Of a DNA stretch of 64,000 bases, positions 1 to 64,000 are shown one piece after another (within the stretch, counting starts at the first letter, position 1; every line of letters starts with the position of its first letter). The position numbers were made by a program, and so were the translations under genes. The notes under the pieces were generated by a model. The model worked only from the letters and a program-made list of their open reading frames with translations, did no database searches and was not told where the DNA came from. Origin of the DNA: Falsiroseomonas bella (GTDB taxonomy: Bacteria > Pseudomonadota > Alphaproteobacteria > Acetobacterales > Acetobacteraceae); contig NZ_QGNA01000001.1 in NCBI RefSeq assembly GCF_003173615.1, forward strand, positions 1 through 64,000, in the 5' to 3' direction.

Positions 1-126
1 TGCTTCAACCGGCTGAAGCACTTCCGCCGCATCGCCACGCGCTTCGACAAGCTCGCTCGAAATTACCTCAGCGCCGTCGCCATCGCCGCCATCAGGCTAT
101 GGACCAGGTTTGAGTCCAGGACCTAG
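1..126 (+). CDS. IS5-family transposase, C-terminal fragment (window edge)
   Basis: The first 41 codons are the tail of a DDE transposase of the IS5 family. The visible protein contains NRLKHFRRIATRFDKLARNY, the conserved C-terminal block in which an Arg/Lys-rich helix follows the catalytic Glu, and it ends LWTRFESRT. The catalytic residues lie upstream of the window, so activity cannot be judged. The stop codon TAG lies at 124-126, inside a CTAG shared with the stop of the minus-strand PEP-CTERM gene. IS5 relatives commonly terminate within the terminal inverted repeat and target CTAR or TA, so the right end of the IS probably lies within a few bases of 123. I cannot confirm the inverted repeat because the left end is not visible. 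Confidence 0.8.
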   Translation, partial: CFNRLKHFRRIATRFDKLARNYLSAVAIAAIRLWTRFESRT

Positions 127-620
127 CTGACCCGATCGGCGCGGCGCAACCGGCGGACCAGCACGACGAGCGCAAGCGCCATCGGCAGCCAGAGCAGCGC
201 GGCGGGTTCCGGCACCTCGGCCGGGACGGGCGGCGGGATTTCGGGCACCCGGACCGGCGGGCCGATCTCGCCTTCCGGACCGCCGCCAGGGGTCGGCGCG
301 AAAGGCGGGTTGGCGCCGAACAGCAACTCCCCGGGCAGCAGCGCGAAACGGGGATCTGCCGTCGCCACGCCGCCGGGCTGGCCCGCCCCGCCGGGCGCGG
401 GCTCGGCCGGTGGTGGCGCCTGGGCCGGGGTGGCGGTGGGGCCCGCTGCAGCGAGGCTCAGCGCCCCCGCATCGCGGCAGACCCGCAGCGGGCGGGAGAC
501 GCGCCGCACCGCCCGCACTGCGCCGACCGTCCCGCCCACTCCGGCCCCGGCAGCCGGCGCCTTGGCCGGCGCGGCGCGACGCACCTGGCGGACAAGGAAG
601 CGCGGAACACAGGACAGCAT
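123..620 (-). CDS. PEP-CTERM sorting-domain protein
   Basis: The 165-residue protein is Ala/Pro/Arg-rich with low complexity in the middle. It ends in a recognisable PEP-CTERM signal: VPEP at about residue 135, a hydrophobic segment (AALLWLPMALALVVLV) and a basic tail RRLRR. Such proteins are exported and processed by an exosortase/archaeosortase-type enzyme at the envelope. The N-terminus lacks a classical signal peptide directly after the Met, although an Ala-rich stretch at about 53-68 could act as one, so the start is uncertain. A GGAGG sequence lies about 10 nt before this ATG. The stop codon overlaps the end of the neighbouring IS transposase, so the extreme C-terminus may have been fixed by IS insertion. 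No exosortase gene is in the window. Confidence 0.6.
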   Translation of the reverse strand: MLSCVPRFLVRQVRRAAPAKAPAAGAGVGGTVGAVRAVRRVSRPLRVCRDAGALSLAAAGPTATPAQAPPPAEPAPGGAGQPGGVATADPRFALLPGELLFGANPPFAPTPGGGPEGEIGPPVRVPEIPPPVPAEVPEPAALLWLPMALALVVLVRRLRRADRVS

Positions 621-793
621 GACGAGCGGGGCCTCCGAACCGAGGCTCGCCTGTTCGCATGGTCCATCTTAATATTGAGACAATCGGCGCCGGCTCGTGC
701 GCATGGCCGCCCCGCAGCCTCTCGCCTTGCAATGGCGGGGTCCGACGCGCATCTTGCGGCCCACCGAGACCGCGCCCGGAATTCCGAAACAGA

Positions 794-1600
794 ATGGAAC
801 AGCAGGGCGGCGAATCCCGCCGCATCACCCTCCATCGCCCCGAGGACTTCGCGGGCATGCGCCGCGCCGGGCAACTGGCCGCCGAGACGCTCGACATGAT
901 CACGCCGCATGTGAAGCCCGGCGTGACGACGGAGCAGCTCGACCGCATCCTGCACGACTATATCGTGGCGCATCACGCGACGCCGGCGACGCTCGGCTAT
1001 CGCGGCTACACCAAGTCGTCCTGCACCTCGATCAACCACGTGGTCTGCCACGGCATCCCGGGCGAGCGCGTGCTGCTGGAAGGCGACATCGTCAACATCG
1101 ACGTCACCGTCATCCTCGATGGCTGGCACGGCGACACCAGCCGCATGTACGTGGCGGGCCAGCCCTCCACCAAGGCGCGGCTGCTGATGGACGTGACCTA
1201 TGAGGCGATGATGCGCGGCATCGCGGCGATCCGCCCGGGTGCCACGCTCGGCGACATCGGCCACGCGATCCAGTCCTTCGTGGAGAAGCACCGCTTCTCC
1301 GTGGTGCGCGACTTCTGCGGACACGGCATCGGCCGCCGCTTCCACGAGCCGCCGAACGTGCTGCATTTCGGCCGCCCGGGCGAAGGCCCGCAGCTCAAGC
1401 CGGGGATGTTCTTCACCGTGGAGCCGATGGTGAATGCCGGCCGGCCCGAGGTGAAGATTTTGGACGATGGCTGGACGGCGGTGACGCGCGACCGCTCACT
1501 CTCCGCGCAGTTCGAGCACATGGTCGGCGTGACCGAGGACGGCGTGGAGATCTTCACCATCTCCCCCGCCGGCCTGCACCGCCCGCCGTATCACGCCTGA
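794..1600 (+). CDS. map: Type I methionine aminopeptidase
   Basis: This 268-residue cytosolic metalloprotease removes the initiator Met from nascent proteins. All five metal ligands of the family are visible: Asp in VNIDVTV, Asp in WHGDTSR, His in CGHGIGRRFHEPP, Glu in FTVEPM and Glu in QFEHM. The length fits bacterial type I enzymes without an SH3-like zinc extension. The frame is open further upstream to 659, but the ATG at 794 gives the usual short leader before the PEDFAGMRRAGQLAAE helix, so it is preferred; its ribosome binding site is weak. radC follows after about 50 bp in the same direction, an arrangement often seen in alphaproteobacteria. Confidence 0.95.
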   Translation: MEQQGGESRRITLHRPEDFAGMRRAGQLAAETLDMITPHVKPGVTTEQLDRILHDYIVAHHATPATLGYRGYTKSSCTSINHVVCHGIPGERVLLEGDIVNIDVTVILDGWHGDTSRMYVAGQPSTKARLLMDVTYEAMMRGIAAIRPGATLGDIGHAIQSFVEKHRFSVVRDFCGHGIGRRFHEPPNVLHFGRPGEGPQLKPGMFFTVEPMVNAGRPEVKILDDGWTAVTRDRSLSAQFEHMVGVTEDGVEIFTISPAGLHRPPYHA

Positions 1601-1651
1601 CACTCACGCCCTGGTTGAACATCGCGCCGCCGCCGTGCAGGCTGGCTGTTC

Positions 1652-2401
1652 ATGGCGCGCAGACCCAGGCACTTTGCCGAGGCAGGCCCCGGCCTCCTGG
1701 ACCTCGCCCCGCTGCCGGGCAGCGAGGCGGTGCCGGGCCATCTCGGCCATCGCGAGCGCATCCGGGAGAAGCTGCTGGGGCGCGGCGCGGAGGCGCTGGC
1801 GGAATACGAGATCCTGGAAGTCCTGCTCTTCGCCAACTACCCGCGGCAGGACACCAAGCCCGTCGCCAAGGCGCTGATCGCGCGCTTCGGCAGCCTGGCC
1901 CGCGTGCTGGCCGCGCGGCCGGAGGAACTGCAGGAGGTGGAGCGCGTCGGCCCCGGCGCCGCGGCCACCATCAAGGCGGCCAACGCCGCCGCGCTGCACA
2001 TGCTGCGCGCCGAGGCGAAGGAACAGCCGGTGCTGAACAACTGGGACCGGCTGCTCGCCTACCTGACGGCCGCGCTGGCGCGCGAGCCGATCGAGCAGTT
2101 CCGGGTGATTTTCCTCGACACGCGCAACCGCATGATCGCCGACGAGGCGCAGGCGCGGGGCACGGTGAATCACACGCCGGTCTATCCGCGGGAGGTGGTG
2201 AAGCGCGCGCTGGAGCTCGGCGCCACCGCGCTGATCCTGGTGCACAACCACCCGAGCGGCGACCCCACGCCGTCCCGCGCCGATGTCGAGATGACGGCGG
2301 AGGTGAAGGCGGCCGCCGCCGCGCTCGGGATCGTGCTGCACGACCACCTGATCATCGGCAACGGGCGGCATCTGTCCTTCAGGCGGGAGGGGCTGCTGTA
2401 G
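1652..2401 (+). CDS. radC: RadC/JAB-domain protein
   Basis: The 249-residue protein has an N-terminal helix-hairpin-helix region (LQEVERVGPGAAATIKAA, about residues 90-110) followed by a JAMM/JAB metalloprotease-like domain. The JAMM motif is visible as HNHPSGDPTPSRAD at about 190-204, with an upstream Glu in REPIEQFRVIFLD. The family was named after a repair mutant but its biochemical role is unresolved. JAMM folds are zinc-dependent and often act on isopeptide bonds, so a hydrolase role is inference. The length is normal for the family. It follows map closely on the same strand. Confidence 0.9.
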   Translation: MARRPRHFAEAGPGLLDLAPLPGSEAVPGHLGHRERIREKLLGRGAEALAEYEILEVLLFANYPRQDTKPVAKALIARFGSLARVLAARPEELQEVERVGPGAAATIKAANAAALHMLRAEAKEQPVLNNWDRLLAYLTAALAREPIEQFRVIFLDTRNRMIADEAQARGTVNHTPVYPREVVKRALELGATALILVHNHPSGDPTPSRADVEMTAEVKAAAAALGIVLHDHLIIGNGRHLSFRREGLL

Positions 2402-2485
2402 CCCTGCGGCCGCAGGAAGGCTGACAGTAACGAACATCCGCCACGATTGACCCTGATGCTCCGCCCCCGGCATGGTTCCCGCCCG

Positions 2486-3349
2486 ATGCGACGTTCCGTC
2501 CTGCTTCCCGCGCTGTTGATCGGCCTCGCCGCCTCCGGCGCGGTGCTGGCGCAGGGCGTGCCGGGAAAGCCGCCGCCCTCCAACGCGCCGCAATTCCAGC
2601 CGGCGCCAGCCGCCTTCCCGCCGCTGCCCACCGCCAAGCCGCCGCCGCTTGCCGGCGCGCCGGCACCCGCCGTGGCCGGCAAGCCCGGCGCGCCGCCCGC
2701 GGCGCCGCCCGGCGGCACGGGCCGCACGCTGTCCACCGGCACCGGCTTCGTCGTCGCCACCGGGCGCGCGCTGACCAACTACCATGTCATCGAGGGATGC
2801 CGCGCCGTGCGGCTGCGCACCTCCGCGGGCAACGAGATGCCGGCCCGCGTGCTGGCCTCCGACCGGCAGCGCGACCTGGCGCTGCTGGAGGTGCCGAGCG
2901 AAGCCGGGCCGCCGCTGACCTTCCGGCGCAACCCGAACATCCGCCGCGGCGAGAACGTCGTGACCTACGGCTTCCCGCTGGCCGGGCTGCTCTCCTCCGG
3001 GCCGACGCTGACTACCGGCGAGATCTCGGCGCTGGCGGGGCTGCGCGACAACCAGACCCAGTACCAGATCAGCGCGCCGGTGCAGCCGGGCAATTCCGGC
3101 GGGCCGCTGCTCGACATGAGCGGGCAGGTGGTGGGCGTGATCGTCTCCAAGCTGAATGCGCAGCGCATCGCGCAGCAGACCGGCGACATTCCGCAGAACG
3201 TGAATTTCGCGGTGAAGGGGACGGAGGCGCTGGACTTCCTGCGCCGCAACCGCGTGGAGCCGCGCCTGGATGACGGCGCGCAGCGCAGCGCCGCAGAGGT
3301 GGGCGAGATCGCCCATCCCTCCGTGCTGTTCCTCCGCTGCCTCGGCTGA
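2486..3349 (+). CDS. Secreted trypsin-like serine protease (S1C/DegP-like, no PDZ)
   Basis: This is a periplasmic serine endopeptidase of the S1 fold. From the ATG at 2486 the first 22 residues form a clean Sec signal (MRRSVLLPALLIGLAASGAV, then LA-Q). A Pro/Ala-rich linker of about 55 residues comes next, then the protease domain. The catalytic triad is visible as His in NYHVIEGC, Asp in DRQRDLALLEV and Ser in QPGNSGGPLLD. No PDZ domain follows, unlike DegP/DegS. In-frame starts at 2447 (TTG) and 2456 (ATG) would add up to 13 residues before the signal and are less likely. The protein may act in envelope protein quality control; the substrate is unknown. Confidence 0.85.
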   Translation: MRRSVLLPALLIGLAASGAVLAQGVPGKPPPSNAPQFQPAPAAFPPLPTAKPPPLAGAPAPAVAGKPGAPPAAPPGGTGRTLSTGTGFVVATGRALTNYHVIEGCRAVRLRTSAGNEMPARVLASDRQRDLALLEVPSEAGPPLTFRRNPNIRRGENVVTYGFPLAGLLSSGPTLTTGEISALAGLRDNQTQYQISAPVQPGNSGGPLLDMSGQVVGVIVSKLNAQRIAQQTGDIPQNVNFAVKGTEALDFLRRNRVEPRLDDGAQRSAAEVGEIAHPSVLFLRCLG

Positions 3350-3386
3350 TTCTTCTGGAACGCTCGGCCAGCGCTTGCGGCCGGCC

Positions 3387-4091
3387 TCAGGCGTCGAGCC
3401 ACTCCCGCAGCAACGCCGTCACCGCCTCCGGCTTCTCCATCGACGGCAGGTGGCCCGCGCCGGGAATGCGGGCCAGGCGCGCGCCGGGGATGCCGGCGGC
3501 CATCTCCTCGGCCAGGTGCGGCGGGGTGAGCGTATCGCCCTCCCCCACCGCCACCAGCGCCGGGATCGCGATGCGCGGCAGGTCGGGGCGGCTGTCCGCA
3601 CGGTGCATGATGGCGCGCTGCTGGCGGTGGAAGGCCGGGCGGCCGACGCGCTCGGCCATGGCCATCACCTCGGCGGCGAGCGGGCCGGCCAGGTGATCGG
3701 GGTGCAGCAGCTGCGGCAGCAGGCGCGGCGTGACGCCGCGGAACATCCCGCTCTCCGACAGCGCGAGCAGGGCGCGGCGACGGCGCGTCTGCTCCTCCGT
3801 GTCCGGCCGGGCGGAGGTGTCGAACAGTGCGATCCGCGCCACGCGATGCGGCGCGCGGCGCCAGATCTCGAAGGCGACATAGCCGCCCATGGACAGGCCG
3901 CAGACGGCGAGCGGCCCCTCCCCCGGCACGGCGGCGAGCGCGCGCCCGGCCATGCCCCCGATGCTGTCGTCATGCGTGAGGTCGGCGATGCGGCAGGGCA
4001 GCACGGCGCCGAGCGCGGCCGCCTGGTCGCGCCAGAGCCGCGCATCGCAGAGCAGGCCGGGGAGCAGGAGCAGGGTCGTTCCGTCGGTCAT
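3387..4091 (-). CDS. Alpha/beta-fold hydrolase
   Basis: The 234-residue protein has the compact alpha/beta hydrolase layout. It starts LLLLPGLLCDARLWRDQ (an oxyanion-hole PG loop) and has the nucleophile elbow GLSMGG at about residue 84. The acid follows in VGEGDTLTP, and the catalytic His is in GAGHLPSMEKPE near the C-terminus. There is no signal peptide, so it is probably cytosolic. The triad supports an esterase or related C-O/C-C hydrolase; the substrate cannot be read from the sequence. It is transcribed convergently with the protease gene and away from the DEAD-box helicase gene. Confidence 0.85.
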   Translation of the reverse strand: MTDGTTLLLLPGLLCDARLWRDQAAALGAVLPCRIADLTHDDSIGGMAGRALAAVPGEGPLAVCGLSMGGYVAFEIWRRAPHRVARIALFDTSARPDTEEQTRRRRALLALSESGMFRGVTPRLLPQLLHPDHLAGPLAAEVMAMAERVGRPAFHRQQRAIMHRADSRPDLPRIAIPALVAVGEGDTLTPPHLAEEMAAGIPGARLARIPGAGHLPSMEKPEAVTALLREWLDA

Positions 4092-4282
4092 GGGGGGAAC
4101 CTCGGCCGCGCATGGCCGGTCCGCAAGGCGCCAAGCTTGATTTTGCGGCCGCTTCGGCGCATATGCGGCGCGTTCCCACAGGCCCCGCTGCGCCGAAGGT
4201 TGCGCCTGCGGGGCGATCCTGCCGGCGCAGGCCCGACACGGGCTGGCGGCGCGACAGGCCCGAGGCCGACAGAGAACCGACT

Positions 4283-6280
<1,998 letters not shown>

Positions 6281-6363
6281 GCCAGGCCGCCCGGCGTTTG
6301 CCCTGGCGCGCCGAGCACCTAGATTGCCCTGCGCGGCCCCTGCCGCGCCGTGAGGAGGAAGCC

Positions 6364-7572
6364 ATGAACGTCGTCGCCCCGGTCGCGAAGAAGTCGACGC
6401 TGCCGCCCTTCAAGTGGGACGACCCGCTGCTGCTCGACGAGGCGCTGACCGAGGACGAGCGGATGATCCGCGACGCCGCCCGGCAGTTCTGCCAGGAAAA
6501 GCTGATGCCGCGCGTGCTCATGGCGAACCGCAACGAGCACTTCGATCGCGAGATCATGAACGAGTTCGGCGAGATGGGCTTCCTGGGTGCGACCCTGGAA
6601 GGCTACGGCTGCGCCGGCGTCTCCTATGTCGCCTACGGGCTGATGGCGCGCGAGGTGGAGCGGGTCGATTCCGGCTACCGTTCCGCCTTCTCCGTGCAGT
6701 CCAGCCTGGTGATGTTCCCGATCCACGCCTTCGGGTCGGAGGAGCAGCGCCAGAAGTTCCTGCCCAAGCTGCGCACCGGCGAATGGGTCGGGTGCTTCGG
6801 CCTGACCGAGCCCGATGCGGGCTCCGACCCCGCCTCGATGCGCACCCGCGCGAAGAAGGTGGATGGCGGCTACCTGCTGTCCGGCTCCAAGACCTGGATC
6901 ACCAACTCGCCGATCGCCGATGTCGCGGTGGTCTGGGCGAAGGACGATGAGGGCGTGCTGCGCGGCTTCATCCTGGAGCGCGGCATGAAGGGCCTCACCT
7001 TCCCGAAGATCGAGGGCAAGTTCAGCCTGCGTGCCAGCGTCACCGGCATGATCATGATGGACGAGGTCTTCGTGCCGGAGGCGAACCGCCTGCCGGGCGT
7101 GAAGAGCCTCGCGGGTCCGTTCCAGTGCCTGAACCGCGCGCGCTACGGCATCGCCTGGGGCGCGATGGGCGCCGCCGAGTTCTGCTGGCACGCCGCGCGC
7201 GACTACACCATGAACCGCAAGATGTTCGGCAAGCCGCTGGCGCAGACGCAGCTGATTCAGAAGAAGCTGGCCGACATGCAGACCGAGATCACCCTCGGCC
7301 TGCACGCCGTGCTGCGCGTCGGGCGGCTGTTCGACGAGCACAAGGCCTCGCCGGAAATGATCAGCCTGGTCAAGCGCAACAACTGCGGCAAGGCGCTGGA
7401 TATCGCCCGCGTCGCGCGCGACATGCACGGCGGCAACGGCATCGTGGACGAGTACCACGTGATCCGCCACGTCATGAACCTCGAGACGGTGAACACCTAC
7501 GAGGGCACGCATGACGTGCACGCGCTGATCCTCGGCCGCGCGCAGACCGGTCTCAACGCCTTCGGCGGGTAG
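6364..7572 (+). CDS. gcdH: Glutaryl-CoA dehydrogenase
   Basis: This FAD flavoprotein of the acyl-CoA dehydrogenase family oxidatively decarboxylates glutaryl-CoA to crotonyl-CoA in lysine/tryptophan catabolism. The 402-residue chain shows the FAD/substrate motif [16 protein letters not shown] (about 140-155), [11 protein letters not shown], and the catalytic Glu in [20 protein letters not shown], which is characteristic of GCDH. An AGGAGG precedes the chosen ATG by a few bases. The frame is open to 6298 but without supporting coding character. It is not linked to other lysine-degradation genes here. Confidence 0.92.
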
Positions 7573-7588
7573 GGCTCAGGCTCGTTCC

Positions 7589-7990
7589 ATGCTGACCGGC
7601 GGCGATCCGCTGACCATCGAGCGGACGCTGCAGCTTGCCATCGCGCCGGCCTTCATCCTGACCGGCGCCATGGCGGTGCTGAACCTGCTCAGCACGCGGC
7701 TGCAACGCCTGGTGGACCGCCAGCGCGAGGTGACCGATGAGGCGGAGCGCAGCATGGTGCGCCGCCGGATCGCGGCGACGCATGGCGCGATGGCGGCCTG
7801 CGTGCTGTGCGCCGTCGCGATCTGCGTGCTGGTCATCGTCGCCTTCGTCGAGCCGGTCTTCGGCATTGGCGCCGGCATGCACATCGTCGGGCTGATGCTG
7901 GTCGCGATGCTGGCGCTGACCACGGCGCTGGCGCTGTTCTTCTGGGAAGTCATGCGCTCCGGCCGCGACCACGGGCCGGGCGGGCGATGA
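7589..7990 (+). CDS. DUF2721-family small membrane protein
   Basis: This 133-residue inner-membrane protein has three predicted hydrophobic segments: LAIAPAFILTGAMAVLNLL (about 12-30), a strong Ala/Val helix at about 68-88 and another at about 93-115. The first helix is followed by LLSTRLQRLVDRQREV, matching the DUF2721 pattern of a helix, a T-R-L-R-R motif and a cytosolic amphipathic stretch. The function of the family is unknown. Its stop overlaps the ATG of the downstream RNA methyltransferase by 4 bp (ATGA), which indicates translational coupling. Confidence 0.75.
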   Translation: MLTGGDPLTIERTLQLAIAPAFILTGAMAVLNLLSTRLQRLVDRQREVTDEAERSMVRRRIAATHGAMAACVLCAVAICVLVIVAFVEPVFGIGAGMHIVGLMLVAMLALTTALALFFWEVMRSGRDHGPGGR

Positions 7991-9255
7991 GCGCCGCGGC
8001 GCGGCGGTTCGCCGTCGCGCGCCTTGGCAGCGCGGGCGACGGCGTCGCGGACACGCCGGACGGGCCGCTGCACATCCCGCGTGCCCTGCCCGGCGAGAGC
8101 GTGACAGCGCGCCCCGCCGGCCGCGGGCAGGCCGTGCTCGACACCGTCGAGGCGCCCTCCCCCGAGCGTGTCGCGCCGCCCTGCGCGCATTTCCTCGAAG
8201 GCTGCGGCGGCTGCGCGCTGCAGCACTGGGACCTCGCCGCGCAGGCGCGCTGGAAGCGCGAGAGGCTGATCGAGGCGCTGGCGCGTGCCGGCTTCGCGGA
8301 GGCGCCCGTGGCGGAGACCGTCGCAACGCCGACGGACAGCCGCCGCCGCGCCGACCTCGCGCTGCGCCGCGCGCAGGACGGCAGTGTCGCCATCGGCTTC
8401 CATGCGCGCGGCAGCGCCGAGGTGCTGGACCTGCGCGAATGCCACATCCTGGAGCCCGCCCTCTTCGCGCTGCTCGCGCCGCTGCGCGTGGTGCTGCGGC
8501 GCCTGTCGGCATTGGCGCGCGAGGGCTCGGCGGTGGTGAACCTGCTCGACAGCGGGCCGGACATCCTGCTGCGCACCGACAAGGCGCTGGACGCGGCGGG
8601 GCGCCGGCTGCTGGCGGCCGCCGCGCAGCAGCTCGGCGTCCCGCGCATCGCCTGGGCGCAAGGCGAGAACCTGCACGAAACCGCGGCGCAGACCGGGCCG
8701 GTGCGGCTGATGCTCGGCGCCGTCGAGGTCGCGCCGCCGCCCGGCGCCTTCCTGCAGGCCAGCCGGGAGGGCGAGGCGGCGATCGTCGCGGCGGTGCTCG
8801 CCGGCCTGCCCACGAAGCTGCCGGCGCGCCCGAAGCTGCTCGATCTCTATGCCGGCATCGGCACGCTGAGCTTTCCGCTCGCCAAGCGCGGCCGCGTCAC
8901 CGCGGCGGAGGGCAGCGCGGAGGCGGTCGCCGCGCTGGACGCCGCCGCGCGCAAGGCGGTGGCCCGCGTCGAGGCGGTGAAGCGCGACCTCGCGCGCCAG
9001 CCCTATCTGCCGGCGGAGCTCAAGGCCTACGACGTGGTGGTGCTGGACCCGCCCTATGCCGGCGCGGCGGAGCAGGTGGCGCAGATCGCCCGCAGCGCGG
9101 TGCGGCACCTGGTCTATGTCTCCTGCAACCCGGTGGCGCTGGCGCGGGATGCAGCGGTGCTGCGCGGGGCTGGTTTCGGCCTCGTCTCGGCCACACCTGT
9201 GGACCAGTTCCGATGGTCCGCGCATCTCGAATCGGTCGTTTCCTTCTCGCGCTGA
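7987..9255 (+). CDS. Class I RNA (uracil-5-)-methyltransferase, TrmA/RlmD family
   Basis: This SAM-dependent enzyme should methylate uracil C5 in rRNA or tRNA. The N-terminus is a TRAM-like strand region (RFAVARLGSAGDGVAD). It is followed by Cys residues in PPCAHFLEGCGGCALQHW that resemble the RumA iron-sulfur site. The Rossmann motif LLDLYAGIGTLSFPLA occurs at about residue 280, DPPYAG at about 355, and the catalytic Cys in VYVSCNPVALARD at about 378. Length (422 residues) and motifs fit RlmC/RlmD-type proteins; which base is modified cannot be assigned. The start is the ATG overlapping the DUF2721 stop. The 3' end overlaps the next gene by 43 bp. Confidence 0.88.
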   Translation: MSAAARRFAVARLGSAGDGVADTPDGPLHIPRALPGESVTARPAGRGQAVLDTVEAPSPERVAPPCAHFLEGCGGCALQHWDLAAQARWKRERLIEALARAGFAEAPVAETVATPTDSRRRADLALRRAQDGSVAIGFHARGSAEVLDLRECHILEPALFALLAPLRVVLRRLSALAREGSAVVNLLDSGPDILLRTDKALDAAGRRLLAAAAQQLGVPRIAWAQGENLHETAAQTGPVRLMLGAVEVAPPPGAFLQASREGEAAIVAAVLAGLPTKLPARPKLLDLYAGIGTLSFPLAKRGRVTAAEGSAEAVAALDAAARKAVARVEAVKRDLARQPYLPAELKAYDVVVLDPPYAGAAEQVAQIARSAVRHLVYVSCNPVALARDAAVLRGAGFGLVSATPVDQFRWSAHLESVVSFSR

Positions 9256-10379
9256 CCCTCGCGGCGCTACCCGGCTGCGCGCGGCTGATCGGCGGCGAGG
9301 CCGGCGTCGTGCTGGAGGCGATCGAGCACGGACCGGCCCGCACCGAGCTCGGCCGCATCACGCCGCCGCCCCTCCGCACCCGCCTGCCCGAGGCCGATCT
9401 CTGGCTGCCGCGCGATGCCGCGCCGCGCGCCGCGGTGGTGCTGGCGCCCGGCTTCTCGGAGGCCGGGCGCGACGATCCCCGCCTGCTGCCGGTGGCCGAA
9501 AGCCTGGCGCGCGCCGGGTTCGCGGTGCGCGTGCCGGAGCTGCCGGGCGCGCGGCGCCTGACGCTCGATCCCGCGGACATCGCGGCGATGCGTCGCGCGG
9601 CCGAGGTCGAGCGCGCGGCGGGGCGGCGCGTGGCGCTGGCCGGCATCTCCTTCGCCGCCGCCCCGGCGCTGCTGGCGGGGCAGGACGGCACCGCCTCGCT
9701 CATCGTCACGCTCGGCGGCTTCCATGACATGACGGCGCTGGCCGTCTTCGCCGCCACCGGCGCGCATCGGGCGCCGGGCGAGACCGCTTGGCGACGTGGC
9801 GCGCCGAATCCCTTCGCCGGCCCGGCCTTCCTGCTCGCGATCGCCGAGGCCATGCCCGATCCCGGGGACCGCTGGCTGCTGCGGGAGGCGGGGGCGCGCC
9901 GGCTCCGCGCGCCGGCAGCGCCGCTCGACGACCTGGCGCGCGACATGACGCCGGCCGGCCGCGCCGCGCTGGCCCTGATCGCGGAGCGCGACCCGGCGCG
10001 CATCCCGGACCGGCTGGCGGCACTGCCCGCGCCCGCACGCAGCGTGCTCGCCGCGCTGGATCCCGCCGGCGCCGGGCTCGTCACCTGCACCCTGGCGATC
10101 CACGGGCTCGAGGACCCGATCATCCCCTGGACGCAATCGGCCGCGCTGGCCGCCGCACTGCCACCCGGGCGCGCCGTGCTGGTGCCGGTGCCGGGCTTCG
10201 GCCATGTGGAGCCGGCGGCGGTGCCGATGGACGGCCAACTCGCCCTGATCCGCGCAATGCGGCACCTGCTGGCCTGGCGCGACGGGCACGATCCGTGCGG
10301 GTCCGCGTACCGAGTTCTTGCAATCCGCCAGCCATCCCCACATGACGCGGCGTCCATGGGGCGCAGGAGAGGGCCGGGA
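9213..10379 (+). CDS. Alpha/beta-hydrolase-fold lipoprotein module, no stop before the next gene
   Basis: From the ATG at 9213 the protein starts with a lipoprotein signal, MVRASRIGRFLLALTLAAL followed by the lipobox LPGC, so the mature product would be lipid-anchored. The body looks like an alpha/beta hydrolase: VVLAPGFSEAG near the start of the fold, nucleophile elbow AGISFAA, an acidic loop in IHGLEDPIIPWTQ and the His in VPGFGHVEPAA. The domain seems complete by about 10280. No in-frame stop occurs, however, and translation continues through about 100 bp of linker into the metallo-hydrolase at 10380 and ends at 11348. It is therefore either the N-terminal half of a 711-residue fusion or a gene that lost its stop. 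The coordinates give the hydrolase part only. Confidence 0.6.
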
Positions 10380-11348
10380 ATGAACCGTCGCGTCGTGATG
10401 CTGGGGGCGGCTGCCCTCAGCCTGCCCGCGCTGATGCGCGCAACCCCGGCTCCCGCGCAGGCGCCCGCGCCGGTGCCGCCGCCGGCCACGCCGGGCTTCT
10501 TCCGCTTCCGCCTGGGCGAGGTCACCGTGACCACCCTGTTCGACGGCTTCTTCCAGCGCCCGCTGGCCGGGCTGATCCGCAACGCCCCGCCCGGCGCGGC
10601 CGAGCAGGCCGCGGCCGCGGCCTTCCTCGGCACCGATCCCCTGCGCATCCCCTACTCGGTCACAATGCTCCAGGTCGCGGGCCAGACCATCCTGTTCGAT
10701 GCCGGCACCGGCGGGCAGCTTGCGCCGACCGGCGGCTGGGCCATTCCGAACATGCGCGCGGCGGGCCTCACGCCGGAGCAGGTGACGCTGGTCGTCCACA
10801 GCCATTTCCACCCGGACCACATCTCCGGCCTCACCACGCGCGACAACGCCGCGGTGTTCCCCAATGCCGAGATCGCGGTGCCGGAGGCCGAATGGCGCTT
10901 CTGGACGGATGCCGGCAGCATCTCCCGCCTGCCGGAGGGGCTGCGCGGCATCGCCACGGCCGTCGAGCGCCGCTTCGGCCCCTATCGCGCGCGGCTGCGC
11001 CAGTTTGGCGACGGGGCGGAACTCGCGCCGGGCGTGCGCGCCATCCTCGCCGCCGGCCACACGCCGGGGCACAGCGTGTTCGAGGTGACCTCGGGCCAGG
11101 CCGGGATGCTGGTGCTGGGCGACACCACGAACCGCCCGGAACTCTTCGCGCGCAACCCCGGCTGGCACGCGATCTTCGACATGGACCCGCAGGCGGCCGA
11201 GGCGAATCGCCGCCGGCTGCTGGACCGCGCCGCGACCGACCGCCTGTGGGTCACCGGCTACCACTTCCCCTTCCCCATCGCCGGCCGCATCGCGCGCGAA
11301 GGCGACGGCTTCCGCTACGTCCGCGCCGACTGGATCGACGGCGCCTGA
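10380..11348 (+). CDS. Exported MBL-fold metallo-hydrolase (in frame with upstream hydrolase)
   Basis: The second half of the 9213-11348 frame has features of an independent gene. An AGGAGAGGG lies 6-7 nt before the ATG at 10380, and an export-like signal (MNRRVVMLGAAALSLPALMR, with twin Arg) is present. The mature part is a metallo-beta-lactamase fold with the zinc motif HSHFHPDHISG at about residue 140, a later His in GHTPGHSVFE, Asp in LGDTTN and His in GYHFPF. This family includes quorum-quenching lactonases and other hydrolases; the substrate is unknown. It is a close paralogue of the next gene. Both have the FDAGTGG strand and a similar C-terminal DRAATDR..GYHFP block. Confidence 0.8.
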   Translation: MNRRVVMLGAAALSLPALMRATPAPAQAPAPVPPPATPGFFRFRLGEVTVTTLFDGFFQRPLAGLIRNAPPGAAEQAAAAAFLGTDPLRIPYSVTMLQVAGQTILFDAGTGGQLAPTGGWAIPNMRAAGLTPEQVTLVVHSHFHPDHISGLTTRDNAAVFPNAEIAVPEAEWRFWTDAGSISRLPEGLRGIATAVERRFGPYRARLRQFGDGAELAPGVRAILAAGHTPGHSVFEVTSGQAGMLVLGDTTNRPELFARNPGWHAIFDMDPQAAEANRRRLLDRAATDRLWVTGYHFPFPIAGRIAREGDGFRYVRADWIDGA

Positions 11349-11371
11349 ACCTCCAGGGAGAGCATCGAGAC

Positions 11372-12310
11372 ATGACCGAGATCACACGACGTGCCGCGCT
11401 GGCCGCCGGCGCGGGCCTTGCGTTGGCGCCCGCCATCGGCGCCGCGCAGGGAACGCCCGAAGGCGTCCATCGCATCCGCGTCGGCGCGCTGGAGGTGTTC
11501 GTCATCCATGACGGCTTCAACGTGCGCGCTGATGCCACCCAGGGCTTCGTGGTGAATGCGCAGCCCGCCGAGGTGGGTGCCGCGCTGCAGGCCGGCGGCA
11601 TCGCCGGCACGGCGCTGCAGAACCCCTACAACGTGACGGTGCTGCGCACGCCGCAGGGCCTGGTGATGTTCGACGCCGGCACCGGCGGCATCGCCGGCCC
11701 GGAATCCGGCAAGGCGCCGGAGCGGATGCGCGCGGCGGGGCTCGACCCGGCGCAGGTGGTGCTGATCGTGCAGACGCATTTCCATGGCGACCACATCAGC
11801 GGCCTGGCCACCAACGAGGGCGTGGCGAACTTCCCCAACGCCCGGATCATGGTGCCGGAGCGCGAATGGGCCTTCTGGACCGATGCGGGCGAGGAGAGCC
11901 GCGCGGCGCCGGGCCGCCGGCCCGGCTTCGCGATGGTGCGCCAGCGCTTCGCCGCCTACCAGGGCAAGGTCACGCCCTATGCAGCCGGCGCGCAGGTGGC
12001 GCCCGGGGTGACGGCGGTGCCGACGCCGGGACATTCGCCGGGCCATACCTCGCTGCTGATCGCGGACGGCGCGGAGCAGATCATGGTGATCGGCGATGCG
12101 GTGCACGCGCCCGCGCTCTTCATGGCCAACCCGCAGTGGTATCCGATCTTCGACATGGACCCGACCCAGGCCGTCGAGACCCGCAAGGGCCTGCTCGACC
12201 GGCTGGCCACGGACCGCATCCAGATCATCGGCTACCACTTCCCGATGCCCGCGACCGGCCGCGTGGAGCGCGCCGGCACGGGATACCGGCTGGTGCCGTC
12301 GAACGCCTGA
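11372..12310 (+). CDS. Exported MBL-fold metallo-hydrolase, paralogue of the upstream gene
   Basis: The 312-residue protein begins with a twin-arginine-type signal (TRRAALAAGAGLALAPAIGA then AAQG). The MBL fold shows the metal motif THFHGDHISG at about residue 132, GHSPGHTSLLI, IGDAVHAP and GYHFPMPATG. It lies 23 bp after the stop of the preceding MBL gene and is probably cotranscribed with it. The pair likely arose by tandem duplication, as shared motifs occur at equivalent positions. Periplasmic location is inferred from the signal; the substrate is not known. A 10-bp perfect hairpin follows the stop. Confidence 0.85.
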   Translation: MTEITRRAALAAGAGLALAPAIGAAQGTPEGVHRIRVGALEVFVIHDGFNVRADATQGFVVNAQPAEVGAALQAGGIAGTALQNPYNVTVLRTPQGLVMFDAGTGGIAGPESGKAPERMRAAGLDPAQVVLIVQTHFHGDHISGLATNEGVANFPNARIMVPEREWAFWTDAGEESRAAPGRRPGFAMVRQRFAAYQGKVTPYAAGAQVAPGVTAVPTPGHSPGHTSLLIADGAEQIMVIGDAVHAPALFMANPQWYPIFDMDPTQAVETRKGLLDRLATDRIQIIGYHFPMPATGRVERAGTGYRLVPSNA

Positions 12311-12321
12311 GCTGGCGGAGG

Positions 12322-12345
12322 GGCGGGCAGTGCGAACTGCCCGCC
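12322..12345. terminator. Convergent hairpin between the MBL gene and the CBM-like gene
   Basis: GGCGGGCAGT and ACTGCCCGCC form a perfect 10-bp stem around a GCGA loop, exactly between two convergent genes. The left edge is 12 bp after the MBL stop and the right arm reaches the stop of the minus-strand gene. There is no long T-tract on either side, so termination efficiency is uncertain. Confidence 0.55.
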
Positions 12346-12947
12346 TACTCCACCGGCACGAACTCGAGCATCCGGATGTGGGGGAAGACCCCTTCCGGGC
12401 GGTCCAGGCGCAGCACGTTCTCGCCCGGCTCCAGCGCGATCGTGCCGACGTCCCGCCACTGCTGGCATTGTGAGTCCCAGCAACCTGTCGTGGCGTTCAG
12501 GGCAGACGGCACCACGACTCGTCCGTTGACAAGCACCTGGACAGGGCGCGGCTCGCCCGCGGCGTATTCGACACGCAGCAACCAGACGCTGCCCGTTCCG
12601 CCCTGGATACGCCACTCGGCCCAGTTCGGCCGGCTGTTGTCGGGCGGGTCGCGGTTCATGAGGATGTTGCCGAAGGCGTGCGGCGCGCTGGTCCTGCTGG
12701 CCGGGGAGACGTCCGGACCATTGCTGTAGTCCAGCGCGGAAATACGGAACGTGCGGCGTGCGGCCGACGTCGCGGCCTGCGAGGCAGGCGCGGCCTGCCG
12801 GGCCGGATGGTCCCTCGGCGGCGCATCGACCGCTGGGCGGAACGCCACCCAGGCGGTGGCCAAGGCGCCGATGACGGCGGCAAGGCCAGTGAGGATACCT
12901 GGCAGCGTCGTCCAGAAAGAGCCGCTATGAGGCGGGCGTTCCGACAT
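12345..12947 (-). CDS. Membrane-anchored CBM6/35-like beta-sandwich protein
   Basis: The 200-residue protein has one N-terminal transmembrane helix (about residues 15-35, LPGILTGLAAVIGALATAWVA), an Ala/Pro/Arg linker, and a C-terminal domain. That domain resembles a carbohydrate-binding module of the CBM6/35 group: AEWRIQGGTGSVWLLRVEYAA, VLVNGRVV, and a final W.DVGTIALEPGENVLRLDR. There is no catalytic domain. A role in binding sugars or peptidoglycan at the outer face of the inner membrane is inference. Neighbouring genes give no hint of pathway. Confidence 0.6.
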   Translation of the reverse strand: MSERPPHSGSFWTTLPGILTGLAAVIGALATAWVAFRPAVDAPPRDHPARQAAPASQAATSAARRTFRISALDYSNGPDVSPASRTSAPHAFGNILMNRDPPDNSRPNWAEWRIQGGTGSVWLLRVEYAAGEPRPVQVLVNGRVVVPSALNATTGCWDSQCQQWRDVGTIALEPGENVLRLDRPEGVFPHIRMLEFVPVE

Positions 12948-12994
12948 CCCGACAGGTTACACGATGGCGTTGCCTCCCGGAACGGAGCGTGATG

Positions 12995-14005
12995 TCACCG
13001 CGGACTCGCGGCCTCCTGTCGCGATGGGTCTGACCGCACCAGCACTTCCGGATTGACGCAGACGCCGGGCGGCAGGGGCCGCCCGGTGAGGGCGTGGAGC
13101 AGATGCGTCGCGGCGGCCCTGGCGGTCGCCGCGCGCGCAACCGTGGTCGCCGCGCCCATATGCGGCGTCAGGATCAGGTTCGGCACCTCGCCCAGCGCCA
13201 GTTCGGGCGGCGGGGGTTCCGTCGGGCGCACATCCAGCGCCGCGGCGCGCAGCCGGCCTTCGCGCAGTGCCGCGACCAGCGCCGCTTCCTCCACCAGGCC
13301 GCCGCGGGCGGTGTTCACCAGGATCCCCTCCTTCCCGAGACGCGCCAGCGCCACGGCGTCGATGATGTTGCGCGTGGCGGCGTTCAGGGGCGCGTGGAGG
13401 GAGAGGATGTCGGCGCGGTCCAGCAGGTCCTCGACCGACGCGGCGCGCTCGACCGGCGCGATGTCGCCCGCCTGGTGCAGGCGCGGGCTCCAGGCCAGGA
13501 CGCGCATGCCGATGGCGAGCGCGATGCGCGCGACGCCCCGCGCGATGCGGCCGTAGCCGAGCAGGCCCAGCGTGCGGCCATGCAGCTCGATCCCGAGCGT
13601 CCCGCGCTCCCACCCGCCCGCCTGGGTGGCGCGGTCGAGGCGGGGGATGTCGCGGGCGGCGGCGATGATCAGGCCGATGGTGTATTCCGCGACCGACTGC
13701 GCATTGGCGCCCGGCGCGGCCAGCACGGGGATGCCGCGGGCGGTGGCGGCGGGGAGGTCGATGGCGTCGTAGCCGGCCGCGGCGCGGGAGATGACGCGCA
13801 GGCTGGGGCAGGAGGCGATGGCCGCGCCCGAGATGGGGATGGAGCGGGAGAGCACGCCCTCATAGGGGTTGGCGGCGAGCAGCGCCTCCATCACCGGCCG
13901 CGCGCCGGCCGGGGCGACGAAGTCGAGACGGCAGCCGGCCTCTTCCAGCAGCGCGCGCCCGGCGGGTTCGAGCTGGGGGGCGGTGACGAGGATTCGGAAG
14001 GACAT
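12995..14005 (-). CDS. D-isomer-specific 2-hydroxyacid dehydrogenase
   Basis: This 336-residue NAD(P)-dependent oxidoreductase is of the SerA/GyaR type. The nucleotide-binding glycine motif appears as GLLGYGRIARGVARI at about 150-165. The catalytic Arg is in NTARGG (about 235). The Glu of the usual catalytic Arg-Glu-His set is not clearly conserved, because the expected region reads LDVRPTEPPPPE. The final catalytic His is in LTPHMGAAT (about 290). It probably reduces a 2-keto acid or oxidises the D-2-hydroxy acid in the cytosol; the substrate is not assignable. It is transcribed away from the CBM-like gene with about 50 bp between them. Confidence 0.85.
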   Translation of the reverse strand: MSFRILVTAPQLEPAGRALLEEAGCRLDFVAPAGARPVMEALLAANPYEGVLSRSIPISGAAIASCPSLRVISRAAAGYDAIDLPAATARGIPVLAAPGANAQSVAEYTIGLIIAAARDIPRLDRATQAGGWERGTLGIELHGRTLGLLGYGRIARGVARIALAIGMRVLAWSPRLHQAGDIAPVERAASVEDLLDRADILSLHAPLNAATRNIIDAVALARLGKEGILVNTARGGLVEEAALVAALREGRLRAAALDVRPTEPPPPELALGEVPNLILTPHMGAATTVARAATARAAATHLLHALTGRPLPPGVCVNPEVLVRSDPSRQEAASPR

Positions 14006-14060
14006 GGGGCACAGTTCGCGGGGCGCGGCGCGGCCGTCAACGGGGTGGGTTGCGCAAACG

Positions 14061-14088
14061 AAAAGGCCGGCCCTTGCGGACCGGCCTT
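14061..14088 (-). terminator. Rho-independent terminator of the PEP-CTERM gene
   Basis: Read on the minus strand, AAGGCCGG pairs with CCGGCCTT around a 10-nt loop, and the stem runs into TTTTCGTTT. It starts about 30 bp after the stop of the PEP-CTERM gene at 14120 and fits an intrinsic terminator. Confidence 0.75.
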
Positions 14089-14119
14089 CCCGGAAGGCGA
14101 CAGTGTCAGGCGAGGCGGA

Positions 14120-14707
14120 TCAGGCCGCCTTGCGACGCCGGCGAGCCACGCCGAGGCCCGCGAGGCCGAGGCCGAACAGGGCCAGCGACATCGGCTCGGG
14201 GATGGGCGGGTTCGGGTCCGGGCCCGACATGCTGCCATAGTAGCTAATGTGGGACACATCCTTGATGGTTGAGTTGCCCGGGAAGTTGAACGGGGGATCG
14301 ACGAACGGCGTGCGCCACGTGCCGGACTGCGTGTTCACCGTATAGCCAACTAGCGTAGCACCCGAGTTGTCGTTGCCCGACTTGAAGATGAGCATGACGG
14401 TCGTGTAGCTGCCGAAGGCGGCGCCGAAATCATAAGTGCCGGACTGGTCACCACCTACGGGCGGATCGTCGCGGTCGATGTAGACCCAGTCCGTGAGACC
14501 GAAGAAGCCCGGCGGCTCATTCACCGTGATGGGATTGGTGTTCGTGAAGTCCTGCGGCTGGCTGCCGATGGTGCATCCCGTCGCACCGCTGACGTTGCCC
14601 GAGATGTCGTAGCCGGTGCCGACGCAGGACGAGAAGGTCGCCGCCTGCCCCTGGCCGGCAAAGCCGAGCCCCCCCAGCAGCGCGGCGGCCATCAACCATT
14701 TCTTCAT
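14120..14707 (-). CDS. PEP-CTERM sorting-domain protein
   Basis: This 195-residue secreted protein has a standard Sec signal (MKKWLMAAALLGGLGFAGQG, then QA-A). The mature Gly/Thr/Asn-rich domain carries a Cys pair near its start (SSCVGTG and ATGCTIG). The C-terminus is a textbook PEP-CTERM: IPEP, hydrophobic MSLALFGLGLAGLGVA, and RRRRKAA. In known systems such proteins are sorted by an exosortase and linked to exopolysaccharide or surface assembly. The start at 14707 is fixed by AAGGAG seven bases upstream and by the signal peptide; the frame upstream is non-coding. A sigma-54 promoter sits 36-51 bp before the ATG and an intrinsic terminator follows the stop. The mid-part gives no function. 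Confidence 0.88.
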   Translation of the reverse strand: MKKWLMAAALLGGLGFAGQGQAATFSSCVGTGYDISGNVSGATGCTIGSQPQDFTNTNPITVNEPPGFFGLTDWVYIDRDDPPVGGDQSGTYDFGAAFGSYTTVMLIFKSGNDNSGATLVGYTVNTQSGTWRTPFVDPPFNFPGNSTIKDVSHISYYGSMSGPDPNPPIPEPMSLALFGLGLAGLGVARRRRKAA

Positions 14708-14742
14708 TGTCGCACTCCTTGTGACACTCACGCACAATGTGC

Positions 14743-14758
14743 AGCAAGCCGCATGCCA
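14743..14758 (-). promoter_or_regulatory. Sigma-54 (-24/-12) promoter of the PEP-CTERM gene
   Basis: Reading the minus strand, TGGCATG-CGGC-TTGCT matches the RpoN consensus TGGCAyr-N4-TTGCw, with the required GG-N10-GC spacing. It predicts a start about 25 nt upstream of the ATG at 14707. PEP-CTERM genes in several bacteria are known to be controlled by sigma-54 with the PrsK/PrsR two-component pair. No prsKR genes are in the window. Confidence 0.75.
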
Positions 14759-14759
14759 G

Positions 14760-15471
14760 TCATGAAAATGTAAGCCAATGAGGCGCTTAATCCCCGTTTC
14801 GCGCATCGCGCGCATGCGCCCTGTCAAGTTTCCCGACACAGAGCGGGCTCCGATCGGAAATTGCTTGCCGGTTCAGAATGGATTCATGTGCCCGCGTGCC
14901 GGCCGCGCCGCCGCGCTTGCGGCGGTCGAGGCCCGCGCGGACACTGCAAAGCGCTGATATTCCGAGAGTGATCCATAAAATATTACGCGTTCGGCATGCC
15001 TAGGTGGAAGGGGTGATGCTTCCGGCCGAACCGGCAGATTGTAAAATCCACCGACACCGACACCCCTTGCGATACACGTCCAGGTTGTTGAAACCAGCGG
15101 GGCCAGCGCCGAGCACAGGCATGGCCACGCCAGGCTCACGGCGGCGTTACCGCGTGCCTGGGTACGCGGCAGGCTCTGACGCGAGGCCGGCATCGCCCAG
15201 AAATTAGGTCTATTCGCGAATATGGGACGCGATGGCCGCTCCTGTCAGGATGCGCGGGCAATCGGCGATGGGCGCCGCGGCGCATGCCAGCGACCGCGAA
15301 GCGCAGGCGTGCCGTCGTTGGGCGGCGGCGCGTGGCAGCGGATCGGGTTCGACTTCGCCGCCGCGCCGCCCACTGCGACCACCACAGGCGGAACCCCGCG
15401 CCGCGCGCCATGCGCGCTGGCAGGGGCGGCGCCGCCTGGCCTAGACTCGTGGAGCCCGCAGAGGAAACGCC
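14760..15471. other. About 700-bp intergenic region between divergent PEP-CTERM and fccA genes
   Basis: No convincing coding region is seen here. The short open frames lack ribosome sites and family resemblance. The first 300 bp are AT-richer than the flanks (for example CATAAAATATTACG near 14970), which suits upstream activator sites for the sigma-54 promoter. The right half is GC-rich and would contain the fccA promoter; no clear -35/-10 pair is seen. A weak AG-rich GAGGAAA lies shortly before the fccA ATG at 15472. Confidence 0.5.
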
Positions 15472-15771
15472 ATGACCCACCGCCCGTCGCGCGCCACCCT
15501 CCTGTTCGGCCTGCTTGCTGTCGCGCCGCTGCCTGCCGCGGCAGAGACGGGCGCGCTGGTGGCGCAGGGCTGCCTCGGCTGCCACGGGCCGAATGGCGCG
15601 GGCATGGGGCCGGTGCCGGCGCTTGCCGGGCGCGACGGGGCGGAGTTGCGCGCGCTAATGCAGGCCTTCCGCGACGGCACGCGCCCCGCGACGATCATGG
15701 ACCGCATCGCGCGCGGCTACACCGAGGCGGAGGTCGCCGCCGCGGTCGAACATTTCGCCGGGAGCCGCTGA
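15472..15771 (+). CDS. fccA: Mono-heme cytochrome c, FccA/SoxE-type subunit
   Basis: This 99-residue periplasmic class I c-type cytochrome has a Sec signal (residues 1-24, ending PAAA-ET), one heme site CLGCH at about residue 34, and a C-terminal helix with a candidate axial Met in TIMDRIARGYT. It is encoded 3 bp before a flavocytochrome c sulfide dehydrogenase flavoprotein. It is therefore taken as its cytochrome partner, passing electrons from FAD to the respiratory chain. The mono-heme size is short compared with di-heme FccA of phototrophs. The assignment rests mainly on this pairing. Confidence 0.8.
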   Translation: MTHRPSRATLLFGLLAVAPLPAAAETGALVAQGCLGCHGPNGAGMGPVPALAGRDGAELRALMQAFRDGTRPATIMDRIARGYTEAEVAAAVEHFAGSR

Positions 15772-15774
15772 GCC

Positions 15775-17046
15775 ATGAGCGCCCTGACGCGCCGCGCCGC
15801 GCTCGCCTTGCTCGCCGCGCCGGCGCTGGCGCGCGCGCAGGGCCAGGCGCGGCTGGTGGTGGTGGGCGGCGGCTTCGGCGGCGCCTCCGCCGCGCGCTTC
15901 GCAAGGCTCACGGCGCCCGAGGTCGCGGTCACGCTGATCGAGCCGCAGCCGCGCTTCATCACCTGCCCCTACGGCAACCTGGTGCTCGGCGGCCTGCGGG
16001 AGATGGACACGATCACCTTCGGCTATGCGGGTCTCGTGAAGCTCGGCGTGCGCGTGGTGCAGGATCGCGCGGTGGGCATCGACCCGGTCGCGCGGCGCGT
16101 GCGGCTCGGCGGCGGGGAGAGCGTGGAGTACGACCGGCTGATCCTCTCGCCCGGCATCGCGCTGCGCTGGGACGCGATCGAGGGTTATGACGAGGCGGCG
16201 GCGCAGCTCATGCCGCATGCCTGGATCGCGGCGGACGGCGCGCAGCTGCGGCTGCTGCAGCGGCAGCTGCAGGCGATGCCGGATGGCGGCGTGGTGGGGC
16301 TGGCGATCCCGCCCAATCCCTTCCGCTGCCCGCCCGGCCCCTATGAGCGCATCAGCATGATCGCGCATTGGCTGAAGCGGCATAAGCCGCGCGCGAAGAT
16401 CCTGGCGCTGGACGCGAAGGAGCGCTTCAGCAAGCAGCCGCTGTTCCAGGATGCCTGGCGCGCGCTGTATGGCGGCATGATCGAATGGGTGCCGGGCAAC
16501 GTGGATGGGCGCGTGGTGCAGGTGGATGCGCGCGCGCGCGTGCTGGAAACGGAGCTCGGCACGCGGCATCGCGTGGACGTGGCGAATGTGATCCCGCCGC
16601 AATCGGCGGCGGCCATCGCGCTCGACAGCGGGCTTGCCGACCGCAGCGGCTGGGTGCCCGTGGACTATCGCAGCTTCGAAGCGCGCAACGCGCCCGGCAT
16701 CCATGTGATCGGCGACGCGAACCAGCCCGGCCCGATGCCGAAATCCGGCTTCATCGCGAACAACAGCGCGAAGCAGGCGGTGGCGAGCGCACTCGCCGCG
16801 CTGCGCGGCGCCCCGCCGCCGGAGGGCGTGTATTTCAACACCTGCTATTCGCATGTCGCGCCCGACTACGGCATCTCCATCGTCGGCATCTTCCGGCCCA
16901 ACGCCGATGGCAGCGCGGTGATCGAGGACCGCGACGGCGGCGGCACCTCGCCGCGCGGCGACCTGCCCGACCAGCGGCGGCTGGAGGCGGGCTACGCGGA
17001 TGCCTGGTACGAGAGCATCACGGCGGACATGTTTTCCGACGCCTGA
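15775..17046 (+). CDS. fccB: Flavocytochrome c sulfide dehydrogenase, flavoprotein subunit
   Basis: This periplasmic FAD enzyme oxidises sulfide to sulfur. The 423-residue precursor has a TAT-like leader (TRRAALALLAAPALARA) and the FAD-binding motif VVVGGGFGGASAARF. FITCPYGNLVLGG contains the Cys that binds FAD covalently in known FCSDs. Two further Cys, in PFRCPPGPYER and NTCYSHVAPDYG, match the redox-active disulfide. The C-terminal dimerisation region ends in YADAWYESITADMF. It is cotranscribed with fccA and converges on the sox operon, so it is part of one sulfur locus. Confidence 0.92.
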   Translation: MSALTRRAALALLAAPALARAQGQARLVVVGGGFGGASAARFARLTAPEVAVTLIEPQPRFITCPYGNLVLGGLREMDTITFGYAGLVKLGVRVVQDRAVGIDPVARRVRLGGGESVEYDRLILSPGIALRWDAIEGYDEAAAQLMPHAWIAADGAQLRLLQRQLQAMPDGGVVGLAIPPNPFRCPPGPYERISMIAHWLKRHKPRAKILALDAKERFSKQPLFQDAWRALYGGMIEWVPGNVDGRVVQVDARARVLETELGTRHRVDVANVIPPQSAAAIALDSGLADRSGWVPVDYRSFEARNAPGIHVIGDANQPGPMPKSGFIANNSAKQAVASALAALRGAPPPEGVYFNTCYSHVAPDYGISIVGIFRPNADGSAVIEDRDGGGTSPRGDLPDQRRLEAGYADAWYESITADMFSDA

Positions 17047-17152
17047 CATGGGCGAGCCTTTCCGCTGACGCGGCAAGCCCCTCAGACGCCGGCGGCCCGC
17101 CGGGCCTTGGCTTCGCGCCACGAGGCGCGGGCCGCATTCCGGGACCCCGCAC

Positions 17153-17169
17153 GCGTTGCGAAGCAACGC
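17153..17169. terminator. Hairpin between convergent fccB and soxA
   Basis: GCGTTGC-GAA-GCAACGC forms a perfect 7-bp stem with a 3-nt loop midway in the 200-bp gap between two convergent operons. No T-tract follows, so terminator function is tentative. The rest of the gap is GC-rich with no gene. Confidence 0.35.
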
Positions 17170-17247
17170 TGGCGGGAACCCGTCGCGGCCTCGCCCACCT
17201 GCGGCGGGCGCAGGTCGCACGCAAAACCCGGCGGCCGTCACGCCGGC

Positions 17248-17988
17248 CTAACGCCGCAGCCCCGGCGCCTCCACCGGCAGGCCGCGGGCGCGGTCGGCGA
17301 GGAAAAGCTCGAGCGCGAGGTATTCCGGCGAGCCGAGATCGAACTGCGTCGCGCGCACGCCGAGCGAGCAGGCGCGCAGGCGGCGATGCAGCGAGCCCAT
17401 GCCGTTCCATTCCAGCCGATAGGCCGGATAGCCGGTGCCGAGCCCGTTGGAGATCACGTCGCCCCGCAGCCGGCGGCCGGCGTTGTCGTCATGGCACTGG
17501 CCGCAGGCGAGATTGAGCTGGCCCTGCCGCGTCTCGTAGAGCCGTCGTCCGGCTTCGAGGAACGGCGCAGCGGGGCCGTCCACGGCGACCGACATCGGCA
17601 TGCCCCGCGAGCGCAGCGCGATGGCCGCGGTGAGCGCGAGCAGCTCGTCGCTTTCGTAGCCGAAGGCCGGCTGGCCCTGGTGCTGCGTGCGGCAGCGCTC
17701 GATGCGGCCTTCCAGGTTCAGCAGCGCGCCATCCGAAGCGACCGCCGGATAGCGCGCGGCGACGCCCGCCATGCGCGCGATGTCGCCGTGGCAGGACTGG
17801 CAGCTTGTCTCGCCGCGCCGCCACAGCGCCTCCCCCTCATCCACCCAGAGCCAGCCGGGATGGCGCGAGGGATCCTGCTGCTGCGCGCGGAGCTCGGGCG
17901 AGAGGTAGTCGCGCGTGGGCCGGATCTCCGCCGCGCCGGCCAGCGTCGCGGCGCAGAGACCGGCAAGGAGCACCGCGCGACGGATCAT
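17248..17988 (-). CDS. soxA: SoxA, diheme c-type cytochrome of the SoxAX complex
   Basis: This is the periplasmic subunit that, with SoxX, couples a sulfur substrate oxidatively to the Cys of SoxY. The 246-residue precursor has a Sec signal (MIRRAVLLAGLCAATLAGA). It has two heme sites, CQSCH at about residue 59 and CGQCH at about 160, a Cys in IERCRTQHQ, and the catalytic Cys in RRLRACSLGVRA near the C-terminus. It is thus a diheme SoxA. The ATG at 17988 overlaps the soxZ stop by 4 bp. It is the last gene of the Mo-enzyme/soxXYZA operon. Confidence 0.92.
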   Translation of the reverse strand: MIRRAVLLAGLCAATLAGAAEIRPTRDYLSPELRAQQQDPSRHPGWLWVDEGEALWRRGETSCQSCHGDIARMAGVAARYPAVASDGALLNLEGRIERCRTQHQGQPAFGYESDELLALTAAIALRSRGMPMSVAVDGPAAPFLEAGRRLYETRQGQLNLACGQCHDDNAGRRLRGDVISNGLGTGYPAYRLEWNGMGSLHRRLRACSLGVRATQFDLGSPEYLALELFLADRARGLPVEAPGLRR

Positions 17989-18311
17989 GCGACGACGAGT
18001 TGCGCCTCCCGCCGGTAGACGGCGCCGCCATCCTCCTCCCATTCGAAGACCATCGGGCCGGTCTCGACGGCGACGGTGGTGAACTCGACATAGGGATTGG
18101 CGGCGATGCCGGGCGACATCTCCATGCGGAACACTTCCGCGCCGGCATAGGTGACGCGCAGCGTGTGGAGGATCCTGCGCGGCACCGGGCGCAGGCCGGG
18201 CGCGTCCACGGCGCGTTCCATCGGGTGGCGAACGATCACGCGCACCGGCACGACCTCGCCCTTCTTCGCGCTCTCCGGCAGGGTGATGCGCGCGATGATG
18301 CTGCCGCTCAT
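17985..18311 (-). CDS. soxZ: SoxZ, sulfur-carrier partner
   Basis: The 108-residue protein has no signal peptide, as usual for SoxZ, which is exported bound to SoxY. It is an all-beta immunoglobulin-like chain that starts IIARITLPESAKKGEVVPVRVIVRHPME and contains FRMEMSPGIAANPYVEFTTVA and MVFEWEEDGG, typical of SoxZ. It would form the SoxYZ heterodimer that carries sulfur intermediates. It lies 6 bp after soxY and overlaps soxA by 4 bp. Confidence 0.93.
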   Translation of the reverse strand: MSGSIIARITLPESAKKGEVVPVRVIVRHPMERAVDAPGLRPVPRRILHTLRVTYAGAEVFRMEMSPGIAANPYVEFTTVAVETGPMVFEWEEDGGAVYRREAQLVVA

Positions 18312-18317
18312 GGCCGC

Positions 18318-18776
18318 TCAGCCTCCGTCCACGCAGGCGCCGAGCACCACGATCACCTCGCGGCCCGCGCGATGCACCTGCCCCTTGCTGGTCTCGGCCA
18401 GCACCAGGATGGTCTGCGTCGTCGCCAGGCGGATGCGGGTTGCGACCTCCGCCCGTCCGGCGCGGGGCGAAAGGGCGAAGCGCGCGACGCGCGGAAAGGG
18501 ATTGCGCTCGGACAGGATGTGGATGGCGGCGACGTGGTCGTCCTCCGTCATCGGGCTGTCCACGCGGATGGAAAGGTCCACCGAATTGCCGTTCTCCGAC
18601 AGCGGCGGCATGTCGATCTCGATGCCGCCGGCGATCGGCGTGCGACCGGCGAGGATCGCGCGCTCCGCCGCAGCGAAGTTCTCGCTCGCGGCGGATTGCA
18701 CGGCGGATTGCGCGGCGGCCCCGGTCGCCGCGACGGCGAGCGGCAGCACCAGCACGGTGCGTCGGTGCAGGCTCAT
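18318..18776 (-). CDS. soxY: SoxY, sulfur-carrier subunit with non-canonical C-terminus
   Basis: The 152-residue precursor has a TAT-type signal (HRRTVLVLPLAVAATGAAAQ) and the SoxY core (IEIDMPPLSENGNSVDLSI, HILSERNPFPRVARFAL). In characterised SoxY the chain ends GGCGG, the swinging arm that holds the substrate on Cys. Here the end is LGACVDGG: one Cys (residue 148) four residues from the terminus with Val-Asp inserted. The Cys is kept but the arm is different. It overlaps soxX by 4 bp. Confidence 0.88.
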   Translation of the reverse strand: MSLHRRTVLVLPLAVAATGAAAQSAVQSAASENFAAAERAILAGRTPIAGGIEIDMPPLSENGNSVDLSIRVDSPMTEDDHVAAIHILSERNPFPRVARFALSPRAGRAEVATRIRLATTQTILVLAETSKGQVHRAGREVIVVLGACVDGG

Positions 18777-19282
18777 TCCCCTTCGTCCTTCAGCGTGGCG
18801 AGGAAGGCCACCACGTCTTCGATCTCCTGCGCGGTCAGCACGGGCTGGCCGCGATAGCGTTCATCCACGCGCACGAGCCCCGCGACGCGGTGATAGGGCG
18901 GCATCACCGCATCGGGGTTGAGCAGCGTCGCATCCACCAGGCGCAGCCGGATCTGGCCCGCCGTGAGCCGCGATCCGACGCCGGCGAGCGGCGGGCCGAT
19001 ATCGCCCATGAAGCGCTCGCGCGGATCGGGGATGGAATGGCAGATCAGGCAGTTCGCCGTCTCCCGGTTCCGCACCACCGCCGCGCCGCGCGCCGCATCG
19101 CCGATACGACCCTCGAGCGGGGCGAGGATGGCGTCCTCCGTCACGACGAAGGGCGCCACCTGGGCCGACGCCGTGCCGTTGAGCACGGACATCAGCAGCA
19201 GAGCGGCGAAGGCGCGCGGGCCCCCACCCCGGCCCTCCCCCGTGAACGGGGGAGGGAGAAAGGTGGCGGCGCGCGGCGTCAC
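18773..19282 (-). CDS. soxX: SoxX, c-type cytochrome of the SoxAX complex
   Basis: This mono-heme periplasmic cytochrome pairs with SoxA. The heme site is CLICHSIPDPRERFMGDIGPP. The C-terminal part, NPDAVMPPYHRVAGL and a final VLTAQEIEDVVAFLATLK, is typical of SoxX, with an axial Met in VMPPYH. The start is uncertain. The internal ATG at 19192 leaves only a truncated signal, so a GTG at 19282, overlapping the stop of the Mo-enzyme large subunit (GTGA), is chosen. That gives a leader with hydrophobic AFAALLLMSVL and cleavage after TASA. With this start, a palindromic repeat is translated inside the leader. Confidence 0.85.
   Translation of the reverse strand: MTPRAATFLPPPFTGEGRGGGPRAFAALLLMSVLNGTASAQVAPFVVTEDAILAPLEGRIGDAARGAAVVRNRETANCLICHSIPDPRERFMGDIGPPLAGVGSRLTAGQIRLRLVDATLLNPDAVMPPYHRVAGLVRVDERYRGQPVLTAQEIEDVVAFLATLKDEGE
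19233..19256. repeat. Perfect 10-bp-stem palindrome (dispersed GC hairpin)
   Basis: CCCTCCCCCG and CGGGGGAGGG flank a TGAA loop, preceded by CCCCCACCCCGG. A related element with the same CCCCCACCCCG start and GGGGGAGGGAG end occurs at about 48366-48432. Such elements are common as dispersed intergenic palindromes in GC-rich genomes. Here it falls between the Mo-enzyme stop and the first hydrophobic codons of soxX. Confidence 0.7.
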
Positions 19283-21465
19283 GCCCGGCGCAGGTCCTGG
19301 CCGGCGAGCGGGACGTTGCGGAGGCGCTTGCCGGTGGCGGCGAAGATCGCGTTCAGCACGGCGGGCGCGGCGACCATGATGGTCGGCTCGCCCACGCCGC
19401 CCCAGAACCCGCCGGAGGGCATGACGATCGTCTCGACCTTCGGCATCTCGTCCATGCGGAGCACGTTGTAGCTGTCGAAGTTGGTCTGCTCGATCGCGCC
19501 GTCCTTCACCGTGCAGGCGCCGTGCAGCAGCGCGGAGAGGCCGTAGACGAAGGACCCCTCCACCTGCATCTCGATCTGGCGCGGATTGACGGCGTGCCCG
19601 CAATCCGTCGCCGCGACGATGCGGTGGATGCGCAACTCGCCCCGGTCGTTCACCGAGACCTCGGCCGCGGCCGCCACGTAGCTGCCGAAGCCCATCTGCT
19701 GCGCGATGCCGCGGCCCTGCACGCCGGCCGGCAGCGCGCCGCCCCAGCCGATGCGCTCGGCGACCGCGTTCAGCACCGCCAGGTGCTTCGGGTGGTTCGC
19801 CATCAGCTTGCGGCGCAGCGCCAGCGGATCCTGGTTCGTCGCATGCGCGATCTCGTCGATGAAGCACTCCAGGTACACGGCGTTCTGGTTGTGGTTCACG
19901 CCGCGCCAGAAATGCGGCGGCACATGCGTGTTCCGCATCGCGTGGTCGATCAGCAGGTTCGGGAAGGTGTAGCCGATCTGCCCTTCCGCGCCCGACGGGT
20001 TCAGGCCCTGGAACACCACCGGATCGCGCCCGTTCTGCAGCGCGTTCGGGAAGACGAAGGACAGGATGGACTGGCCGGAGATGCGCATGTGCAGGCCGGT
20101 GACGTTGCCCTGCGCATCCAGCCCCGCCGTCAGCTTGCACTTGGTGACCGGGTGGAAGCGCCCATGCATCATGTCCTCCTCGCGCGTCCACATCGTCTTG
20201 ATGGGGCGGCCGGGGATCTGCTTGGCGATCAGCACGGCGTCGATCAGCCAGTCATGCGTGGTGCGCCGGCCGAAGCCGCCGCCGAGGTCCACGCGATGGA
20301 TGTCGCAGGCGGTCTGCGGCAGGCCGGCGGCCTGCGCCGCGGCCGCCAGCGCCGCCTCGCCGTTCTGCGTCGGGCACCAGACGTCGCAGCGCTGCGGCGT
20401 CCAGACCACGGTCGCGTTCATCGGCTCCATCGGCGCGTGGTTCTGGAAGGGGTAGGAATACACCGCCTCGATCTTGCGCGGCGCCGCGGCGATGGCCGCG
20501 CGCGCATCGCCGTTCTGGTTGCCGACGAAGGCTTCCGCCGCGTCCAGCCCCTCGGTCAGGCGCGCATCGATGGTGGCGGAGGAGACATTCGCGTTCTCGC
20601 CCAGGTCCCATTCGACCTTCAGCGCATCGAGCGCGGTCTTGGCCTGCCAGAAGGTGTCGGCCACCACCGCCACGGCGCTGTCGCCCACCTGCAGCACGTG
20701 CCGCACGCCGGGCATGTTCGCCACCGAAGCGCGATCCACCGAGCGCACCGTGCCGCCGAAGACCGGGCAGCGCCGCGGCACCGCCACCAGCATGTTCGGC
20801 ATCTTCAGGTCCATGCCGTAGACCAGCGAGCCCGTGGTCTTCGCCGCCGTGTCGAGCCGCGGCTTGGAGGTGCCGATCACCGTCCATTCGCGCGGATCCT
20901 TCAGCGGCGGGTCGGCCGGCGGCGTCAGGCGCGCGGCCTCGGCCGCGACCTCGCCATAGCGCAGCGTGCGGCCGGTGGGGCCGTGGGTGATCACGCTGTC
21001 CTTCGCGCTGCACTCGGCGGCCGGCACGTTCCAGCGATTCGCCGCGGCCTGGACCAGCATGATGCGCGCCGCGGCGCCGCCCTTGCGGACATAGTCCTGG
21101 CTGTTGCGGATGCCCTGGCTGCCGGCGGTGAGGAAGGCGCCCCAGACGCGGTTGCGCCGCAGGCTCTCGGCCGGCGTCACGTATTCCGTGCCGATCTTCG
21201 ACCAGTCGCAGTGCAGTTCCTCGGCGATCATCTGCGCGAGGCCGGTGCGCGTGCCCTGCCCCATCTCGGAGCGCGCCATGCGCAGCACCACGCGGTCGTC
21301 CGGGTGGATCACCACCCAGGCATTGACCTCCGGCACCTGGGCGGGTGCGGCGGCCTGGGCAAGCGCGCCCTTGGCCGGCACATGGAAGCCGAGCAGGACG
21401 GCGCCGGCGGCCGCGCCCTTCAGCAGGCTGCGGCGGGAGGAGGAGACGGTGTCGAGCGGAGCCAT
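19279..21465 (-). CDS. Xanthine-oxidase-family molybdenum oxidoreductase, large subunit (IorB-like)
   Basis: This 728-residue exported Mo-cofactor subunit belongs to the isoquinoline 1-oxidoreductase beta/aldehyde dehydrogenase type. It has a TAT leader (SSRRSLLKGAAAGAVLLGF) and Moco-binding segments ARSEMGQGTRTGLAQ, HAPMEPMNATVVW and GGGFGRRTTHD. The catalytic Glu is expected in GGVGEPTIMVAAPAV near the C-terminus. These enzymes hydroxylate aldehydes or N-heterocycles with water and pass electrons through a 2Fe-2S subunit. The small subunit lies 14 bp upstream and soxX overlaps downstream by 4 bp. The real substrate is unknown; co-location with soxXYZA is unusual for this family. Confidence 0.88.
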   Translation of the reverse strand: MAPLDTVSSSRRSLLKGAAAGAVLLGFHVPAKGALAQAAAPAQVPEVNAWVVIHPDDRVVLRMARSEMGQGTRTGLAQMIAEELHCDWSKIGTEYVTPAESLRRNRVWGAFLTAGSQGIRNSQDYVRKGGAAARIMLVQAAANRWNVPAAECSAKDSVITHGPTGRTLRYGEVAAEAARLTPPADPPLKDPREWTVIGTSKPRLDTAAKTTGSLVYGMDLKMPNMLVAVPRRCPVFGGTVRSVDRASVANMPGVRHVLQVGDSAVAVVADTFWQAKTALDALKVEWDLGENANVSSATIDARLTEGLDAAEAFVGNQNGDARAAIAAAPRKIEAVYSYPFQNHAPMEPMNATVVWTPQRCDVWCPTQNGEAALAAAAQAAGLPQTACDIHRVDLGGGFGRRTTHDWLIDAVLIAKQIPGRPIKTMWTREEDMMHGRFHPVTKCKLTAGLDAQGNVTGLHMRISGQSILSFVFPNALQNGRDPVVFQGLNPSGAEGQIGYTFPNLLIDHAMRNTHVPPHFWRGVNHNQNAVYLECFIDEIAHATNQDPLALRRKLMANHPKHLAVLNAVAERIGWGGALPAGVQGRGIAQQMGFGSYVAAAAEVSVNDRGELRIHRIVAATDCGHAVNPRQIEMQVEGSFVYGLSALLHGACTVKDGAIEQTNFDSYNVLRMDEMPKVETIVMPSGGFWGGVGEPTIMVAAPAVLNAIFAATGKRLRNVPLAGQDLRRA

Positions 21466-21479
21466 GATGCGTGTCTCCC

Positions 21480-21941
21480 TCAGCCCGTGATGCCGCCGCG
21501 GGCGGCCTGGTGGATGCCGGCGCGCACGCGGTTGTAGGTGCCGCAGCGGCAGATGTTGCTCATCGCGGCGTCGATGTCGGCGTCGGTCGGGCGCGGCGTC
21601 TGCGCCAGCAGCGCGGCGGCGGCCATGATCATGCCGGACTGGCAGAAGCCACATTGCGGCACGTCCAGCTCGCGCCAGGCGACCTGAACCGGGTGGTTGC
21701 CGTCGGGCGACAGGCCTTCGATCGTGACGATCTTCTGGCTCTCGTCGAGTGCCGAGAGCGGGGTGACGCAGGCGCGGATGGCCTGGCCGTCGATATGAAC
21801 CGTGCAGGCGCCGCACGCGGCGATGCCGCAGCCATACTTCGTGCCGGTCAGCCCGACATGGTCGCGCAGCGCCCAGAGCAGGGGCGTGTCGGGGGAGGCG
21901 TCCACCTCCACCACGCGTCCATTGACGTTCAGCTTCGTCAT
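21480..21941 (-). CDS. 2Fe-2S subunit of the molybdenum oxidoreductase
   Basis: This 153-residue two-cluster ferredoxin-like subunit has a plant-type 2Fe-2S site with Cys in [16 protein letters not shown] (about 38-50). A C-terminal helical 2Fe-2S domain has Cys in [10 protein letters not shown] and [10 protein letters not shown]. It transfers electrons from Moco, probably to a periplasmic cytochrome. It has no signal of its own and would be exported with the TAT-tagged large subunit. It is the first gene of the Mo-sox operon and is followed at once by the large subunit. Confidence 0.92.
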
Positions 21942-22068
21942 AGGGTTGGTCTCCTGCCCTCGTCGCGCCGTGTCCATGCCGGCCGCCGGTTGTGGGCGGA
22001 GGATTACCTGCCCGACAGGGTATTTGTCACCAGCCCGTTTTGCGCTTTCAAGCGCCCGTGAGCCGGCG

Positions 22069-23787
22069 CTACAGCCAGCCCAGGCTGCGCTCGCGCTCCG
22101 ACCCGCGGGCGATGACGAACAGCACGAGCCCCGCCGCGGCGACGCCGACCAGCATGGTCGCATAGGCCGCCGCCATGCCGACATCGCCCGACAGTGCCTG
22201 CTGGTAGGCCGCGATGGGCAGCGTGCGCGTGCCGCCGGTGTAGAGCACGATGGAGGCGGAAAGCTCGCTGAACACCTCCACCCAGGCGATGGCGGCGCCG
22301 GCCAGGATGCCCGGGCGCATCAGCGGCGCCATCACCCGGCGGAAGCCCGTCAGCGGCGGGTCGCCCAGGCTGCGCGCCGCATCCTCGAGCCCCCGGTCGA
22401 TCTGGTAGACGATGCCGGCGGAGGCGCGCGTCATGTAGGGCAGGCGACGGACGAAATAGACGGTGACGATGATCGTCGCCGTTCCTGTCAGCAGCAGCGG
22501 CGGCTCGTTGAAGACGGTGGCGTAGCCGATGCCGAGCACCGTGCCAGGCACGACGTAGGGCACCATGATCAGCAGGTCGAGCGTGCGGGTCAGCGGGCCG
22601 GTGCGGCGCGCGATGACATAGCCGATGGCCGAGCCCACCAGGATGATCAGCGCCAGGGCAAGGCCGGCGAAGACCAGGCTGTTCCACAGCGCATCGCCCA
22701 GCGCATCGATCGCGCGGGCGAAGTTGTCGAGGGTGAAGACCGGCTGGAACACCACGCCGCGCACTTCCAGGAAGGAGCAGACGGTGACCACGATCTGCGG
22801 CGTGCTGGCGATCGCGACCAGAACCGCGGTGCCGAAGCCGAGCAGCGCGCCCGCGCGGCCCTGCAGGCGGATCGGCGGCGCGCCGCCGCCGGTGTCGTCG
22901 GCGACCGAACGGCGGGTGGAGAAGATGCGCACCGCCACCACCAGCGCCATCGCGATCACCACCAGCACGGCGCAGGTGGTCGCCGCCATGCCCGGCTCCG
23001 CCCCGATCTCGGACAGGTAGAGCGAGAAGGCGAGCGTCGCGAGCACCGGGAAGCGCTCGCCCTCCCCCAGGATCGAGGGCGTGCCGAAATCGGAGATGAT
23101 GCCGAGGAAGACCAGCAGCGCGGCCGTCAGGACGGAGGGCAGGATCAGCGGCAGCGTCACCGTGCGCACCACGCCGATGCGCCCGCGACCGAGGCTGGCG
23201 GCTGCATCCTCCAGCGTGCGGTTCACCCGCGCGAGGCCGCCGCGCACCACCAGGAACACCACGGGATAGAGCGCGAAGGCGCTGGCGAGCGCGATGCCGA
23301 AGGCGCCGTAGATCGGCGGCAGCTCGATGCCGATGCCGCGCGCGGCCTCGGTCACCAGGCCGCTGCGGCCGAACAGCATGATCCAGGCATAGGCGCCGAC
23401 GAAGGGCGGCGAGAGCATGGAGAGCAGGATCGCCACCTCGATCCAGGGCTTGCCGGCGAAGTCGTAGCGCGCGAAGGCGAGCGCCAGCGGCAGGCCGATG
23501 GCGAGCGCGATGACGGTGCCCAGCACGCCGACCGTCAGGCTGTTGAACAGGGCGCGGCGGAAATAGCTGGAGCCGAAGAAGGTCTGGTAGTTCTCCAGCC
23601 CGAAGCGCCCGCTCTCCTGCCCGATGAAGCTCTGCCGCGCGAGCTCGGCCAGCGGCCAGGCGACGAAGACCAGCATGAAGGCGACCGTCGCCCAGGCAAT
23701 GGCCGACCAGGGATCGTGGCGGATGCCGCGCAGCAGCCGCGCCGGCCAGCTTGGCGCCTCCGGCGCCGCGATCCCCGTCGCGCTCAT
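22069..23787 (-). CDS. Fbp-type ABC importer, fused double permease
   Basis: This 572-residue inner-membrane protein has about 12 hydrophobic segments and two copies of the MetI-like permease domain. Each has an EAA-type loop: [23 protein letters not shown] at about residue 190 and [23 protein letters not shown] at about 475. A fused permease with an FbpC-type ATPase and an FbpA-like binding protein is typical of ferric-iron importers. Related systems carry 2-aminoethylphosphonate, thiamine or polyamines, so iron is likely but not proven. It overlaps the ATPase gene by 4 bp. Confidence 0.85.
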
Positions 23788-24899
23788 GCGATCCGCACGC
23801 CGCTTTCCGGCGCGAAGACGCGCAGGCGGTGCGGCTCGAAGGACAGCCGCACGGGCTCGCCCTCGTTGGGCAGGGGCAGGGCGCTCGGCAGGTCGGCTTC
23901 CACCGCCGCGTCGCCGGGGCCGATGATCACCCGCATGCGCGTGCGCGGGCCGAGATAGGCGAGGCTGCCGACGCGGCCTTCCAGGCAGCAGCCCGGCGGG
24001 TCTTCCGGCGTGGCGAGGCGCAGATCCTCGGTGCGCAACGCGGCCCGCGCCGGGCCTTCCGCGCCCCGCGTCGCGGCGGGCAGCGCGAAGGCCGCGCCGG
24101 CGCCAATGCGCGCCGCGGCGCCGGCGCCGTCCTGCAGCAGTGTCGCGTCGAGCCAGTTGCAGCCGCCGACGAACTCCGCGACGAAGGCATGGGCGGGCGA
24201 TTCGAAGACCTCGCGCGGCGTCGCGAACTGGCGGATATGGCCGCGCTCCATCACCGCGATGCGGTCGGAGATGGCCAGCGCCTCCTCCTGGTCATGGGTG
24301 ACGTAGATGGTGGTGATGCCGAGTTCCCGCTGCATGCGGCGGATCTCGTCGCGCATCTCGATGCGCAGCTTGGCGTCGAGGTTCGACAACGGCTCGTCCA
24401 TCAGCAGCAGGTCGGGCTCGATCACCATCGCCCGCGCGAGGCCCACGCGCTGCTTCTGCCCGCCGGAGAGCGCATCCGGGTAGCGTGCGCCCAGGTTGCC
24501 GAGGCGCACGCGCTCCAGCGCGGCCGCCACCTTCCGCTCCGCGGCCTCCCGCGGGACGCGGCGGGCGCGCAGGCCGTAGGCGACATTCTCCGCCACGGAC
24601 AGATGCGGGAAGATCGCATAGCTCTGGAACACCATGCCGAAGTTGCGCGCTTCCGGCGGCGTGCCGTCCAGGCTGCGGCCGGCGAGGCGCAGCGTGCCTT
24701 CGTCATGCTGGAGGAAGCCAGCGATCACGCGCAGCAGCGTGGTCTTGCCGCAGCCCGAGGGGCCGAGCAGCGTCAGCAGCTCGCCGCGCTGCGCGGAGAG
24801 CTCCACGCGGTCGAGCGCGGTGAAGCTGCCGAACCGCTTGACCAGCCCGGCCGCCGCAAGATGCGGGGCCGGGCCGGGGCGGGTCTCAGCGACGGACAA
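23784..24899 (-). CDS. Fbp/Pot-type ABC importer, ATP-binding protein
   Basis: The 371-residue ATPase has Walker A GPSGCGKTT (about 53), Q-loop FGMVFQSYAIFPHLSV, signature LSGGQKQRV (about 148), Walker B LLLMDEPLSNLD and the H-loop His in YVTHDQEEALAI. A C-terminal TOBE-like regulatory domain follows (about 250-371). It energises the adjacent permease. The 3' end overlaps the permease start by 4 bp and the 5' end overlaps the binding-protein gene by 14 bp, so the three genes form one translationally coupled operon. Confidence 0.92.
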   Translation of the reverse strand: MSVAETRPGPAPHLAAAGLVKRFGSFTALDRVELSAQRGELLTLLGPSGCGKTTLLRVIAGFLQHDEGTLRLAGRSLDGTPPEARNFGMVFQSYAIFPHLSVAENVAYGLRARRVPREAAERKVAAALERVRLGNLGARYPDALSGGQKQRVGLARAMVIEPDLLLMDEPLSNLDAKLRIEMRDEIRRMQRELGITTIYVTHDQEEALAISDRIAVMERGHIRQFATPREVFESPAHAFVAEFVGGCNWLDATLLQDGAGAAARIGAGAAFALPAATRGAEGPARAALRTEDLRLATPEDPPGCCLEGRVGSLAYLGPRTRMRVIIGPGDAAVEADLPSALPLPNEGEPVRLSFEPHRLRVFAPESGVRIA

Positions 24900-25872
24900 G
24901 GCGCAGGTAGCGGTTCAGGATGTTGCGCTGGTTCGCGTTCGACCACTCGACCGGGATGTTCTTGATCGGCAGGTCGGCGGGCGCCACGGCGCCGGCCGGC
25001 GGCGCCACGTCGTTGCGGATGGGGCGGCGGTTGAAGCGCTCCACGATCAGCTTCTGCGCCTCGGCCGAGACGATGTAGTCCAGCAGCGCGCGCCCGCCAT
25101 CCGGGTTCGGCCCGCCGGCGACCAGCGCCATCGCATCCGCCGCCATGGTGATGCCCTCGCGCGGGTAGACGATGCGCACCGGCGCGCCGCCCTGGATGAA
25201 GCGCTGCGCGAAATCCTCGAGCGTGAGGCCGATCGCGTATTCGCCCTGCGCCACGCCACGCGGCACCGCGCCGGAGCTGCCGGTGATGACGAAGTTCTCC
25301 AGCATGCGCTCGAACAGGCGCCAGCCTTCCTCCTCGCCGAAATTGTAGAGGATCTGCATCAGCTGCTGCAGCGCGGAGCCGGAGCGGTCGGCGCCGGCGA
25401 AGGCGATCTTGCCCTTCCACTTCGGGTCGGCGAGCGCGGCCCAGGTCATCGGGATCTCGGCTTCCGGGACAAGGCGCGTGTTCACCGCGACAACGGTCGG
25501 CAGCGTGACGGAGAAGGGGATGTAGTTCGGGCTGACCTTCAGCGCCGGCAGGATCGCCGCATCCTCGCGCGGCGTGTAGCGGGCGAAGACGCCCGGGTTG
25601 GCGTCGATCGATTCGCCGCCGACCGAGACGATGGCGTCCGCCAGCGGCCGGGCGCGTTCCGCCACGACGCGGCGCACCAGCTCGCCCGAGCCGGCCGCGA
25701 CCACCTGGATGTCGGCGCCGCTGCGCGCCTTGAAGCCGGGCGCGAGCGCGGTGACCGAGTCGGAGAAGGCGGTGTAGGCGACCACGTTGCCGCCCTGCGC
25801 AAAGGCAGGGCGGGCCAGGCCGAGCGCGGCGCCCGCGCCCATCAGCAACGCAGTCCTGCGACCGATCGTCAT
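24886..25872 (-). CDS. FbpA-like periplasmic substrate-binding protein
   Basis: The 328-residue type II binding protein has a twin-Arg leader (GRRTALLMGAGAALGLARPA, then FAQG). The mature part begins NVVAYTAFSDSVTALAPGFKA, the usual opening of FbpA/iron(III) and related binding proteins, and contains VGGESIDANPG and WAALADPKWKGKIAFA. The start at 25872 is supported by AAGGAGA seven bases upstream. It is the first gene of the importer operon. The 118-bp gap before it contains a small GCCCC-GTA-GGGGC hairpin and the promoter region. Confidence 0.88.
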   Translation of the reverse strand: MTIGRRTALLMGAGAALGLARPAFAQGGNVVAYTAFSDSVTALAPGFKARSGADIQVVAAGSGELVRRVVAERARPLADAIVSVGGESIDANPGVFARYTPREDAAILPALKVSPNYIPFSVTLPTVVAVNTRLVPEAEIPMTWAALADPKWKGKIAFAGADRSGSALQQLMQILYNFGEEEGWRLFERMLENFVITGSSGAVPRGVAQGEYAIGLTLEDFAQRFIQGGAPVRIVYPREGITMAADAMALVAGGPNPDGGRALLDYIVSAEAQKLIVERFNRRPIRNDVAPPAGAVAPADLPIKNIPVEWSNANQRNILNRYLRLVRR

Positions 25873-25990
25873 CTGTCTCTCCTTCGTCGCCCCGTAGGGG
25901 CGCCTGGTTCGTTGTCCCGGTGGGGCGCCCTGGCCCGCTATTGGAAGCTCTATCGTGTTTCGGCCGCCAAGGTAACGCCCTTCCGCGTCC

Positions 25991-26941
25991 CTATCCGGCA
26001 TGCCGGGAGACCGTCGCGCGCTCGCCCAGCACGCCGCGCGGGCGCAGCACCAGGATCGCGGCGATCAGCACGCCGATCAGCACGACCTGCAGCGCCGCGC
26101 CGCGCGCCTGCTCGGCGGCCGGCAGCGCCTCCCGGATCAGGGTGCCGGCGGCGCTCCAGATCGCCCAGACCAGCACCGCGCCCAGCACCGCCCCCGCATT
26201 GCGGCCGGACCCACCGACGATCAGCATCGCCCAGATCTGGAAGGTCAGCACGGGCAGGAAATCCTCCGGCGCGATGTAGCCCACGAAATGCGCATACATC
26301 GCGCCCGCCAGCCCCATCAGCATGCAGCCGATGACGAAGCTCTGCAGCCGGAAGGCGCTGGCCCGCTTGCCGAGCGAGGCGGCGGCGAGCTCGTCCTCCC
26401 GGATCGCGCGCAGCACGCGGCCCCAGGGGCTGGCGACGAGCCGCTCCAGCGCCCACCAGGCGAGCCCCAGCACCGCCAGCACCAGGCCAAGATACGCCAG
26501 GTTCCAGCCGAGCCCGGTGCCGAGCGCATCGGCGAAGGGTTTTGGGATGGACTGGATGCCGAAGGGCCCGCCGGTCAGCGCCTGCGCGTTCAATGCGACG
26601 AGCTGGATGACCACGGCGATGCCGAAGGTGGTTATCGCCAGATAATCCTCGCGCAGGCGCAGCGCCGCGAGGCCGACGACCAGCGCGGCAAGGCCCGAGA
26701 AGCCCATCGCGCCCAGCCATCCGACCGCGACGGGCAGGCCGAAGCCGCCGAAGCGCTCGGGCTCCGGCGGGCCGGTGAGCAGCGCGGAGGCATAGGCGCC
26801 GACCGCGACGAAGCCCGCGACGCCCACGTTGAACAGGCCGCAGAAGCCCCATTGCAGATTGAGGCCCAGCGCCATGACCGCGAAGATGCCGGCGAAAACC
26901 AGGAAGAAGGCCAGGTAGTTCAGGACGGGCAGCAGTTCCAT
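25991..26941 (-). CDS. livM: Branched-chain amino acid-type ABC permease LivM
   Basis: This 316-residue inner-membrane permease of the LivM/HAAT family has about 8-9 hydrophobic segments. Family motifs include LGLNLQWGFCGLFNVGVAGFVAVGAYASALL, LREDYLAITTFGIA, SPWGRVLRAIREDELAAASLG and IVGGSGRNAGAVLGA (each within one continuous domain). It pairs with LivH. Its ATG shares one base with the livH stop (TGATG), so the two are coupled. Substrates of this family include branched-chain amino acids, urea and amides. Confidence 0.92.
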   Translation of the reverse strand: MELLPVLNYLAFFLVFAGIFAVMALGLNLQWGFCGLFNVGVAGFVAVGAYASALLTGPPEPERFGGFGLPVAVGWLGAMGFSGLAALVVGLAALRLREDYLAITTFGIAVVIQLVALNAQALTGGPFGIQSIPKPFADALGTGLGWNLAYLGLVLAVLGLAWWALERLVASPWGRVLRAIREDELAAASLGKRASAFRLQSFVIGCMLMGLAGAMYAHFVGYIAPEDFLPVLTFQIWAMLIVGGSGRNAGAVLGAVLVWAIWSAAGTLIREALPAAEQARGAALQVVLIGVLIAAILVLRPRGVLGERATVSRHAG

Positions 26942-27861
26942 CACGCGCGCTCCCCGAACAGGCCCGTCGGGCGCAGCAGCAGAATGCCGATCAGCACGAC
27001 GAAGGCGGTCGCCGCGCGATACTCGGCGCCGACCAGCGGCACGGAGAGGCTTTCGGCAAGACCGACGATGTAGCCGCCGACGACCGCGCCGCGCACGCTG
27101 CCGATGCCGCCCAGGATCGCCGCGGCAAACAGCGGCAGCAGCAGCTCGAAGCCGAGGCCGGGGCGCACCTGCCCGACCACGCCGGCCAGCACGCCCGCGA
27201 CGGCGGCGAGCGCCGCGCCGATGACCCAGGTGGCCCGGATCACGCCTTCCACATCCACGCCGGCGACGCGCGCCAGCGCCGGGTTCTGCGCCGTGGCGCG
27301 CATCGCGCGGCCGAGCGTGGTGCGCGTCAGCAGTCCTTGCAGCGCGAGCATCAGCACCAGCGTCAGTCCGATCACCAGCATCTGGTCCGGCGTGATGCGC
27401 AGCCCGCCGAGGACATCGCGCGGCACCAGGCGGATCGCGATCTGGATCTCCCGCGTGTAGTATTCGGGCAACGTGCCGTAGAGGAACTGCACCAGGTTGC
27501 GCAGCGCGAGCGCCGCGCCGAAGCTCGCGATCACCAGCGTGATGGCATTGCCGCGCCGGAGGCGGCGGAACAGCAGCCAGTCCACGAGCAAGGCGAGAAC
27601 CGCCGTCAGCGCGGCGGCCAGGATCATCGCGACGATCAGCTGCCAGCCGAAGCTGAAGGGGCCGAGCGGCTCCATCACGCCCGCGCCCGTCGCTGCCAGC
27701 ACCACGGCAAGCGCGGAGACGGCGAGATAGGCGCCCCAGGTCATGAACTCGCCCTGGCCGAAATTGGCGAAGCGCAGGATGGAATAGGTCAGCGTGAGCC
27801 CCACCGCGCCGAGCGCGATCACGCTGCCAACGACAAGCCCATCGGCGATCAGCTGCAGCAT
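26941..27861 (-). CDS. livH: Branched-chain amino acid-type ABC permease LivH
   Basis: This 306-residue permease has the LivH opening (LIADGLVVGSVIALGAVGLT, then RFANFGQGEFMTWGAY) and the loop TTLGRAMRATAQNPALARVAG. The C-terminal GGIGSVRGAVVGGYIVGLAES is the conserved family region. It forms the membrane channel with LivM. The start shares one base with the livF stop. It lies inside the operon livG-livF-livH-livM on the minus strand. Confidence 0.93.
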   Translation of the reverse strand: MLQLIADGLVVGSVIALGAVGLTLTYSILRFANFGQGEFMTWGAYLAVSALAVVLAATGAGVMEPLGPFSFGWQLIVAMILAAALTAVLALLVDWLLFRRLRRGNAITLVIASFGAALALRNLVQFLYGTLPEYYTREIQIAIRLVPRDVLGGLRITPDQMLVIGLTLVLMLALQGLLTRTTLGRAMRATAQNPALARVAGVDVEGVIRATWVIGAALAAVAGVLAGVVGQVRPGLGFELLLPLFAAAILGGIGSVRGAVVGGYIVGLAESLSVPLVGAEYRAATAFVVLIGILLLRPTGLFGERA

Positions 27862-28577
27862 CAGGCGGCGTGCCCCAGATAGAGCGCGGCCATGCGCGGG
27901 TCGTCGGCAAGGTCGCGGGCGGCGCCTTCCAGGCGCTCGCGGCCCTCCACCAGCACCACCGCGCGGTCGGCGAGCGCCAGCGCGGCCTTCACGTTCTGCT
28001 CGACCAGCAGGATCGTCACCCCTGTGTCGCGCACCGCGCGCAGCCGCTCGAACACCACGCCGACCAGCTTGGGCGAGAGGCCGGCCGAGGGCTCGTCCAG
28101 CATCAGCACCGACGGCGAGGCGACCAGCGCGCGCGCCACCGCCAGCATCTGCCGCTGCCCGCCCGAGAGCCGGCCCGCCGGCAGCTTCCGCTGCCGGTCG
28201 AGATCGGGGAACAGGCTAAACATCTTCTCGAGGCTGCCGCGGCGCTGCCTTGCGATGAGGGCGGCCGCGAGTTGCAGGTTCTCGAGGACGGAAAGGTTGG
28301 CGAAGACATTCTCGGTCTGCGGCACGAAGCCCAGCCCCTCATGCACCATGCGATGCGCGGGCAGGCCGGTGATGTCGCGCCCCGCGAGCCGCACGCGCCC
28401 CGACCAGATCGGCACGAGCCCCGCGGCGGCCTTCACCAGCGTGGACTTGCCCGCGCCGTTCGGCCCGAGCAGCGCCACGATCTCGCCCGGCGCCACGCTG
28501 ACGGACGCGCCGCGCAGGATCGGCAGGCCGGGCTCGTACCCGCCTTCGATCGCGTCCAGTTCCAGTGCGGGCGTCAT
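27861..28577 (-). CDS. livF: Branched-chain amino acid-type ABC ATPase LivF
   Basis: The 238-residue ATPase has Walker A GPNGAGKST, Q-loop FVPQTENVFANLSV, signature LSGGQRQML, Walker B VLMLDEPSAGLSP and the H-loop position at LLVEQNVKAAL. LivF proteins have Glu-Gln in this place rather than His, so this is normal. It works with LivG as a heterodimer. The chosen ATG overlaps the livG stop by 4 bp. Confidence 0.93.
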   Translation of the reverse strand: MTPALELDAIEGGYEPGLPILRGASVSVAPGEIVALLGPNGAGKSTLVKAAAGLVPIWSGRVRLAGRDITGLPAHRMVHEGLGFVPQTENVFANLSVLENLQLAAALIARQRRGSLEKMFSLFPDLDRQRKLPAGRLSGGQRQMLAVARALVASPSVLMLDEPSAGLSPKLVGVVFERLRAVRDTGVTILLVEQNVKAALALADRAVVLVEGRERLEGAARDLADDPRMAALYLGHAA

Positions 28578-29329
28578 CCGAGATACGCCTCGACCACGCG
28601 CGGATCGCGCTTCACCTCCTCCGGCGAGCCTTCCAGCAGCAGCCTGCCCTGCGCCAGCACCATCACCGGGCGGCACAGCGTCATCACCAGGTCCATGTTG
28701 TGCTCGATGACGAGGAAGGTGATGCCACGCGCGTTCAGCGCCGCGATCTTTTCCATGATGATCGCGAGCAGCGGCGGCGCCACGCCGGCGCCGGGCTCGT
28801 CCAGCAGGATCAGCTTCGGCTCGGCGACCAGTACGCGCGCCAGTTCCAGCAGCTTGCGCTGCCCGCCCGACAGCACGCTGGCCGGCTGGCCGGCAAGCTT
28901 CGCGAGGCCCACGAAGTCCAGCCATTCCAGCGCACGCCCGCGGTTGCGGCGCTCCTCGGCCGCCACCGCGCCGGGGCTGAGCCAGTTCGCCCAGAAGCGC
29001 TCGCCGGGCTGGCCCTGCGGCGCGAGCATCACATTCTCCAGCACGGTCATCGCCGGGAAGGGGCGCGGGATCTGGAAGGTTCGGGCCAGGCCGCGGGCGA
29101 AGACCTCGTCCGGCCGGAGGCCGTCGATGCGCGCGCCGTCCAGCGTGATGCTGCCACGATCCGGCGCCAGGCTGGCGGCGATCAGGTTGAACAGCGTGGT
29201 CTTGCCGGCGCCGTTCGGGCCGATCAGCCCGGTGATGGTGCCGCGCGCGAGGGCGAAGGAGACGCCGTCCACCACGGGCGGCCCCCCGAATCCCTTCGTC
29301 ACGCCCTCGGCCACCAGCACGCGGCTCAT
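28574..29329 (-). CDS. livG: Branched-chain amino acid-type ABC ATPase LivG
   Basis: The 251-residue ATPase has Walker A GPNGAGKTT, Q-loop RTFQIPRPFPAMTVLENV, signature LSGGQRKLLELAR, Walker B LILLDEPGAGV and H-loop VIEHNMDLVM. The Q-loop wording and the long insert before the signature are typical of LivG. It is the first gene of the minus-strand liv operon. The matching periplasmic binding protein is not in this operon but may be the plus-strand gene at 31274. Confidence 0.93.
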   Translation of the reverse strand: MSRVLVAEGVTKGFGGPPVVDGVSFALARGTITGLIGPNGAGKTTLFNLIAASLAPDRGSITLDGARIDGLRPDEVFARGLARTFQIPRPFPAMTVLENVMLAPQGQPGERFWANWLSPGAVAAEERRNRGRALEWLDFVGLAKLAGQPASVLSGGQRKLLELARVLVAEPKLILLDEPGAGVAPPLLAIIMEKIAALNARGITFLVIEHNMDLVMTLCRPVMVLAQGRLLLEGSPEEVKRDPRVVEAYLG

Positions 29330-29435
29330 CCCCCGGTCTTGCGCGCGGAAAGGCCGTGCGCAGCGGCGGCCGTCAAGTCCCCCGCTTGCGCCGCCGCCCG
29401 GGCCGGACGAGATAGCCGCCAGCGGGGGAGCGGCG

Positions 29436-29771
29436 ATGGACGAGGACGGATTCGACCTCTGGGACCTCAGGGTCGAGGTGGTGGCGCCGCCGGGCGCGAA
29501 GCTCTGGTGCGGCGCCGAGCCGGGCGATTATTTCGAGCTGCGCGGGGAGATGCTGCATCTGCCGCCCGGCCAGGGTTTTTCGGTCTATTCGCTCGCGGCG
29601 GTGCTGCCCCTGCTGGCGGCGAAGCAGCGCCCGACCCACCCGTTGGACTGGATGACCTCTGACGCCGAGGTCGCCTGCCCCGACCCGAACTGCCCGAGCC
29701 GCCTCCGCATCACCCGCACGCAGCTGCGGCGCTTCAAGCGCTCCGACACCACGGCGACGCCCGCGCCATGA
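29436..29771 (+). CDS. TIGR04076-like small protein
   Basis: The 111-residue protein opens with LRVEVVAPPGAKLWCGAEPGDYFELRG and ends with a CPDPNCPSRLRI motif. This resembles the TIGR04076 family (a short chain with a GD-x-F/Y strand, a hydrophobic centre and a CPDP region). The function is unknown. Three Cys residues (one in KLWCG and two in CPDPNC) could bind metal. A GGGGGAG lies 6-8 nt before the ATG. The stop overlaps the aldo/keto reductase start by 4 bp, so the two are cotranslated. Confidence 0.65.
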   Translation: MDEDGFDLWDLRVEVVAPPGAKLWCGAEPGDYFELRGEMLHLPPGQGFSVYSLAAVLPLLAAKQRPTHPLDWMTSDAEVACPDPNCPSRLRITRTQLRRFKRSDTTATPAP

Positions 29772-30805
29772 CCGTCGAACGCTTCGAACTCGCCCCCGGC
29801 TACCGCATCTCCCGCCTGATCCGCGGCGGCTGGCAGCTTGCCGGCGGCCATGGCGCGATCGAGCGCGACCGCGCCATCGCGGACATGCGCGCCTTCCTCG
29901 ATGCCGGCATCACCACCTTCGACTGCGCCGACATCTACACCGGCGTCGAGGAGATGATCGGTGCCTTCCGCACCACGCTGCCGCAGGCCGACCGCGCGCT
30001 GCTGCAGGTGCACACGAAGTTCGTGCCCGACCTTTCGGCGCTCGCGACGCTCACACCCGACGACATCGAGCGGATCATCGACCGCTCGCTGCAACGCCTG
30101 AACGCCGACACGCTGGACCTGGTGCAGTTCCACTGGTGGGACTACGCGATACCGGGCTGGCTGGAGGCCGCGCAGCACCTGGCGCGGCTGAAGGAACGCG
30201 GCAAGATCCGCAACGTCGCCGGCACCAATTTCGACACCGCCCACAGCGCGGCGATGATCGCGGGCGGCGTCCCGCTGGTTTCGATGCAGGTGCAGTATTC
30301 GCTGCTGGACCGCCGCGTAGCGGGGCCGATGAGCGAGCTCTGCGCACGCAGTGGTATGCGCTTCCTCTGCTACGGCACCGTCGCCGGCGGTTTTCTGTCC
30401 TCGCGCTGGCTCGGGCAGAAGGCGCCGGCCGAGCCGCTGGCGAACCGCAGCCTCGTCAAATACGGGCTCATCATCGAGGAGTTCGGCGGCTGGGACGCCT
30501 TCCAGGCGCTGCTGCGGCTGCTGGACGGCATCGCACGCAAGCATGGCGTCTCCATCACCGCCGTCGCCACGCGCTGGGTGCTGGACCAGCCGCATGTCGC
30601 GGGCGCGATCGTCGGCGCGCGCTATGCCGAGCACCTGCCGGACAACCTCGCGGTCTTCCGCTTCGCGCTGGACGCCGCGGACCGCGCCGCCATCGGGGCG
30701 CTGCTCGCGCAGCATCCCGGCCCGCAGGGCGATTTCTACGCGCTGGAACGCGACCGCACCGGGCCGCATGGGCGCATCATGAAATACGAGCTCAACCGTG
30801 ACTGA
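29768..30805 (+). CDS. Aldo/keto reductase
   Basis: The 345-residue TIM-barrel NAD(P)H oxidoreductase shows catalytic Asp-Tyr in FDCADIYTGVEEMIG and Lys in VHTKFVPDL. The catalytic His position corresponds to LVQFHWWDY. The cofactor-binding C-terminal part reads VATRWVLDQPHVAGAIVGAR. It shares VQFHWWD, LLDRR and YGT..GGFLS with the aldo/keto reductase domain encoded at 32684, so the two are paralogues. The substrate is unknown. It overlaps the TIGR04076-like gene upstream and the NTF2-like gene downstream. Confidence 0.88.
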   Translation: MTVERFELAPGYRISRLIRGGWQLAGGHGAIERDRAIADMRAFLDAGITTFDCADIYTGVEEMIGAFRTTLPQADRALLQVHTKFVPDLSALATLTPDDIERIIDRSLQRLNADTLDLVQFHWWDYAIPGWLEAAQHLARLKERGKIRNVAGTNFDTAHSAAMIAGGVPLVSMQVQYSLLDRRVAGPMSELCARSGMRFLCYGTVAGGFLSSRWLGQKAPAEPLANRSLVKYGLIIEEFGGWDAFQALLRLLDGIARKHGVSITAVATRWVLDQPHVAGAIVGARYAEHLPDNLAVFRFALDAADRAAIGALLAQHPGPQGDFYALERDRTGPHGRIMKYELNRD

Positions 30806-31202
30806 CGCGGAACGCTGCGCGGAGGAGATCCGCGACCTGCACCGCGTCTTCGAGAAAACGCTTGGCGCGCCCGGCGCCGAGGACGGTGGTCGCTACGAAG
30901 CGGCCTTCGCGCCCGGCTTCGCCATGGTGATGCCGAACGGCCACCGGCTGGACCGCGCCGAGGTGCTGGGCTTCCTGCGCCAGGCGCGCGGCAGCCGCGG
31001 CCCGGGCTTCCGCATCGCCATCGAGGATGTGGCGGTGCTGCACGCCGCGCCGCCGCTGATGCTGATGCACTACATCGAGCGGCAATGGCTTCCGGGCGGC
31101 ATCGAGACCGCCCGCCGCGCCGCCGCCCTGTTCCGGGTGGAACCCGCCGGCCCGCGCTGGCTGTTCGTGCAGGAGACGTGGGTAAGCCCGCCCCCGGCCT
31201 GA
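30798..31202 (+). CDS. NTF2-like (DUF4440-type) protein
   Basis: The 134-residue protein starts with a long helix (AERCAEEIRDLHRVFEKTL). It then has a beta-rich half with FAMVMPNGHRLDRAEVLGFLRQ and a final RWLFVQETWVSP, in keeping with the NTF2/SnoaL-like fold. Such folds bind small ligands or act as small isomerases/hydratases; no catalytic set is obvious. The GTG start lies inside the end of the aldo/keto reductase gene (8-bp overlap), so they form one operon. Confidence 0.6.
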   Translation: MTDAERCAEEIRDLHRVFEKTLGAPGAEDGGRYEAAFAPGFAMVMPNGHRLDRAEVLGFLRQARGSRGPGFRIAIEDVAVLHAAPPLMLMHYIERQWLPGGIETARRAAALFRVEPAGPRWLFVQETWVSPPPA

Positions 31203-31273
31203 ACCCCCGTTTACAAGCGCCGGGCGCAGGGCGAGATTGCCTGAAATCCATCTGTGGATCGGGAGCGAACTTC

Positions 31274-32548
31274 ATGTCCATCACCCGCCGCGCCACGCTC
31301 GGCGCCGGCCTCGGCATCCTGGCGGCGCCTGCCCTCGCGCAGGGCGCCACCCACACCGTCGGCATGGTGGTCTCGCTGACCGGCCCCGCGGGCCGCTTCG
31401 GCCAGGCCGCGGCGAAGTCGGTGGAACTCGCCTTCAACACGCTGAACGAGGCGGCCGGCAGCGCCGGCATCGCGGGCGGGCGCCTCGCCTTCGACCTGCG
31501 CGACGCGCAGTCCCAGGGCAGCGTCGCGGTGGACCAGGCGCGCCAGCTGGTGGACCTGCGGCGCGTGCCGGCGATCATCGGCGGCATCATCAGCTCCGTC
31601 TCGATCCCGATCGTGACGAGCGTGACGGGCCCCGCGGGCGTGGTGCAGATCAGCCCGGCCTCCTCCTCGCCGACGCTGACGCGCATGGCGGTGGAGGGGC
31701 AGACGCGCGGCTGGTTCTTCCGCACCATCACCTCCGACGCGCTGCAGGGCACGGCGGCGGCGAAGTACGCGATGGACCAGGGGCTGCGGCGCCTCGCGAT
31801 CATCCACGTCAACAACGATTTCGGCGTGAACATGGTGAACGAATTCCGCCGCGCCTATGTCGCGCTGGGCGGGCAGATCACCTCCACCACGCCCTACAAC
31901 CAGGGCCAGGCGAGCTACGCGCCGGAAGTGACGCGTGCGCTGGCCGGCGATCCGCCCGCGCTCTACCTCGTTTCCTATCCGGGCGACGGCACCACCATCG
32001 CGCGCACCTGGATCCAGCAGGGCGGCACGCCGACCTTCCTGCTGAACGACGGAATGAACAGCGCGGACTTCATCCGCGATGTCGGCCCGCGCTTCCTGAA
32101 CAACGCCTTCGGCACCTCCTCCGGCACGGTGACGACGCCCTCCACCGAATTCTTCGGCCGCGCCTATCCGCCGATGTCGGGCGGCTTCGGCGCCGGCGCG
32201 CCGGCGGCCGACCGCGCCTTCGATGCGGCGGCGATCCTCGGCCTGGCGGTGGCGAAGGCCGGCCGCTTCGAAGCCGCGCCGATCCGCGACGCCATCCGCG
32301 AGGTGACGGGCGCCGAGGGCGAGGTGGTGCATGCCAGCCCCGAGGGATTCCGGCGGGCCCTCGAACTGCTGCGCAGCGGTCAGAAAATCCGCTATGTCGG
32401 CGTGATCGGCCCGGTGACCTTCGACCAGAACGGCGACATCACCGGCCCCTTCCGCAAGTGGCGCATCCAGAACGGCGAGATCACCACCGTCGGCCAGATG
32501 ACGACCGAGGAAGTGCAGGCGGTACAGCGGCAGTTGCCGCCCAGATAG
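31274..32548 (+). CDS. Branched-chain amino acid-type ABC substrate-binding protein
   Basis: This 424-residue type I periplasmic binding protein (LivK/HAAT family) has a twin-Arg leader (TRRATLGAGLGILAAPALA, then QGA). The mature chain begins HTVGMVVSLTGPAGRFGQ and contains VPAIIGGIISSVSIPI, ISPASSSPTLT and AIIHVNNDFGVNMV. The C-terminal QNGDITGPFRKWRIQNGE is usual for this family. A GGGAGCG precedes the ATG. It is probably the receptor for the divergently oriented liv operon about 2 kb away. The 135 bp after it are GC hairpins without a gene. Confidence 0.87.
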   Translation: MSITRRATLGAGLGILAAPALAQGATHTVGMVVSLTGPAGRFGQAAAKSVELAFNTLNEAAGSAGIAGGRLAFDLRDAQSQGSVAVDQARQLVDLRRVPAIIGGIISSVSIPIVTSVTGPAGVVQISPASSSPTLTRMAVEGQTRGWFFRTITSDALQGTAAAKYAMDQGLRRLAIIHVNNDFGVNMVNEFRRAYVALGGQITSTTPYNQGQASYAPEVTRALAGDPPALYLVSYPGDGTTIARTWIQQGGTPTFLLNDGMNSADFIRDVGPRFLNNAFGTSSGTVTTPSTEFFGRAYPPMSGGFGAGAPAADRAFDAAAILGLAVAKAGRFEAAPIRDAIREVTGAEGEVVHASPEGFRRALELLRSGQKIRYVGVIGPVTFDQNGDITGPFRKWRIQNGEITTVGQMTTEEVQAVQRQLPPR

Positions 32549-32683
32549 CATGCCCTCAATCGCCGGGCGCCGGCTCCGCCGGCTTGGCTTGCGCGCAGGC
32601 GACTGTCGCGCCCGGCGTCACTGTTGGTTTGTGCGCGGCGGCCATTCGGCCGCTCGGCGCGCTCAGCGCGCCGCCAGCACTGA

Positions 32684-34150
32684 ATGGGTGACGTCGTGAC
32701 CATTCCCTCTCGCCCGCCTCGCACCCTCCTCGCCCCCGGCCTCGACAGCAGCCGCATCGTCACCGGCCTCTGGCAGGTCGCGGACCAGGAACGCGAGGGA
32801 CGCAGCCTCGATCACGCGGCGGCCGCGGCGACGCTCGCGGAATACGCCGCGGCCGGCTTCGACAGCTTCGACATGGCCGACCACTACGGCGGCGCCGAGG
32901 ACATCGCCGGCCTGTTCCGCCGGCAGGGCGGACAGGCCGCGCTCTTCACCAAGTGGGTGCCCACCCCCGGCCCGATGACCAGCGAGGTCGTGCGCGAAGG
33001 TGTCGGCCGCAGCCTGGAACGGCTTGGCGGCGCGCCGGACCTGATGCAGTTCCACTGGTGGACCTTCAAGCACCCCGCCTGGCTCGATGCACTAAAGCAG
33101 ATGGCGGCGATGCGCGCGGAAGGCACGCTGAAGCATCTCGGCGTGACGAATTTCGACACCGACCATCTGCGCGTCGCGGTGAAGAACGGCATCCCGATCG
33201 CGACCAACCAGCTCTCCTTCTCGCTGCTCGATCGTCGCGCTGCGGGCGAGATGTCCGCCTTCTGCGTGGCGAACGGCGTGAAGATCCTCGCCTACGGCAC
33301 GCTCGGCGGCGGCTTCCTCTCGGAGCGCTGGGTGGGGCGCGAGGAGCCGGCCGAGTCCGACATCGGCGACTGGTCGAAGATGAAATACCGCCGCTTCATA
33401 GGCGCGATGGGCGGCTGGGGCGTGTTCCAGCGTCTGATGCGCGAGTTGCAGGCGATTGCGCGGCGCCACGGCGTCTCCGTCTCCAATGTCGCGACGCGCT
33501 GGGTGCTGCAGCATCCGGCCGTGGGCGCGGTGATCGTCGGCGCGCGGCTGACGGAATCGGAGCATCGCGCGGACAACCTCCGCCTCTTCTCCTTCGCGCT
33601 GGATGCGGAGGACCAGGCGCGGATCGACAGCGCGCTCGTCGGCAGCACGCCGATCCCCGGCGATTGCGGCGACGAATACCGCAAGCCGCCCTACCTGACC
33701 GCGGCGGGCGACCTCAGCCACCACCTGGAAAGCCTGCCGAGGATCTATGGCGCGACGGAGTTCCGCCCCGGCCGCTTCCGGGTCGATTCCGGGAGCGTCT
33801 GGGAAGGGCTTTGCGGCTATTCGCGCGCGGTGCGCGTGGGCAAGCGCATCCTGGTCAGCGGCACCACGGCCACGCACACGGATGGTTCCGTCGTCTGCCC
33901 CGGCGATCCCGGCGGCCAGGCGGTCTACATCCTCGACAAGATCGCCGCCGCGATCGAGGCGCTGGGCGGCACGCTGGACGACGTCGTGCAGACCCGCATC
34001 TGGCTGCGCGACGCGAATGACTGGGAAGCCGTCGGCCGCGTCCACGGCCGCGCCTTCGCCGCGGCGCGGCCGGCGAACACGCTGGTCGAGGTGGGTCGGC
34101 TGGTCGGGCCATACCTCGTTGAGATCGAGGCTGAGGCGCTGGTGGATTGA
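32684..34150 (+). CDS. Aldo/keto reductase fused to a RidA-family domain
   Basis: The 488-residue two-domain protein has an N-terminal aldo/keto reductase barrel (about 1-345). FDMADHYGGAEDIAG contains the Asp and Tyr, FTKWVP the Lys, and LMQFHWWTFKHP the His. After a short linker comes a RidA/YjgF-like domain (about 360-488) with YSRAVRVGKRILVSGTTA, GGQAVYILDKIAAAIEALGG and ANTLVEVGRLVGPYLVEIEA. The Arg of the RidA enamine site could be that in QTRIWLRD. RidA proteins hydrolyse reactive enamines/imines, so the fusion suggests reduction and deamination in one path; this is inference. It lies directly before the integrated element. Confidence 0.85.
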   Translation: MGDVVTIPSRPPRTLLAPGLDSSRIVTGLWQVADQEREGRSLDHAAAAATLAEYAAAGFDSFDMADHYGGAEDIAGLFRRQGGQAALFTKWVPTPGPMTSEVVREGVGRSLERLGGAPDLMQFHWWTFKHPAWLDALKQMAAMRAEGTLKHLGVTNFDTDHLRVAVKNGIPIATNQLSFSLLDRRAAGEMSAFCVANGVKILAYGTLGGGFLSERWVGREEPAESDIGDWSKMKYRRFIGAMGGWGVFQRLMRELQAIARRHGVSVSNVATRWVLQHPAVGAVIVGARLTESEHRADNLRLFSFALDAEDQARIDSALVGSTPIPGDCGDEYRKPPYLTAAGDLSHHLESLPRIYGATEFRPGRFRVDSGSVWEGLCGYSRAVRVGKRILVSGTTATHTDGSVVCPGDPGGQAVYILDKIAAAIEALGGTLDDVVQTRIWLRDANDWEAVGRVHGRAFAAARPANTLVEVGRLVGPYLVEIEAEALVD

Positions 34151-34162
34151 CCCGGCGGAAGA

Positions 34163-34217
34163 GATGGTAGCGGCGAGCGGACTTGAACCGCTGACCCCGG
34201 CATTATGAGTGCCGTGC
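34163..34217. repeat. attL: 55-bp copy of the tRNA-Met 3' part
   Basis: The copy is identical to 46449-46503 and corresponds to tRNA nucleotides 25-77 plus two flanking bases. The sequence diverges right after GCCGTGC, so the 5' half of a tRNA is missing and this copy cannot make a tRNA. It marks the left boundary of the element, 12 bp after the aldo/keto reductase-RidA stop. Confidence 0.9.
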
Positions 34218-34343
34218 AGGGCTGATCCGCCGGACCTTGCGCATCCTGGCCGAGAGCCCCGAGAGCCCCGGAAATCCCCGGTTTTCCTCGCCTTTTGGCG
34301 TTCCGCATCTTTCCGCACATTTCCGCTTGCTTCCGCAGGCTGC

Positions 34344-34392
34344 GTCCGGTCAATGTCCGGTCAGACCGGACCACGGCATTCGCGTCCGGTCA
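34344..34392. repeat. Left arm-type integrase sites (GTCCGGTCA)
   Basis: Three direct copies of GTCCGGTCA occur at 34344-34352, 34355-34363 and 34384-34392, with an imperfect inverted copy (AGACCGGAC) near 34363-34371. Four more copies occur at the opposite end of the element. Repeats of this kind, located between attL and the integrase start, are what the N-terminal domain of tyrosine integrases binds. The rest of the interval 34218-34416 has no gene. Confidence 0.75.
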
Positions 34393-34416
34393 GGGACAGC
34401 AGCGAAGGACGGGACG

Positions 34417-35739
34417 ATGCAGGTGCTTCGGGAAGGGCCGGTGAAGATCACGAAGCCGACGATCGAGGCGGCTTGGAAGCGGCGGGCGAAGGGGCTGCGC
34501 ATCGTCATTGCCGACCTCGAGCGCCGCGGCCTGGCGCTGGTGGTGAACCCCACCGGCATGACCTGGCGGTATGACTACAAGCCGCGCGGCGTGGACCCGA
34601 CCACCGGCAAGCGGTTCCCGAGCCAGTCCGTGACGATTGGCAATGAGAAGACGCACTCGCCGGAAGAGGCGCGCGACGCCGCGAACCGGCTCAGGGGGCA
34701 GGCTCAGACCGGGGAGGACCCCGCCAAGGCGCGAAAGGCCGCGATCACCGCCGCAGCAGAGAAGCGCAGCCGGACGATTGACCGGCTGGTGGAGGACTAC
34801 GCCAAGGCACTCCCGAAGCGCCCGAAGCTGCGCGGCAGCGGCAAGGCCTCAGCGGACTACGTGGCGCGGGAGATTGGCCGCGTGAGGGCCGCGGTCGCCG
34901 ACATGAAGGCCTCCGGCCGCCCGGTGGCAGACATCACCGACCGCGACATCCGCACGCTCCTGCGCGCGACCGCGGAGCAGCCTGGCGCGGCCCGACACCG
35001 CTTCGGCGCGCTGTCCCGGTTCTTCGACTGGTGCCGGGATGAACGGCTGATCCCGACGAACCCATGCCTTGCGATCGGCAAGGAGAAGCGCCCGAAGCCC
35101 ATTCCCGCGCGCCAGCACTTCCTGAGGCCTGCCGAGCTCGCCGCACTGTGGAACGCGATCGGCGAGGCCGAGGGGCTCGAGGACGTGCACCGCGACTTCG
35201 CGCGGTTCCTCATTGCGGTTCCCTGCCGGCGGAATGAGGCCGCAACGCTCGATTGGGCGCATGTGGACCTGGCCGGCGCAGAGTGGACGCAGCCCGGCGC
35301 CCTCACGAAGAACGGCGACCCGCACCGGCTGCACTTGCATCCGCTCGCGCTCGAAATCCTGTGCAGGCGCCACGCCGATGCCGACGAGCCCGCGGCCGGC
35401 CTGGTCTTCCCCTCGCCCTCCGCCCGGCGCGCTTTGACCACCTTCAGCGACTTGAAGCTCGCGATCGAGAAGAAGGCGGGGCGCGACGACTGGCGCTTCC
35501 ACGACTTCCGGCGATCCTTCGCGACCGCACTCGGCGAGGCCGGCTTCGCTGAGCCGGTGGTTGATGCCGTGCTGAACCATCGGCAGGCCGCGACGCGGGG
35601 CGGCGTGCTCGGGGTCTATCAGCGCGCGACCCGGTGGCCTGAGCAGGTGCGGGCGATGCAGGCATGGGGCGACATGCTGGCCGCGGCACTGGAAGGCCGC
35701 GAGGCCGGCGCGCAGGTGGTGCGCCTGGCGGTCGCCTAG
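34417..35739 (+). CDS. int: Tyrosine-type site-specific integrase
   Basis: The 440-residue integrase catalyses integration and excision at tRNA-Met. The N-terminal part (about 1-100) is a DUF4102/arm-binding-like region with VVNPTGMTWRYDYKPRG. A SAM-like core-binding domain follows at about 125-225. The catalytic domain has Arg271/Arg272 in VPCRRNEAATLDW, His362-x-x-Arg365 in HDFRR, His388 in LNHRQ and the nucleophile Tyr401 in GVYQRATRW. All needed residues are present, so it may be active. The ATG at 34417 follows AAGGACGGG; the open frame further upstream overlaps the arm sites and is not used. Confidence 0.93.
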   Translation: MQVLREGPVKITKPTIEAAWKRRAKGLRIVIADLERRGLALVVNPTGMTWRYDYKPRGVDPTTGKRFPSQSVTIGNEKTHSPEEARDAANRLRGQAQTGEDPAKARKAAITAAAEKRSRTIDRLVEDYAKALPKRPKLRGSGKASADYVAREIGRVRAAVADMKASGRPVADITDRDIRTLLRATAEQPGAARHRFGALSRFFDWCRDERLIPTNPCLAIGKEKRPKPIPARQHFLRPAELAALWNAIGEAEGLEDVHRDFARFLIAVPCRRNEAATLDWAHVDLAGAEWTQPGALTKNGDPHRLHLHPLALEILCRRHADADEPAAGLVFPSPSARRALTTFSDLKLAIEKKAGRDDWRFHDFRRSFATALGEAGFAEPVVDAVLNHRQAATRGGVLGVYQRATRWPEQVRAMQAWGDMLAAALEGREAGAQVVRLAVA

Positions 35740-35745
35740 CCGCGC

Positions 35746-36085
35746 GGGACATGTCCGCGGATGTCCCGTCCCGCCATGTCCCGACCCGCGCGCAAACCGG
35801 CCTTTGAGGCCGACAACGGGCTTATCGGGATATCCCGGGACATGTCCGTTTCGGGATGTCCCGAGCCCGAAAGCGGCCCCGGATGTCCCGACCCCCTACC
35901 CCATGTCCCGCATATCCCGGACATCCCGAACGCGCTGAAAGCCAGCTATCTCTAGGGCTTCCGGGCGGGACATGCTCTGACCCCCCATGTCCCGGACATC
36001 CCGAAACACCCCCTCACGGGATACACGGGACATCGCGGACATCCGGGATGCCACGGACATCCGGGACACCACGGACATACCGGAC
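35746..36085. repeat. Dense GGGACAT/ATGTCCC repeat array
   Basis: About 20 copies of (C)GGGACAT, its complement ATGTCCCG, or one-base variants fill 340 bp directly after the integrase. Examples are the palindrome GGGACATGTCC (35746 and 35837), CGGGATATCCCG (35826), CGGGATGTCCCG (35852), the head-to-tail ATGTCCCGGACATCCCG (35987-36003), and a tandem run of CGGACATCCGGGA-like units from 36016 to 36085. Copies occur in both orientations with irregular spacing of 1-30 bp. The layout fits iterons or multiple operator sites better than coding DNA. A replication origin for the element's primase/ATPase is a reasonable guess. Confidence 0.85.
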
Positions 36086-36094
36086 ACACTCTCC

Positions 36095-36113
36095 CTCTCT
36101 CTCTCTCTCTCTC
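36095..36113. repeat. (CT)n dinucleotide tract
   Basis: Nine and a half CT units lie immediately after the repeat array. The purine/pyrimidine asymmetry could give local melting or H-DNA. The tract is followed by 278 bp (36114-36391) without a convincing gene that contains CCCATTTTTCGCG near 36192; this is probably the promoter/leader region of the first operon. Confidence 0.75.
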
Positions 36114-36391
36114 GAGGATGAGGAAGGAAGGGAAAGGAAAGGGCCGGCCACCGATGGGGCTGGTTGCGAAAGCGCACCCCGCGCCACGCGCGCCCATTTT
36201 TCGCGCTCCCTCTCTCCGCGCGTTTCCGCTATTCTCCGCAATCGAAGCCGTCCTGGTTGTGATCGGGACGGAGCGCCGGTGGGGTTTCTGGCGCGGACGG
36301 CTGGATGGTTCCGGCTGCGACGCTCCCCACCGTGCCGGGCGGCTCCCGGTGATGGGCGATCGAGTGCGCTCATAGCGGCGGAGAGAGCCGG

Positions 36392-36706
36392 ATGTCTGAC
36401 AACATGAATGCGGGCTGGCGCGTGGCGGCGACTGAGCTGCGGGCGGAGGGCGAGGCCTTCGCGCGGCATGTCGCCTTGCATGCGAGCGAGGCGGAGACGC
36501 CGGCGCGGCCGGATGAGGGGCAGCGTACGGCGCTGGTGCATCGGCTGCGGCGGAAGGTGGCAGAGGGGCGCGCGATGACGCTGGCGGACCTTCGGCTGAA
36601 GGCGCGAGCGATCCTCGCGGACATGCCGGCGCCGGACGTGCTTGCTCCCGAGGCGGAGGCGGCTTGGAGCCTGGCGCGCGACCTCGCGGCGCTGCCGGAC
36701 GCCTGA
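36392..36706 (+). CDS. Hypothetical protein, first gene of the element operon
   Basis: The 104-residue protein is mainly helical and Ala/Arg/Glu-rich (GWRVAATELRAEGEAFARHV, HRLRRKVAEGRAMTLADLRL). It has no signal peptide or membrane segment. GGCGGAGAGAG lies 6-8 nt before the ATG. I recognise no family. The position downstream of the repeat array and promoter region suggests an early regulatory or accessory protein, but nothing in the chain proves this. Confidence 0.65.
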   Translation: MSDNMNAGWRVAATELRAEGEAFARHVALHASEAETPARPDEGQRTALVHRLRRKVAEGRAMTLADLRLKARAILADMPAPDVLAPEAEAAWSLARDLAALPDA

Positions 36707-36802
36707 CAGATCGGCGGGGCTAGGCTGGCCCCCGAACGCCCGGACCCTCCGCGCCGGGCTGCCCCGCCGACCCTGCCCGCGGAGCGCGCGGAGGCGCGAG
36801 GT

Positions 36803-37456
36803 ATGGACGAAGGCGAAACTGGACCGTTCTCCGGCCCGCTTCTGGTGCTTGCTGCCACGCTGGTGCTGCAGGGCGCTGCGCGCCGGCAGCGGCTGCATCC
36901 TGCGGCAGCCAGCGAAGCATGCGATGCAATGAACCGTGCGTTTCGGGCATCGCTACACGCCGCCGAGCGCAGCACCGCGAGAGCAGCGCAGGCGGATGAG
37001 GTGAAGAACGCGCGCGACGGGGCGCGGAACGCAGGCGAGCTGCCGATTGCTGCAGAGATTGCAGCTGCTCACCGGGAGCACCGCGCGGCCCAGCTCAGCA
37101 GGCTGCCCAACGCCCGCGTCTGGCGGGCAGTGCGTGCCGAGTTCTCGCGGGAGCAGCATCCGAAGCCCGGCCGGCCGCCGAAGCTCGCTGCCATTACCTT
37201 CGAGGAAGGAGCCCGCTCAGCCTGGACCCTGCTCACTGGGCGGGCACCGCGCGCGCGCCGCGACGCAGGCGAGGACGAGCCGCCTGCGGAGCGCTTCACC
37301 CGCATCCTCGCAACTATGGCCGTTGAGGGTGAGATCGCGGTGCGCGGCCAGTCCATGAACCCCGACCGTGCAATGCGGCACTGGCGGGACGAGATCGCGG
37401 CACTGTCGCAAGCACCCTTCGCGATCACCCGCCTTGAACGGCGCCGGCACAAATAG
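36803..37456 (+). CDS. Hypothetical protein
   Basis: The 217-residue protein has a hydrophobic N-terminal stretch (PLLVLAATLVLQGAA, about 12-26), a helical Ala/Arg-rich centre, and a segment HPKPGRPPKLAAITFEEGARSAW that looks like an AT-hook-like or basic linker. The end is very basic (RLERRRHK). The family is not recognised. It may be a DNA-binding accessory protein. The start lacks a strong ribosome site and may be internal. Confidence 0.55.
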   Translation: MDEGETGPFSGPLLVLAATLVLQGAARRQRLHPAAASEACDAMNRAFRASLHAAERSTARAAQADEVKNARDGARNAGELPIAAEIAAAHREHRAAQLSRLPNARVWRAVRAEFSREQHPKPGRPPKLAAITFEEGARSAWTLLTGRAPRARRDAGEDEPPAERFTRILATMAVEGEIAVRGQSMNPDRAMRHWRDEIAALSQAPFAITRLERRRHK

Positions 37457-37544
37457 CGCATTCCAGCCCCGCCAAGCCTTTCGCTCCGGTCTTTAGGGTC
37501 CCGCCCAACACGCCGAAGGGCGTGTATGGAGACGGGGCCGCAGC

Positions 37545-37868
37545 ATGCCGCGAAAGCGCGCGACGACGACGACGAAGCCCGCGCCGGTGATCGTCGCCGA
37601 TCCGGCCGCGATCTGGCCGGCGGGTGAGCCCGACCCGGCGCTTCTGCCGCGCCGAGTGGACCGGAAGGCCGCCGCTGCCATCCTCGAACGCTACTACGGC
37701 AAGGTTTCCGCCCGGACCCTCGAGCGGTGGCCGCTGGCATGGCGCCACTTCGGCGGCCGCGCCGTGTGCGAGACGCGCGAGCTCCTGACCGTTGCCGAAG
37801 CGCGCTTCAACGCCGCGCCAGCGATCCGCGGGGGGCGGCGCCTCGACCCTTCGCAGGTGGCGGCGTGA
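37545..37868 (+). CDS. Small DNA-binding protein, possible excisionase/HTH
   Basis: The 107-residue protein has a basic Thr/Lys N-tail (MPRKRATTTTKPAP). It also has a region RRVDRKAAAAILERYYGKVSARTLERWPLAWRHFGGRAV that resembles the winged-helix MerR/excisionase type: a helix, SARTLERW as recognition helix, then a wing with a Gly turn. Elements of this kind carry such a factor for excision or early gene control. Upstream, CACGCC-GAAG-GGCGTG forms a small hairpin. It is followed by the GcrA-like gene with 1 bp between. Confidence 0.6.
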   Translation: MPRKRATTTTKPAPVIVADPAAIWPAGEPDPALLPRRVDRKAAAAILERYYGKVSARTLERWPLAWRHFGGRAVCETRELLTVAEARFNAAPAIRGGRRLDPSQVAA

Positions 37869-37869
37869 C

Positions 37870-38304
37870 ATGGAGCCCGCCGAGTTCCGCCGCCGCCTGT
37901 CTGCTGCGCTCACCAATGCCGGCCGGAGTGGTGCGGAGCGCCGCGCGCATGGCGCGATGCCTCAGCGGCTCGCCGATGTCGGCAGGGTGCGCCACGACCG
38001 TTGCCAGTGGCCGATGTGGCCGACTGCATCCGGCGACCATCGCCGGCTGGTGTGCGGCGCCGTGACGGACGACGCCAGCCCCTACTGCGCGGCGCATCGG
38101 CGGCTGGCCGAGGCCCCGCCCGCGGCCGATCCTGCCCTTCGCGAGCTGCGGGAGGCCTCGCAGACATTCAGGGCGCGGTGGGCCGATTGGGTCGCGCAGC
38201 GGCAGCCGCCGCCGCCAGCGATCACGGCGGAGATTGCAGCTACCGCCCTCGAGCTGGCGAAGCTCGCCGGCCTGGCCGTGAACGCGACGGAGGCCGGGCC
38301 GTGA
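37870..38304 (+). CDS. GcrA-like C-terminal domain protein
   Basis: The 144-residue protein has a central block, DRCQWPMW then RRLVCGAVTDDASPYCAAHRRLA. This resembles the C-terminal part of the alphaproteobacterial cell-cycle regulator GcrA (CRWP, FCG, PYCxxH). The residues Cys45, Cys62, Cys73 and His76 could bind zinc. The N-terminal DNA-binding HTH of GcrA is missing or unrecognisable. In GcrA this C-terminal region binds sigma-70, so a role as a host-RNA-polymerase modifier is possible; this is inference. It overlaps the next gene at ATGA/GTGA. Confidence 0.55.
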   Translation: MEPAEFRRRLSAALTNAGRSGAERRAHGAMPQRLADVGRVRHDRCQWPMWPTASGDHRRLVCGAVTDDASPYCAAHRRLAEAPPAADPALRELREASQTFRARWADWVAQRQPPPPAITAEIAATALELAKLAGLAVNATEAGP

Positions 38305-38537
38305 TGCCCGATGCCTCCCTCCGCCTGCAGCGCGGCGCCGAACACCTCGCCGAGCTCGGGCCGCGCGCCATTGCGGAGTTCCTCGCCGAAATCGGCGCGG
38401 CGCATGGCATCGGCGACGACATCGCGGCGCGCCTCGACATCTGGCGGCGCCTCCGCCCGGCCATGCTCCGGGCTGTCCTGCAGCGGTTCGCCGGCGGGCG
38501 ATCGTTCCCGGCTCGCCTTGCGGTGGCGCCACGATGA
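38304..38537 (+). CDS. Small hypothetical helical protein
   Basis: The 77-residue protein, RLQRGAEHLAELGPRAIAEFLAEIGAAHGIGDDIAARLDIWRRLRP and so on, is wholly helical with no recognised family. It shares bases with the stop of the GcrA-like gene and overlaps the next gene by 4 bp, which supports translation. Similar short proteins next to phage primases exist, but no function can be given. Confidence 0.6.
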   Translation: MPDASLRLQRGAEHLAELGPRAIAEFLAEIGAAHGIGDDIAARLDIWRRLRPAMLRAVLQRFAGGRSFPARLAVAPR

Positions 38538-39037
38538 GCGCGCCCGCCTCCGCTTCGGCACACATCGCCGAGCTCGCCGCGAAGCTGGAACAGGCTGGCG
38601 CCGGATGGCATGCGCCCCTGCTGCGCGCGGCGATGGCGGACGCGCTGGCCGTGTGCTTCGTCATGCCGGGCGGTCGCGTGCCGCTCTGGGTGCTCGATCC
38701 GGTGAAGCACCCGAAGCCCTTGGTGCTGATCCTCTCCGGCGACGATGTGGAGGCTGCGCAGGCGGCCGAGTTCCCGCAGGCGAAGCGCCTGGTGCAGTGG
38801 GCAGCGCGGATCATGGTGCACGGCGCAGCCGGCGCGCCAGAGCACTACGCGCTTGCGGCACATGCCGCGATGTCGGCTCGGCGGCTGCTGATCATCGAGA
38901 CGAGTTCCGCGCTGCTGCCGGAGTGGGTGGCCTTCTGCAAGCGCCATGCGGCGCGGACGCCGACGCTGGCCGTGGCGGTGCCCGGCGGCGGTCAGCACCC
39001 GTGCGAGACGCGGCCGGCCGAGGTGGTGCTGCAATGA
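38534..39037 (+). CDS. Hypothetical protein
   Basis: The 167-residue protein has an alternating alpha/beta pattern (LAVCFVMPGGRVPLWVLDP, PLVLILSGDD, RRLLIIETSSALLPEWVAF). This suggests a Rossmann-like or restriction-nuclease-like fold, but without a clear catalytic motif. It sits directly before the Toprim primase with a 4-bp overlap, so it probably serves element replication. The family is not recognised. Confidence 0.65.
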   Translation: MSAPASASAHIAELAAKLEQAGAGWHAPLLRAAMADALAVCFVMPGGRVPLWVLDPVKHPKPLVLILSGDDVEAAQAAEFPQAKRLVQWAARIMVHGAAGAPEHYALAAHAAMSARRLLIIETSSALLPEWVAFCKRHAARTPTLAVAVPGGGQHPCETRPAEVVLQ

Positions 39038-40002
39038 GGACGCTCCCGACCGCCGCGGCGATCGCCGACATGCTGGCCGAGCGCATGCCCGAGCTGGCGC
39101 GCGAGCTTCATGGCGAGCCGACGCACCGCGGCCGGGAGACGTGGCGCTTCCGTGCCCGGGGCTCTCTGTCCGTCGAGATCGCGGGGCCGAAGCGCGGAAG
39201 CTGGTACGACCACGAAGCCGGCGAGGGTGGCGATGCGCTGGCGCTGGTCGCGCACGCGCACGGGACCACCATGTCGGGCGCGTTCCGCTGGGCGCTGGGC
39301 TGGCTCGGCCTGGGCGACAGCACGATGCACCCGCCGGAGCGCCGCGCCGCTGTAGCGCCACCGGAGCCGCCGCGCGGGGGTGGTGGCGATGCGAAGGCAT
39401 GGAGCCGCGACCTGGCTGCCCGCATCTGGCGCGAAGCCGTGGCGCCGGCCGGGACGCTGGTGGAGACATACCTCGCAGCGCGCGGCCTGGAGATCGAGCA
39501 CGACGCGCCGATCCGCTTCCATCCGCGCGCCTGGCGCAATCGACAGTACGGCCCGGATGGTCCCGCGATGGTCGCGCTGATGACCGACCCCGCGACCAAC
39601 GCGCCCTGCGGAACGCATGTCACCTACCTGCAGCCGGACGGCAGCGGGAAGGCCGAGGGCAAGCGGGCGAAGATCATGCTCGGCGACACCGGCTGCATCC
39701 GGCTCGTGCCGGACGCGGATGTGACGATGGGCCTCGGCCTCGCCGAAGGCATCGAGACGGCGCTTGCCGTGATGCAGCATTTCCAATGGCGGCCGGTATG
39801 GGCCGCGACCTCCGCCGGCGCGATCGCCCGCTTCCCGGTGCTGCCGGGCCTCGCCCTGACGGTCTTCAGCGACATGGACGAGGCTGGCTCGGAAGCTGCG
39901 CAGGCCTGCGCCTCGAGGTGGGCAGAGGCGGGCCGAGAGGTGCACATCTACGCCGCTCCGGCCGGTGACTTCGCCGACCTCGCCGCGGAGCATGCAGCGT
40001 GA
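39034..40002 (+). CDS. Toprim-domain primase-like protein
   Basis: The 322-residue protein has an N-terminal CHC2-like or DUF7146-type region (SLSVEIAGPKRGSWYDHEAGEGGDALALVAH). The C-terminal Toprim domain has the Glu motif GLAEGIETALAVM (about 236-248) and the Asp-x-Asp-like motif LTVFSDMDEAGSEAAQACA (about 278-296), ending GREVHIYAAPAGDFADL. It should prime or assist DNA replication of the element. The zinc Cys set of DnaG is absent, as in many phage and plasmid primases. It is followed at once by an AAA ATPase, the usual primase-helicase pairing. Confidence 0.85.
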   Translation: MRTLPTAAAIADMLAERMPELARELHGEPTHRGRETWRFRARGSLSVEIAGPKRGSWYDHEAGEGGDALALVAHAHGTTMSGAFRWALGWLGLGDSTMHPPERRAAVAPPEPPRGGGGDAKAWSRDLAARIWREAVAPAGTLVETYLAARGLEIEHDAPIRFHPRAWRNRQYGPDGPAMVALMTDPATNAPCGTHVTYLQPDGSGKAEGKRAKIMLGDTGCIRLVPDADVTMGLGLAEGIETALAVMQHFQWRPVWAATSAGAIARFPVLPGLALTVFSDMDEAGSEAAQACASRWAEAGREVHIYAAPAGDFADLAAEHAA

Positions 40003-41042
40003 GCCCGGAGGCGCTGCTTGCCGCGCGGGGCGCTGTGGCGCTGCCTCCGGTCGCCCGCGTGAACGGCGCGCATCCGCCGACCCGCGCGGCTGCCGCGCCG
40101 AAACCGACGCCGCCTCCTGCCGGGGCTGCGCCGCGCATCTGGACCGCGGGCGACCTCTTGGCGCAGAGCTTCCCGGCCATCCGCTATGTCGTGCGGGAGT
40201 TGCTTCCGCAGGGATATGCGATCCTCGCCGGCGCGCCGAAGCTCGGGAAGTCCTGGCTCGCCTATCAGATCGCGGCCGCAGTGGCGGAGGGACGCGACCT
40301 CTTCGCGCAGGCGACGGATAGGGGCGAGGTTCTGCTTCTGGCTCTCGAAGACGGGGAGCGTCGCGTTCAAGATCGGCTCCTGAAGGTGCTCGACAACCGC
40401 GCCGCGCCGGCCGGGCTCTCGATCGCGACAGCCTGGCCGCGCATCGGCGACGGCGGGCTTGAGCAGATGCAGGCATGGGCCAGCCGCACGCCGAGTGCCC
40501 GGCTGGTGATCGTGGACACCTTCGCGAAGCTGAAGCCGCCGAGCTCGCGCAACGTCAACGCATATGATGCGGACTACGCGCTGCACGGGCAGCTTCACGC
40601 CTTCGCCACGGCAAGCAAGCTCGCGGTGCTCGCGATCACGCATTACCGGAAGGGCGCAGCCGGCGGAGACTTCGTGGAGGCCGTGACCGGCAGCGCAGGC
40701 ATCACCGGCGCGGCTGACACGATTTTGGCAATGGAGCGCGCGCGCGGATCTGAAGACGCGGTGCTGCACGTGACCGGCCGCGACATCCGCGAAAGCAAGC
40801 TCGCGATCCGCCTCGAGAATGGCATCTGGCGCTGCCTCGGCGATGCGGCTTCGGTGCTCGAGGGAGAGACGCGGCAGAAACTATCCCGGATCGTCGCCGA
40901 GGCCTCCGAGCCGCTCACGGCGGGCGAGATTGCCGAGCTCGCCGAGCTGAAGGCGGACACCGCGCGCCGCACCTTGAACCGCATGGTTCGAGATCAGCGG
41001 ATTGTCCGCAGCGGCAACCGCTACGCGGCTCGCATCGGATGA
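39999..41042 (+). CDS. RepA-like AAA ATPase (replicative helicase/loader) with C-terminal winged helix
   Basis: The 347-residue protein has a RecA/RepA-like AAA_25 domain: Walker A AGAPKLGKSW (about 79-88), a second acidic strand VLLLALEDGERR, Walker B LVIVDTFAK and sensor THYRKGAAGGDF. The C-terminal 70 residues form a winged helix (LTAGEIAELAELKADTARRTLNRMVRDQRIV). Such hexameric ATPases act as helicase or helicase loader in plasmids and satellites. The GTG start overlaps the primase stop by 4 bp. Together the two genes suggest that the element replicates autonomously after excision. Confidence 0.85.
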   Translation: MSPEALLAARGAVALPPVARVNGAHPPTRAAAAPKPTPPPAGAAPRIWTAGDLLAQSFPAIRYVVRELLPQGYAILAGAPKLGKSWLAYQIAAAVAEGRDLFAQATDRGEVLLLALEDGERRVQDRLLKVLDNRAAPAGLSIATAWPRIGDGGLEQMQAWASRTPSARLVIVDTFAKLKPPSSRNVNAYDADYALHGQLHAFATASKLAVLAITHYRKGAAGGDFVEAVTGSAGITGAADTILAMERARGSEDAVLHVTGRDIRESKLAIRLENGIWRCLGDAASVLEGETRQKLSRIVAEASEPLTAGEIAELAELKADTARRTLNRMVRDQRIVRSGNRYAARIG

Positions 41043-41752
41043 AGGAGGTTGGGCAGGTGGTAGGCGTGTGCTGGCGGCCGGATGTGGATTGGGAGACTGC
41101 ACGCCGCGAATACGAGTGCGGCCTTTCGCTGACTGCGATCGGGCGCCGCCACAAGATCAGCCGCGAGGCCGTGCGCAAGCGTGTTCGCAAGGAGGGATGG
41201 GAGCGCACGCCCGACGCCGACGCCCTCGCGCTGACCGACACGGCGCGCCGGCTCTCGCAGCCGGCGACGGGCACGGACCACCGCATGGTCAACGGCGGTG
41301 GCGGCTCGAAGCGGTCAATGACCAACGCTCAGCGCCTCCTGGACATGCTGGCATGTGGCGCGACGGTGACGCTCGCGGCGAAGCGCCTTGGCATGGCGCC
41401 GCTAAGCGTGCGGCGGTGGCTCGAGCAGGATGAGCAGCTCGCGGCGATGGTGGAGCAGGCGCAGGCGGAGTTTGCATCCGGCCTGGTGGACAACATCCGC
41501 GATGCCGGCAAGCGCGACTGGCGCGCATCCTTCGCGCTGCTCGAGAAGATGCCTGTCAGCCGAGACGAGTTCGGCGAGCAGCCGAATATCGGCGGACCAG
41601 GGGAAATCAGCATCGCGGTGGTCCTGCCTGGCGAGCTGCAGGCCATGCTCTCGACGCCTTGGCAGAAGCCCGAGCACCCGCCGGCGATCGAACACGATCC
41701 CGCCGGCGATGCGCCGGCATTCGCGAAGCACGAAGGAGACGATCGGACATGA
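41039..41752 (+). CDS. Small-terminase-like HTH protein
   Basis: The 237-residue protein has two helix-turn-helix units. The first is WETARREYECGLSLTAIGRRHKISREAVRKRVRKEGW (about 18-54). The second, AAKRLGMAPLSVRRWLEQDEQLAAMVEQAQ, is followed by a region with NIRDAGKRDWRASFALLEKM. The order HTH, helical hairpin, W-R-x-x-x-x-L-L-E matches TerS proteins of many tailed phages. A TerS without a large terminase in the same element is the arrangement used by PICI satellites to redirect helper packaging. A plain transcription regulator is the alternative. Confidence 0.6.
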   Translation: MKEVGQVVGVCWRPDVDWETARREYECGLSLTAIGRRHKISREAVRKRVRKEGWERTPDADALALTDTARRLSQPATGTDHRMVNGGGGSKRSMTNAQRLLDMLACGATVTLAAKRLGMAPLSVRRWLEQDEQLAAMVEQAQAEFASGLVDNIRDAGKRDWRASFALLEKMPVSRDEFGEQPNIGGPGEISIAVVLPGELQAMLSTPWQKPEHPPAIEHDPAGDAPAFAKHEGDDRT

Positions 41753-42651
41753 CCACCACCTCCGCCGCGCGCCGGCCGCAAGCCTCGACCGCGCGTGACT
41801 GGCGGCGCGAGCATGACGCGCTGCACGCCGAGCTTGTCGCCGATGGCGTGGAGCCGAGGTGGGCGCCGTTCGCTGCCTACCTGGGGACCGCGCAGGAGGC
41901 GGCGCGCGCGACGGGCGGCAGCCTCTACGATGGCTTCGCCACCCTGACCGCGGCCGGGCTCGCCTGGCCGGCGCGCAGTTCGGTCCCGACCCGGTTCTGG
42001 AGCCGGCTGCGGCCCGCGGACGACTTCGCGCCCGGCGACGGCAACCGCGCCGCCGAGAGGTTCCGCCGGGCCGAGCGCGAGGCCGAGCGGCAGGCCCCGC
42101 CGCCGCCGCCGAAGTGGCGCCCGCGGAACGTCGCCGAGTTCGTCACCTCCGCCCCCCGCGCGGCCGTCGAACACCTCGCCACGATCTGGCGGGAGCATCA
42201 CGGGACAGACGTTGTGACGCCCGATGCGATTGCGCATGAGGTGGCCGCCTTCGTCGCCGGCGCCGGCGCTGCGGAGGCGACGCGGCAGGAGGTTGCGGGC
42301 GCCATCGCGTGGCACCTCGCCGGCTGGCCGGATGGCGAAGGGCGCTTCTTCACGGTGACGGAGGAAACGCCGGAGCGCGCGCCGCTGCGGCTCGGCTTCG
42401 TCTTCGCGCCGATCCCGGAGCGCGCGCCGCCGACCGATCCGGCGCTGATCCCCTGGCGCGACCGGATGGCGCAGCGCGAGGCCGAGCTTCTGGACGATCC
42501 CGCCTTCCGCCCAGGCGGCGTGCGGGATGACCGGGTGATGGCTGCGCAGGGCGAGGCCTGGCGCGAGGCTGTCGCGGCCTTCGCGGCTTCGATCGGCGCC
42601 GGCGAGCGCGAGGCCCTCCGCCGGTTCGCAGTCGGCGGGCTGCACCGATGA
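41749..42651 (+). CDS. Hypothetical protein, possibly phage-related
   Basis: The 300-residue hydrophilic protein has a Pro/Arg linker (about 105-125) and ends with an amphipathic helix pair. Segments such as APFAAYLGTAQEAARATGGSLYDGFATL and VAEFVTSAPRAAVEHLATIWREHHG are not assigned to a family. It lies between the TerS-like gene and small phage-like genes with 4-bp overlaps on both sides. No membrane segment or signal is visible. Confidence 0.6.
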   Translation: MTTTSAARRPQASTARDWRREHDALHAELVADGVEPRWAPFAAYLGTAQEAARATGGSLYDGFATLTAAGLAWPARSSVPTRFWSRLRPADDFAPGDGNRAAERFRRAEREAERQAPPPPPKWRPRNVAEFVTSAPRAAVEHLATIWREHHGTDVVTPDAIAHEVAAFVAGAGAAEATRQEVAGAIAWHLAGWPDGEGRFFTVTEETPERAPLRLGFVFAPIPERAPPTDPALIPWRDRMAQREAELLDDPAFRPGGVRDDRVMAAQGEAWREAVAAFAASIGAGEREALRRFAVGGLHR

Positions 42652-42986
42652 GCGGAAAGACCTGGCCGGCGCCGCAGACGCAGGCCGAGCGCGACGGCGA
42701 CCGCATCGCGGACCTGATGAAGCACCCGCGCTACTGGCAGGACGCTGGCTTACAGGCCGAGGTATCGGCGCTGTTCCAGAAGTACTACTCGACGCCGGCC
42801 TCGCCGCAGCCTGAGCCCGCCGCCCCGCCTGGCGTCACGGAAGCGGGCCTCCGGGCCATGCAGCGCGATCCCCGCTACGCGCGACCGGACAGGCGCGATC
42901 CCGCCTTCGTGCAGCAAGTGGATGCCGGATGGCGCGCGCTGCACCCCGGCGACCTTCCCACCTCACACACCGGCCGAGCCGAATAG
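42648..42986 (+). CDS. Small phage-like hypothetical protein
   Basis: The 112-residue protein has two similar halves around a Pro-rich hinge: KHPRYWQDAGLQAEVSALFQKYY and QRDPRYARPDRRDPAFVQQVDAGW. The shared D/H-PRY-x-D-x-x-F/L pattern resembles motifs in phage head-associated proteins, but I cannot name a family. It overlaps the previous gene by 4 bp and is followed after 10 bp by a coiled-coil gene with a strong AGGAGA. Confidence 0.6.
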   Translation: MSGKTWPAPQTQAERDGDRIADLMKHPRYWQDAGLQAEVSALFQKYYSTPASPQPEPAAPPGVTEAGLRAMQRDPRYARPDRRDPAFVQQVDAGWRALHPGDLPTSHTGRAE

Positions 42987-42996
42987 GAGAACCGAC

Positions 42997-43398
42997 ATGG
43001 ATGCACCCGCCCTCGCCAGCGCCCTCGAAATCGCGCGGCAAGTCCAGGCGCAGTTCGTCGCCTTCCACCGCCTCGGCGAGTTCCTCGATACCTGCGCCGC
43101 GCTGGCGCAGCAGCAGAGCGAGGCGGCCGAGCATCTCGCAGCGCTCCGCAGCGAGGCGGCGCAGGTGGCGGGGGAGATCGAAACGGCGCGCGCCGACCTG
43201 GCGAGCCTGCGCGGGCAGACGCGGAAGGCCGCCGACGCCCTCAACGCCGCCGAGCAGCGCGTGAAGGATGCCGCGCCGAAGGTGGCGGAGGCCGAGGCCG
43301 CCGAGGCGCGCATCCGGGATGCAGAGGCGACGCTGGCCGCCCTCAATGGCCGGATCGAGAAGGCGCGCGCGGCGCTCGGGATTGCCGCCGATGGGTGA
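42997..43398 (+). CDS. Coiled-coil protein
   Basis: The 133-residue protein is almost wholly predicted coiled coil from about residue 45 to 130 (SEAAEHLAALRSEAAQVAGE, ARADLASLRGQTRKAADALN, RIRDAEATLAALNGRIEKAR). It is rich in Ala, Glu and Arg with heptad spacing. AGGAGA lies 6 nt before the ATG. The function is unknown. In phage clusters such proteins may be scaffolding or tail-fibre assembly factors. It overlaps the next gene by 8 bp. Confidence 0.65.
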   Translation: MDAPALASALEIARQVQAQFVAFHRLGEFLDTCAALAQQQSEAAEHLAALRSEAAQVAGEIETARADLASLRGQTRKAADALNAAEQRVKDAAPKVAEAEAAEARIRDAEATLAALNGRIEKARAALGIAADG

Positions 43399-43918
43399 GT
43401 TCGCCGCGATCGCCGCTCTCGCCGCGTCGGCTGCCAGCACGGTCACGGCGGTCGCGGGAGCGCAGCAGGCGCAGGCGGCCGGGCGGCTCCAGCGGCAGCA
43501 GGCCGAGCAGCAGGCGATGCTCTATGGCGAGCAGCGGCAGCAGGTGGCCGATGCCGCAGCGCAGGAGGCGGGAAACCGGATGGTGGCGCTCAGGCGCACC
43601 CTCGGGGCGCAGGAGGCCTATAGGGGCGCCCGCGGGCTGGCGAGCGACAGCATGGGCGCGAGCGTCCTGCGCAGCGCCAGCGAAGCCGAGCTTGCCCGCG
43701 ACCTCGATACCATCGCCATCAACGCCGGCCGTGAGCGGCGCAGCCTGGGGCTTGCGGCGAGCCGGGCTTACCTCAGCGGCGAAGCGGCGATGGCAGGCGC
43801 GCAGGGGCAGGCCCTTGCCGCGTATGGGCAGGCGTTCCGCTCCGGCGCCGACGCCCTGGGAGCGGCGCGCGGCTTCCTCTCCGGCGCGCAGCAGCCGGCG
43901 CCGAGGGGCACGCCATGA
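43391..43918 (+). CDS. Phage virion-internal-like protein
   Basis: The 175-residue Ala/Gln-rich protein opens with a hydrophobic helix (EFAAIAALAASAASTVTAVA). It continues with helical QQAQAAGRLQRQQAEQQAML, a core RMVALRRTLGAQEAYRGARGLASDSMGASV and a Gly/Ala-rich tail. This composition and the GARG-x-x-SDS-G-S motif resemble internal virion or tail-tip-associated proteins of podo- and siphoviruses. That assignment is by pattern only. Its presence without structural genes is notable. Confidence 0.55.
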   Translation: MGEFAAIAALAASAASTVTAVAGAQQAQAAGRLQRQQAEQQAMLYGEQRQQVADAAAQEAGNRMVALRRTLGAQEAYRGARGLASDSMGASVLRSASEAELARDLDTIAINAGRERRSLGLAASRAYLSGEAAMAGAQGQALAAYGQAFRSGADALGAARGFLSGAQQPAPRGTP

Positions 43919-44238
43919 AGGACGAGCACAGCGCCCGCCCGCCCCTCTGGCAAGCCGTGCGGCTGATCCATGCGGCGCTGGATGATCGCGAGACGTGCGA
44001 CCGCGACAGGGCGATTGCGCAAGCGATGCTCGGCGCGATGGAGACGGCGCGGCTTCCCTGGATCGCGGATGCCGCCGCCGACCTCGCCGAGACGGTGGCC
44101 GACCCGACCGCGGACGCCGACCTCCGGCAACACGCCTGGCGCGCGCTGGCCGAGGAACACCACGCTCAGCGCCCGATCCGCCGCGCCCTCGCCCGCGGCG
44201 CTGCGCCCTGGCTGGTGGTGGGTGGCACCGCCGCGTGA
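43915..44238 (+). CDS. Small hypothetical helical protein
   Basis: The 107-residue all-helical protein (AVRLIHAALDDRETCDRDRAIAQAMLGAMETA, ADPTADADLRQHAWRALAEEHH) resembles HEAT/ARM-like repeats in rhythm. It shares the D-R-x-x-A pattern with the protein encoded at 45704 on the other strand, which may be a distant relative. It overlaps its neighbours by 4 bp on both sides. Confidence 0.6.
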   Translation: MKDEHSARPPLWQAVRLIHAALDDRETCDRDRAIAQAMLGAMETARLPWIADAAADLAETVADPTADADLRQHAWRALAEEHHAQRPIRRALARGAAPWLVVGGTAA

Positions 44239-44468
44239 GTGTCGATCCGCCGCCCGGCCTCGACCGCGACGGCATGGCGGAATGGCGCGCTGCGTTCCAT
44301 GCGCGACGGGCTGCCATCGTCGCCGACTGTCAGACCTGGCAGGAGCGAGCCCTCCGCCTCTACGCCGCGGGCGAAACCTCGCGCGGTCTGATCGAGGCGC
44401 TCGGCCTCGAAGTGCAGGGCGAAACGGACGCGCCCTGCTTGGCCCGGAAACAGGGAGCTTCGCCGTAG
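44235..44468 (+). CDS. Small hypothetical protein, last plus-strand gene of the element
   Basis: The 77-residue hydrophilic protein (GMAEWRAAFHARRAAIVADCQTWQERALRLYAAGETSRGL) has a GTG start that overlaps the previous stop by 4 bp (GTGA). It has no recognised family. It converges on the minus-strand group with 20 bp between the stops. Confidence 0.55.
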   Translation: MSVDPPPGLDRDGMAEWRAAFHARRAAIVADCQTWQERALRLYAAGETSRGLIEALGLEVQGETDAPCLARKQGASP

Positions 44469-44488
44469 GTGAGCGCAGGGGTTCACCG

Positions 44489-45250
44489 TCACCAGTTTCG
44501 GCGCTGCGCCCACACCTCGGGGCGCCGATGCTCGCCGTGCGCCTCGTAGTGCTCGATGTCCGCGAGCAATTCGGCCACATCGGGGGGCACTGGCCCAAGG
44601 GATACCGCGAGCTTGCGCAGATCGCCGGCAGTAATTGGCCGCCCTGCCGACCTTGCCTCCGTTTCGACCTCGGCGCGGCGCTCCGCTGAGCCTGGGTAAT
44701 GCTTCCGAATGAGGCTCATCACGCCGGATGTGTAATCTTGCAGCACATACACCTTGTCCGCAGCCCGCGCCTCCCGCAGCTGCTCAGGAGAGACGCCGAG
44801 CTTTTCCAGCGAACGGAGGACTTCCCTCTTCTGTGCGTCTTGGCGCTGAAAGATGCCCGGGTCTGCCCACCGGCTCAGGCCCGCGTTGTGGTGAATGACG
44901 ACAGCGCCGAGATCAGCCGCGAAGGCTCGAAGGCGCTGCAGAACGTCCTCAGCTTCGACAACCGCGCGCCGCATCCTCGCTTCTAGCCCGAAAACCTTCA
45001 GAACCTCGAAGCGGTCGGCATTGCCGATGAGCCCGCACAACGCGCCAGCGCCGAGCAGGAGCACGGAATTCTCAGTGCGCGAATTGTCACGAATGGCGAG
45101 CTCGTGCCACGCGGTCCCGAGAAAGACGAGCGCGGCAGCATTCCAGATGAAAGCCAGCGCATGCTGCGCAACGAAAGAGATCAGCCCCCGCACTTCACCA
45201 CCGCTTCTCGAAGCCCCTTCCTGCCAATGCATCTCGAGCCAAAGTGTCAC
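44489..45250 (-). CDS. Membrane protein of unknown function (element cargo)
   Basis: The 253-residue protein has two N-terminal transmembrane helices: about 24-46 (LISFVAQHALAFIWNAAALVFLG) and about 62-78 (VLLLGAGALCGLIGNA). A long cytosolic helical region of about 160 residues follows, with LEARMRRAVVEAEDVLQRLRAFAADLG and a C-terminal DVAELLADIEHYEAHGEH. The family is not recognised. Codon use is less extreme in GC than in neighbours. Lone genes at this place in satellites often encode immunity or defence functions; that is inference. Confidence 0.6.
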   Translation of the reverse strand: MTLWLEMHWQEGASRSGGEVRGLISFVAQHALAFIWNAAALVFLGTAWHELAIRDNSRTENSVLLLGAGALCGLIGNADRFEVLKVFGLEARMRRAVVEAEDVLQRLRAFAADLGAVVIHHNAGLSRWADPGIFQRQDAQKREVLRSLEKLGVSPEQLREARAADKVYVLQDYTSGVMSLIRKHYPGSAERRAEVETEARSAGRPITAGDLRKLAVSLGPVPPDVAELLADIEHYEAHGEHRRPEVWAQRRNW

Positions 45251-45283
45251 GCCTGCGGCCGCCGATGAGGGAGGCGCGGGCGG

Positions 45284-45664
45284 TCAGTCGCTCCCGCGGC
45301 CATCCGCGGCAGCCGCAGCCGCGAGGCGCCCCCTGAGCTTCTCCCAGGCCGCATAGACGTCTGATCCGAAGTCGCTCAGCGCATGCGCCGCATGCTCATT
45401 CAGCCAGAGCCCGCCATTCTCCCGCGGCTTCGCGAGGCCTGGCAGAACGCCAGCCTTCAGCAGCGCGTCTGCCTCGGCATGCGTGATCGGGTTCGGCTCG
45501 TCGCTCCCCTTGCGCAGCACGTAGCCGCTCGGATCGGCCCGGCGCCGACCGTCATCCCGATCCCATGCGACAGACCACGCCTGGAAGCCTCCCTCGACCC
45601 GCCACGGCTGCCTCAGCAGCGCCAGCAAAGCCTCAGGGATCACCGGAGGTGTGCGATCAGTCAT
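45284..45664 (-). CDS. Hypothetical protein (element cargo)
   Basis: The 126-residue soluble protein contains WRVEGGFQAWSVAWDRDDG and YVLRKGSDEPNPITHAEADALLKAGVLPGLAKP. It has beta-strands in the first half and helices in the second, and no family match is known to me. It sits between two other minus-strand genes with gaps of about 35-40 bp and may share a transcript with them. Confidence 0.55.
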   Translation of the reverse strand: MTDRTPPVIPEALLALLRQPWRVEGGFQAWSVAWDRDDGRRRADPSGYVLRKGSDEPNPITHAEADALLKAGVLPGLAKPRENGGLWLNEHAAHALSDFGSDVYAAWEKLRGRLAAAAAADGRGSD

Positions 45665-45703
45665 GCTGCTCCCCTGCTATGCGCGCCCTATGGCCGCCCC
45701 TCG

Positions 45704-46069
45704 CTACTGCTTCGTCTCCGGCACCACCGGCCAGCGGCTCACGTCAGCCCCGGCGCCCGCAAGCTGCTTGCTGAACGCCTGCAGAGCCTCGCGCGCCCTC
45801 TGCCGAAGCGTGGCATCTTCCCCGTTGCGGGCGATGTCCGCCAGATCGGCGAGGGCAAACGGAATGTCCATCCGCGCGTCAGCCCGCTCCCGATCTAGAA
45901 GCGTCCGCGCAAGATCCCGGTCAGCCGGGGCGGCTGAGGCATCAGACGCGACTTCCTCCAAGAGGGCGATGAACCGTCGGGAGGCATCCAGCCGCACCTC
46001 ATTCGACGCGTCATCATCAGCCATCGCCTGAACCAGAAGAGCCGCCTCAGCCAACCGCCTATCCGCCAT
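45704..46069 (-). CDS. Small helical hypothetical protein (element cargo)
   Basis: The 121-residue protein from the ATG at 46069 (MADRRLAEAALLVQAMADDD) is wholly helical with a repeating pattern DxxRRFIALLEEVASD, ADRDLARTLLDRERAD, DATLRQRAREALQAFSKQ. This suggests HEAT-like repeats. The open frame upstream to 46201 reads as non-coding. The family is not known. It is the first gene of the minus-strand group and its promoter region contains no obvious -10. Confidence 0.55.
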   Translation of the reverse strand: MADRRLAEAALLVQAMADDDASNEVRLDASRRFIALLEEVASDASAAPADRDLARTLLDRERADARMDIPFALADLADIARNGEDATLRQRAREALQAFSKQLAGAGADVSRWPVVPETKQ

Positions 46070-46319
46070 CCGTCGCCACGCTCCAGCCCCAGGGCTGCCC
46101 CAGACTACAGGGAGCCAATGCCAACTGCGCGACAATTCATTCCGCGCGCAGGAGGGCAGCCGGTCAGAGAGAGCAAATCGTGCGCGGGAGAGGCGCGACA
46201 CGCTGCGGCGCCATTTTTCAACCCCTGCCCCTCCGCTCCCGCATCGCGCTCGAGGCCCCCGGGGAGGGGTCGCGGGCAGCGCGCCGGCGGCCGGGGCGAG
46301 ACGCGGCGCGCGATGCGCT

Positions 46320-46378
46320 GTCCGGTCAGGCGCCCGCGCGCGTCCGGTCAGGCCGTCCGTCCGGTCAATGTCCGGTCA
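46320..46378. repeat. Right arm-type integrase sites (GTCCGGTCA)
   Basis: Four direct copies of GTCCGGTCA lie at 46320-46328, 46342-46350, 46359-46367 and 46370-46378. The last two form GTCCGGTCAATGTCCGGTCA, identical to 34344-34363 at the other end. The rest of the interval 46070-46448 has no gene. Confidence 0.75.
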
Positions 46379-46448
46379 GCCGAAATCGACACCGCACTAA
46401 CCCGCGCGGGACGACCTCGCTTAACGCCTTGATATGCCTGAGTTTTTC

Positions 46449-46503
46449 GATGGTAGCGGCGAGCGGACTTGAACCGCTGACCCCGGCATTATGAGTGCCG
46501 TGC
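46449..46503. repeat. attR: 55-bp copy within tRNA-Met
   Basis: The copy is identical to 34163-34217. It covers the tRNA from the anticodon arm to CCA, so insertion rebuilt a complete tRNA gene on this side. The crossover lies somewhere within this identity block. Confidence 0.9.
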
Positions 46504-46527
46504 TCTAACCAGCTGAGCTACGCCGCC
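46451..46527 (-). tRNA. tRNA-Met (anticodon CAT)
   Basis: The 77-nt elongator-type tRNA has acceptor stem GGCGGCG/CGCCGCT (G1-U72 wobble), D-arm GCTC..GAGC and anticodon stem CGGCA/TGCCG. The loop contains CAT at 46491-46493 (complement), the T-arm has GTTCAAG, and CCA is encoded. The first base pair and general sequence are not those of initiator tRNA. It is the integration site of the element. Confidence 0.95.
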
Positions 46528-46602
46528 CCAAGGGCGAACCCCGCGCGGGGGAGCCGTCGCCTAGCGCCCGGCACCCCGCATTGTCAACCGCGCCGGCCGC
46601 CT

Positions 46603-47667
46603 TCACGCCGCGCGCAGGAAGCCGCCGGCCAGCACGCGGTCGCCGTCATAGACCACGCAGGCCTGGCCGGGTGCCGCGACATTCGGCTCGGCGAGCCGCA
46701 CGCGCATCACGCCTTCCTCGGCGTCCCAGGCCACCGTGGCGGCGCGCGGCGCTTCGCGGCCGCGGAGCTTCACCTGGGCGGCGATCGGCGCGGCGGGGGG
46801 CGGGATCAGCCAGTTCACCTCGACCGCCGTCACCTCCTGCTTCGGCAGGGATTCGCGGGGGGCGACCACGATGCGCCGGCGCGTCGCGTCCACGGCGGAG
46901 ACGTAGAGCCGCTCGCCGCCGCCGATTCCGATGCCGCGGCCCTGCCCCACCGTGTAGCGGCCGATGCCGCGATGGGTGCCGAGCACGCGGCCGGCCTCGT
47001 CCACGATCTCGCCGGGCTCCGCCGTCTCCGGGCGCAGCTTCGCCACCGTCTCGGCGTAGTGGCCGGAGGGGACGAAGCAGATGTCCTGGCTGTCCGGCTT
47101 CTGCGCCACCTTCAGGCCGAGACGATCCGCCACGGCGCGCACCGCCGCCTTGTCCGGCATGTCGCCGAGCGGGAAGCGCGCAAAGTCGAGCTGCTCGCGG
47201 GTGGTGAGCGCGAGGAAATAGGACTGGTCGCGCGCGGGATCGGCGGCGCGGTGGAGCTCCGGGCCGTTCGCGCCCTCCACGCGCCGGGCGTAGTGGCCGG
47301 TGGCTAGCGCCTCGCAGCCGAGGTCGCGGGCAAGCTCCACAAGGTCGCGGAACTTCACCGTCTGGTTGCAGCGGATGCAGGGGATCGGCGTCTCGCCGCG
47401 GGCGTAGCTGTCGGCGAAGTCCTCGATGACCGCGGCTCGGAAGCGCGCCTCCCGGTCCAGCACGTAGTGCGGGATGTCGAGCGCATCGGCGACGCTGCGG
47501 GCATCGTGGATGTCCTGCCCGGCGCAGCAGGCGCCCTTCTTCTGCACCGCGGCGCCGTGGTCGTAGAGCTGCAGCGTGGCGCCGACCACCTCGTGGCCCG
47601 CTTCCTTCAGCAGGCCGGCGACGACGGAGGAGTCCACGCCGCCCGACATGGCAACCAGGACCCTCAT
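46603..47667 (-). CDS. mnmA: tRNA-specific 2-thiouridylase MnmA
   Basis: This 354-residue cytosolic enzyme thiolates U34 of tRNA-Lys/Glu/Gln with sulfur from a cysteine desulfurase. It has the PP-loop SGGVDSSV at about residue 8, a catalytic Cys in PCIRCNQTVKF and the second Cys in SQDICFVPSG. A C-terminal beta-barrel ends RVLAGGFLRAA. The ATG at 47667 overlaps the tenA stop by 4 bp. Clustering with two cysteine desulfurases and a ferredoxin fits the sulfur-relay role. Confidence 0.95.
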   Translation of the reverse strand: MRVLVAMSGGVDSSVVAGLLKEAGHEVVGATLQLYDHGAAVQKKGACCAGQDIHDARSVADALDIPHYVLDREARFRAAVIEDFADSYARGETPIPCIRCNQTVKFRDLVELARDLGCEALATGHYARRVEGANGPELHRAADPARDQSYFLALTTREQLDFARFPLGDMPDKAAVRAVADRLGLKVAQKPDSQDICFVPSGHYAETVAKLRPETAEPGEIVDEAGRVLGTHRGIGRYTVGQGRGIGIGGGERLYVSAVDATRRRIVVAPRESLPKQEVTAVEVNWLIPPPAAPIAAQVKLRGREAPRAATVAWDAEEGVMRVRLAEPNVAAPGQACVVYDGDRVLAGGFLRAA

Positions 47668-48350
47668 CCGCGGAGGCCCATCTGCCAGAAATCGGCCTCC
47701 AGCCGCGCGGCCTTCGCGAAGTCGGCGCTGAGCGCGGCGAAGCGCGCCGCGCCGCCATGGCTCTCGCCCAGCGTGTCGAGCCGCGCGGCGGCGCCACGCG
47801 CCAGCGCCTGGTACTCGTCGCCGGCATACATCGCGATCCAGGATTCGTAGGGATTGCCCTCGTGCCGCCGCGTCGGGCTCGCCTCGATGGCGAGTGCGAT
47901 CTCGCCATAGCCCGCCGTGCAGGGCGCGAGCGCGACTTCCAGGTCCAAGATGTCGCCGGCGATGCCGCGGTCCAGCACCCAGCGGGTGTAGGCGACGGTT
48001 TCGGCGGCTTCCGGCTCGGCCAGGATCGCGTCCTCCGCGATGCCCCACTCGGCGCAGTAGCCGACATGCAGCGTCATCTCGTGCAGCAGCGCCTGGATGG
48101 CGCCGGCCTTCTCGCGGAAGGCGGCGAGGCTTTCGGCCTTGTAGGCGGCGAGCGCGAAGGCGCGCACGAACTGGACGAGGAACAGGTAGTCCTGCACCAG
48201 GTAGCGCTTGAAGGCGGGCAGCGGCAGCGAGCCGTCGGCGAGGCCCTGCACGAAGGGATGCCAGGTGTAGGCCCGCCAGTCGGCCGCGTTGGCCTGCTTC
48301 AGGCGGCGATAGAGGCCGGTGGCGGAGCCGTAAGGGGTGGTGTCGTTCAT
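47664..48350 (-). CDS. tenA: TenA-family thiaminase II-like protein
   Basis: The 228-residue all-helical protein salvages thiamine pyrimidine (aminopyrimidine aminohydrolase) in known members. WHPFVQGLADGSLPLPAFKRYLVQDYLFL contains the Asp of the family. The Cys lies in LAPCTAGYGEIAL (about 130-140), and NPYESWIAMYAGDEYQ leads the C-terminal helix. The ATG at 48350 is preferred to an upstream start seven codons earlier. It is translationally coupled to mnmA. Confidence 0.9.
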   Translation of the reverse strand: MNDTTPYGSATGLYRRLKQANAADWRAYTWHPFVQGLADGSLPLPAFKRYLVQDYLFLVQFVRAFALAAYKAESLAAFREKAGAIQALLHEMTLHVGYCAEWGIAEDAILAEPEAAETVAYTRWVLDRGIAGDILDLEVALAPCTAGYGEIALAIEASPTRRHEGNPYESWIAMYAGDEYQALARGAAARLDTLGESHGGAARFAALSADFAKAARLEADFWQMGLRG

Positions 48351-48409
48351 GTCAGGTCGTGCGGCCCCCACCCCGACCAGCCTGCGGCCTCCGACGCCCG
48401 TGGCGTCGA

Positions 48410-48428
48410 AGCCCCCGCAAGCGGGGGA
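48410..48428. repeat. Dispersed GC palindrome upstream of tenA
   Basis: GCCCCCGC-AA-GCGGGGGA forms a stem of about eight base pairs. It is part of a longer element (48366-48432) that starts CCCCCACCCCG and ends GGGGGAGGGAG, as does the copy at 19221-19257. It lies in the 87-bp gap between the ferredoxin and tenA genes. Confidence 0.6.
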
Positions 48429-48437
48429 GGGAGTGGG

Positions 48438-48767
48438 TCACCCCAGGGCGTTGCGGGTGCCGGCGGGGAGCTTCACCACCAGCCCGTCCAGCGCCTCGGT
48501 CATGATGATCTGGCAGCCGAGACGGCTGGTCTCCTGCAGGTCGAAGGCGAGGTCGAGCATGTCCTCCTCGTCTTCCGTCGGCTTGCTCAGCTTGCCGAAC
48601 CAGGCGCCGTCCACCACCACATGGCAGGTGGAGCAGGCGAGGCTGCCCTCGCAGGCACCCTCGATGTCCACGCCGTGCTTGTGCGCGATCTCCAGCACGG
48701 AGAGGCCGAGCGGCGCGTCCACTTCCTTGCGCGTCCCGTCGCGCTCGACGAAAGTCATCTTCGGCAT
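48438..48767 (-). CDS. fdx: Adrenodoxin-type 2Fe-2S ferredoxin
   Basis: This 109-residue Isc-type ferredoxin has cluster Cys in [14 protein letters not shown] (about 39-48) and a fourth in [12 protein letters not shown] (about 84). It donates electrons in Fe-S cluster assembly. It is the third gene after the two desulfurases, 8 bp downstream of the IscS-like gene. The short C-terminus without extra domains is normal. Confidence 0.92.
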
Positions 48768-48775
48768 TGCCAGCC

Positions 48776-49987
48776 CTACTCCGCCGCGCCCGCCGACCCG
48801 GCCAGGACGCTGTCCAATGACGCAACGGCCCGGCGCCAGGCGGCGCCGAGCGCCGCGGCGGCCAGGTCCACCTCGGCGGGGGAGGTAAAGCGGCCGATCC
48901 CGATCCGCAAGGTGGCGCGCGCCTGCGCCTCCGGAAGGCCGAGCGCCTGCAGCACATGGGAGGGCTCGACCTCCGCCGAGGAACAGGCGGAGCCGGTGGA
49001 GACGCAGATCTCGGGCGCCGCCTCCATGATCTGCTGCGCGGTGACGCCGCCGGGGAAGGCGAGGGAGAGGTTGCCGGCCACGCGCCGCTCGCGGTCGGCA
49101 TTCACGACGATCCCGGGCACCTCGGCCTGGATCGCCGCCAGGAACCGGTCGCGCTGCGCGGCCATGCGGCCGGTATCCAGCGCCATCTCCTGCGCGGCGA
49201 TCCGGCAGGCCTCGCCGAGGCCGACGATCAGCGGCGCCGGCAGCGTGCCGGAGCGCAGGCCCCGCTCCTGCCCGCCGCCGGAGAAGAGTGGCGCGAGCCG
49301 CACCCGCGGACGACGGCGGACGTAGAGGGCGCCGATCCCCTTCGGCCCGTAGAGCTTGTGGCCGGAGATGGAGAGCAGGTCCGCACGGATCGCGCCCACG
49401 TCGAGCGGGATGCGGCCGCAGCCCTGCGCCGCGTCCGTGTGGAACAGAGCGCCATGCCGCTTGGCGATGGCGCCGATCGCGGCGAGGTCCTGGATCACGC
49501 CGATCTCGTTGTTCACCGCCATGACGGAGACGAGCAGCGTCGGCGCCTCGGCAAGCGTTTCCTCAAGCCGGTGGAGGTCGAGTAGGCCGTCGGGGCGGAC
49601 CGGCAGGATCACGGGCGCAAAGCCCTCGGCGCCAAGGTCGCGCACGCTTTCGAGGACGCATTTGTGCTCGGTGGCGAGGGTGACGACACGCAGCCGCTCC
49701 GTGCCCTGCGCCTTCGCGAAGCGCGCCGCGCCCTTGATGGCCAGGTTGTTGGATTCCGTGGCGCCTGAGGTGAACAGGATTTCCGACGGCTCGGCCCCGA
49801 CCAGCGCCGCGACATGGCCGCGTGCTTCCTCCACCGCGGCCTCCGCCGCGCGGCCCATTGCGTGCTCGACCGAGCCGGGGTTCGCAAAATTCTGCTCCCA
49901 CCAGGGGCGCATGGCGGCCAGCACGCGCGGGTCCACCGGCGTGGTCGCATGGTTGTCGAGGTAGATCGGGCGGTTGGGCCGGCTCAT
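48776..49987 (-). CDS. iscS: Cysteine desulfurase, IscS-type
   Basis: The 403-residue PLP enzyme mobilises sulfur from cysteine. It has an N-terminal [14 protein letters not shown], His in ATEHKCVLE, the PLP Lys in [10 protein letters not shown] (about 204) and the sulfur-accepting Cys in [17 protein letters not shown] (about 325), with the long active loop of group I enzymes. It is a likely sulfur source for MnmA and for Fe-S assembly. The scaffold gene iscU is not in this cluster. Confidence 0.93.
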
Positions 49988-50028
49988 CGGGGCCTATGTG
50001 GCGCGGGCGGGCGGCCGGGTGAAGTGCG

Positions 50029-50361
50029 TCAGAAGTGGCTCAGCACCTCGTCCAGCGCACGCTGCACCCGCCGCCTGGCCTCTTCGTCGCCGGCGAGGGA
50101 GGCAATGGCGGGGCCGAGGCGGTCCGCGGCAATGTCGGTGATCTCGAACGGGTTCAGGAACACGTCCTGGCCCTCGACCGCGAAGCCCGGCGTCAGCCAG
50201 TCCAGTTCCAGCCTGCCGCGCGGCAGGGCCGAGCGGAGGGCGAGCGCAGCGACCAGCCGCGTCTCAAGGGCGGCGAAGCGGTCGGACTGGATGACGAGCA
50301 GATAGGGTCGCGAGCGGCCGCTGCGGGGGCTCGGGTTCCGATGGATGTCGAACTGCGCCAC
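50029..50361 (-). CDS. ccdB: CcdB-family toxin
   Basis: The 110-residue protein MAQFDIHRNPSPRSGRSRPY, followed by LLVIQSDRFAALETRLVAAL, matches the CcdB toxin family. Characterised CcdB poisons DNA gyrase through its C-terminal Trp-Gly-Phe. Here the C-terminus is LDEVLSHF, lacking Trp-Gly but keeping Phe, so gyrase targeting is uncertain. It is encoded 9 bp after its antitoxin, inside the cysteine desulfurase cluster. Confidence 0.9.
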   Translation of the reverse strand: MAQFDIHRNPSPRSGRSRPYLLVIQSDRFAALETRLVAALALRSALPRGRLELDWLTPGFAVEGQDVFLNPFEITDIAADRLGPAIASLAGDEEARRRVQRALDEVLSHF

Positions 50362-50370
50362 GGGCGCGCG

Positions 50371-50616
50371 CTACAGGCGCGACAGATCGTCGCCGAAGGT
50401 GCCGTGCTCGCGCGTCATGGCGTTCAACGCATCCAGGGTGCGCGCGAGCCGCTCATCCTCGTCCCGCCGCCGCGCCTCTTCCCGCGCCACGAAGCCGGAC
50501 AGCAGTTCCTCAACCGTCCCGCTGAGGTTGCCGGTACAGGCGCGGGCGCGCTGGACGAGATCCGCCGGCAGCGAGAGGTTCACCGCCTGGCGCTTCGCCT
50601 TGCCCTCATGGCCCAT
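50371..50616 (-). CDS. ccdA: CcdA-family antitoxin
   Basis: This 81-residue antitoxin has an N-terminal ribbon-helix-helix DNA-binding part (KRQAVNLSLPADLVQRAR). A flexible Arg/Glu/Asp-rich C-terminal tail (AREEARRRDEDERLARTLDA) would wrap the toxin. GGGAGG lies a few bases before the ATG. The pair would repress its own promoter. It lies 49 bp after the first desulfurase gene. Confidence 0.9.
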   Translation of the reverse strand: MGHEGKAKRQAVNLSLPADLVQRARACTGNLSGTVEELLSGFVAREEARRRDEDERLARTLDALNAMTREHGTFGDDLSRL

Positions 50617-50665
50617 GGGAGCCTCCCTGCGCAGCCATGCGCATAAGCTGGGCCGCGGCCCCGCC

Positions 50666-51760
50666 TCACGCAAGCGCCGGGCGCCGCGCCAGCCGCTCGC
50701 GCATGGCGGACCAGGCCGCCACGAAGCGGTCCGCCGCATCCTCCGGCGCGTTCCAGGGCAGCGAGACGCGGATGGCGCAGGCCGCATCCTCGCCGAGGCC
50801 CATCGCGGCCAGCACATGGCTGCGCCCGACCTTGCCCGAGGAACAGGCCGCCCCGGCCGAGACGCGCACCCCCGCCAGGTCCAGCGCGATCACCTGCGTC
50901 TCGGCCGGCACGCCGGGCAGCACCAGGCTTGTGGTGTTCGGCAGCCGCGGCGCGCCGGCGCCGGCCACGATCGCGCCCTGCGCCGCGCAGGCGGCCTCGA
51001 TGGCATCGCGCAGCGCCGCGAGACGGGCCGCCGCCTCGGGCCGGGCAGCCTCGGCCGCGGCGGCCATGCCGGCGATGGCGGGCAGCGGCTCCGTGCCGCC
51101 GCGCCGGCCGCGTTCCTGGCCGCCGCCCGTGACCAGGGGGGAGAGGGACAGGCCGGGGCGGAGCAGCAGAGCCCCCGCCCCCTTCGGCCCGCCCAGCTTG
51201 TGGCCCGACAGCGCCAGCGAATCCGCCTGGTCCGACGCCACCGGCACCCGACCGGCCGCCTGCACCGCATCCACATGCAGCAGCGCCCCGGCCTTGCGGC
51301 AGAGCGCGGCGGCCTCGGCCAGCGGGTGCAGCACGCCGGTCTCGTTGTTGGCCGCCATCAGGCAGACCAGCGCCGGCGGCCCCGCCAGCGCCCGCTCCAG
51401 CGCGCCAAGGTCGAGCGTGCCGTCGGAATGCACGGGCAGAACCTCGGCGCCCGGCGCGGCGGCCAGCACGGCCGGGTGCTCCGTGGCCCCGACCAGCACC
51501 CGCCGGCCGGCGGCGAGGCCCCGCACGGCCAGCGCATTCGCCTCCGTCCCGCCCGCGGTCAGGACCAGGTCGGCCGGGCTGCCGCCGAAGGTTGCGGCGA
51601 TCCGCTCGCGCGTCCCCTCCAGCACTCGCCGCGCCGCCCGGCCCGCGGCATGCACCGAGGACGGGTTGCCTGGCATGTCCAGCGCCGCCAGCACGGCCGC
51701 CCGCGCCTCCGGCCGCAGCGGCTCGGTCGCATTGGCGTCCAGGTAGAGCTCGGGCTGCAT
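50666..51760 (-). CDS. Cysteine desulfurase, NifS/IscS-like
   Basis: The 364-residue PLP enzyme has an N-terminal YLDANATEPLRPEARAAVL, His in GATEHPAVL, PLP Lys in LSGHKLGGPKGAG and the active Cys in SAGAACSSGKVGRSHVLAAMG. It is shorter and less canonical than the second copy at 48776. Having two such genes in a row behind an iscR is common in alphaproteobacteria. It is 18 bp downstream of iscR and upstream of ccdAB. Confidence 0.92.
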   Translation of the reverse strand: MQPELYLDANATEPLRPEARAAVLAALDMPGNPSSVHAAGRAARRVLEGTRERIAATFGGSPADLVLTAGGTEANALAVRGLAAGRRVLVGATEHPAVLAAAPGAEVLPVHSDGTLDLGALERALAGPPALVCLMAANNETGVLHPLAEAAALCRKAGALLHVDAVQAAGRVPVASDQADSLALSGHKLGGPKGAGALLLRPGLSLSPLVTGGGQERGRRGGTEPLPAIAGMAAAAEAARPEAAARLAALRDAIEAACAAQGAIVAGAGAPRLPNTTSLVLPGVPAETQVIALDLAGVRVSAGAACSSGKVGRSHVLAAMGLGEDAACAIRVSLPWNAPEDAADRFVAAWSAMRERLARRPALA

Positions 51761-51778
51761 GATCCTGGCCCGCGCGGC

Positions 51779-52270
51779 TCAGGCCGGGCGGGCATCCTCC
51801 CCGGCCGGGCGCGGCGGTGCGGCGCGGCCGCAGACCTCCGCGCGGATCACGTCGGCGAGGCTCACACCTTCCAGGAACATGCGGATCTGCTCGCCGAGCT
51901 CCGCCCACAGGTCATGGGTGAGGCAGCGCTGACCGGCCAGGCAGCCCGGCCCGCCTTCCTCGCAGCGCGTCGCCTGGATCGGCTCGTCCACCGCATTCAC
52001 GATCGCGGAGATGGAGATCTCGGCCGCGGGGCGCGCCAGGCGGTAGCCGCCCCCCGGTCCGCGGGCGGAGGCGACGAGCCCGGCGCGGCGCAGGGGCCCG
52101 AAGAGTTGTTCGAGATAGGCGAGGGAGAGGTGCTGGGCCTGGGCGATCTCGGCCAGGCTCACCTGCCCGCTGCCCGCGACGCCAGCCCCCGGCCGCGCCG
52201 GCCCGTGCTGGCGGGCGGCGAGCTCGACCATGGCCATGACGGCATAGCGGCCGCGGGTGGACAGCCTCAT
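51779..52270 (-). CDS. iscR: Rrf2-family Fe-S-sensing regulator IscR
   Basis: The 163-residue winged-helix repressor starts MRLSTRGRYAVMAMVELAAR. It has the recognition helix in LAEIAQAQHLSLAYLEQLFGPLRRAG, the wing RGPGGGYRLARP and three Cys in RCEEGGPGCLAGQRC (C-x6-C-x5-C), similar to the 2Fe-2S ligands of IscR. It senses the Fe-S status and should control the downstream desulfurase genes. The frame extends 9 codons upstream, but the MRLSTRGRY start is standard. A dyad lies 20-50 bp before the ATG. Confidence 0.92.
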   Translation of the reverse strand: MRLSTRGRYAVMAMVELAARQHGPARPGAGVAGSGQVSLAEIAQAQHLSLAYLEQLFGPLRRAGLVASARGPGGGYRLARPAAEISISAIVNAVDEPIQATRCEEGGPGCLAGQRCLTHDLWAELGEQIRMFLEGVSLADVIRAEVCGRAAPPRPAGEDARPA

Positions 52271-52289
52271 GGACGCGATTCCTGGGGGT

Positions 52290-52320
52290 ACGGACACGAT
52301 CCGGCAAGGATTGTGTCGGT
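52290..52320. promoter_or_regulatory. Imperfect dyad upstream of iscR, candidate operator
   Basis: ACGGACACGATCC and GGATTGTGTCGGT are inverted copies (11 of 13 positions) around GGCAA. The dyad lies between the iscR ATG and an AT-richer CCATATTACC that could contain the -10. It could be the autoregulatory IscR site or an mRNA hairpin. It does not match the E. coli IscR consensus well. Confidence 0.4.
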
Positions 52321-52712
52321 AATATGGACGACGTCTCGCCGGCCCAGAGCAAGGAACATGGGCACCATGCCGTGAATCCGATATGAAACCCGCGTTCGAC
52401 TCACTATATTGCTTGCACCCTGGGGCTCGGGAGCCCGCCCCGGGAACGTTCGGGCGCGGGCCACCTCGCTCCCACCAGAGCCAAGATCGGAGCCTGATGA
52501 GCGCGAAAGCGTGTCAGCGCCGCGAAGCTATTGTTTCCGACCCCACGCGTCAACAATTGCGCGGGATCGGGGCAGAGTGGGGATGGCCGATGGTGGAGCG
52601 TGGCACGGTCCTTCCGCGCCGGATGCGCCGCGGCGGCGGCCCCTGTGGTTCCCCAATTGGCCCGGCGCGTGCCCCGCGCCGTGACCGCAACCGAGACTGG
52701 ACCTGACGCGCG
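52321..52712. other. Intergenic region between divergent iscR and hydrolase genes
   Basis: About 390 bp contain no convincing gene; short open frames lack family resemblance or ribosome sites. The region holds the divergent promoters. TTCGACTCACTATATTGC near 52396 is an AT-richer candidate, and GGGCTCGGGAGCCC near 52424 can fold as a small hairpin. Confidence 0.45.
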
Positions 52713-53381
52713 ATGCCCGAAGTGATGTTCGCCGGCCCCGATGGTCGGCTCGAAGGCCGCTACCACCACGCGAAGCAGGCCAACGCCCCGGTCGCCCTGG
52801 TGCTGCATCCGCACCCCCTGCATGGCGGCACCATGAACAACCGCATCGTCCACGCGCTGTATCAGCGCTTCCAGGCGATGGGCTTTTCGACGCTGCGCTT
52901 CAACTTCCGCGGCGTCGGTCGCAGCCAGGGCCGCTACGACGGCGGCATCGGCGAGATCTCGGACGCCGCGGCGGCGCTCGACTTTTTGCAGGCGGTGAAC
53001 CCCAACGCCTCCTCCCTCTGGGTCGCGGGCTATTCCTTCGGCTCCTATGTGGGCATGCAGCTGCTGATGCGGCGGCCGGAGATGTCGGGCTTCATCTCCA
53101 TCAGCCCGCCGGCCAGCCACTACGATTTCGGCTTCCTCGCCCCCTGCCCCTGCAACGGCCTGATGCTGCACGGCGCCGATGACGAGCTGGTGCCGGAGAG
53201 CAGCGTGCGGAAGCTGGTGGAGAAGCTGAACACCCAGAAGGGCATCAGCATCGACTACCGGGTGATGCCCGCCGCCGGCCACATCTTCACCCCGCCCCAG
53301 GCGGACCAGGTGGCGGATGCGGCGGAGGACCACATCAACGTGACGCTGAACCGCAAGCGCATCTCGCTGGCGGCGGATTGA
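52713..53381 (+). CDS. Alpha/beta hydrolase, COG2945-like
   Basis: The 222-residue protein has the pattern of COG2945 hydrolases: ALVLHPHPLHGGTMNNRIVH, FSTLRFNFRGVGRSQG, nucleophile Ser in GYSFGSYVGM (about 109), Asp in HGADDELVPE and His in PAAGHIF. There is no signal peptide. The substrate is unknown. It is divergent from iscR, an arrangement seen in several alphaproteobacteria. Its stop lies in a 20-bp tandem duplication. Confidence 0.88.
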   Translation: MPEVMFAGPDGRLEGRYHHAKQANAPVALVLHPHPLHGGTMNNRIVHALYQRFQAMGFSTLRFNFRGVGRSQGRYDGGIGEISDAAAALDFLQAVNPNASSLWVAGYSFGSYVGMQLLMRRPEMSGFISISPPASHYDFGFLAPCPCNGLMLHGADDELVPESSVRKLVEKLNTQKGISIDYRVMPAAGHIFTPPQADQVADAAEDHINVTLNRKRISLAAD

Positions 53382-53406
53382 ACATGCTGGCGGCGGATTG
53401 AACATG
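53367..53406. repeat. 20-bp tandem duplication over the hydrolase stop
   Basis: CTGGCGGCGGATTGAACATG occurs twice head to tail (53367-53386 and 53387-53406). The first copy has the stop TGA of the hydrolase. The second is untranslated in that frame and leads to a 24-codon frame that I do not call. Confidence 0.85.
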
Positions 53407-53497
53407 CACGGCAACGCCTACTGGCCGAAGCCGATCGACATGCCGCGGCGGCCGGGCGACCCGACCGACCCGCGCTGAACCGCGCCCGCGCGCCCCG

Positions 53498-54244
53498 CTA
53501 GCTGAGCAGCGGGGCGTGCGGCACGTGCGTCAGGATCCTCGTCAGCAGCCAGTCGGCGTGCTCGCATTCCCGCCCGTCCGGTGAGCGTGCACGCCGGGCC
53601 TGCACATGGTGCAGCAGCACGTCCGAGAGGCGATCCAGCGGGCCCTCCAGGAAGTAGTAGACGTCGTCCATCGAGAGGTAGCCGCGCCGCACCAGCAGCG
53701 CGAGGTTTTCGAGGGTGATCAGCGCGTCGATCACCTCGTTGTAGAGCTCCCGATCGGGGGCATCGGCAGAACTCTCCCATTGCAGCATGCGCTGGTGGAT
53801 GAACTGGCCCAGCGTCGTGCCGGCGCGCTGGGCGTCCGGCAGGGCGCGCCAGGAGCGCTCCAGCGTCTGCGCAAGCTTCACCGCCGTGATGATGCTGGGC
53901 CGCTCGGAGGTGAAGAACTGCATGTAGGCCTGGGCCTGCTCCGCCTTCGCGGCGTTCTCCGTGGCGCGGGCCGAGATCGCGGTCTGCCGCGCGGCATGGC
54001 CGGCCTGCTCGCGGGAATGCTCCGCCTGGCGCTTCGCGAAGATCAGGGCCAGCAGGGCGATCGCGGACAGCGCGGCGCCGGTGATGAAGTAGGCGAGCTC
54101 GGCCCAGGTGCGCACCGGGTCCGTGGCGGCCACGCCGTTGCGGAAGGCGGCGGAGAAGCCGGCCTCCGGGACGACAGCCGAGAGCAGGAGCATGCCGGCG
54201 ACCGCCAGCAGCGCGCAGATCAGCAGCACGAAGGCGGCGCCCAT
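53498..54244 (-). CDS. Membrane protein of unknown function
   Basis: The 248-residue protein has two transmembrane helices (AAFVLLICALLAVAGMLLLS, about 4-24, and ITGAALSAIALLALIF, about 53-68). A helical cytosolic region with coiled-coil character (KRQAEHSREQAGHAARQTAI, SARATENAAKAEQAQ) follows. A C-terminal domain contains ERPSIITAVKLAQTLERSW and EVIDALITLENLALLVRRGY. It resembles DUF4760-like proteins; the function is unknown. GAGGAG abuts the ATG at 54250 and lies at proper spacing before the ATG at 54244, so the latter is taken. It follows anmK after 11 bp. Confidence 0.65.
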   Translation of the reverse strand: MGAAFVLLICALLAVAGMLLLSAVVPEAGFSAAFRNGVAATDPVRTWAELAYFITGAALSAIALLALIFAKRQAEHSREQAGHAARQTAISARATENAAKAEQAQAYMQFFTSERPSIITAVKLAQTLERSWRALPDAQRAGTTLGQFIHQRMLQWESSADAPDRELYNEVIDALITLENLALLVRRGYLSMDDVYYFLEGPLDRLSDVLLHHVQARRARSPDGRECEHADWLLTRILTHVPHAPLLS

Positions 54245-54255
54245 CGCCATCTCCT

Positions 54256-55365
54256 CTACAGCAGCGGCCCGGTGATGCGGCCGCCGCGCAGCGGCTCCGG
54301 CGCGCCGGTGGTGCCGGGGAAGGTCAGCGGCAGGCCGCGCCAGACGCGGGCGGCCAGCACGCCGAAGGCCTGCGCCTCCAGCGCGTCGCCGTTCCAGCCC
54401 GCGACCTCGACGGGCCGCACGGGCTCGGTCAGCGCCGCGGCCAGCGCGCGCATCACCGCCGGATTGCGCCGCCCGCCGCCGGCGACCAGCCACTGCACGG
54501 GCGGCGCCGGGAAGTGCCGCGAGGCGGCGGCGACGCAGACGGCGCAGAAGGCCACCAGCGTCGCCGCGCCGTCCCAGGGCGAGAGCGCGGCCGCGCCAGC
54601 CTCCTTCAGGGCGCGGTCGAAGTCCAGGCGGTCGAGCGATTTCGGCGGCGGCGCCGCCAGGTAGGGATGGCCGATCAGCCGCGCCAGCACGCCCCCGTCC
54701 GGCTGCCCGGCCAGCGCCAGCCGGCCGTCCCGGTCATAGGGCTCGCCGGTGGCGCGGCGCGCCCAGTCGTCCAGCGGGCCGTTGGCGGGGCCGGTGTCGA
54801 AGGCGATCAGCTCCCCATCGGCGCCGATCCAGGTGACGTTGCCGACGCCGCCGAGGTTGAGCACCGCCAGCGGCTTCGGCAGGTCGCGCGCCATCACGGC
54901 ATGGACGATCGGCACCAGCGGCGCCCCCTGCCCGCCGGCCGCGACATCGGCCGAGCGGAAGTCGTGCGCGACGGAAAGCCCCGTCTCCCGCGCCAGGCGC
55001 GCCGCGTCGCCCACCTGGCAGGTGAAGGGCCTGTGGTTCGATCCGGGCCTGCGGGGACGGTGCAGGATGGTCTGGCCGTGGAAGCCGATGAGGTCGGCCT
55101 GCCAGCCGATCGCCTTCACCGCCTCCACATGCCGCGCCGTCAGCCGCGCCACGCAATCGGCCAGCAGCGGATCGTCCGGCGGCAGGTCCGCCCCCTGCTC
55201 CTGCGCCAGGTCCAGCAGGCGGCGCAGGTCGCGCCGCAGTGCGGGGTCGTAGGGCAGGGTCAGGGTCGGGCCGAAGCGCGCGATCGCCTCGCCATCCGTC
55301 TCCACCCACGCCGCGTCCACCCCGTCCAGCGAGGTGCCGCTCATCAGACCGATGGTTCTCAGCAT
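54256..55365 (-). CDS. anmK: Anhydro-N-acetylmuramic acid kinase
   Basis: This 369-residue kinase of peptidoglycan recycling converts 1,6-anhydro-MurNAc to MurNAc-6-phosphate. Its N-terminal [17 protein letters not shown] (ATP phosphate loop) is diagnostic. Further motifs are [32 protein letters not shown] with the catalytic Asp, [11 protein letters not shown] and [25 protein letters not shown] is near the C-terminus. It is divergent from tyrS with 47 bp between starts. Confidence 0.95.
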
Positions 55366-55412
55366 TTCCGCCAGTGTGCTACCACCCCCGGCCTTCGCAA
55401 AGCACCGCACCG

Positions 55413-56642
55413 ATGAGCACGACAGACTTCCTGCACGAGGCCAAGAGCCGCGGCTTCATCCACCAGTCCACCGACGAGGCGGCGCTGACCGCGCGGCTGA
55501 AGCAGGGCCCGCTGCCCGGCTATATCGGCTTCGACGCGACCGCCGACAGCCTGCATGTCGGGTCGCTCGTGCAGATCATGCTGCTGCGCCTGCTGCAGCG
55601 CACCGGCAACAAGCCCGTCGTGCTGATGGGCGGCGGCACGACGAAGGTCGGCGATCCCTCCTTCCGCGACGAGGCGCGGCCGCTGCTCGACGAGGCGCGG
55701 ATCGAGGCCAACAAGGCCGGCATCCGCAAGGTGTTCGATTCTTTTCTTCAGTTCGGCGACGGTCCTACCGACGCGGTCATGCTCGACAATGCCGAGTGGC
55801 TCGACGCTCTGCTCTACATCCCCTTCCTGCGCGACATCGGGAAGCATTTCAGCGTCAACCGCATGCTGACGATGGAGAGCGTGAAGCAGCGCCTCGACCG
55901 CGAGCAGAACCTGTCGTTCCTCGAGTTCAACTACATGCTGCTGCAGGCCTACGACTTCCTGGAGTTGTCGCGGCGGCACGGGGTTGCGCTGCAGATGGGC
56001 GGCTCCGACCAGTGGGGCAACATCGTCATGGGCGCCGACCTGATCCGCCGCGTGACGGGGGCGGAGGCGCATGTCGTCACCACGCCGCTGATCACCACGG
56101 CCTCGGGCGCGAAGATGGGCAAGACGGCGCAGGGCGCGGTGTGGCTCGATGCCGCGAAGGTCGCGCCCTATGACTACTGGCAGTTCTGGCGCAACGCCGA
56201 GGACGCCGATGTCGGCCGCTTCCTCGCGCTGTTCACGGACCTGCCGATGGCGGAGGTCGCGCGGCTGGCCGCGCTCAGCGGCGCCGAGGTGAACGACGCG
56301 AAGAAGGTGCTGGCGACCGAGGCCACCGCGCTGCTGCATGGCCGCGACGCGGCGGTCGCCGCCGCCGAGACCGCGCGCCGCACCTTCGAGGAAGGCGTGA
56401 CGGCGGAGACGCTGCCGACGCATCTGGCGGCGCTGCCGGCTGGCGTGGTGGACCTGCTCGCCGCCGCGAAGCTGGTCGCGAGCAAGGGCGAGGCGCGGCG
56501 GCTGATCGCGCAGAATGGCGTGCGGCTGAACGACGTTGCGGTCACCGATCCTGCCGCGCAGGTCACGCCGGGCGACCTGCGCGACGGCGCAGCGAAGTTG
56601 TCGCTCGGGAAGAAGAAGCATCTGCTGGTGCGCGCGGGGTGA
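55413..56642 (+). CDS. tyrS: Tyrosyl-tRNA synthetase
   Basis: This 409-residue class I synthetase has the HIGH-equivalent SLHVGSLVQ (about 46-54), [27 protein letters not shown] and the KMSKS-equivalent GAKMGKT (about 231). A C-terminal S4 RNA-binding domain follows ([20 protein letters not shown]). It charges tRNA-Tyr. The ATG at 55413 is the normal family start ([15 protein letters not shown]). It is head-to-head with anmK, the usual neighbour in alphaproteobacteria. Confidence 0.97.
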
Positions 56643-56662
56643 GGCCACCCGAGGGGTCGCTC

Positions 56663-57136
56663 ATGGCGCGTCTGCTGGACGCGCCGATGCGCCCCGGCAG
56701 CCTCGTTTGGATCGGGCTGCGGCCGGAGCGGCGCGCACCAATGATCGCCGTGGAGCAGGCGCTGCTGGAGCCAGGGCGCGGGGTGATCGGCGACCGCTGG
56801 CGCGGCAGCGCGACCGGCGCCCGCCAGGTCACGCTGATCGCCGCCGAGCACCTCGCCGCCATCGCCGGCTTCCTCGGGCGGGACGCGGTCGCGCCCGAGG
56901 CGCTGCGGCGCAACCTCGTCATCCAGGGCGTGAACCTGCTGGCTCTGAAGGGCCGCCGCTTCCGCATCGGCGCGGCGCTGCTGGAACACAGCGGCGAATG
57001 CCACCCCTGCTCCCGCATGGAGGAAGAATTCGGCCCCGGCGGCTACAACGCCGTCCGCGGCCATGGCGGGATCACCGCGCGCGTGATCGAGGGCGGTGCG
57101 ATCCGCCTCGGGGACGCGTTGACGCGGGAGGGCTGA
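56663..57136 (+). CDS. MOSC-domain protein
   Basis: The 157-residue MOSC fold occurs in molybdenum-cofactor sulfurases and in the YiiM/YuaD group. RPERRAPMIAVEQALLEPGRGVIGDRW is the N-terminal part. The conserved Cys lies in HSGECHPCSRMEEEFGPGGYNAVRGHGGITARV (about 115-140). It may transfer sulfur or handle N-hydroxylated compounds; this is inference. GAGGGG lies 8 nt before the chosen ATG; a GTG overlapping the tyrS stop at 56639 is an alternative. Confidence 0.88.
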   Translation: MARLLDAPMRPGSLVWIGLRPERRAPMIAVEQALLEPGRGVIGDRWRGSATGARQVTLIAAEHLAAIAGFLGRDAVAPEALRRNLVIQGVNLLALKGRRFRIGAALLEHSGECHPCSRMEEEFGPGGYNAVRGHGGITARVIEGGAIRLGDALTREG

Positions 57137-57140
57137 GCCG

Positions 57141-57971
57141 ATGCGTCGTCCAGGCCGCAAGGCGGCATTCTGGCTCGCGACGGCGCTTCTCGGCGCGGCG
57201 GCGATGACCGTGCTCGGCCTGCGATACGAGCAACTGGGCGACCTGGCGCGGGGGCTCCTTGGCGCCGGCGGTGTGACGGCGATCGGCTTCGGCCTGTTCT
57301 TCGGCCTGTCGGGCGTGCTGGCCGCCCTCGGCGAGGCGCGGCTGCGCGGCGGTATCGGCCGGCTGGCGCGCTGGGAAGTTTCGGCGCGCGAGTGGGAGGC
57401 GTTCCGGCTGTTCGACGCCCGCCGCGGCAGGGCGGATCCGGCGCTGACCAACGAGTTCACGCCGCGCCGCAGCGGGCAGGGCGTCGAGGTGGTGTTCGGC
57501 CGGCGCCAGGTGATCGTGGACGGATCCTATCACCGCCTGAGCCGATGGGCGCTGCCGGCACTCGGCTCGGTCGCCTGGCTGCAGCCGGAAGGCGCGCCCG
57601 AATGCCTGGAGTTCGAGATGGTCCACCCGCGCAGCCGCTACGGCGGCACGATCAGCTTCCGTCTGCGCGTGCCCGTCGCACGCGCGGCGCGGGACGAGGG
57701 GATCCGGGTCTTCCACCATTTCCATTCACGCATCCCCAGGCCGCGCGAGGGCCTTGCCTTCCGCCGGCCCTGGCTGGTGATCGGCTGGGGCCTCGGCATC
57801 ATGGGCGCGGCCCTGATCCTGGCAGGCATCGGCTGGCTGATGCGCCTCGCCGGCGACACGGGGGAGACGCCGGCGGTGCTGATGCTGCTCGGCATCATCG
57901 CGGCGATCGGCGCGGCGGTCTTCACCGCGATCATCGCGATCGTGGCGCTGCCCGGCCGCCGCGCACGCTGA
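57141..57971 (+). CDS. Inner-membrane protein of unknown function
   Basis: The 276-residue protein has two transmembrane helices near the N-terminus (about 8-26, 38-62) and two near the C-terminus (about 210-233, 243-268). A soluble beta-rich domain of about 130 residues lies between them. The layout resembles DUF3592-type proteins (Arg/Trp-rich LARWEVSAREWEAFRL at the membrane, then VEVVFGRRQVIVDG). The function is unknown. It follows the MOSC gene after 4 bp and probably shares its transcript. Confidence 0.65.
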   Translation: MRRPGRKAAFWLATALLGAAAMTVLGLRYEQLGDLARGLLGAGGVTAIGFGLFFGLSGVLAALGEARLRGGIGRLARWEVSAREWEAFRLFDARRGRADPALTNEFTPRRSGQGVEVVFGRRQVIVDGSYHRLSRWALPALGSVAWLQPEGAPECLEFEMVHPRSRYGGTISFRLRVPVARAARDEGIRVFHHFHSRIPRPREGLAFRRPWLVIGWGLGIMGAALILAGIGWLMRLAGDTGETPAVLMLLGIIAAIGAAVFTAIIAIVALPGRRAR

Positions 57972-58011
57972 GGACCTGCCCTCCCTCCGCGCGTGAGGAA
58001 GGGCGTTGCGG

Positions 58012-58602
58012 TCAGAGCCCCTTCGCGGCTTCCATCACCTGCGCCGCGTGTTCCTCCGGCTTCACCTTGCGCCAGACCTTCCGCACCTTGCCCGCGCCAT
58101 CGATCAGAAAACTGGAGCGCTCCATGCCCATGTAGGTCTTGCCGTACATGGACTTTTCCACCCACGTGCCATAGGCCTCGGCAACCTTGTGGTCCTCGTC
58201 GGAGGCGAGCGGGAAGGTCAGCTTGTACTTCTCGGCGAACTTCTCGATCGGCTTCATGGGATCGGGCGAGACGCCGATGATCTCGAGGCCAAGCTTGCCG
58301 AGCTGCGGCAGCGCCTCCTGCACGCCGCAGGCCTGCTTGGTGCAGCCGGGCGTGTCGGCCTTCGGGTAGAAATACAGCAGATAGGCTTTGCCCTTCAGCG
58401 AGGCGCTGCTGACAGTGCGCCCGCCGCTCGCCGGCATCGAGAAGGCGGGCGCCGCCGCGCCCTCCGCGGGGCCGGCAGCCGCCGGGGCCGCCTTCGCCGC
58501 GGGCTTCGGCGCGGCAGGCTTCTTCGCCGCGCTGGTCTTTGCGGCCGTGCTCTTCGCGGCCGTGGTCTTCGCCGGCGCCGCCGGCTTCTTCGCTGCAGGC
58601 AT
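58012..58602 (-). CDS. bcp: Bcp-type peroxiredoxin with histone-like N-terminal tail
   Basis: The 196-residue thiol peroxidase reduces hydroperoxides. The PrxQ/Bcp domain (about 45-196) has the peroxidatic Cys in KADTPGCTKQACGVQ and the resolving Cys five residues later. It also has YLLYFYPKADTPG and YGKTYMGMERSSFLID. The first 45 residues are Lys/Ala/Pro repeats (AAKKPAAPAKTTAAKSTAAK), as in histone H1-like proteins, and are absent from most Bcp. The ATG at 58602 is chosen; a TTG two codons earlier is possible. Confidence 0.9.
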   Translation of the reverse strand: MPAAKKPAAPAKTTAAKSTAAKTSAAKKPAAPKPAAKAAPAAAGPAEGAAAPAFSMPASGGRTVSSASLKGKAYLLYFYPKADTPGCTKQACGVQEALPQLGKLGLEIIGVSPDPMKPIEKFAEKYKLTFPLASDEDHKVAEAYGTWVEKSMYGKTYMGMERSSFLIDGAGKVRKVWRKVKPEEHAAQVMEAAKGL

Positions 58603-58623
58603 GACCAAAAGAATCCCCCTCCG

Positions 58624-61600
58624 TCAGGTCGCGTCCGGCAGGCCGATGCGCCGCACGAACACCGCGCGCACCGCCTCCGCCATCGCGCGCATCTGTGTGC
58701 GCAGCCCCGCCTGGTCAACCGGCGGTTCCGCCATCTGCTTGCCGACCGCGGCGAGCAACCCGCCCGCCACGGCCTCGGGCAGCGCCTCCTCGCCCCAGCG
58801 GCCGACGGTCAGGCGCAGATGCGCGAGGATGGCGCGCCACAGCCGGTCGGCCGCGGTCAGCGTCGCGGCCTCCGCCTCCGTCAGCAGCCCCGCCGCGGCC
58901 AGGTTGCGCAGCGCGATCCGCGTGGTGGGCGACAGCACCGCGGGCAGGCGATGCGCATGCGCGACCTGCAGTGCCTGGGCGACGAACTCCGTCTCCACCA
59001 GCCCGCCCGGCATCAGCTTCACGTCCCACGGCCCTTCCGCCGGCAGGTCGCGCAGCATGCGCGCGCGCATCGCGCCCGCATCGGCCAGCACCTGCGCGGC
59101 ATCGGCCGGGCGCGTGCGCGCCGCCTTCAGCGCCGCTTCCACCTTCCGCTTGAGGCCCGGCGCGCCGGCGACGAAGCGCGCGCGGGTCAGCGCCATGCGT
59201 TCCCAGGTCCAGGCGCTTTCCGCCTGGTAGCGCGCGAAGCCGGCGAGCGAGACCGCGACCGGCCCCTTCGAGCCCGAGGGACGCAGCCGCATGTCCACCT
59301 CGAACAGCTTGCCCTCCGCGCCCGGCGAGGTGAGTGCCGCCACCACCTGGTTCGCCAGCCGGCCGAAATACTGGCTCGGTGGAAGCTGCTTCGCGCCGCC
59401 CGTGCTCTCCAGCGCGTCCTCGGGATGGTCGTAGACGAGGATCAGGTCGAGGTCGGAGGCCGGCAGCATGTCCCGCGCGCCGAGCTTGCCGAGCGCCACG
59501 ACGCCGAGCGCGCCGCCCTTCACCTTGCCGTGGCGCTGCGCGAATTCGGCGGCGATGCGCGGCAGCAGTGCGGCGATGGCGGCGTCCGCGAGGTCGCTGC
59601 GCGCCATGCCCGCCGCGTCCACGTCGATCCGGCCTTCCAGCGCCGCGGCGTCGATCTCGAAGCGGCGTTCCGTCACCACGCGGCGCGTCGAGTCCAGCGC
59701 TTCCTCGAAGAAGCGCGCCTCCTTCACCAGCGCGGGCAGCGGCGCGGCCACGTCGGTGTCGGCCGCGAGCGTGCCGGACAGCAGCGCATCCAGCGCCGCC
59801 GCGCTGTGCGCGACATGGTCGGCCAGCGCCGGCGCCGCGCCGAGCACGAAGGCGAGGCGGTCGAGCAGCGCCGGGTTGCGGTGCAGCAGCGACAGCGCCT
59901 GCACGCCCGCCTGCATGCGCGCGAAGGCCGCATCCAGCCGCAGCAGCGCCTGGTCCGGCTGCGGCTGCTTCGCGAAGGCGCCGAGCAGCGCGGGCATGAT
60001 CTCGGTCAGCAATTCGCGCGCGCGCTCGCTGCGGGTCGCGCGGGTACGGCCGTGATGCCAGGCGCGCACCGTCGCGCCGACCGCCTGTGGGTTCTGGAAG
60101 CCCATGCGGCGCAGCGTCTCGATGGTCTCGGGGTCGTCCTCGACGCCGGTGAAGACCAGGCTGCCGCTGGCGCCCTCGCGATTGGTGCCGAGATCGGGCG
60201 CGGCCTCGAACAGGCCGGCATAGGCGCGCTCGACGCGCGTGAGATGGCCGGTCAGCGCCGCGGCGAAGCTTTCGGGCGCGTCGAAGCCGAGGAAGGAGGC
60301 GATGCGCGCAAGGCCGGCCTCGTCCTCCGGCAGGCGGTGGGTCTGGCGGTCGGCGACCATCTGCAGCCGGTGCTCGACATTGCGCAGGAAGACATAGGCG
60401 TCCGCCATGTCGGCGGCGGTGCGCCGCTCGATCCGCCCGGCCGCGACCAGCGCGGCGAGCGCGCCGAGCGTGGTGGGGTCGCGCAGCACAGGATCGCGCC
60501 CGCCCCAGATCAGCTGCAGCACCTGCGTGCTGAACTCGATCTCCCGGATGCCGCCCCGGCCGAGCTTCACGTCATGGCCTTCCACCTGCACCCGCGCATG
60601 CGCGCCGCGCGCGCCCTTGTGCGCGTGGATCTGCCGCTTGATGGAATGGATGTCGGCGACCGCGGCGAAATCCAGGTGCCGGCGCCAGACGAAGGGGCGG
60701 ATCTCGCGCAGGAAGCCGTCGCCGAGCGCGCGGTCGCCCGCGACGGGCCGCGCCTTGATCATCGCGGCGCGTTCCCAGTTCTGCCCCATGCTCTCGTAGT
60801 AGGCGATGGCGGCGGGCAGCGAGACCGCCAGCGGCGTCGCCGCCGGGTCGGGGCGCAACCGCAGGTCGGTGCGGAAGACGTAGCCGTCCTCGGTCCGGTC
60901 CTCGAGCAGCCGCACGAGGTCCCGGGCGAGACGAACGTAGATGGCGCCCGCGCGGTCCGCGTCGTAGGCTGCCGCGAGCGGATCGTAGAGCACCATGAGG
61001 TCGATATCAGAGGAGTAGTTCAGCTCCCGCCCGCCGAGCTTGCCCATGCCGAGCACCACCAGCCCGGAGCCGCGGCCCGTCGCCCGCGGATCATGCCGTG
61101 CGCCGCCACCGGCCAGCTTCAACTCGCCCCTCGCCTGCGCCTCCCGCAGCAGATGCGCGCAGGCATAGTCGGTGCAGGCATCCGCGAGGTCCGACAGCGC
61201 GCCGGTGACGCGATCCAGCGGCCAGAGGCCGGCGAGGTCGGCCGCGGCCGCGATCAGCGCCGCCTGCCGCTTCGCCTGGCGCAGCAGCGCCGCGACCTGC
61301 GCCCGCCCGGCATCCGGGTCGGCGCGGCCGAGCGGGTCCACCGCCAGGGCAAAGGCCGCATCCGGCCCGCGCTCGGCCAGCCGCAGCAGCGTGGCGGATT
61401 CCCGCACCGCCAGGTCGGCCAGGTAGCTGGAATGTCCCCCCATCGCCGCGAGCAGCGCCGCGCCCTCCGCAGTCGCGGCGAAGGCCTGCTCGGCGGCGCC
61501 GCGCTCGGCGAAGCGCTGGGCGAGCTGCGACGCCGCCTGGGGGTCGAAGGGGCGCGGCAGCCTGGCGGCGGCGATCTGCGGCGCGCCGGGCGATGGGCTG

Positions 61601-61638
61601 GCGGGCGCGGCGGCGGCCGCCTCTCGGGATCTCGGCAT
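58624..61638 (-). CDS. glnE: Bifunctional glutamine synthetase adenylyltransferase/adenylyl-removing enzyme
   Basis: The 1004-residue protein adds and removes AMP on glutamine synthetase under PII control. It contains two nucleotidyltransferase domains. The removal domain has GMGKLGGRELNYSSDIDL at about 197-214, and the adenylylation domain has ALGKLGARDMLPASDLDL at about 712-730. Each keeps the G-x-D-x-D metal site. Helical R domains follow each. The length is normal. It lies 15 bp after the Bcp start region on the same strand. Confidence 0.95.
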   Translation of the reverse strand: MPRSREAAAAAPASPSPGAPQIAAARLPRPFDPQAASQLAQRFAERGAAEQAFAATAEGAALLAAMGGHSSYLADLAVRESATLLRLAERGPDAAFALAVDPLGRADPDAGRAQVAALLRQAKRQAALIAAAADLAGLWPLDRVTGALSDLADACTDYACAHLLREAQARGELKLAGGGARHDPRATGRGSGLVVLGMGKLGGRELNYSSDIDLMVLYDPLAAAYDADRAGAIYVRLARDLVRLLEDRTEDGYVFRTDLRLRPDPAATPLAVSLPAAIAYYESMGQNWERAAMIKARPVAGDRALGDGFLREIRPFVWRRHLDFAAVADIHSIKRQIHAHKGARGAHARVQVEGHDVKLGRGGIREIEFSTQVLQLIWGGRDPVLRDPTTLGALAALVAAGRIERRTAADMADAYVFLRNVEHRLQMVADRQTHRLPEDEAGLARIASFLGFDAPESFAAALTGHLTRVERAYAGLFEAAPDLGTNREGASGSLVFTGVEDDPETIETLRRMGFQNPQAVGATVRAWHHGRTRATRSERARELLTEIMPALLGAFAKQPQPDQALLRLDAAFARMQAGVQALSLLHRNPALLDRLAFVLGAAPALADHVAHSAAALDALLSGTLAADTDVAAPLPALVKEARFFEEALDSTRRVVTERRFEIDAAALEGRIDVDAAGMARSDLADAAIAALLPRIAAEFAQRHGKVKGGALGVVALGKLGARDMLPASDLDLILVYDHPEDALESTGGAKQLPPSQYFGRLANQVVAALTSPGAEGKLFEVDMRLRPSGSKGPVAVSLAGFARYQAESAWTWERMALTRARFVAGAPGLKRKVEAALKAARTRPADAAQVLADAGAMRARMLRDLPAEGPWDVKLMPGGLVETEFVAQALQVAHAHRLPAVLSPTTRIALRNLAAAGLLTEAEAATLTAADRLWRAILAHLRLTVGRWGEEALPEAVAGGLLAAVGKQMAEPPVDQAGLRTQMRAMAEAVRAVFVRRIGLPDAT

Positions 61639-61655
61639 GACCGGGGAGGGAAGTC

Positions 61656-64000
61656 GTGAGGCGGGCCGCCGGTCAAGTGGCGCGCGAGGCGCACCGGCTG
61701 GCGCATCTGCTGCTCGGTCTGTGCCTGCTGCTGCTGCTCGGCCTCGCGGTGCTGGGCTGGCGCCTGGCCCAGGGCCCGATCCCGCTCGATTTCCTCGCCC
61801 GCGCCATCGAGCAGTCGCTCAACACCCCCGATTCCGAGGCGGAACTCGACATCGGCCATGTGGGCATCGCCTGGGAAGGGCTGCATGGCGAAGGGTCGAC
61901 GCCGCTCGAGATCCAGCTCTCCGGCGTGCGCATGGTGGGGCGGGACGGCGCGGTGCGGGCGGAGTTGCCGGATGCCAGCGTCAGCCTCTCCCTGCCCTGG
62001 CTGCTGCGCGGTTCCCTGGCGCCGAGCCGGCTGGAGCTGCGCGGCGCGGTGCTGCGGCTGCGCCGCGACGAGGAAGGGCGCCTCTCGCTGCAGCTCGGCC
62101 CGCCGGGCGCCGAGCCGGAGGCGGCGACGGAGGATGGCGGCGCGGCGCTGCGCGACCGGATCGCCGCCATGATGCGCCCGCCCGGCGACGAGCAGCCGCT
62201 CGATGCGCTGCGCAACCTCGCCATCACCGGCGCGCGGGTGGTGGTGGAGGATGCGCAGCTCGGCGCGGTCTGGGCGATGGACGACGTCGCGCTGCAGCTG
62301 CGGCGCCGGGCGGAGGGCGGCGTCGCCGGGCGCGTCTCCGCGACGATGCAGCTGGGCGAGGCGCGCATCCCGGTCAACGGCACGGCGGTCGCCACCGGCC
62401 AGCCGGCGCAGGTGGAGTTCCGCTTCGGCCTGCCGGCGCTCGGCACGCGCCAGCTCGCCGCGACCCTGCCGGGGCTTGAGCCACTCGGCATGATGGATGC
62501 ACCCGTGCATGGCGAGGTGCATGGGCGCATCAGCACCGACGGCGCGGTGTGGGAGCTGGGCGTCACCGCGGAGTCCGGCGCCGGCCGGCTGGACCTGGCG
62601 CAGCTCGGCAGCGTGCCGATCGCCGCGGGCGATCTCTCGGTGCAGGTGCAGCCGCGCGGAGCCGTGCTGCGGCAGGTGCGGCTGCACCTGGCCGGGCCGG
62701 AGGCGCCGACGCTCACCGCGACCGGCACGGCGACGCGCCACGATGCCGGGTGGAGGATGCAGGCGCGGCTCGGGCTCGATGCGCTGCCCGCCGCCGGGCT
62801 GCGGGCCTGGTGGCCGGAGGGCGTGGCGCGCGGCGCGCGCGACTGGGTGGTGGAGAACGTCACCGCCGGCACGGCGCGCAACGGCGCCTGGGAGATCACC
62901 GCGGAGGCCACCGCCGACCTTTCCGACCTGCGCGTGACGGAGGCGCGCGGCGCGGTCGAGGTGTCGGATGCGACGGTGCACTGGCTGCGGCCGATCCCAC
63001 CCGCCGAAGGCGTGCAGGGACGCATCCTGTTCGGGCTGGACGCGGTGACGGTGGAAGCGGCCGCTGCCCGTCAGTCCGGCACGGGGCTCGAGCTGCGCGG
63101 GGGCACCGTGCGCATCCTTCTGACGCCCGCCGACCAGGAGCGCGCGGAGATCGAGCTCTCCCTGGCCGGGCCCGCCGCGGACGGGCTGGCGCTGCTCAAG
63201 CATCCGCGCCTCAAGCTGTTCGAGCGGCGGCCGTTGCCGGTGCAGAGCGCGCGCGGCACGCTGGAAGGGCGCCTCAGTCTCGCCTTCCCGCTGCTGAACG
63301 ACCTGCCGGTGGAGCAGATCCGCATCGGCGCGCAGGGCCGGCTGCGCGACCTGCGCGTGCCCGATGTCGCGCTCGGCCAGGCCCTGGAGCGCGGGCAGTT
63401 CGAGGTCACGGTGGACACCGACGGGCTGCGCGCCAGCGGCACCGGCAATCTCGGGCCGGTCGCGGCGGCGCGGCTCGGCCTGCAGGCGGATTTCCGTCGC
63501 GGCCCGGCGAGCCAGGTGGTGCTGCGCGCCACCATGCAGGGCCGCGCCACCGGGGCGCAGCTCGCCGCGCTCGACCTCGGCCATGAGGAGGTGCTGAGCG
63601 GCCCGGTCGGTCTCGACCTGCGCTACCAGCAGATGCGTAGCGGCGCGGCCCGCATCGATGTCCGCGGCGACCTGCGCGAGGCGCGGCTGATGCTCGACCC
63701 CTTCGGCTGGAGCAAGCCGCCGGGCCAGAATGCCGGCGCCGACCTCGTGCTGCGGCTGAACCGCGATGCGCTGGAGGCGATCGAGAGCTTCCGGGTGGAG
63801 GCGCCGTCGCTGCTGCTGCGGGGCAGCGCCCAGTTCGGCGCGGGCGCACGCTTGCAGCGCGTGGCGATCGCCGAGGGCCGGCTGGAGGGCAGCCGCTTCG
63901 CGGGGGAGGCACGCCCGCCCGCGCGTGCCGATGCCGCCTGGCAGATCTCGCTGCGCGGCCCGGCGCTCGACCTGCGGCAGCCTCTGTCGCGCGAACGGGT
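61656..64000 (+). CDS. AsmA/YhdP-like (DUF3971) protein, N-terminal part (window edge)
   Basis: The frame is open from a GTG at 61656 to the end of the window, giving 781 codons. The N-terminus has one transmembrane helix (LLLGLCLLLLLGLAVLGWRL). A large beta-rich repeat region follows with DUF3971-like segments (LRAWWPEGVARGARDWVVENV, VSDATVHWLRPIPPAEGVQG). Such giant inner-membrane proteins reach the outer membrane and take part in phospholipid transport in E. coli. GGGGAGGG lies 5-7 nt before the GTG. It is divergent from glnE. The 3' end is missing only because the window stops. Confidence 0.85.
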   Translation, partial: MRRAAGQVAREAHRLAHLLLGLCLLLLLGLAVLGWRLAQGPIPLDFLARAIEQSLNTPDSEAELDIGHVGIAWEGLHGEGSTPLEIQLSGVRMVGRDGAVRAELPDASVSLSLPWLLRGSLAPSRLELRGAVLRLRRDEEGRLSLQLGPPGAEPEAATEDGGAALRDRIAAMMRPPGDEQPLDALRNLAITGARVVVEDAQLGAVWAMDDVALQLRRRAEGGVAGRVSATMQLGEARIPVNGTAVATGQPAQVEFRFGLPALGTRQLAATLPGLEPLGMMDAPVHGEVHGRISTDGAVWELGVTAESGAGRLDLAQLGSVPIAAGDLSVQVQPRGAVLRQVRLHLAGPEAPTLTATGTATRHDAGWRMQARLGLDALPAAGLRAWWPEGVARGARDWVVENVTAGTARNGAWEITAEATADLSDLRVTEARGAVEVSDATVHWLRPIPPAEGVQGRILFGLDAVTVEAAAARQSGTGLELRGGTVRILLTPADQERAEIELSLAGPAADGLALLKHPRLKLFERRPLPVQSARGTLEGRLSLAFPLLNDLPVEQIRIGAQGRLRDLRVPDVALGQALERGQFEVTVDTDGLRASGTGNLGPVAAARLGLQADFRRGPASQVVLRATMQGRATGAQLAALDLGHEEVLSGPVGLDLRYQQMRSGAARIDVRGDLREARLMLDPFGWSKPPGQNAGADLVLRLNRDALEAIESFRVEAPSLLLRGSAQFGAGARLQRVAIAEGRLEGSRFAGEARPPARADAAWQISLRGPALDLRQPLSRER

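Follow-up and report, generated by a model that had tools for sequence, protein, structure and literature searches.

The 12.3-kb element inserted in a tRNA-Met gene of Falsiroseomonas bella is probably a PICI-like satellite whose helpers are short-tailed phages carrying morphogenesis genes of the T7 kind, which it would exploit by means of a small terminase (TerS) and a competing scaffold of the CpmB kind. We analysed the element within a window of 64,000 nt (the whole stretch of DNA) and used the PICI features set out in the accessible text of PMC6092414 as membership criteria. Genes of the element and of the comparison loci were predicted with a simple in-house caller, which missed the capsid gene of locus L116.

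A specific attachment site and an integrase of its own define the ends of the element:

34163..34217, unstranded: left attachment repeat, a truncated copy of the tRNA-Met 3' part (exact 55-nt direct repeat)
34343..34364, plus strand: left arm-type repeat (22-nt exact repeat; its core recurs close to either end of L037 and L045)
34417..35739, plus strand: tyrosine integrase, 440 aa, upstream start at 34297 or 34237 possible (PF00589, PF13356)
46358..46379, plus strand: right arm-type repeat (22-nt exact repeat)
46449..46503, unstranded: right attachment repeat, within the intact tRNA-Met (exact 55-nt direct repeat, ARAGORN)
46451..46527, minus strand: tRNA-Met (cat), the target gene (ARAGORN)

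The 55-nt repeats form one exact pair, 12,286 bp apart from start to start, and the next longest exact pair at comparable spacing measures 22 nt. Since ARAGORN found this tRNA-Met as the sole tRNA in the window, the right repeat comprises the 53 nt at the 3' end of that gene and 2 nt more. The element, its size and its target had been proposed in an earlier reading of the sequence only, and all three are confirmed. So is the integrase, by its Pfam profiles (Arm-DNA-bind_3, 4.8e-11; Phage_integrase, 1.2e-12), while its catalytic residues were assessed by eye only; it is homologous to the integrases of L045 (1e-176) and L037 (9e-167). The arm-type repeats are represented by CGTCCGGTCAATGTCCGGTCAG, of which a single copy lies near each element end and whose core is also found near both ends of these two elements.

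The sequence-only reading had further proposed a search of related genomes. Related modules do recur at other tRNA genes, but no clean empty site (a two-flank empty junction) was found among the congener loci compared. Of 14 mnmA loci from congeners, one is cut by its contig end; in the other 13, similarity ends no more than 6 nt from the edge of the repeat. The left-flank gene is nearly full-length in 9 of the 14 congeners and lies on a different contig from the tRNA in all nine. The target tRNA is a hotspot or breakpoint.

Downstream of the integrase, the element carries its own replication module, preceded by a series of small genes:

35745..36033, unstranded: array of ten ATGTCCCG octamers on both strands in a long non-coding gap, a candidate replication origin
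36392..36706, plus strand: g2, 104 aa (ORF)
36803..37456, plus strand: g3, start uncertain, 37001 possible (ORF)
37545..37868, plus strand: g4, 107 aa, conserved in L037 and L045 (phmmer 1e-19 and 5e-15)
37870..38304, plus strand: g5, resembles the C-terminal part of GcrA (PF07750, 5.8e-6)
38304..38537, plus strand: g6, 77 aa, kept in other primase islands (comparison of elements)
38534..39037, plus strand: g7, 167 aa, kept in L037, L041, L011 and L192 (comparison of elements)
39034..40002, plus strand: Toprim primase (PF13362, PF23639; phrog_510, 4.7e-41)
39999..41042, plus strand: RepA-type AAA helicase (PF13481; PDB 1g8y RepA, 2.2e-4)

Pfam matches to Toprim_3 (1.4e-12) and AAA_25 (1.9e-29) bear out the primase and the AAA ATPase recognised before. 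Ten of the twelve window copies of ATGTCCCG lie inside the array, and the host portions of the window gave no octamer array with at least six copies. L047, L048 and L037 each have a single array of another octamer; unlike these, the present array is not adjacent to rep. The GcrA-like match of g5 scores 27.2 bits (cut-off 26.9). For g4, we suspect by eye only an excisionase/AlpA-type HTH; it gave no Pfam match and no PHROG or NCBIfam match at a useful E-value. Neither an Stl-type repressor nor a profile-supported AlpA was found in the element.

The genes for packaging and for parts of a virion follow:

41039..41752, plus strand: probable small terminase, TerS (TerS-family PHROGs)
41749..42651, plus strand: g11, 300 aa (ORF)
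42648..42986, plus strand: g12, 112 aa, scaffold mimic with scaffold C-terminal motifs at aa ~12-59 (diverged) and aa 61-112
42997..43398, plus strand: g13, coiled-coil protein, possibly related to the L013 coiled-coil gene (blastp 6.7e-4 over 28 aa; z 4.9)
43391..43918, plus strand: gp14-like internal virion (ejection) protein (phrog_418, 1.8e-6; 77% identical to L013 gp14)
43915..44238, plus strand: g15, 107 aa, weak similarity to g19 (z 4.1)
44235..44468, plus strand: g16, 77 aa, related gene in L047 (phmmer 1e-12)
44489..45250, minus strand: g17, start may be 45193 (ORF)
45284..45664, minus strand: g18, start may be 45643 (ORF)
45704..46084, minus strand: g19, start may be 46069 (ORF)

As packaging redirection gene (terS or Rpp), the product of 41039..41752 is probably a TerS by sequence profile, two of its parts matching TerS-family PHROGs (best 1.4e-9), with weak structural support (best Foldseek E 1.1, not significant). 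This agrees with the TerS-like protein of the sequence-only reading. TerS pairs gave dN/dS values of 0.67-0.72, a point against the satellite reading. A search for relatives of g11 found none. The L047 copy of g16 matches a gene beside terS in podovirus contig L197 (3e-6). With a z of only 4.1, g15 and g19 were not retained as paralogues.

The C-terminal 49 aa of g12 are 75% identical to the scaffold end of a T7-like podovirus (IMG/VR contig L013; z 39.9), and its N-terminal half carries a diverged second copy of such an end, nearest to another podovirus lineage (L113; z 8.9). Together with the z of element L049 (below), these are the best scores among 84 query/target pairs. When a phage-type motif HMM was run on 270 element genes, whole g12 scored 1.1e-21 and the runner-up protein 0.0042. 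In a control set of 250 genes, the three true scaffolds alone scored, with 0.49 as the next value. The N-terminal motif is weak in this HMM (iE 0.0039, barely better than an L178 gene at 0.013). At the level of sequence g12 is a scaffold mimic, and an effect on capsid size is predicted. Its scaffold end would bind the capsid, judging from its place and from 80alpha.

The virion-internal-like protein noted before is likewise supported, by its PHROG match and its identity to L013 gp14; its T7_gp14 match (9.5e-5) lies under the Pfam cut-off. Coiled coils raise scores such as those of g13, and the L013 coiled-coil query gave no tblastn match to g13 at 1e-3. Of 28 phage structural queries, matches to the element came only from the C-termini of all four scaffolds and from both gp14 queries; the five TerL, four portal, three MCP, gp11, gp12 and fibre queries gave none. 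Profile searches of the element genes recognised no TerL, portal, capsid or tail genes, the set that would mark a podovirus prophage; a recognised protease, expected with capsid, portal and TerL in a cf-PICI, is absent as well. Relaxase and mating-pair Pfam families, as in integrative conjugative elements, are absent from all 19 genes, and the sole TraI-named NCBIfam match is the primase, far under the family cut-off. Profiles and queries thus agree with the lack of large terminase, portal, capsid, tail and conjugation genes stated earlier; the structural parts now recognised among the hypothetical proteins, a scaffold end and an ejection protein, are compatible with a satellite. The satellite logic proposed by that reading is supported by the integration, replication and packaging genes, by the lack of capsid, TerL and tail, and by the comparison of elements; dependence on a helper is predicted.

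Related integrase/primase/TerS elements occupy other tRNA genes of the host family, without TerL, portal or MCP matches to the 28 queries. Seven, the present one included, have tRNA-end repeats, and five of the seven span 10.5-13.1 kb; the repeats of 15-18 bp in L046, L048 and L049 are near background (next longest 15, 14 and 16). Six of eight elements (L047, L046, L048, L037, L041 and L045) matched none of the 28 queries, the ends of L041 and L046 having been placed by eye; L047 and L037 are tied to podovirus parts only via remote PHROG links (phrog_3742, phrog_342). L049, an independent element in another genus, carries its own TerS (1e-31), gp14 (1e-46) and a 65-aa mini-scaffold (z 7.4), all matching podovirus prophage L113 in a congener. 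Since these parts come from another phage type, satellites have probably acquired helper parts on two or more occasions; in the gp14 tree, each satellite pairs with a different phage. Judged by homology, the helper type can likely be named as podoviruses with T7-like morphogenesis genes, represented by L013, L014, L197 and prophage L112-L114.

The primase matched in 103 of 397 genomes. Among the best-scoring 20 regions compared, three were capsid-encoding islands of the host family (L180, L187 and L193) and others different islands, so the primase alone is no marker and was dropped as such. The suggestion of an undescribed family was only partly right: the replication and integration modules are common to other islands, capsid-encoding ones included.

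The order of scaffold end, coiled coil and gp14 is that of L013, and in the scaffold gene and gp14 DNA-level identity to L013 extends over 150 and 464 bp, respectively. This would also suit a shrunken prophage, descended from an L013-like temperate phage by deletion of the TerL, portal, capsid and tail genes, with these three genes as remnants. We consider this unlikely, since the element's reading frames are open and overlapping, the captured genes are constrained (dN/dS 0.24 for gp14 versus L013, 0.28 for the C-terminal part of g12), and g12 holds a second scaffold-end motif from another lineage. Moreover, the element's TerS is not similar to podovirus TerS (score 35), elements without any L013-like match have related integrase, primase or TerS modules, and L049 is an independent case with a different gene order.

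Two further explanations were considered. The helper could be the host's resident podovirus-like cluster (portal to TerL, integrase not seen) instead of infecting phages. This diverged cluster contains the sole L013-type capsid gene of the assembly (59%; one of eight resident capsid pairs gave a dN/dS, 0.11), its capsid gene type occurs in 12 of 12 congeners searched, and its scaffold matches g12 at 1e-7; no L013-like prophage was found in the same assembly, which speaks against the podovirus satellite proposed here. But g12 and gp14 are 75-77% identical to L013, far closer than to the resident genes (gp14 27%), and with a gp14 and scaffold so distant the cluster was dropped as helper, a very improbable one in our view. 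More doubtful still is an interference island, in which g12 and gp14 would chiefly be decoys poisoning podovirus assembly, with spread as a side effect. It would account for a capsid-binding fragment and a virion protein without a shell, and PADLOC found no match in the 8 element genes scanned, so a known defence gene among these cannot explain retention; yet the complete integration, replication and TerS set argues that spread is the main role.

For a podovirus satellite, we infer the following cycle. The integrase would insert the element into tRNA-Met and later excise it. Upon helper infection or induction, the primase and RepA-type helicase would replicate it, probably from the array at 35745-36033, and the satellite TerS would point the helper large terminase at satellite DNA. 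With the capsid-binding ends of two kinds of podovirus scaffold but no scaffold body, g12 would vie with the helper scaffold for capsid protein, yielding small (~12-kb) or satellite-only shells, as CpmB does in SaPI1. The satellite gp14 may enter the internal core of the particles, in which case the satellite contributes a matching ejection part. More tentatively, g12 might be a two-headed adaptor, its N-terminal half for L113-type and its C-terminal half for L013-type capsids, which either hijacks two unrelated helpers or staples two subunits and sets curvature without dimerising; with gp14 it could yield a hybrid particle whose shell size and ejection core are its own. We know of no described satellite with such a particle.

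Known satellite families were built from few hosts; the accessible part of PMC10803314 gives Firmicutes and Gammaproteobacteria as PICI hosts. If our reading is true, Acetobacteraceae (Alphaproteobacteria) and podovirus helpers join the known range, and the CpmB trick, acquiring the capsid-binding tail of the helper scaffold, likely had a second origin. With two satellites matched to two phage lineages, one could read helper specificity from sequence and test it. No podovirus satellite of Alphaproteobacteria was found in the literature searched (titles and abstract openings, few subscription papers).

Temperate T7-like podoviruses (L013, L197 and the G344 prophage, at least 33 kb up to its contig end, limits set by eye) share with the element the scaffold end, gp14 and perhaps the coiled-coil gene, whereas TerL, portal, capsid and tail proteins, and a TerS of their type, are missing from it. 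Satellites measure about one third of their helpers, and PICMIs, likewise small with integrase and replication genes, have neither capsid-remodelling genes nor an identified terS homologue, according to the same part of PMC10803314. As far as the accessible text of PMC10690885 goes, cf-PICIs encode capsid, protease, portal, connectors and both terminase subunits. The present element has none of the recognised capsid, portal, protease and TerL genes, although its primase/helicase module also occurs on the capsid-encoding islands mentioned above. P4 has psu/delta-type genes, and neither Sid nor TcaP is known to mimic a scaffold end in the manner of g12. In P4-like satellites and PLE, a satellite protein (Sid, TcaP) redirects capsid size, as the available portion of PMC12409344 describes; here, the same is proposed from homology.

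Type 1 SaPIs and PICIs (TerS with CpmAB) differ from the element in three respects: SaPI helpers are siphoviruses, whereas its likely helper is a T7-like podovirus; their mimic joins a dimerisation domain to one scaffold-end motif, whereas g12 has two such motifs; and the element adds gp14 and lacks a recognised Stl or AlpA. They share with it a site-specific integrase, own replication genes and TerS without own capsid or TerL, together with a small protein whose C-terminus copies the capsid-binding end of a phage scaffold. In the accessible parts of PMC5644958 and PMC6893505, it is this C-terminal motif that CpmB has in common with the 80alpha scaffold, with which it competes.

The element's integrase is followed by small genes g2–g7, a Toprim primase, a RepA-type helicase, a probable TerS and g11 to g16, with three further genes on the opposite strand after g16. 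From the primase to g16 the genes are closely packed, with ends overlapping in most. Three of them are:

42648–42986: g12, 112 aa, scaffold mimic
between g12 and g14: g13, coiled coil
43391–43918: g14, gp14 internal virion protein

Using tblastn, the element was screened with 28 phage structural proteins drawn from relatives found in the analysis. Scaffold C-termini (4/4 scaffolds) and gp14 (2/2) matched, and nothing else; the coiled-coil query from L013, a T7-like podovirus contig (IMG/VR), had no match in this screen.

In L013, the ORF preceding the capsid gene (Phage_capsid_2, 9.4e-74) is a T7-type scaffold (phrog_3742; PF05396 at 1.7e-5, below cut-off). In 28 scaffold ends (19 host-genome copies of a resident podovirus-like type, 2 from the prophage of genome G344 and 7 from viral contigs) the C-terminus carries a common motif of roughly 40 aa, and an HMM was built on the 24 non-redundant ones. 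The last 50 residues of g12 are the L013 motif (z 39.9; HMM 1.7e-18), while the scaffold body is absent. The first 60 residues hold a diverged second copy, weak in the HMM (0.0039, versus 0.013 for a gene of L178), which fits best the scaffold end of L113, the podovirus prophage locus of G344 (z 8.9; 7.2 for the L105 scaffold versus 1.2 for L013). These z-scores come from 84 comparisons (6 queries, 7 scaffolds, 2 lengths) with 500 shuffles each.

A second, independent case is L049, an element of genome G377, which belongs to a genus other than that of the window. It encodes an integrase, gp14, TerS, a 65-aa protein directly after terS, and prim-pol-like and helicase-like genes (both named by eye). 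Its gp14 and TerS match the podovirus prophage of the congener G344 (1e-46 and 1e-31), where the gene matched by TerS is itself TerS by phrog_51 (9.6e-6), and the 65-aa protein resembles that prophage's scaffold end (z 7.4, versus 0.9 for the L013 scaffold). In the gp14 tree, the window pairs with L013 (84/82) and L049 with L113 (95/98), only the latter pair being starred by the program. Since each satellite pairs with a different phage, and L049 parts match the G344 prophage, helper virion parts were probably captured at least twice.

The TerS of the window resembles those of the elements L045–L048 (33–39% identity) and had no similarity to podovirus TerS. Relatives occur in 5 of 397 family genomes at E < 1e-20, its own included, and in 13 at E 0.001. 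Simple Nei-Gojobori estimates (dS about 0.5–1 in cross-lineage pairs) gave dN/dS of 0.24 (window/L013) and 0.34 (L049/L113) for gp14, 0.28 for the C-part of g12, 0.43 for the primase (window/L047), 0.33–0.45 for integrases and 0.04–0.35 for seven genes of L037/L041. TerS pairs reached 0.67–0.72; TerS is thus loosely evolving, or too diverged for judgement.

The anatomy proposed in the sequence-only reading was upheld. Two exact 55-nt copies of the direct repeat bound the element at 34163–46503; the right-hand copy is the 3' part of a tRNA-Met (46451–46527, the sole tRNA of the window), and there is an arm-type repeat of 22 nt close to either end. The core word of this repeat recurs close to both termini of L037 and of L045; their integrases are the best-scoring matches to that of the element. 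No empty site was found among 14 mnmA-side tRNA-Met loci of congeners. The tRNA-Met beside mnmA is intact in 13 of them, similarity ends at most 6 nt from the repeat edge, and the left-flank gene lies on another contig in 9/9 congeners in which it was found. Beyond the tRNA-Met, no tail-to-tail match over 120 bp was found among 13 congener loci; given this different DNA, the site next to mnmA is a hotspot or a synteny breakpoint.

Related elements at the 3' ends of other tRNA genes
L047: tRNA-Glu; repeat 48 bp; 10.5 kb
L037: tRNA-Lys; repeat 47 bp; 12.9 kb
L045: tRNA-Thr; repeat 48 bp; 5.0 kb
L049: tRNA-Glu; repeat 18 bp, near background; 12.3 kb
L048: tRNA-Glu; repeat 18 bp, near background; 6.7 kb
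L046: tRNA-Ser; repeat 15 bp, near background; 13.1 kb

The 28 structural queries found no TerL, portal or capsid in any of these six. A 265-aa protein of L047 falls in phrog_3742, as the phage scaffolds do, and an internal virion protein of L037 is phrog_342-like. A shrunken prophage is an unlikely explanation of the window's element. L045 (4959–10076) holds scarcely more than integrase, g4 and TerS, and is a remnant or a minimal satellite. The same primase/helicase module adjoins HK97-type capsid, protease and portal genes (our labels) in L180, L187 (on L038's contig), L193 and L009, with TerL in L009 and L187; these are cf-PICI-like elements or prophages in the family. In L181 (7991–12400), the module lies beside genes for two large proteins that contain Walker A-like motifs and may be cargo, for instance for defence.

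Ten of the 12 window copies of the octamer ATGTCCCG lie within 289 bp (35745–36033), an array read as a candidate origin; it may instead be a pac or regulatory site. A single array of a different octamer (7–9 copies) is present in each of L047, L048 and L037, at the rep 3' end and in the gap after rep, and L177 has arrays of 5 copies. Arrays of at least 5 copies were absent from L041, L046, L049, L045 and L183, and those of at least 6 from host parts. GcrA is a cell-cycle sigma-70 cofactor family; g5 (37870–38304), among the small genes, resembles its C-terminal part, and L047 has a GcrA-like gene (7372–7836, named by eye). A link to host cell-cycle control is possible.

The host genome also carries a resident podovirus-type morphogenesis cluster (G000:C1:1148391–1162447; L070 14391–20000, L071 1–8447) with S24 repressor, portal, scaffold, capsid, gp11, gp12, gp14, fibre, TerL, holin (by eye) and lysin; no integrase or replication gene was seen near it. 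The L013 capsid protein matched 114 of 397 family genomes, including 12/12 congeners searched, with a single match in 107 of the 114 and 54–61% identity for nearly all. Gene order was the same in both further genomes viewed (L115, L116), and the downstream flank is kept in L116, from another genus. It looks like a domesticated podoviral cluster, possibly GTA-like; our literature search gave no report of one among the matches listed. That the element is a satellite using this cluster we regard as very improbable. That it is an interference island seems slightly less probable still.

The best reading of the element, and a likely one, is a PICI-like satellite of T7-type podoviruses; membership of the PICIs is not claimed. 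In two papers (PMC5644958, PMC6893505), CpmB of SaPI1 is described as a small protein that ends in a copy of the helper scaffold's capsid-binding C-terminus and competes for the site. The design of g12, known from sequence, is similar, a short protein with a C-terminal scaffold-end copy, and we judge that the element would work like a type 1 SaPI.
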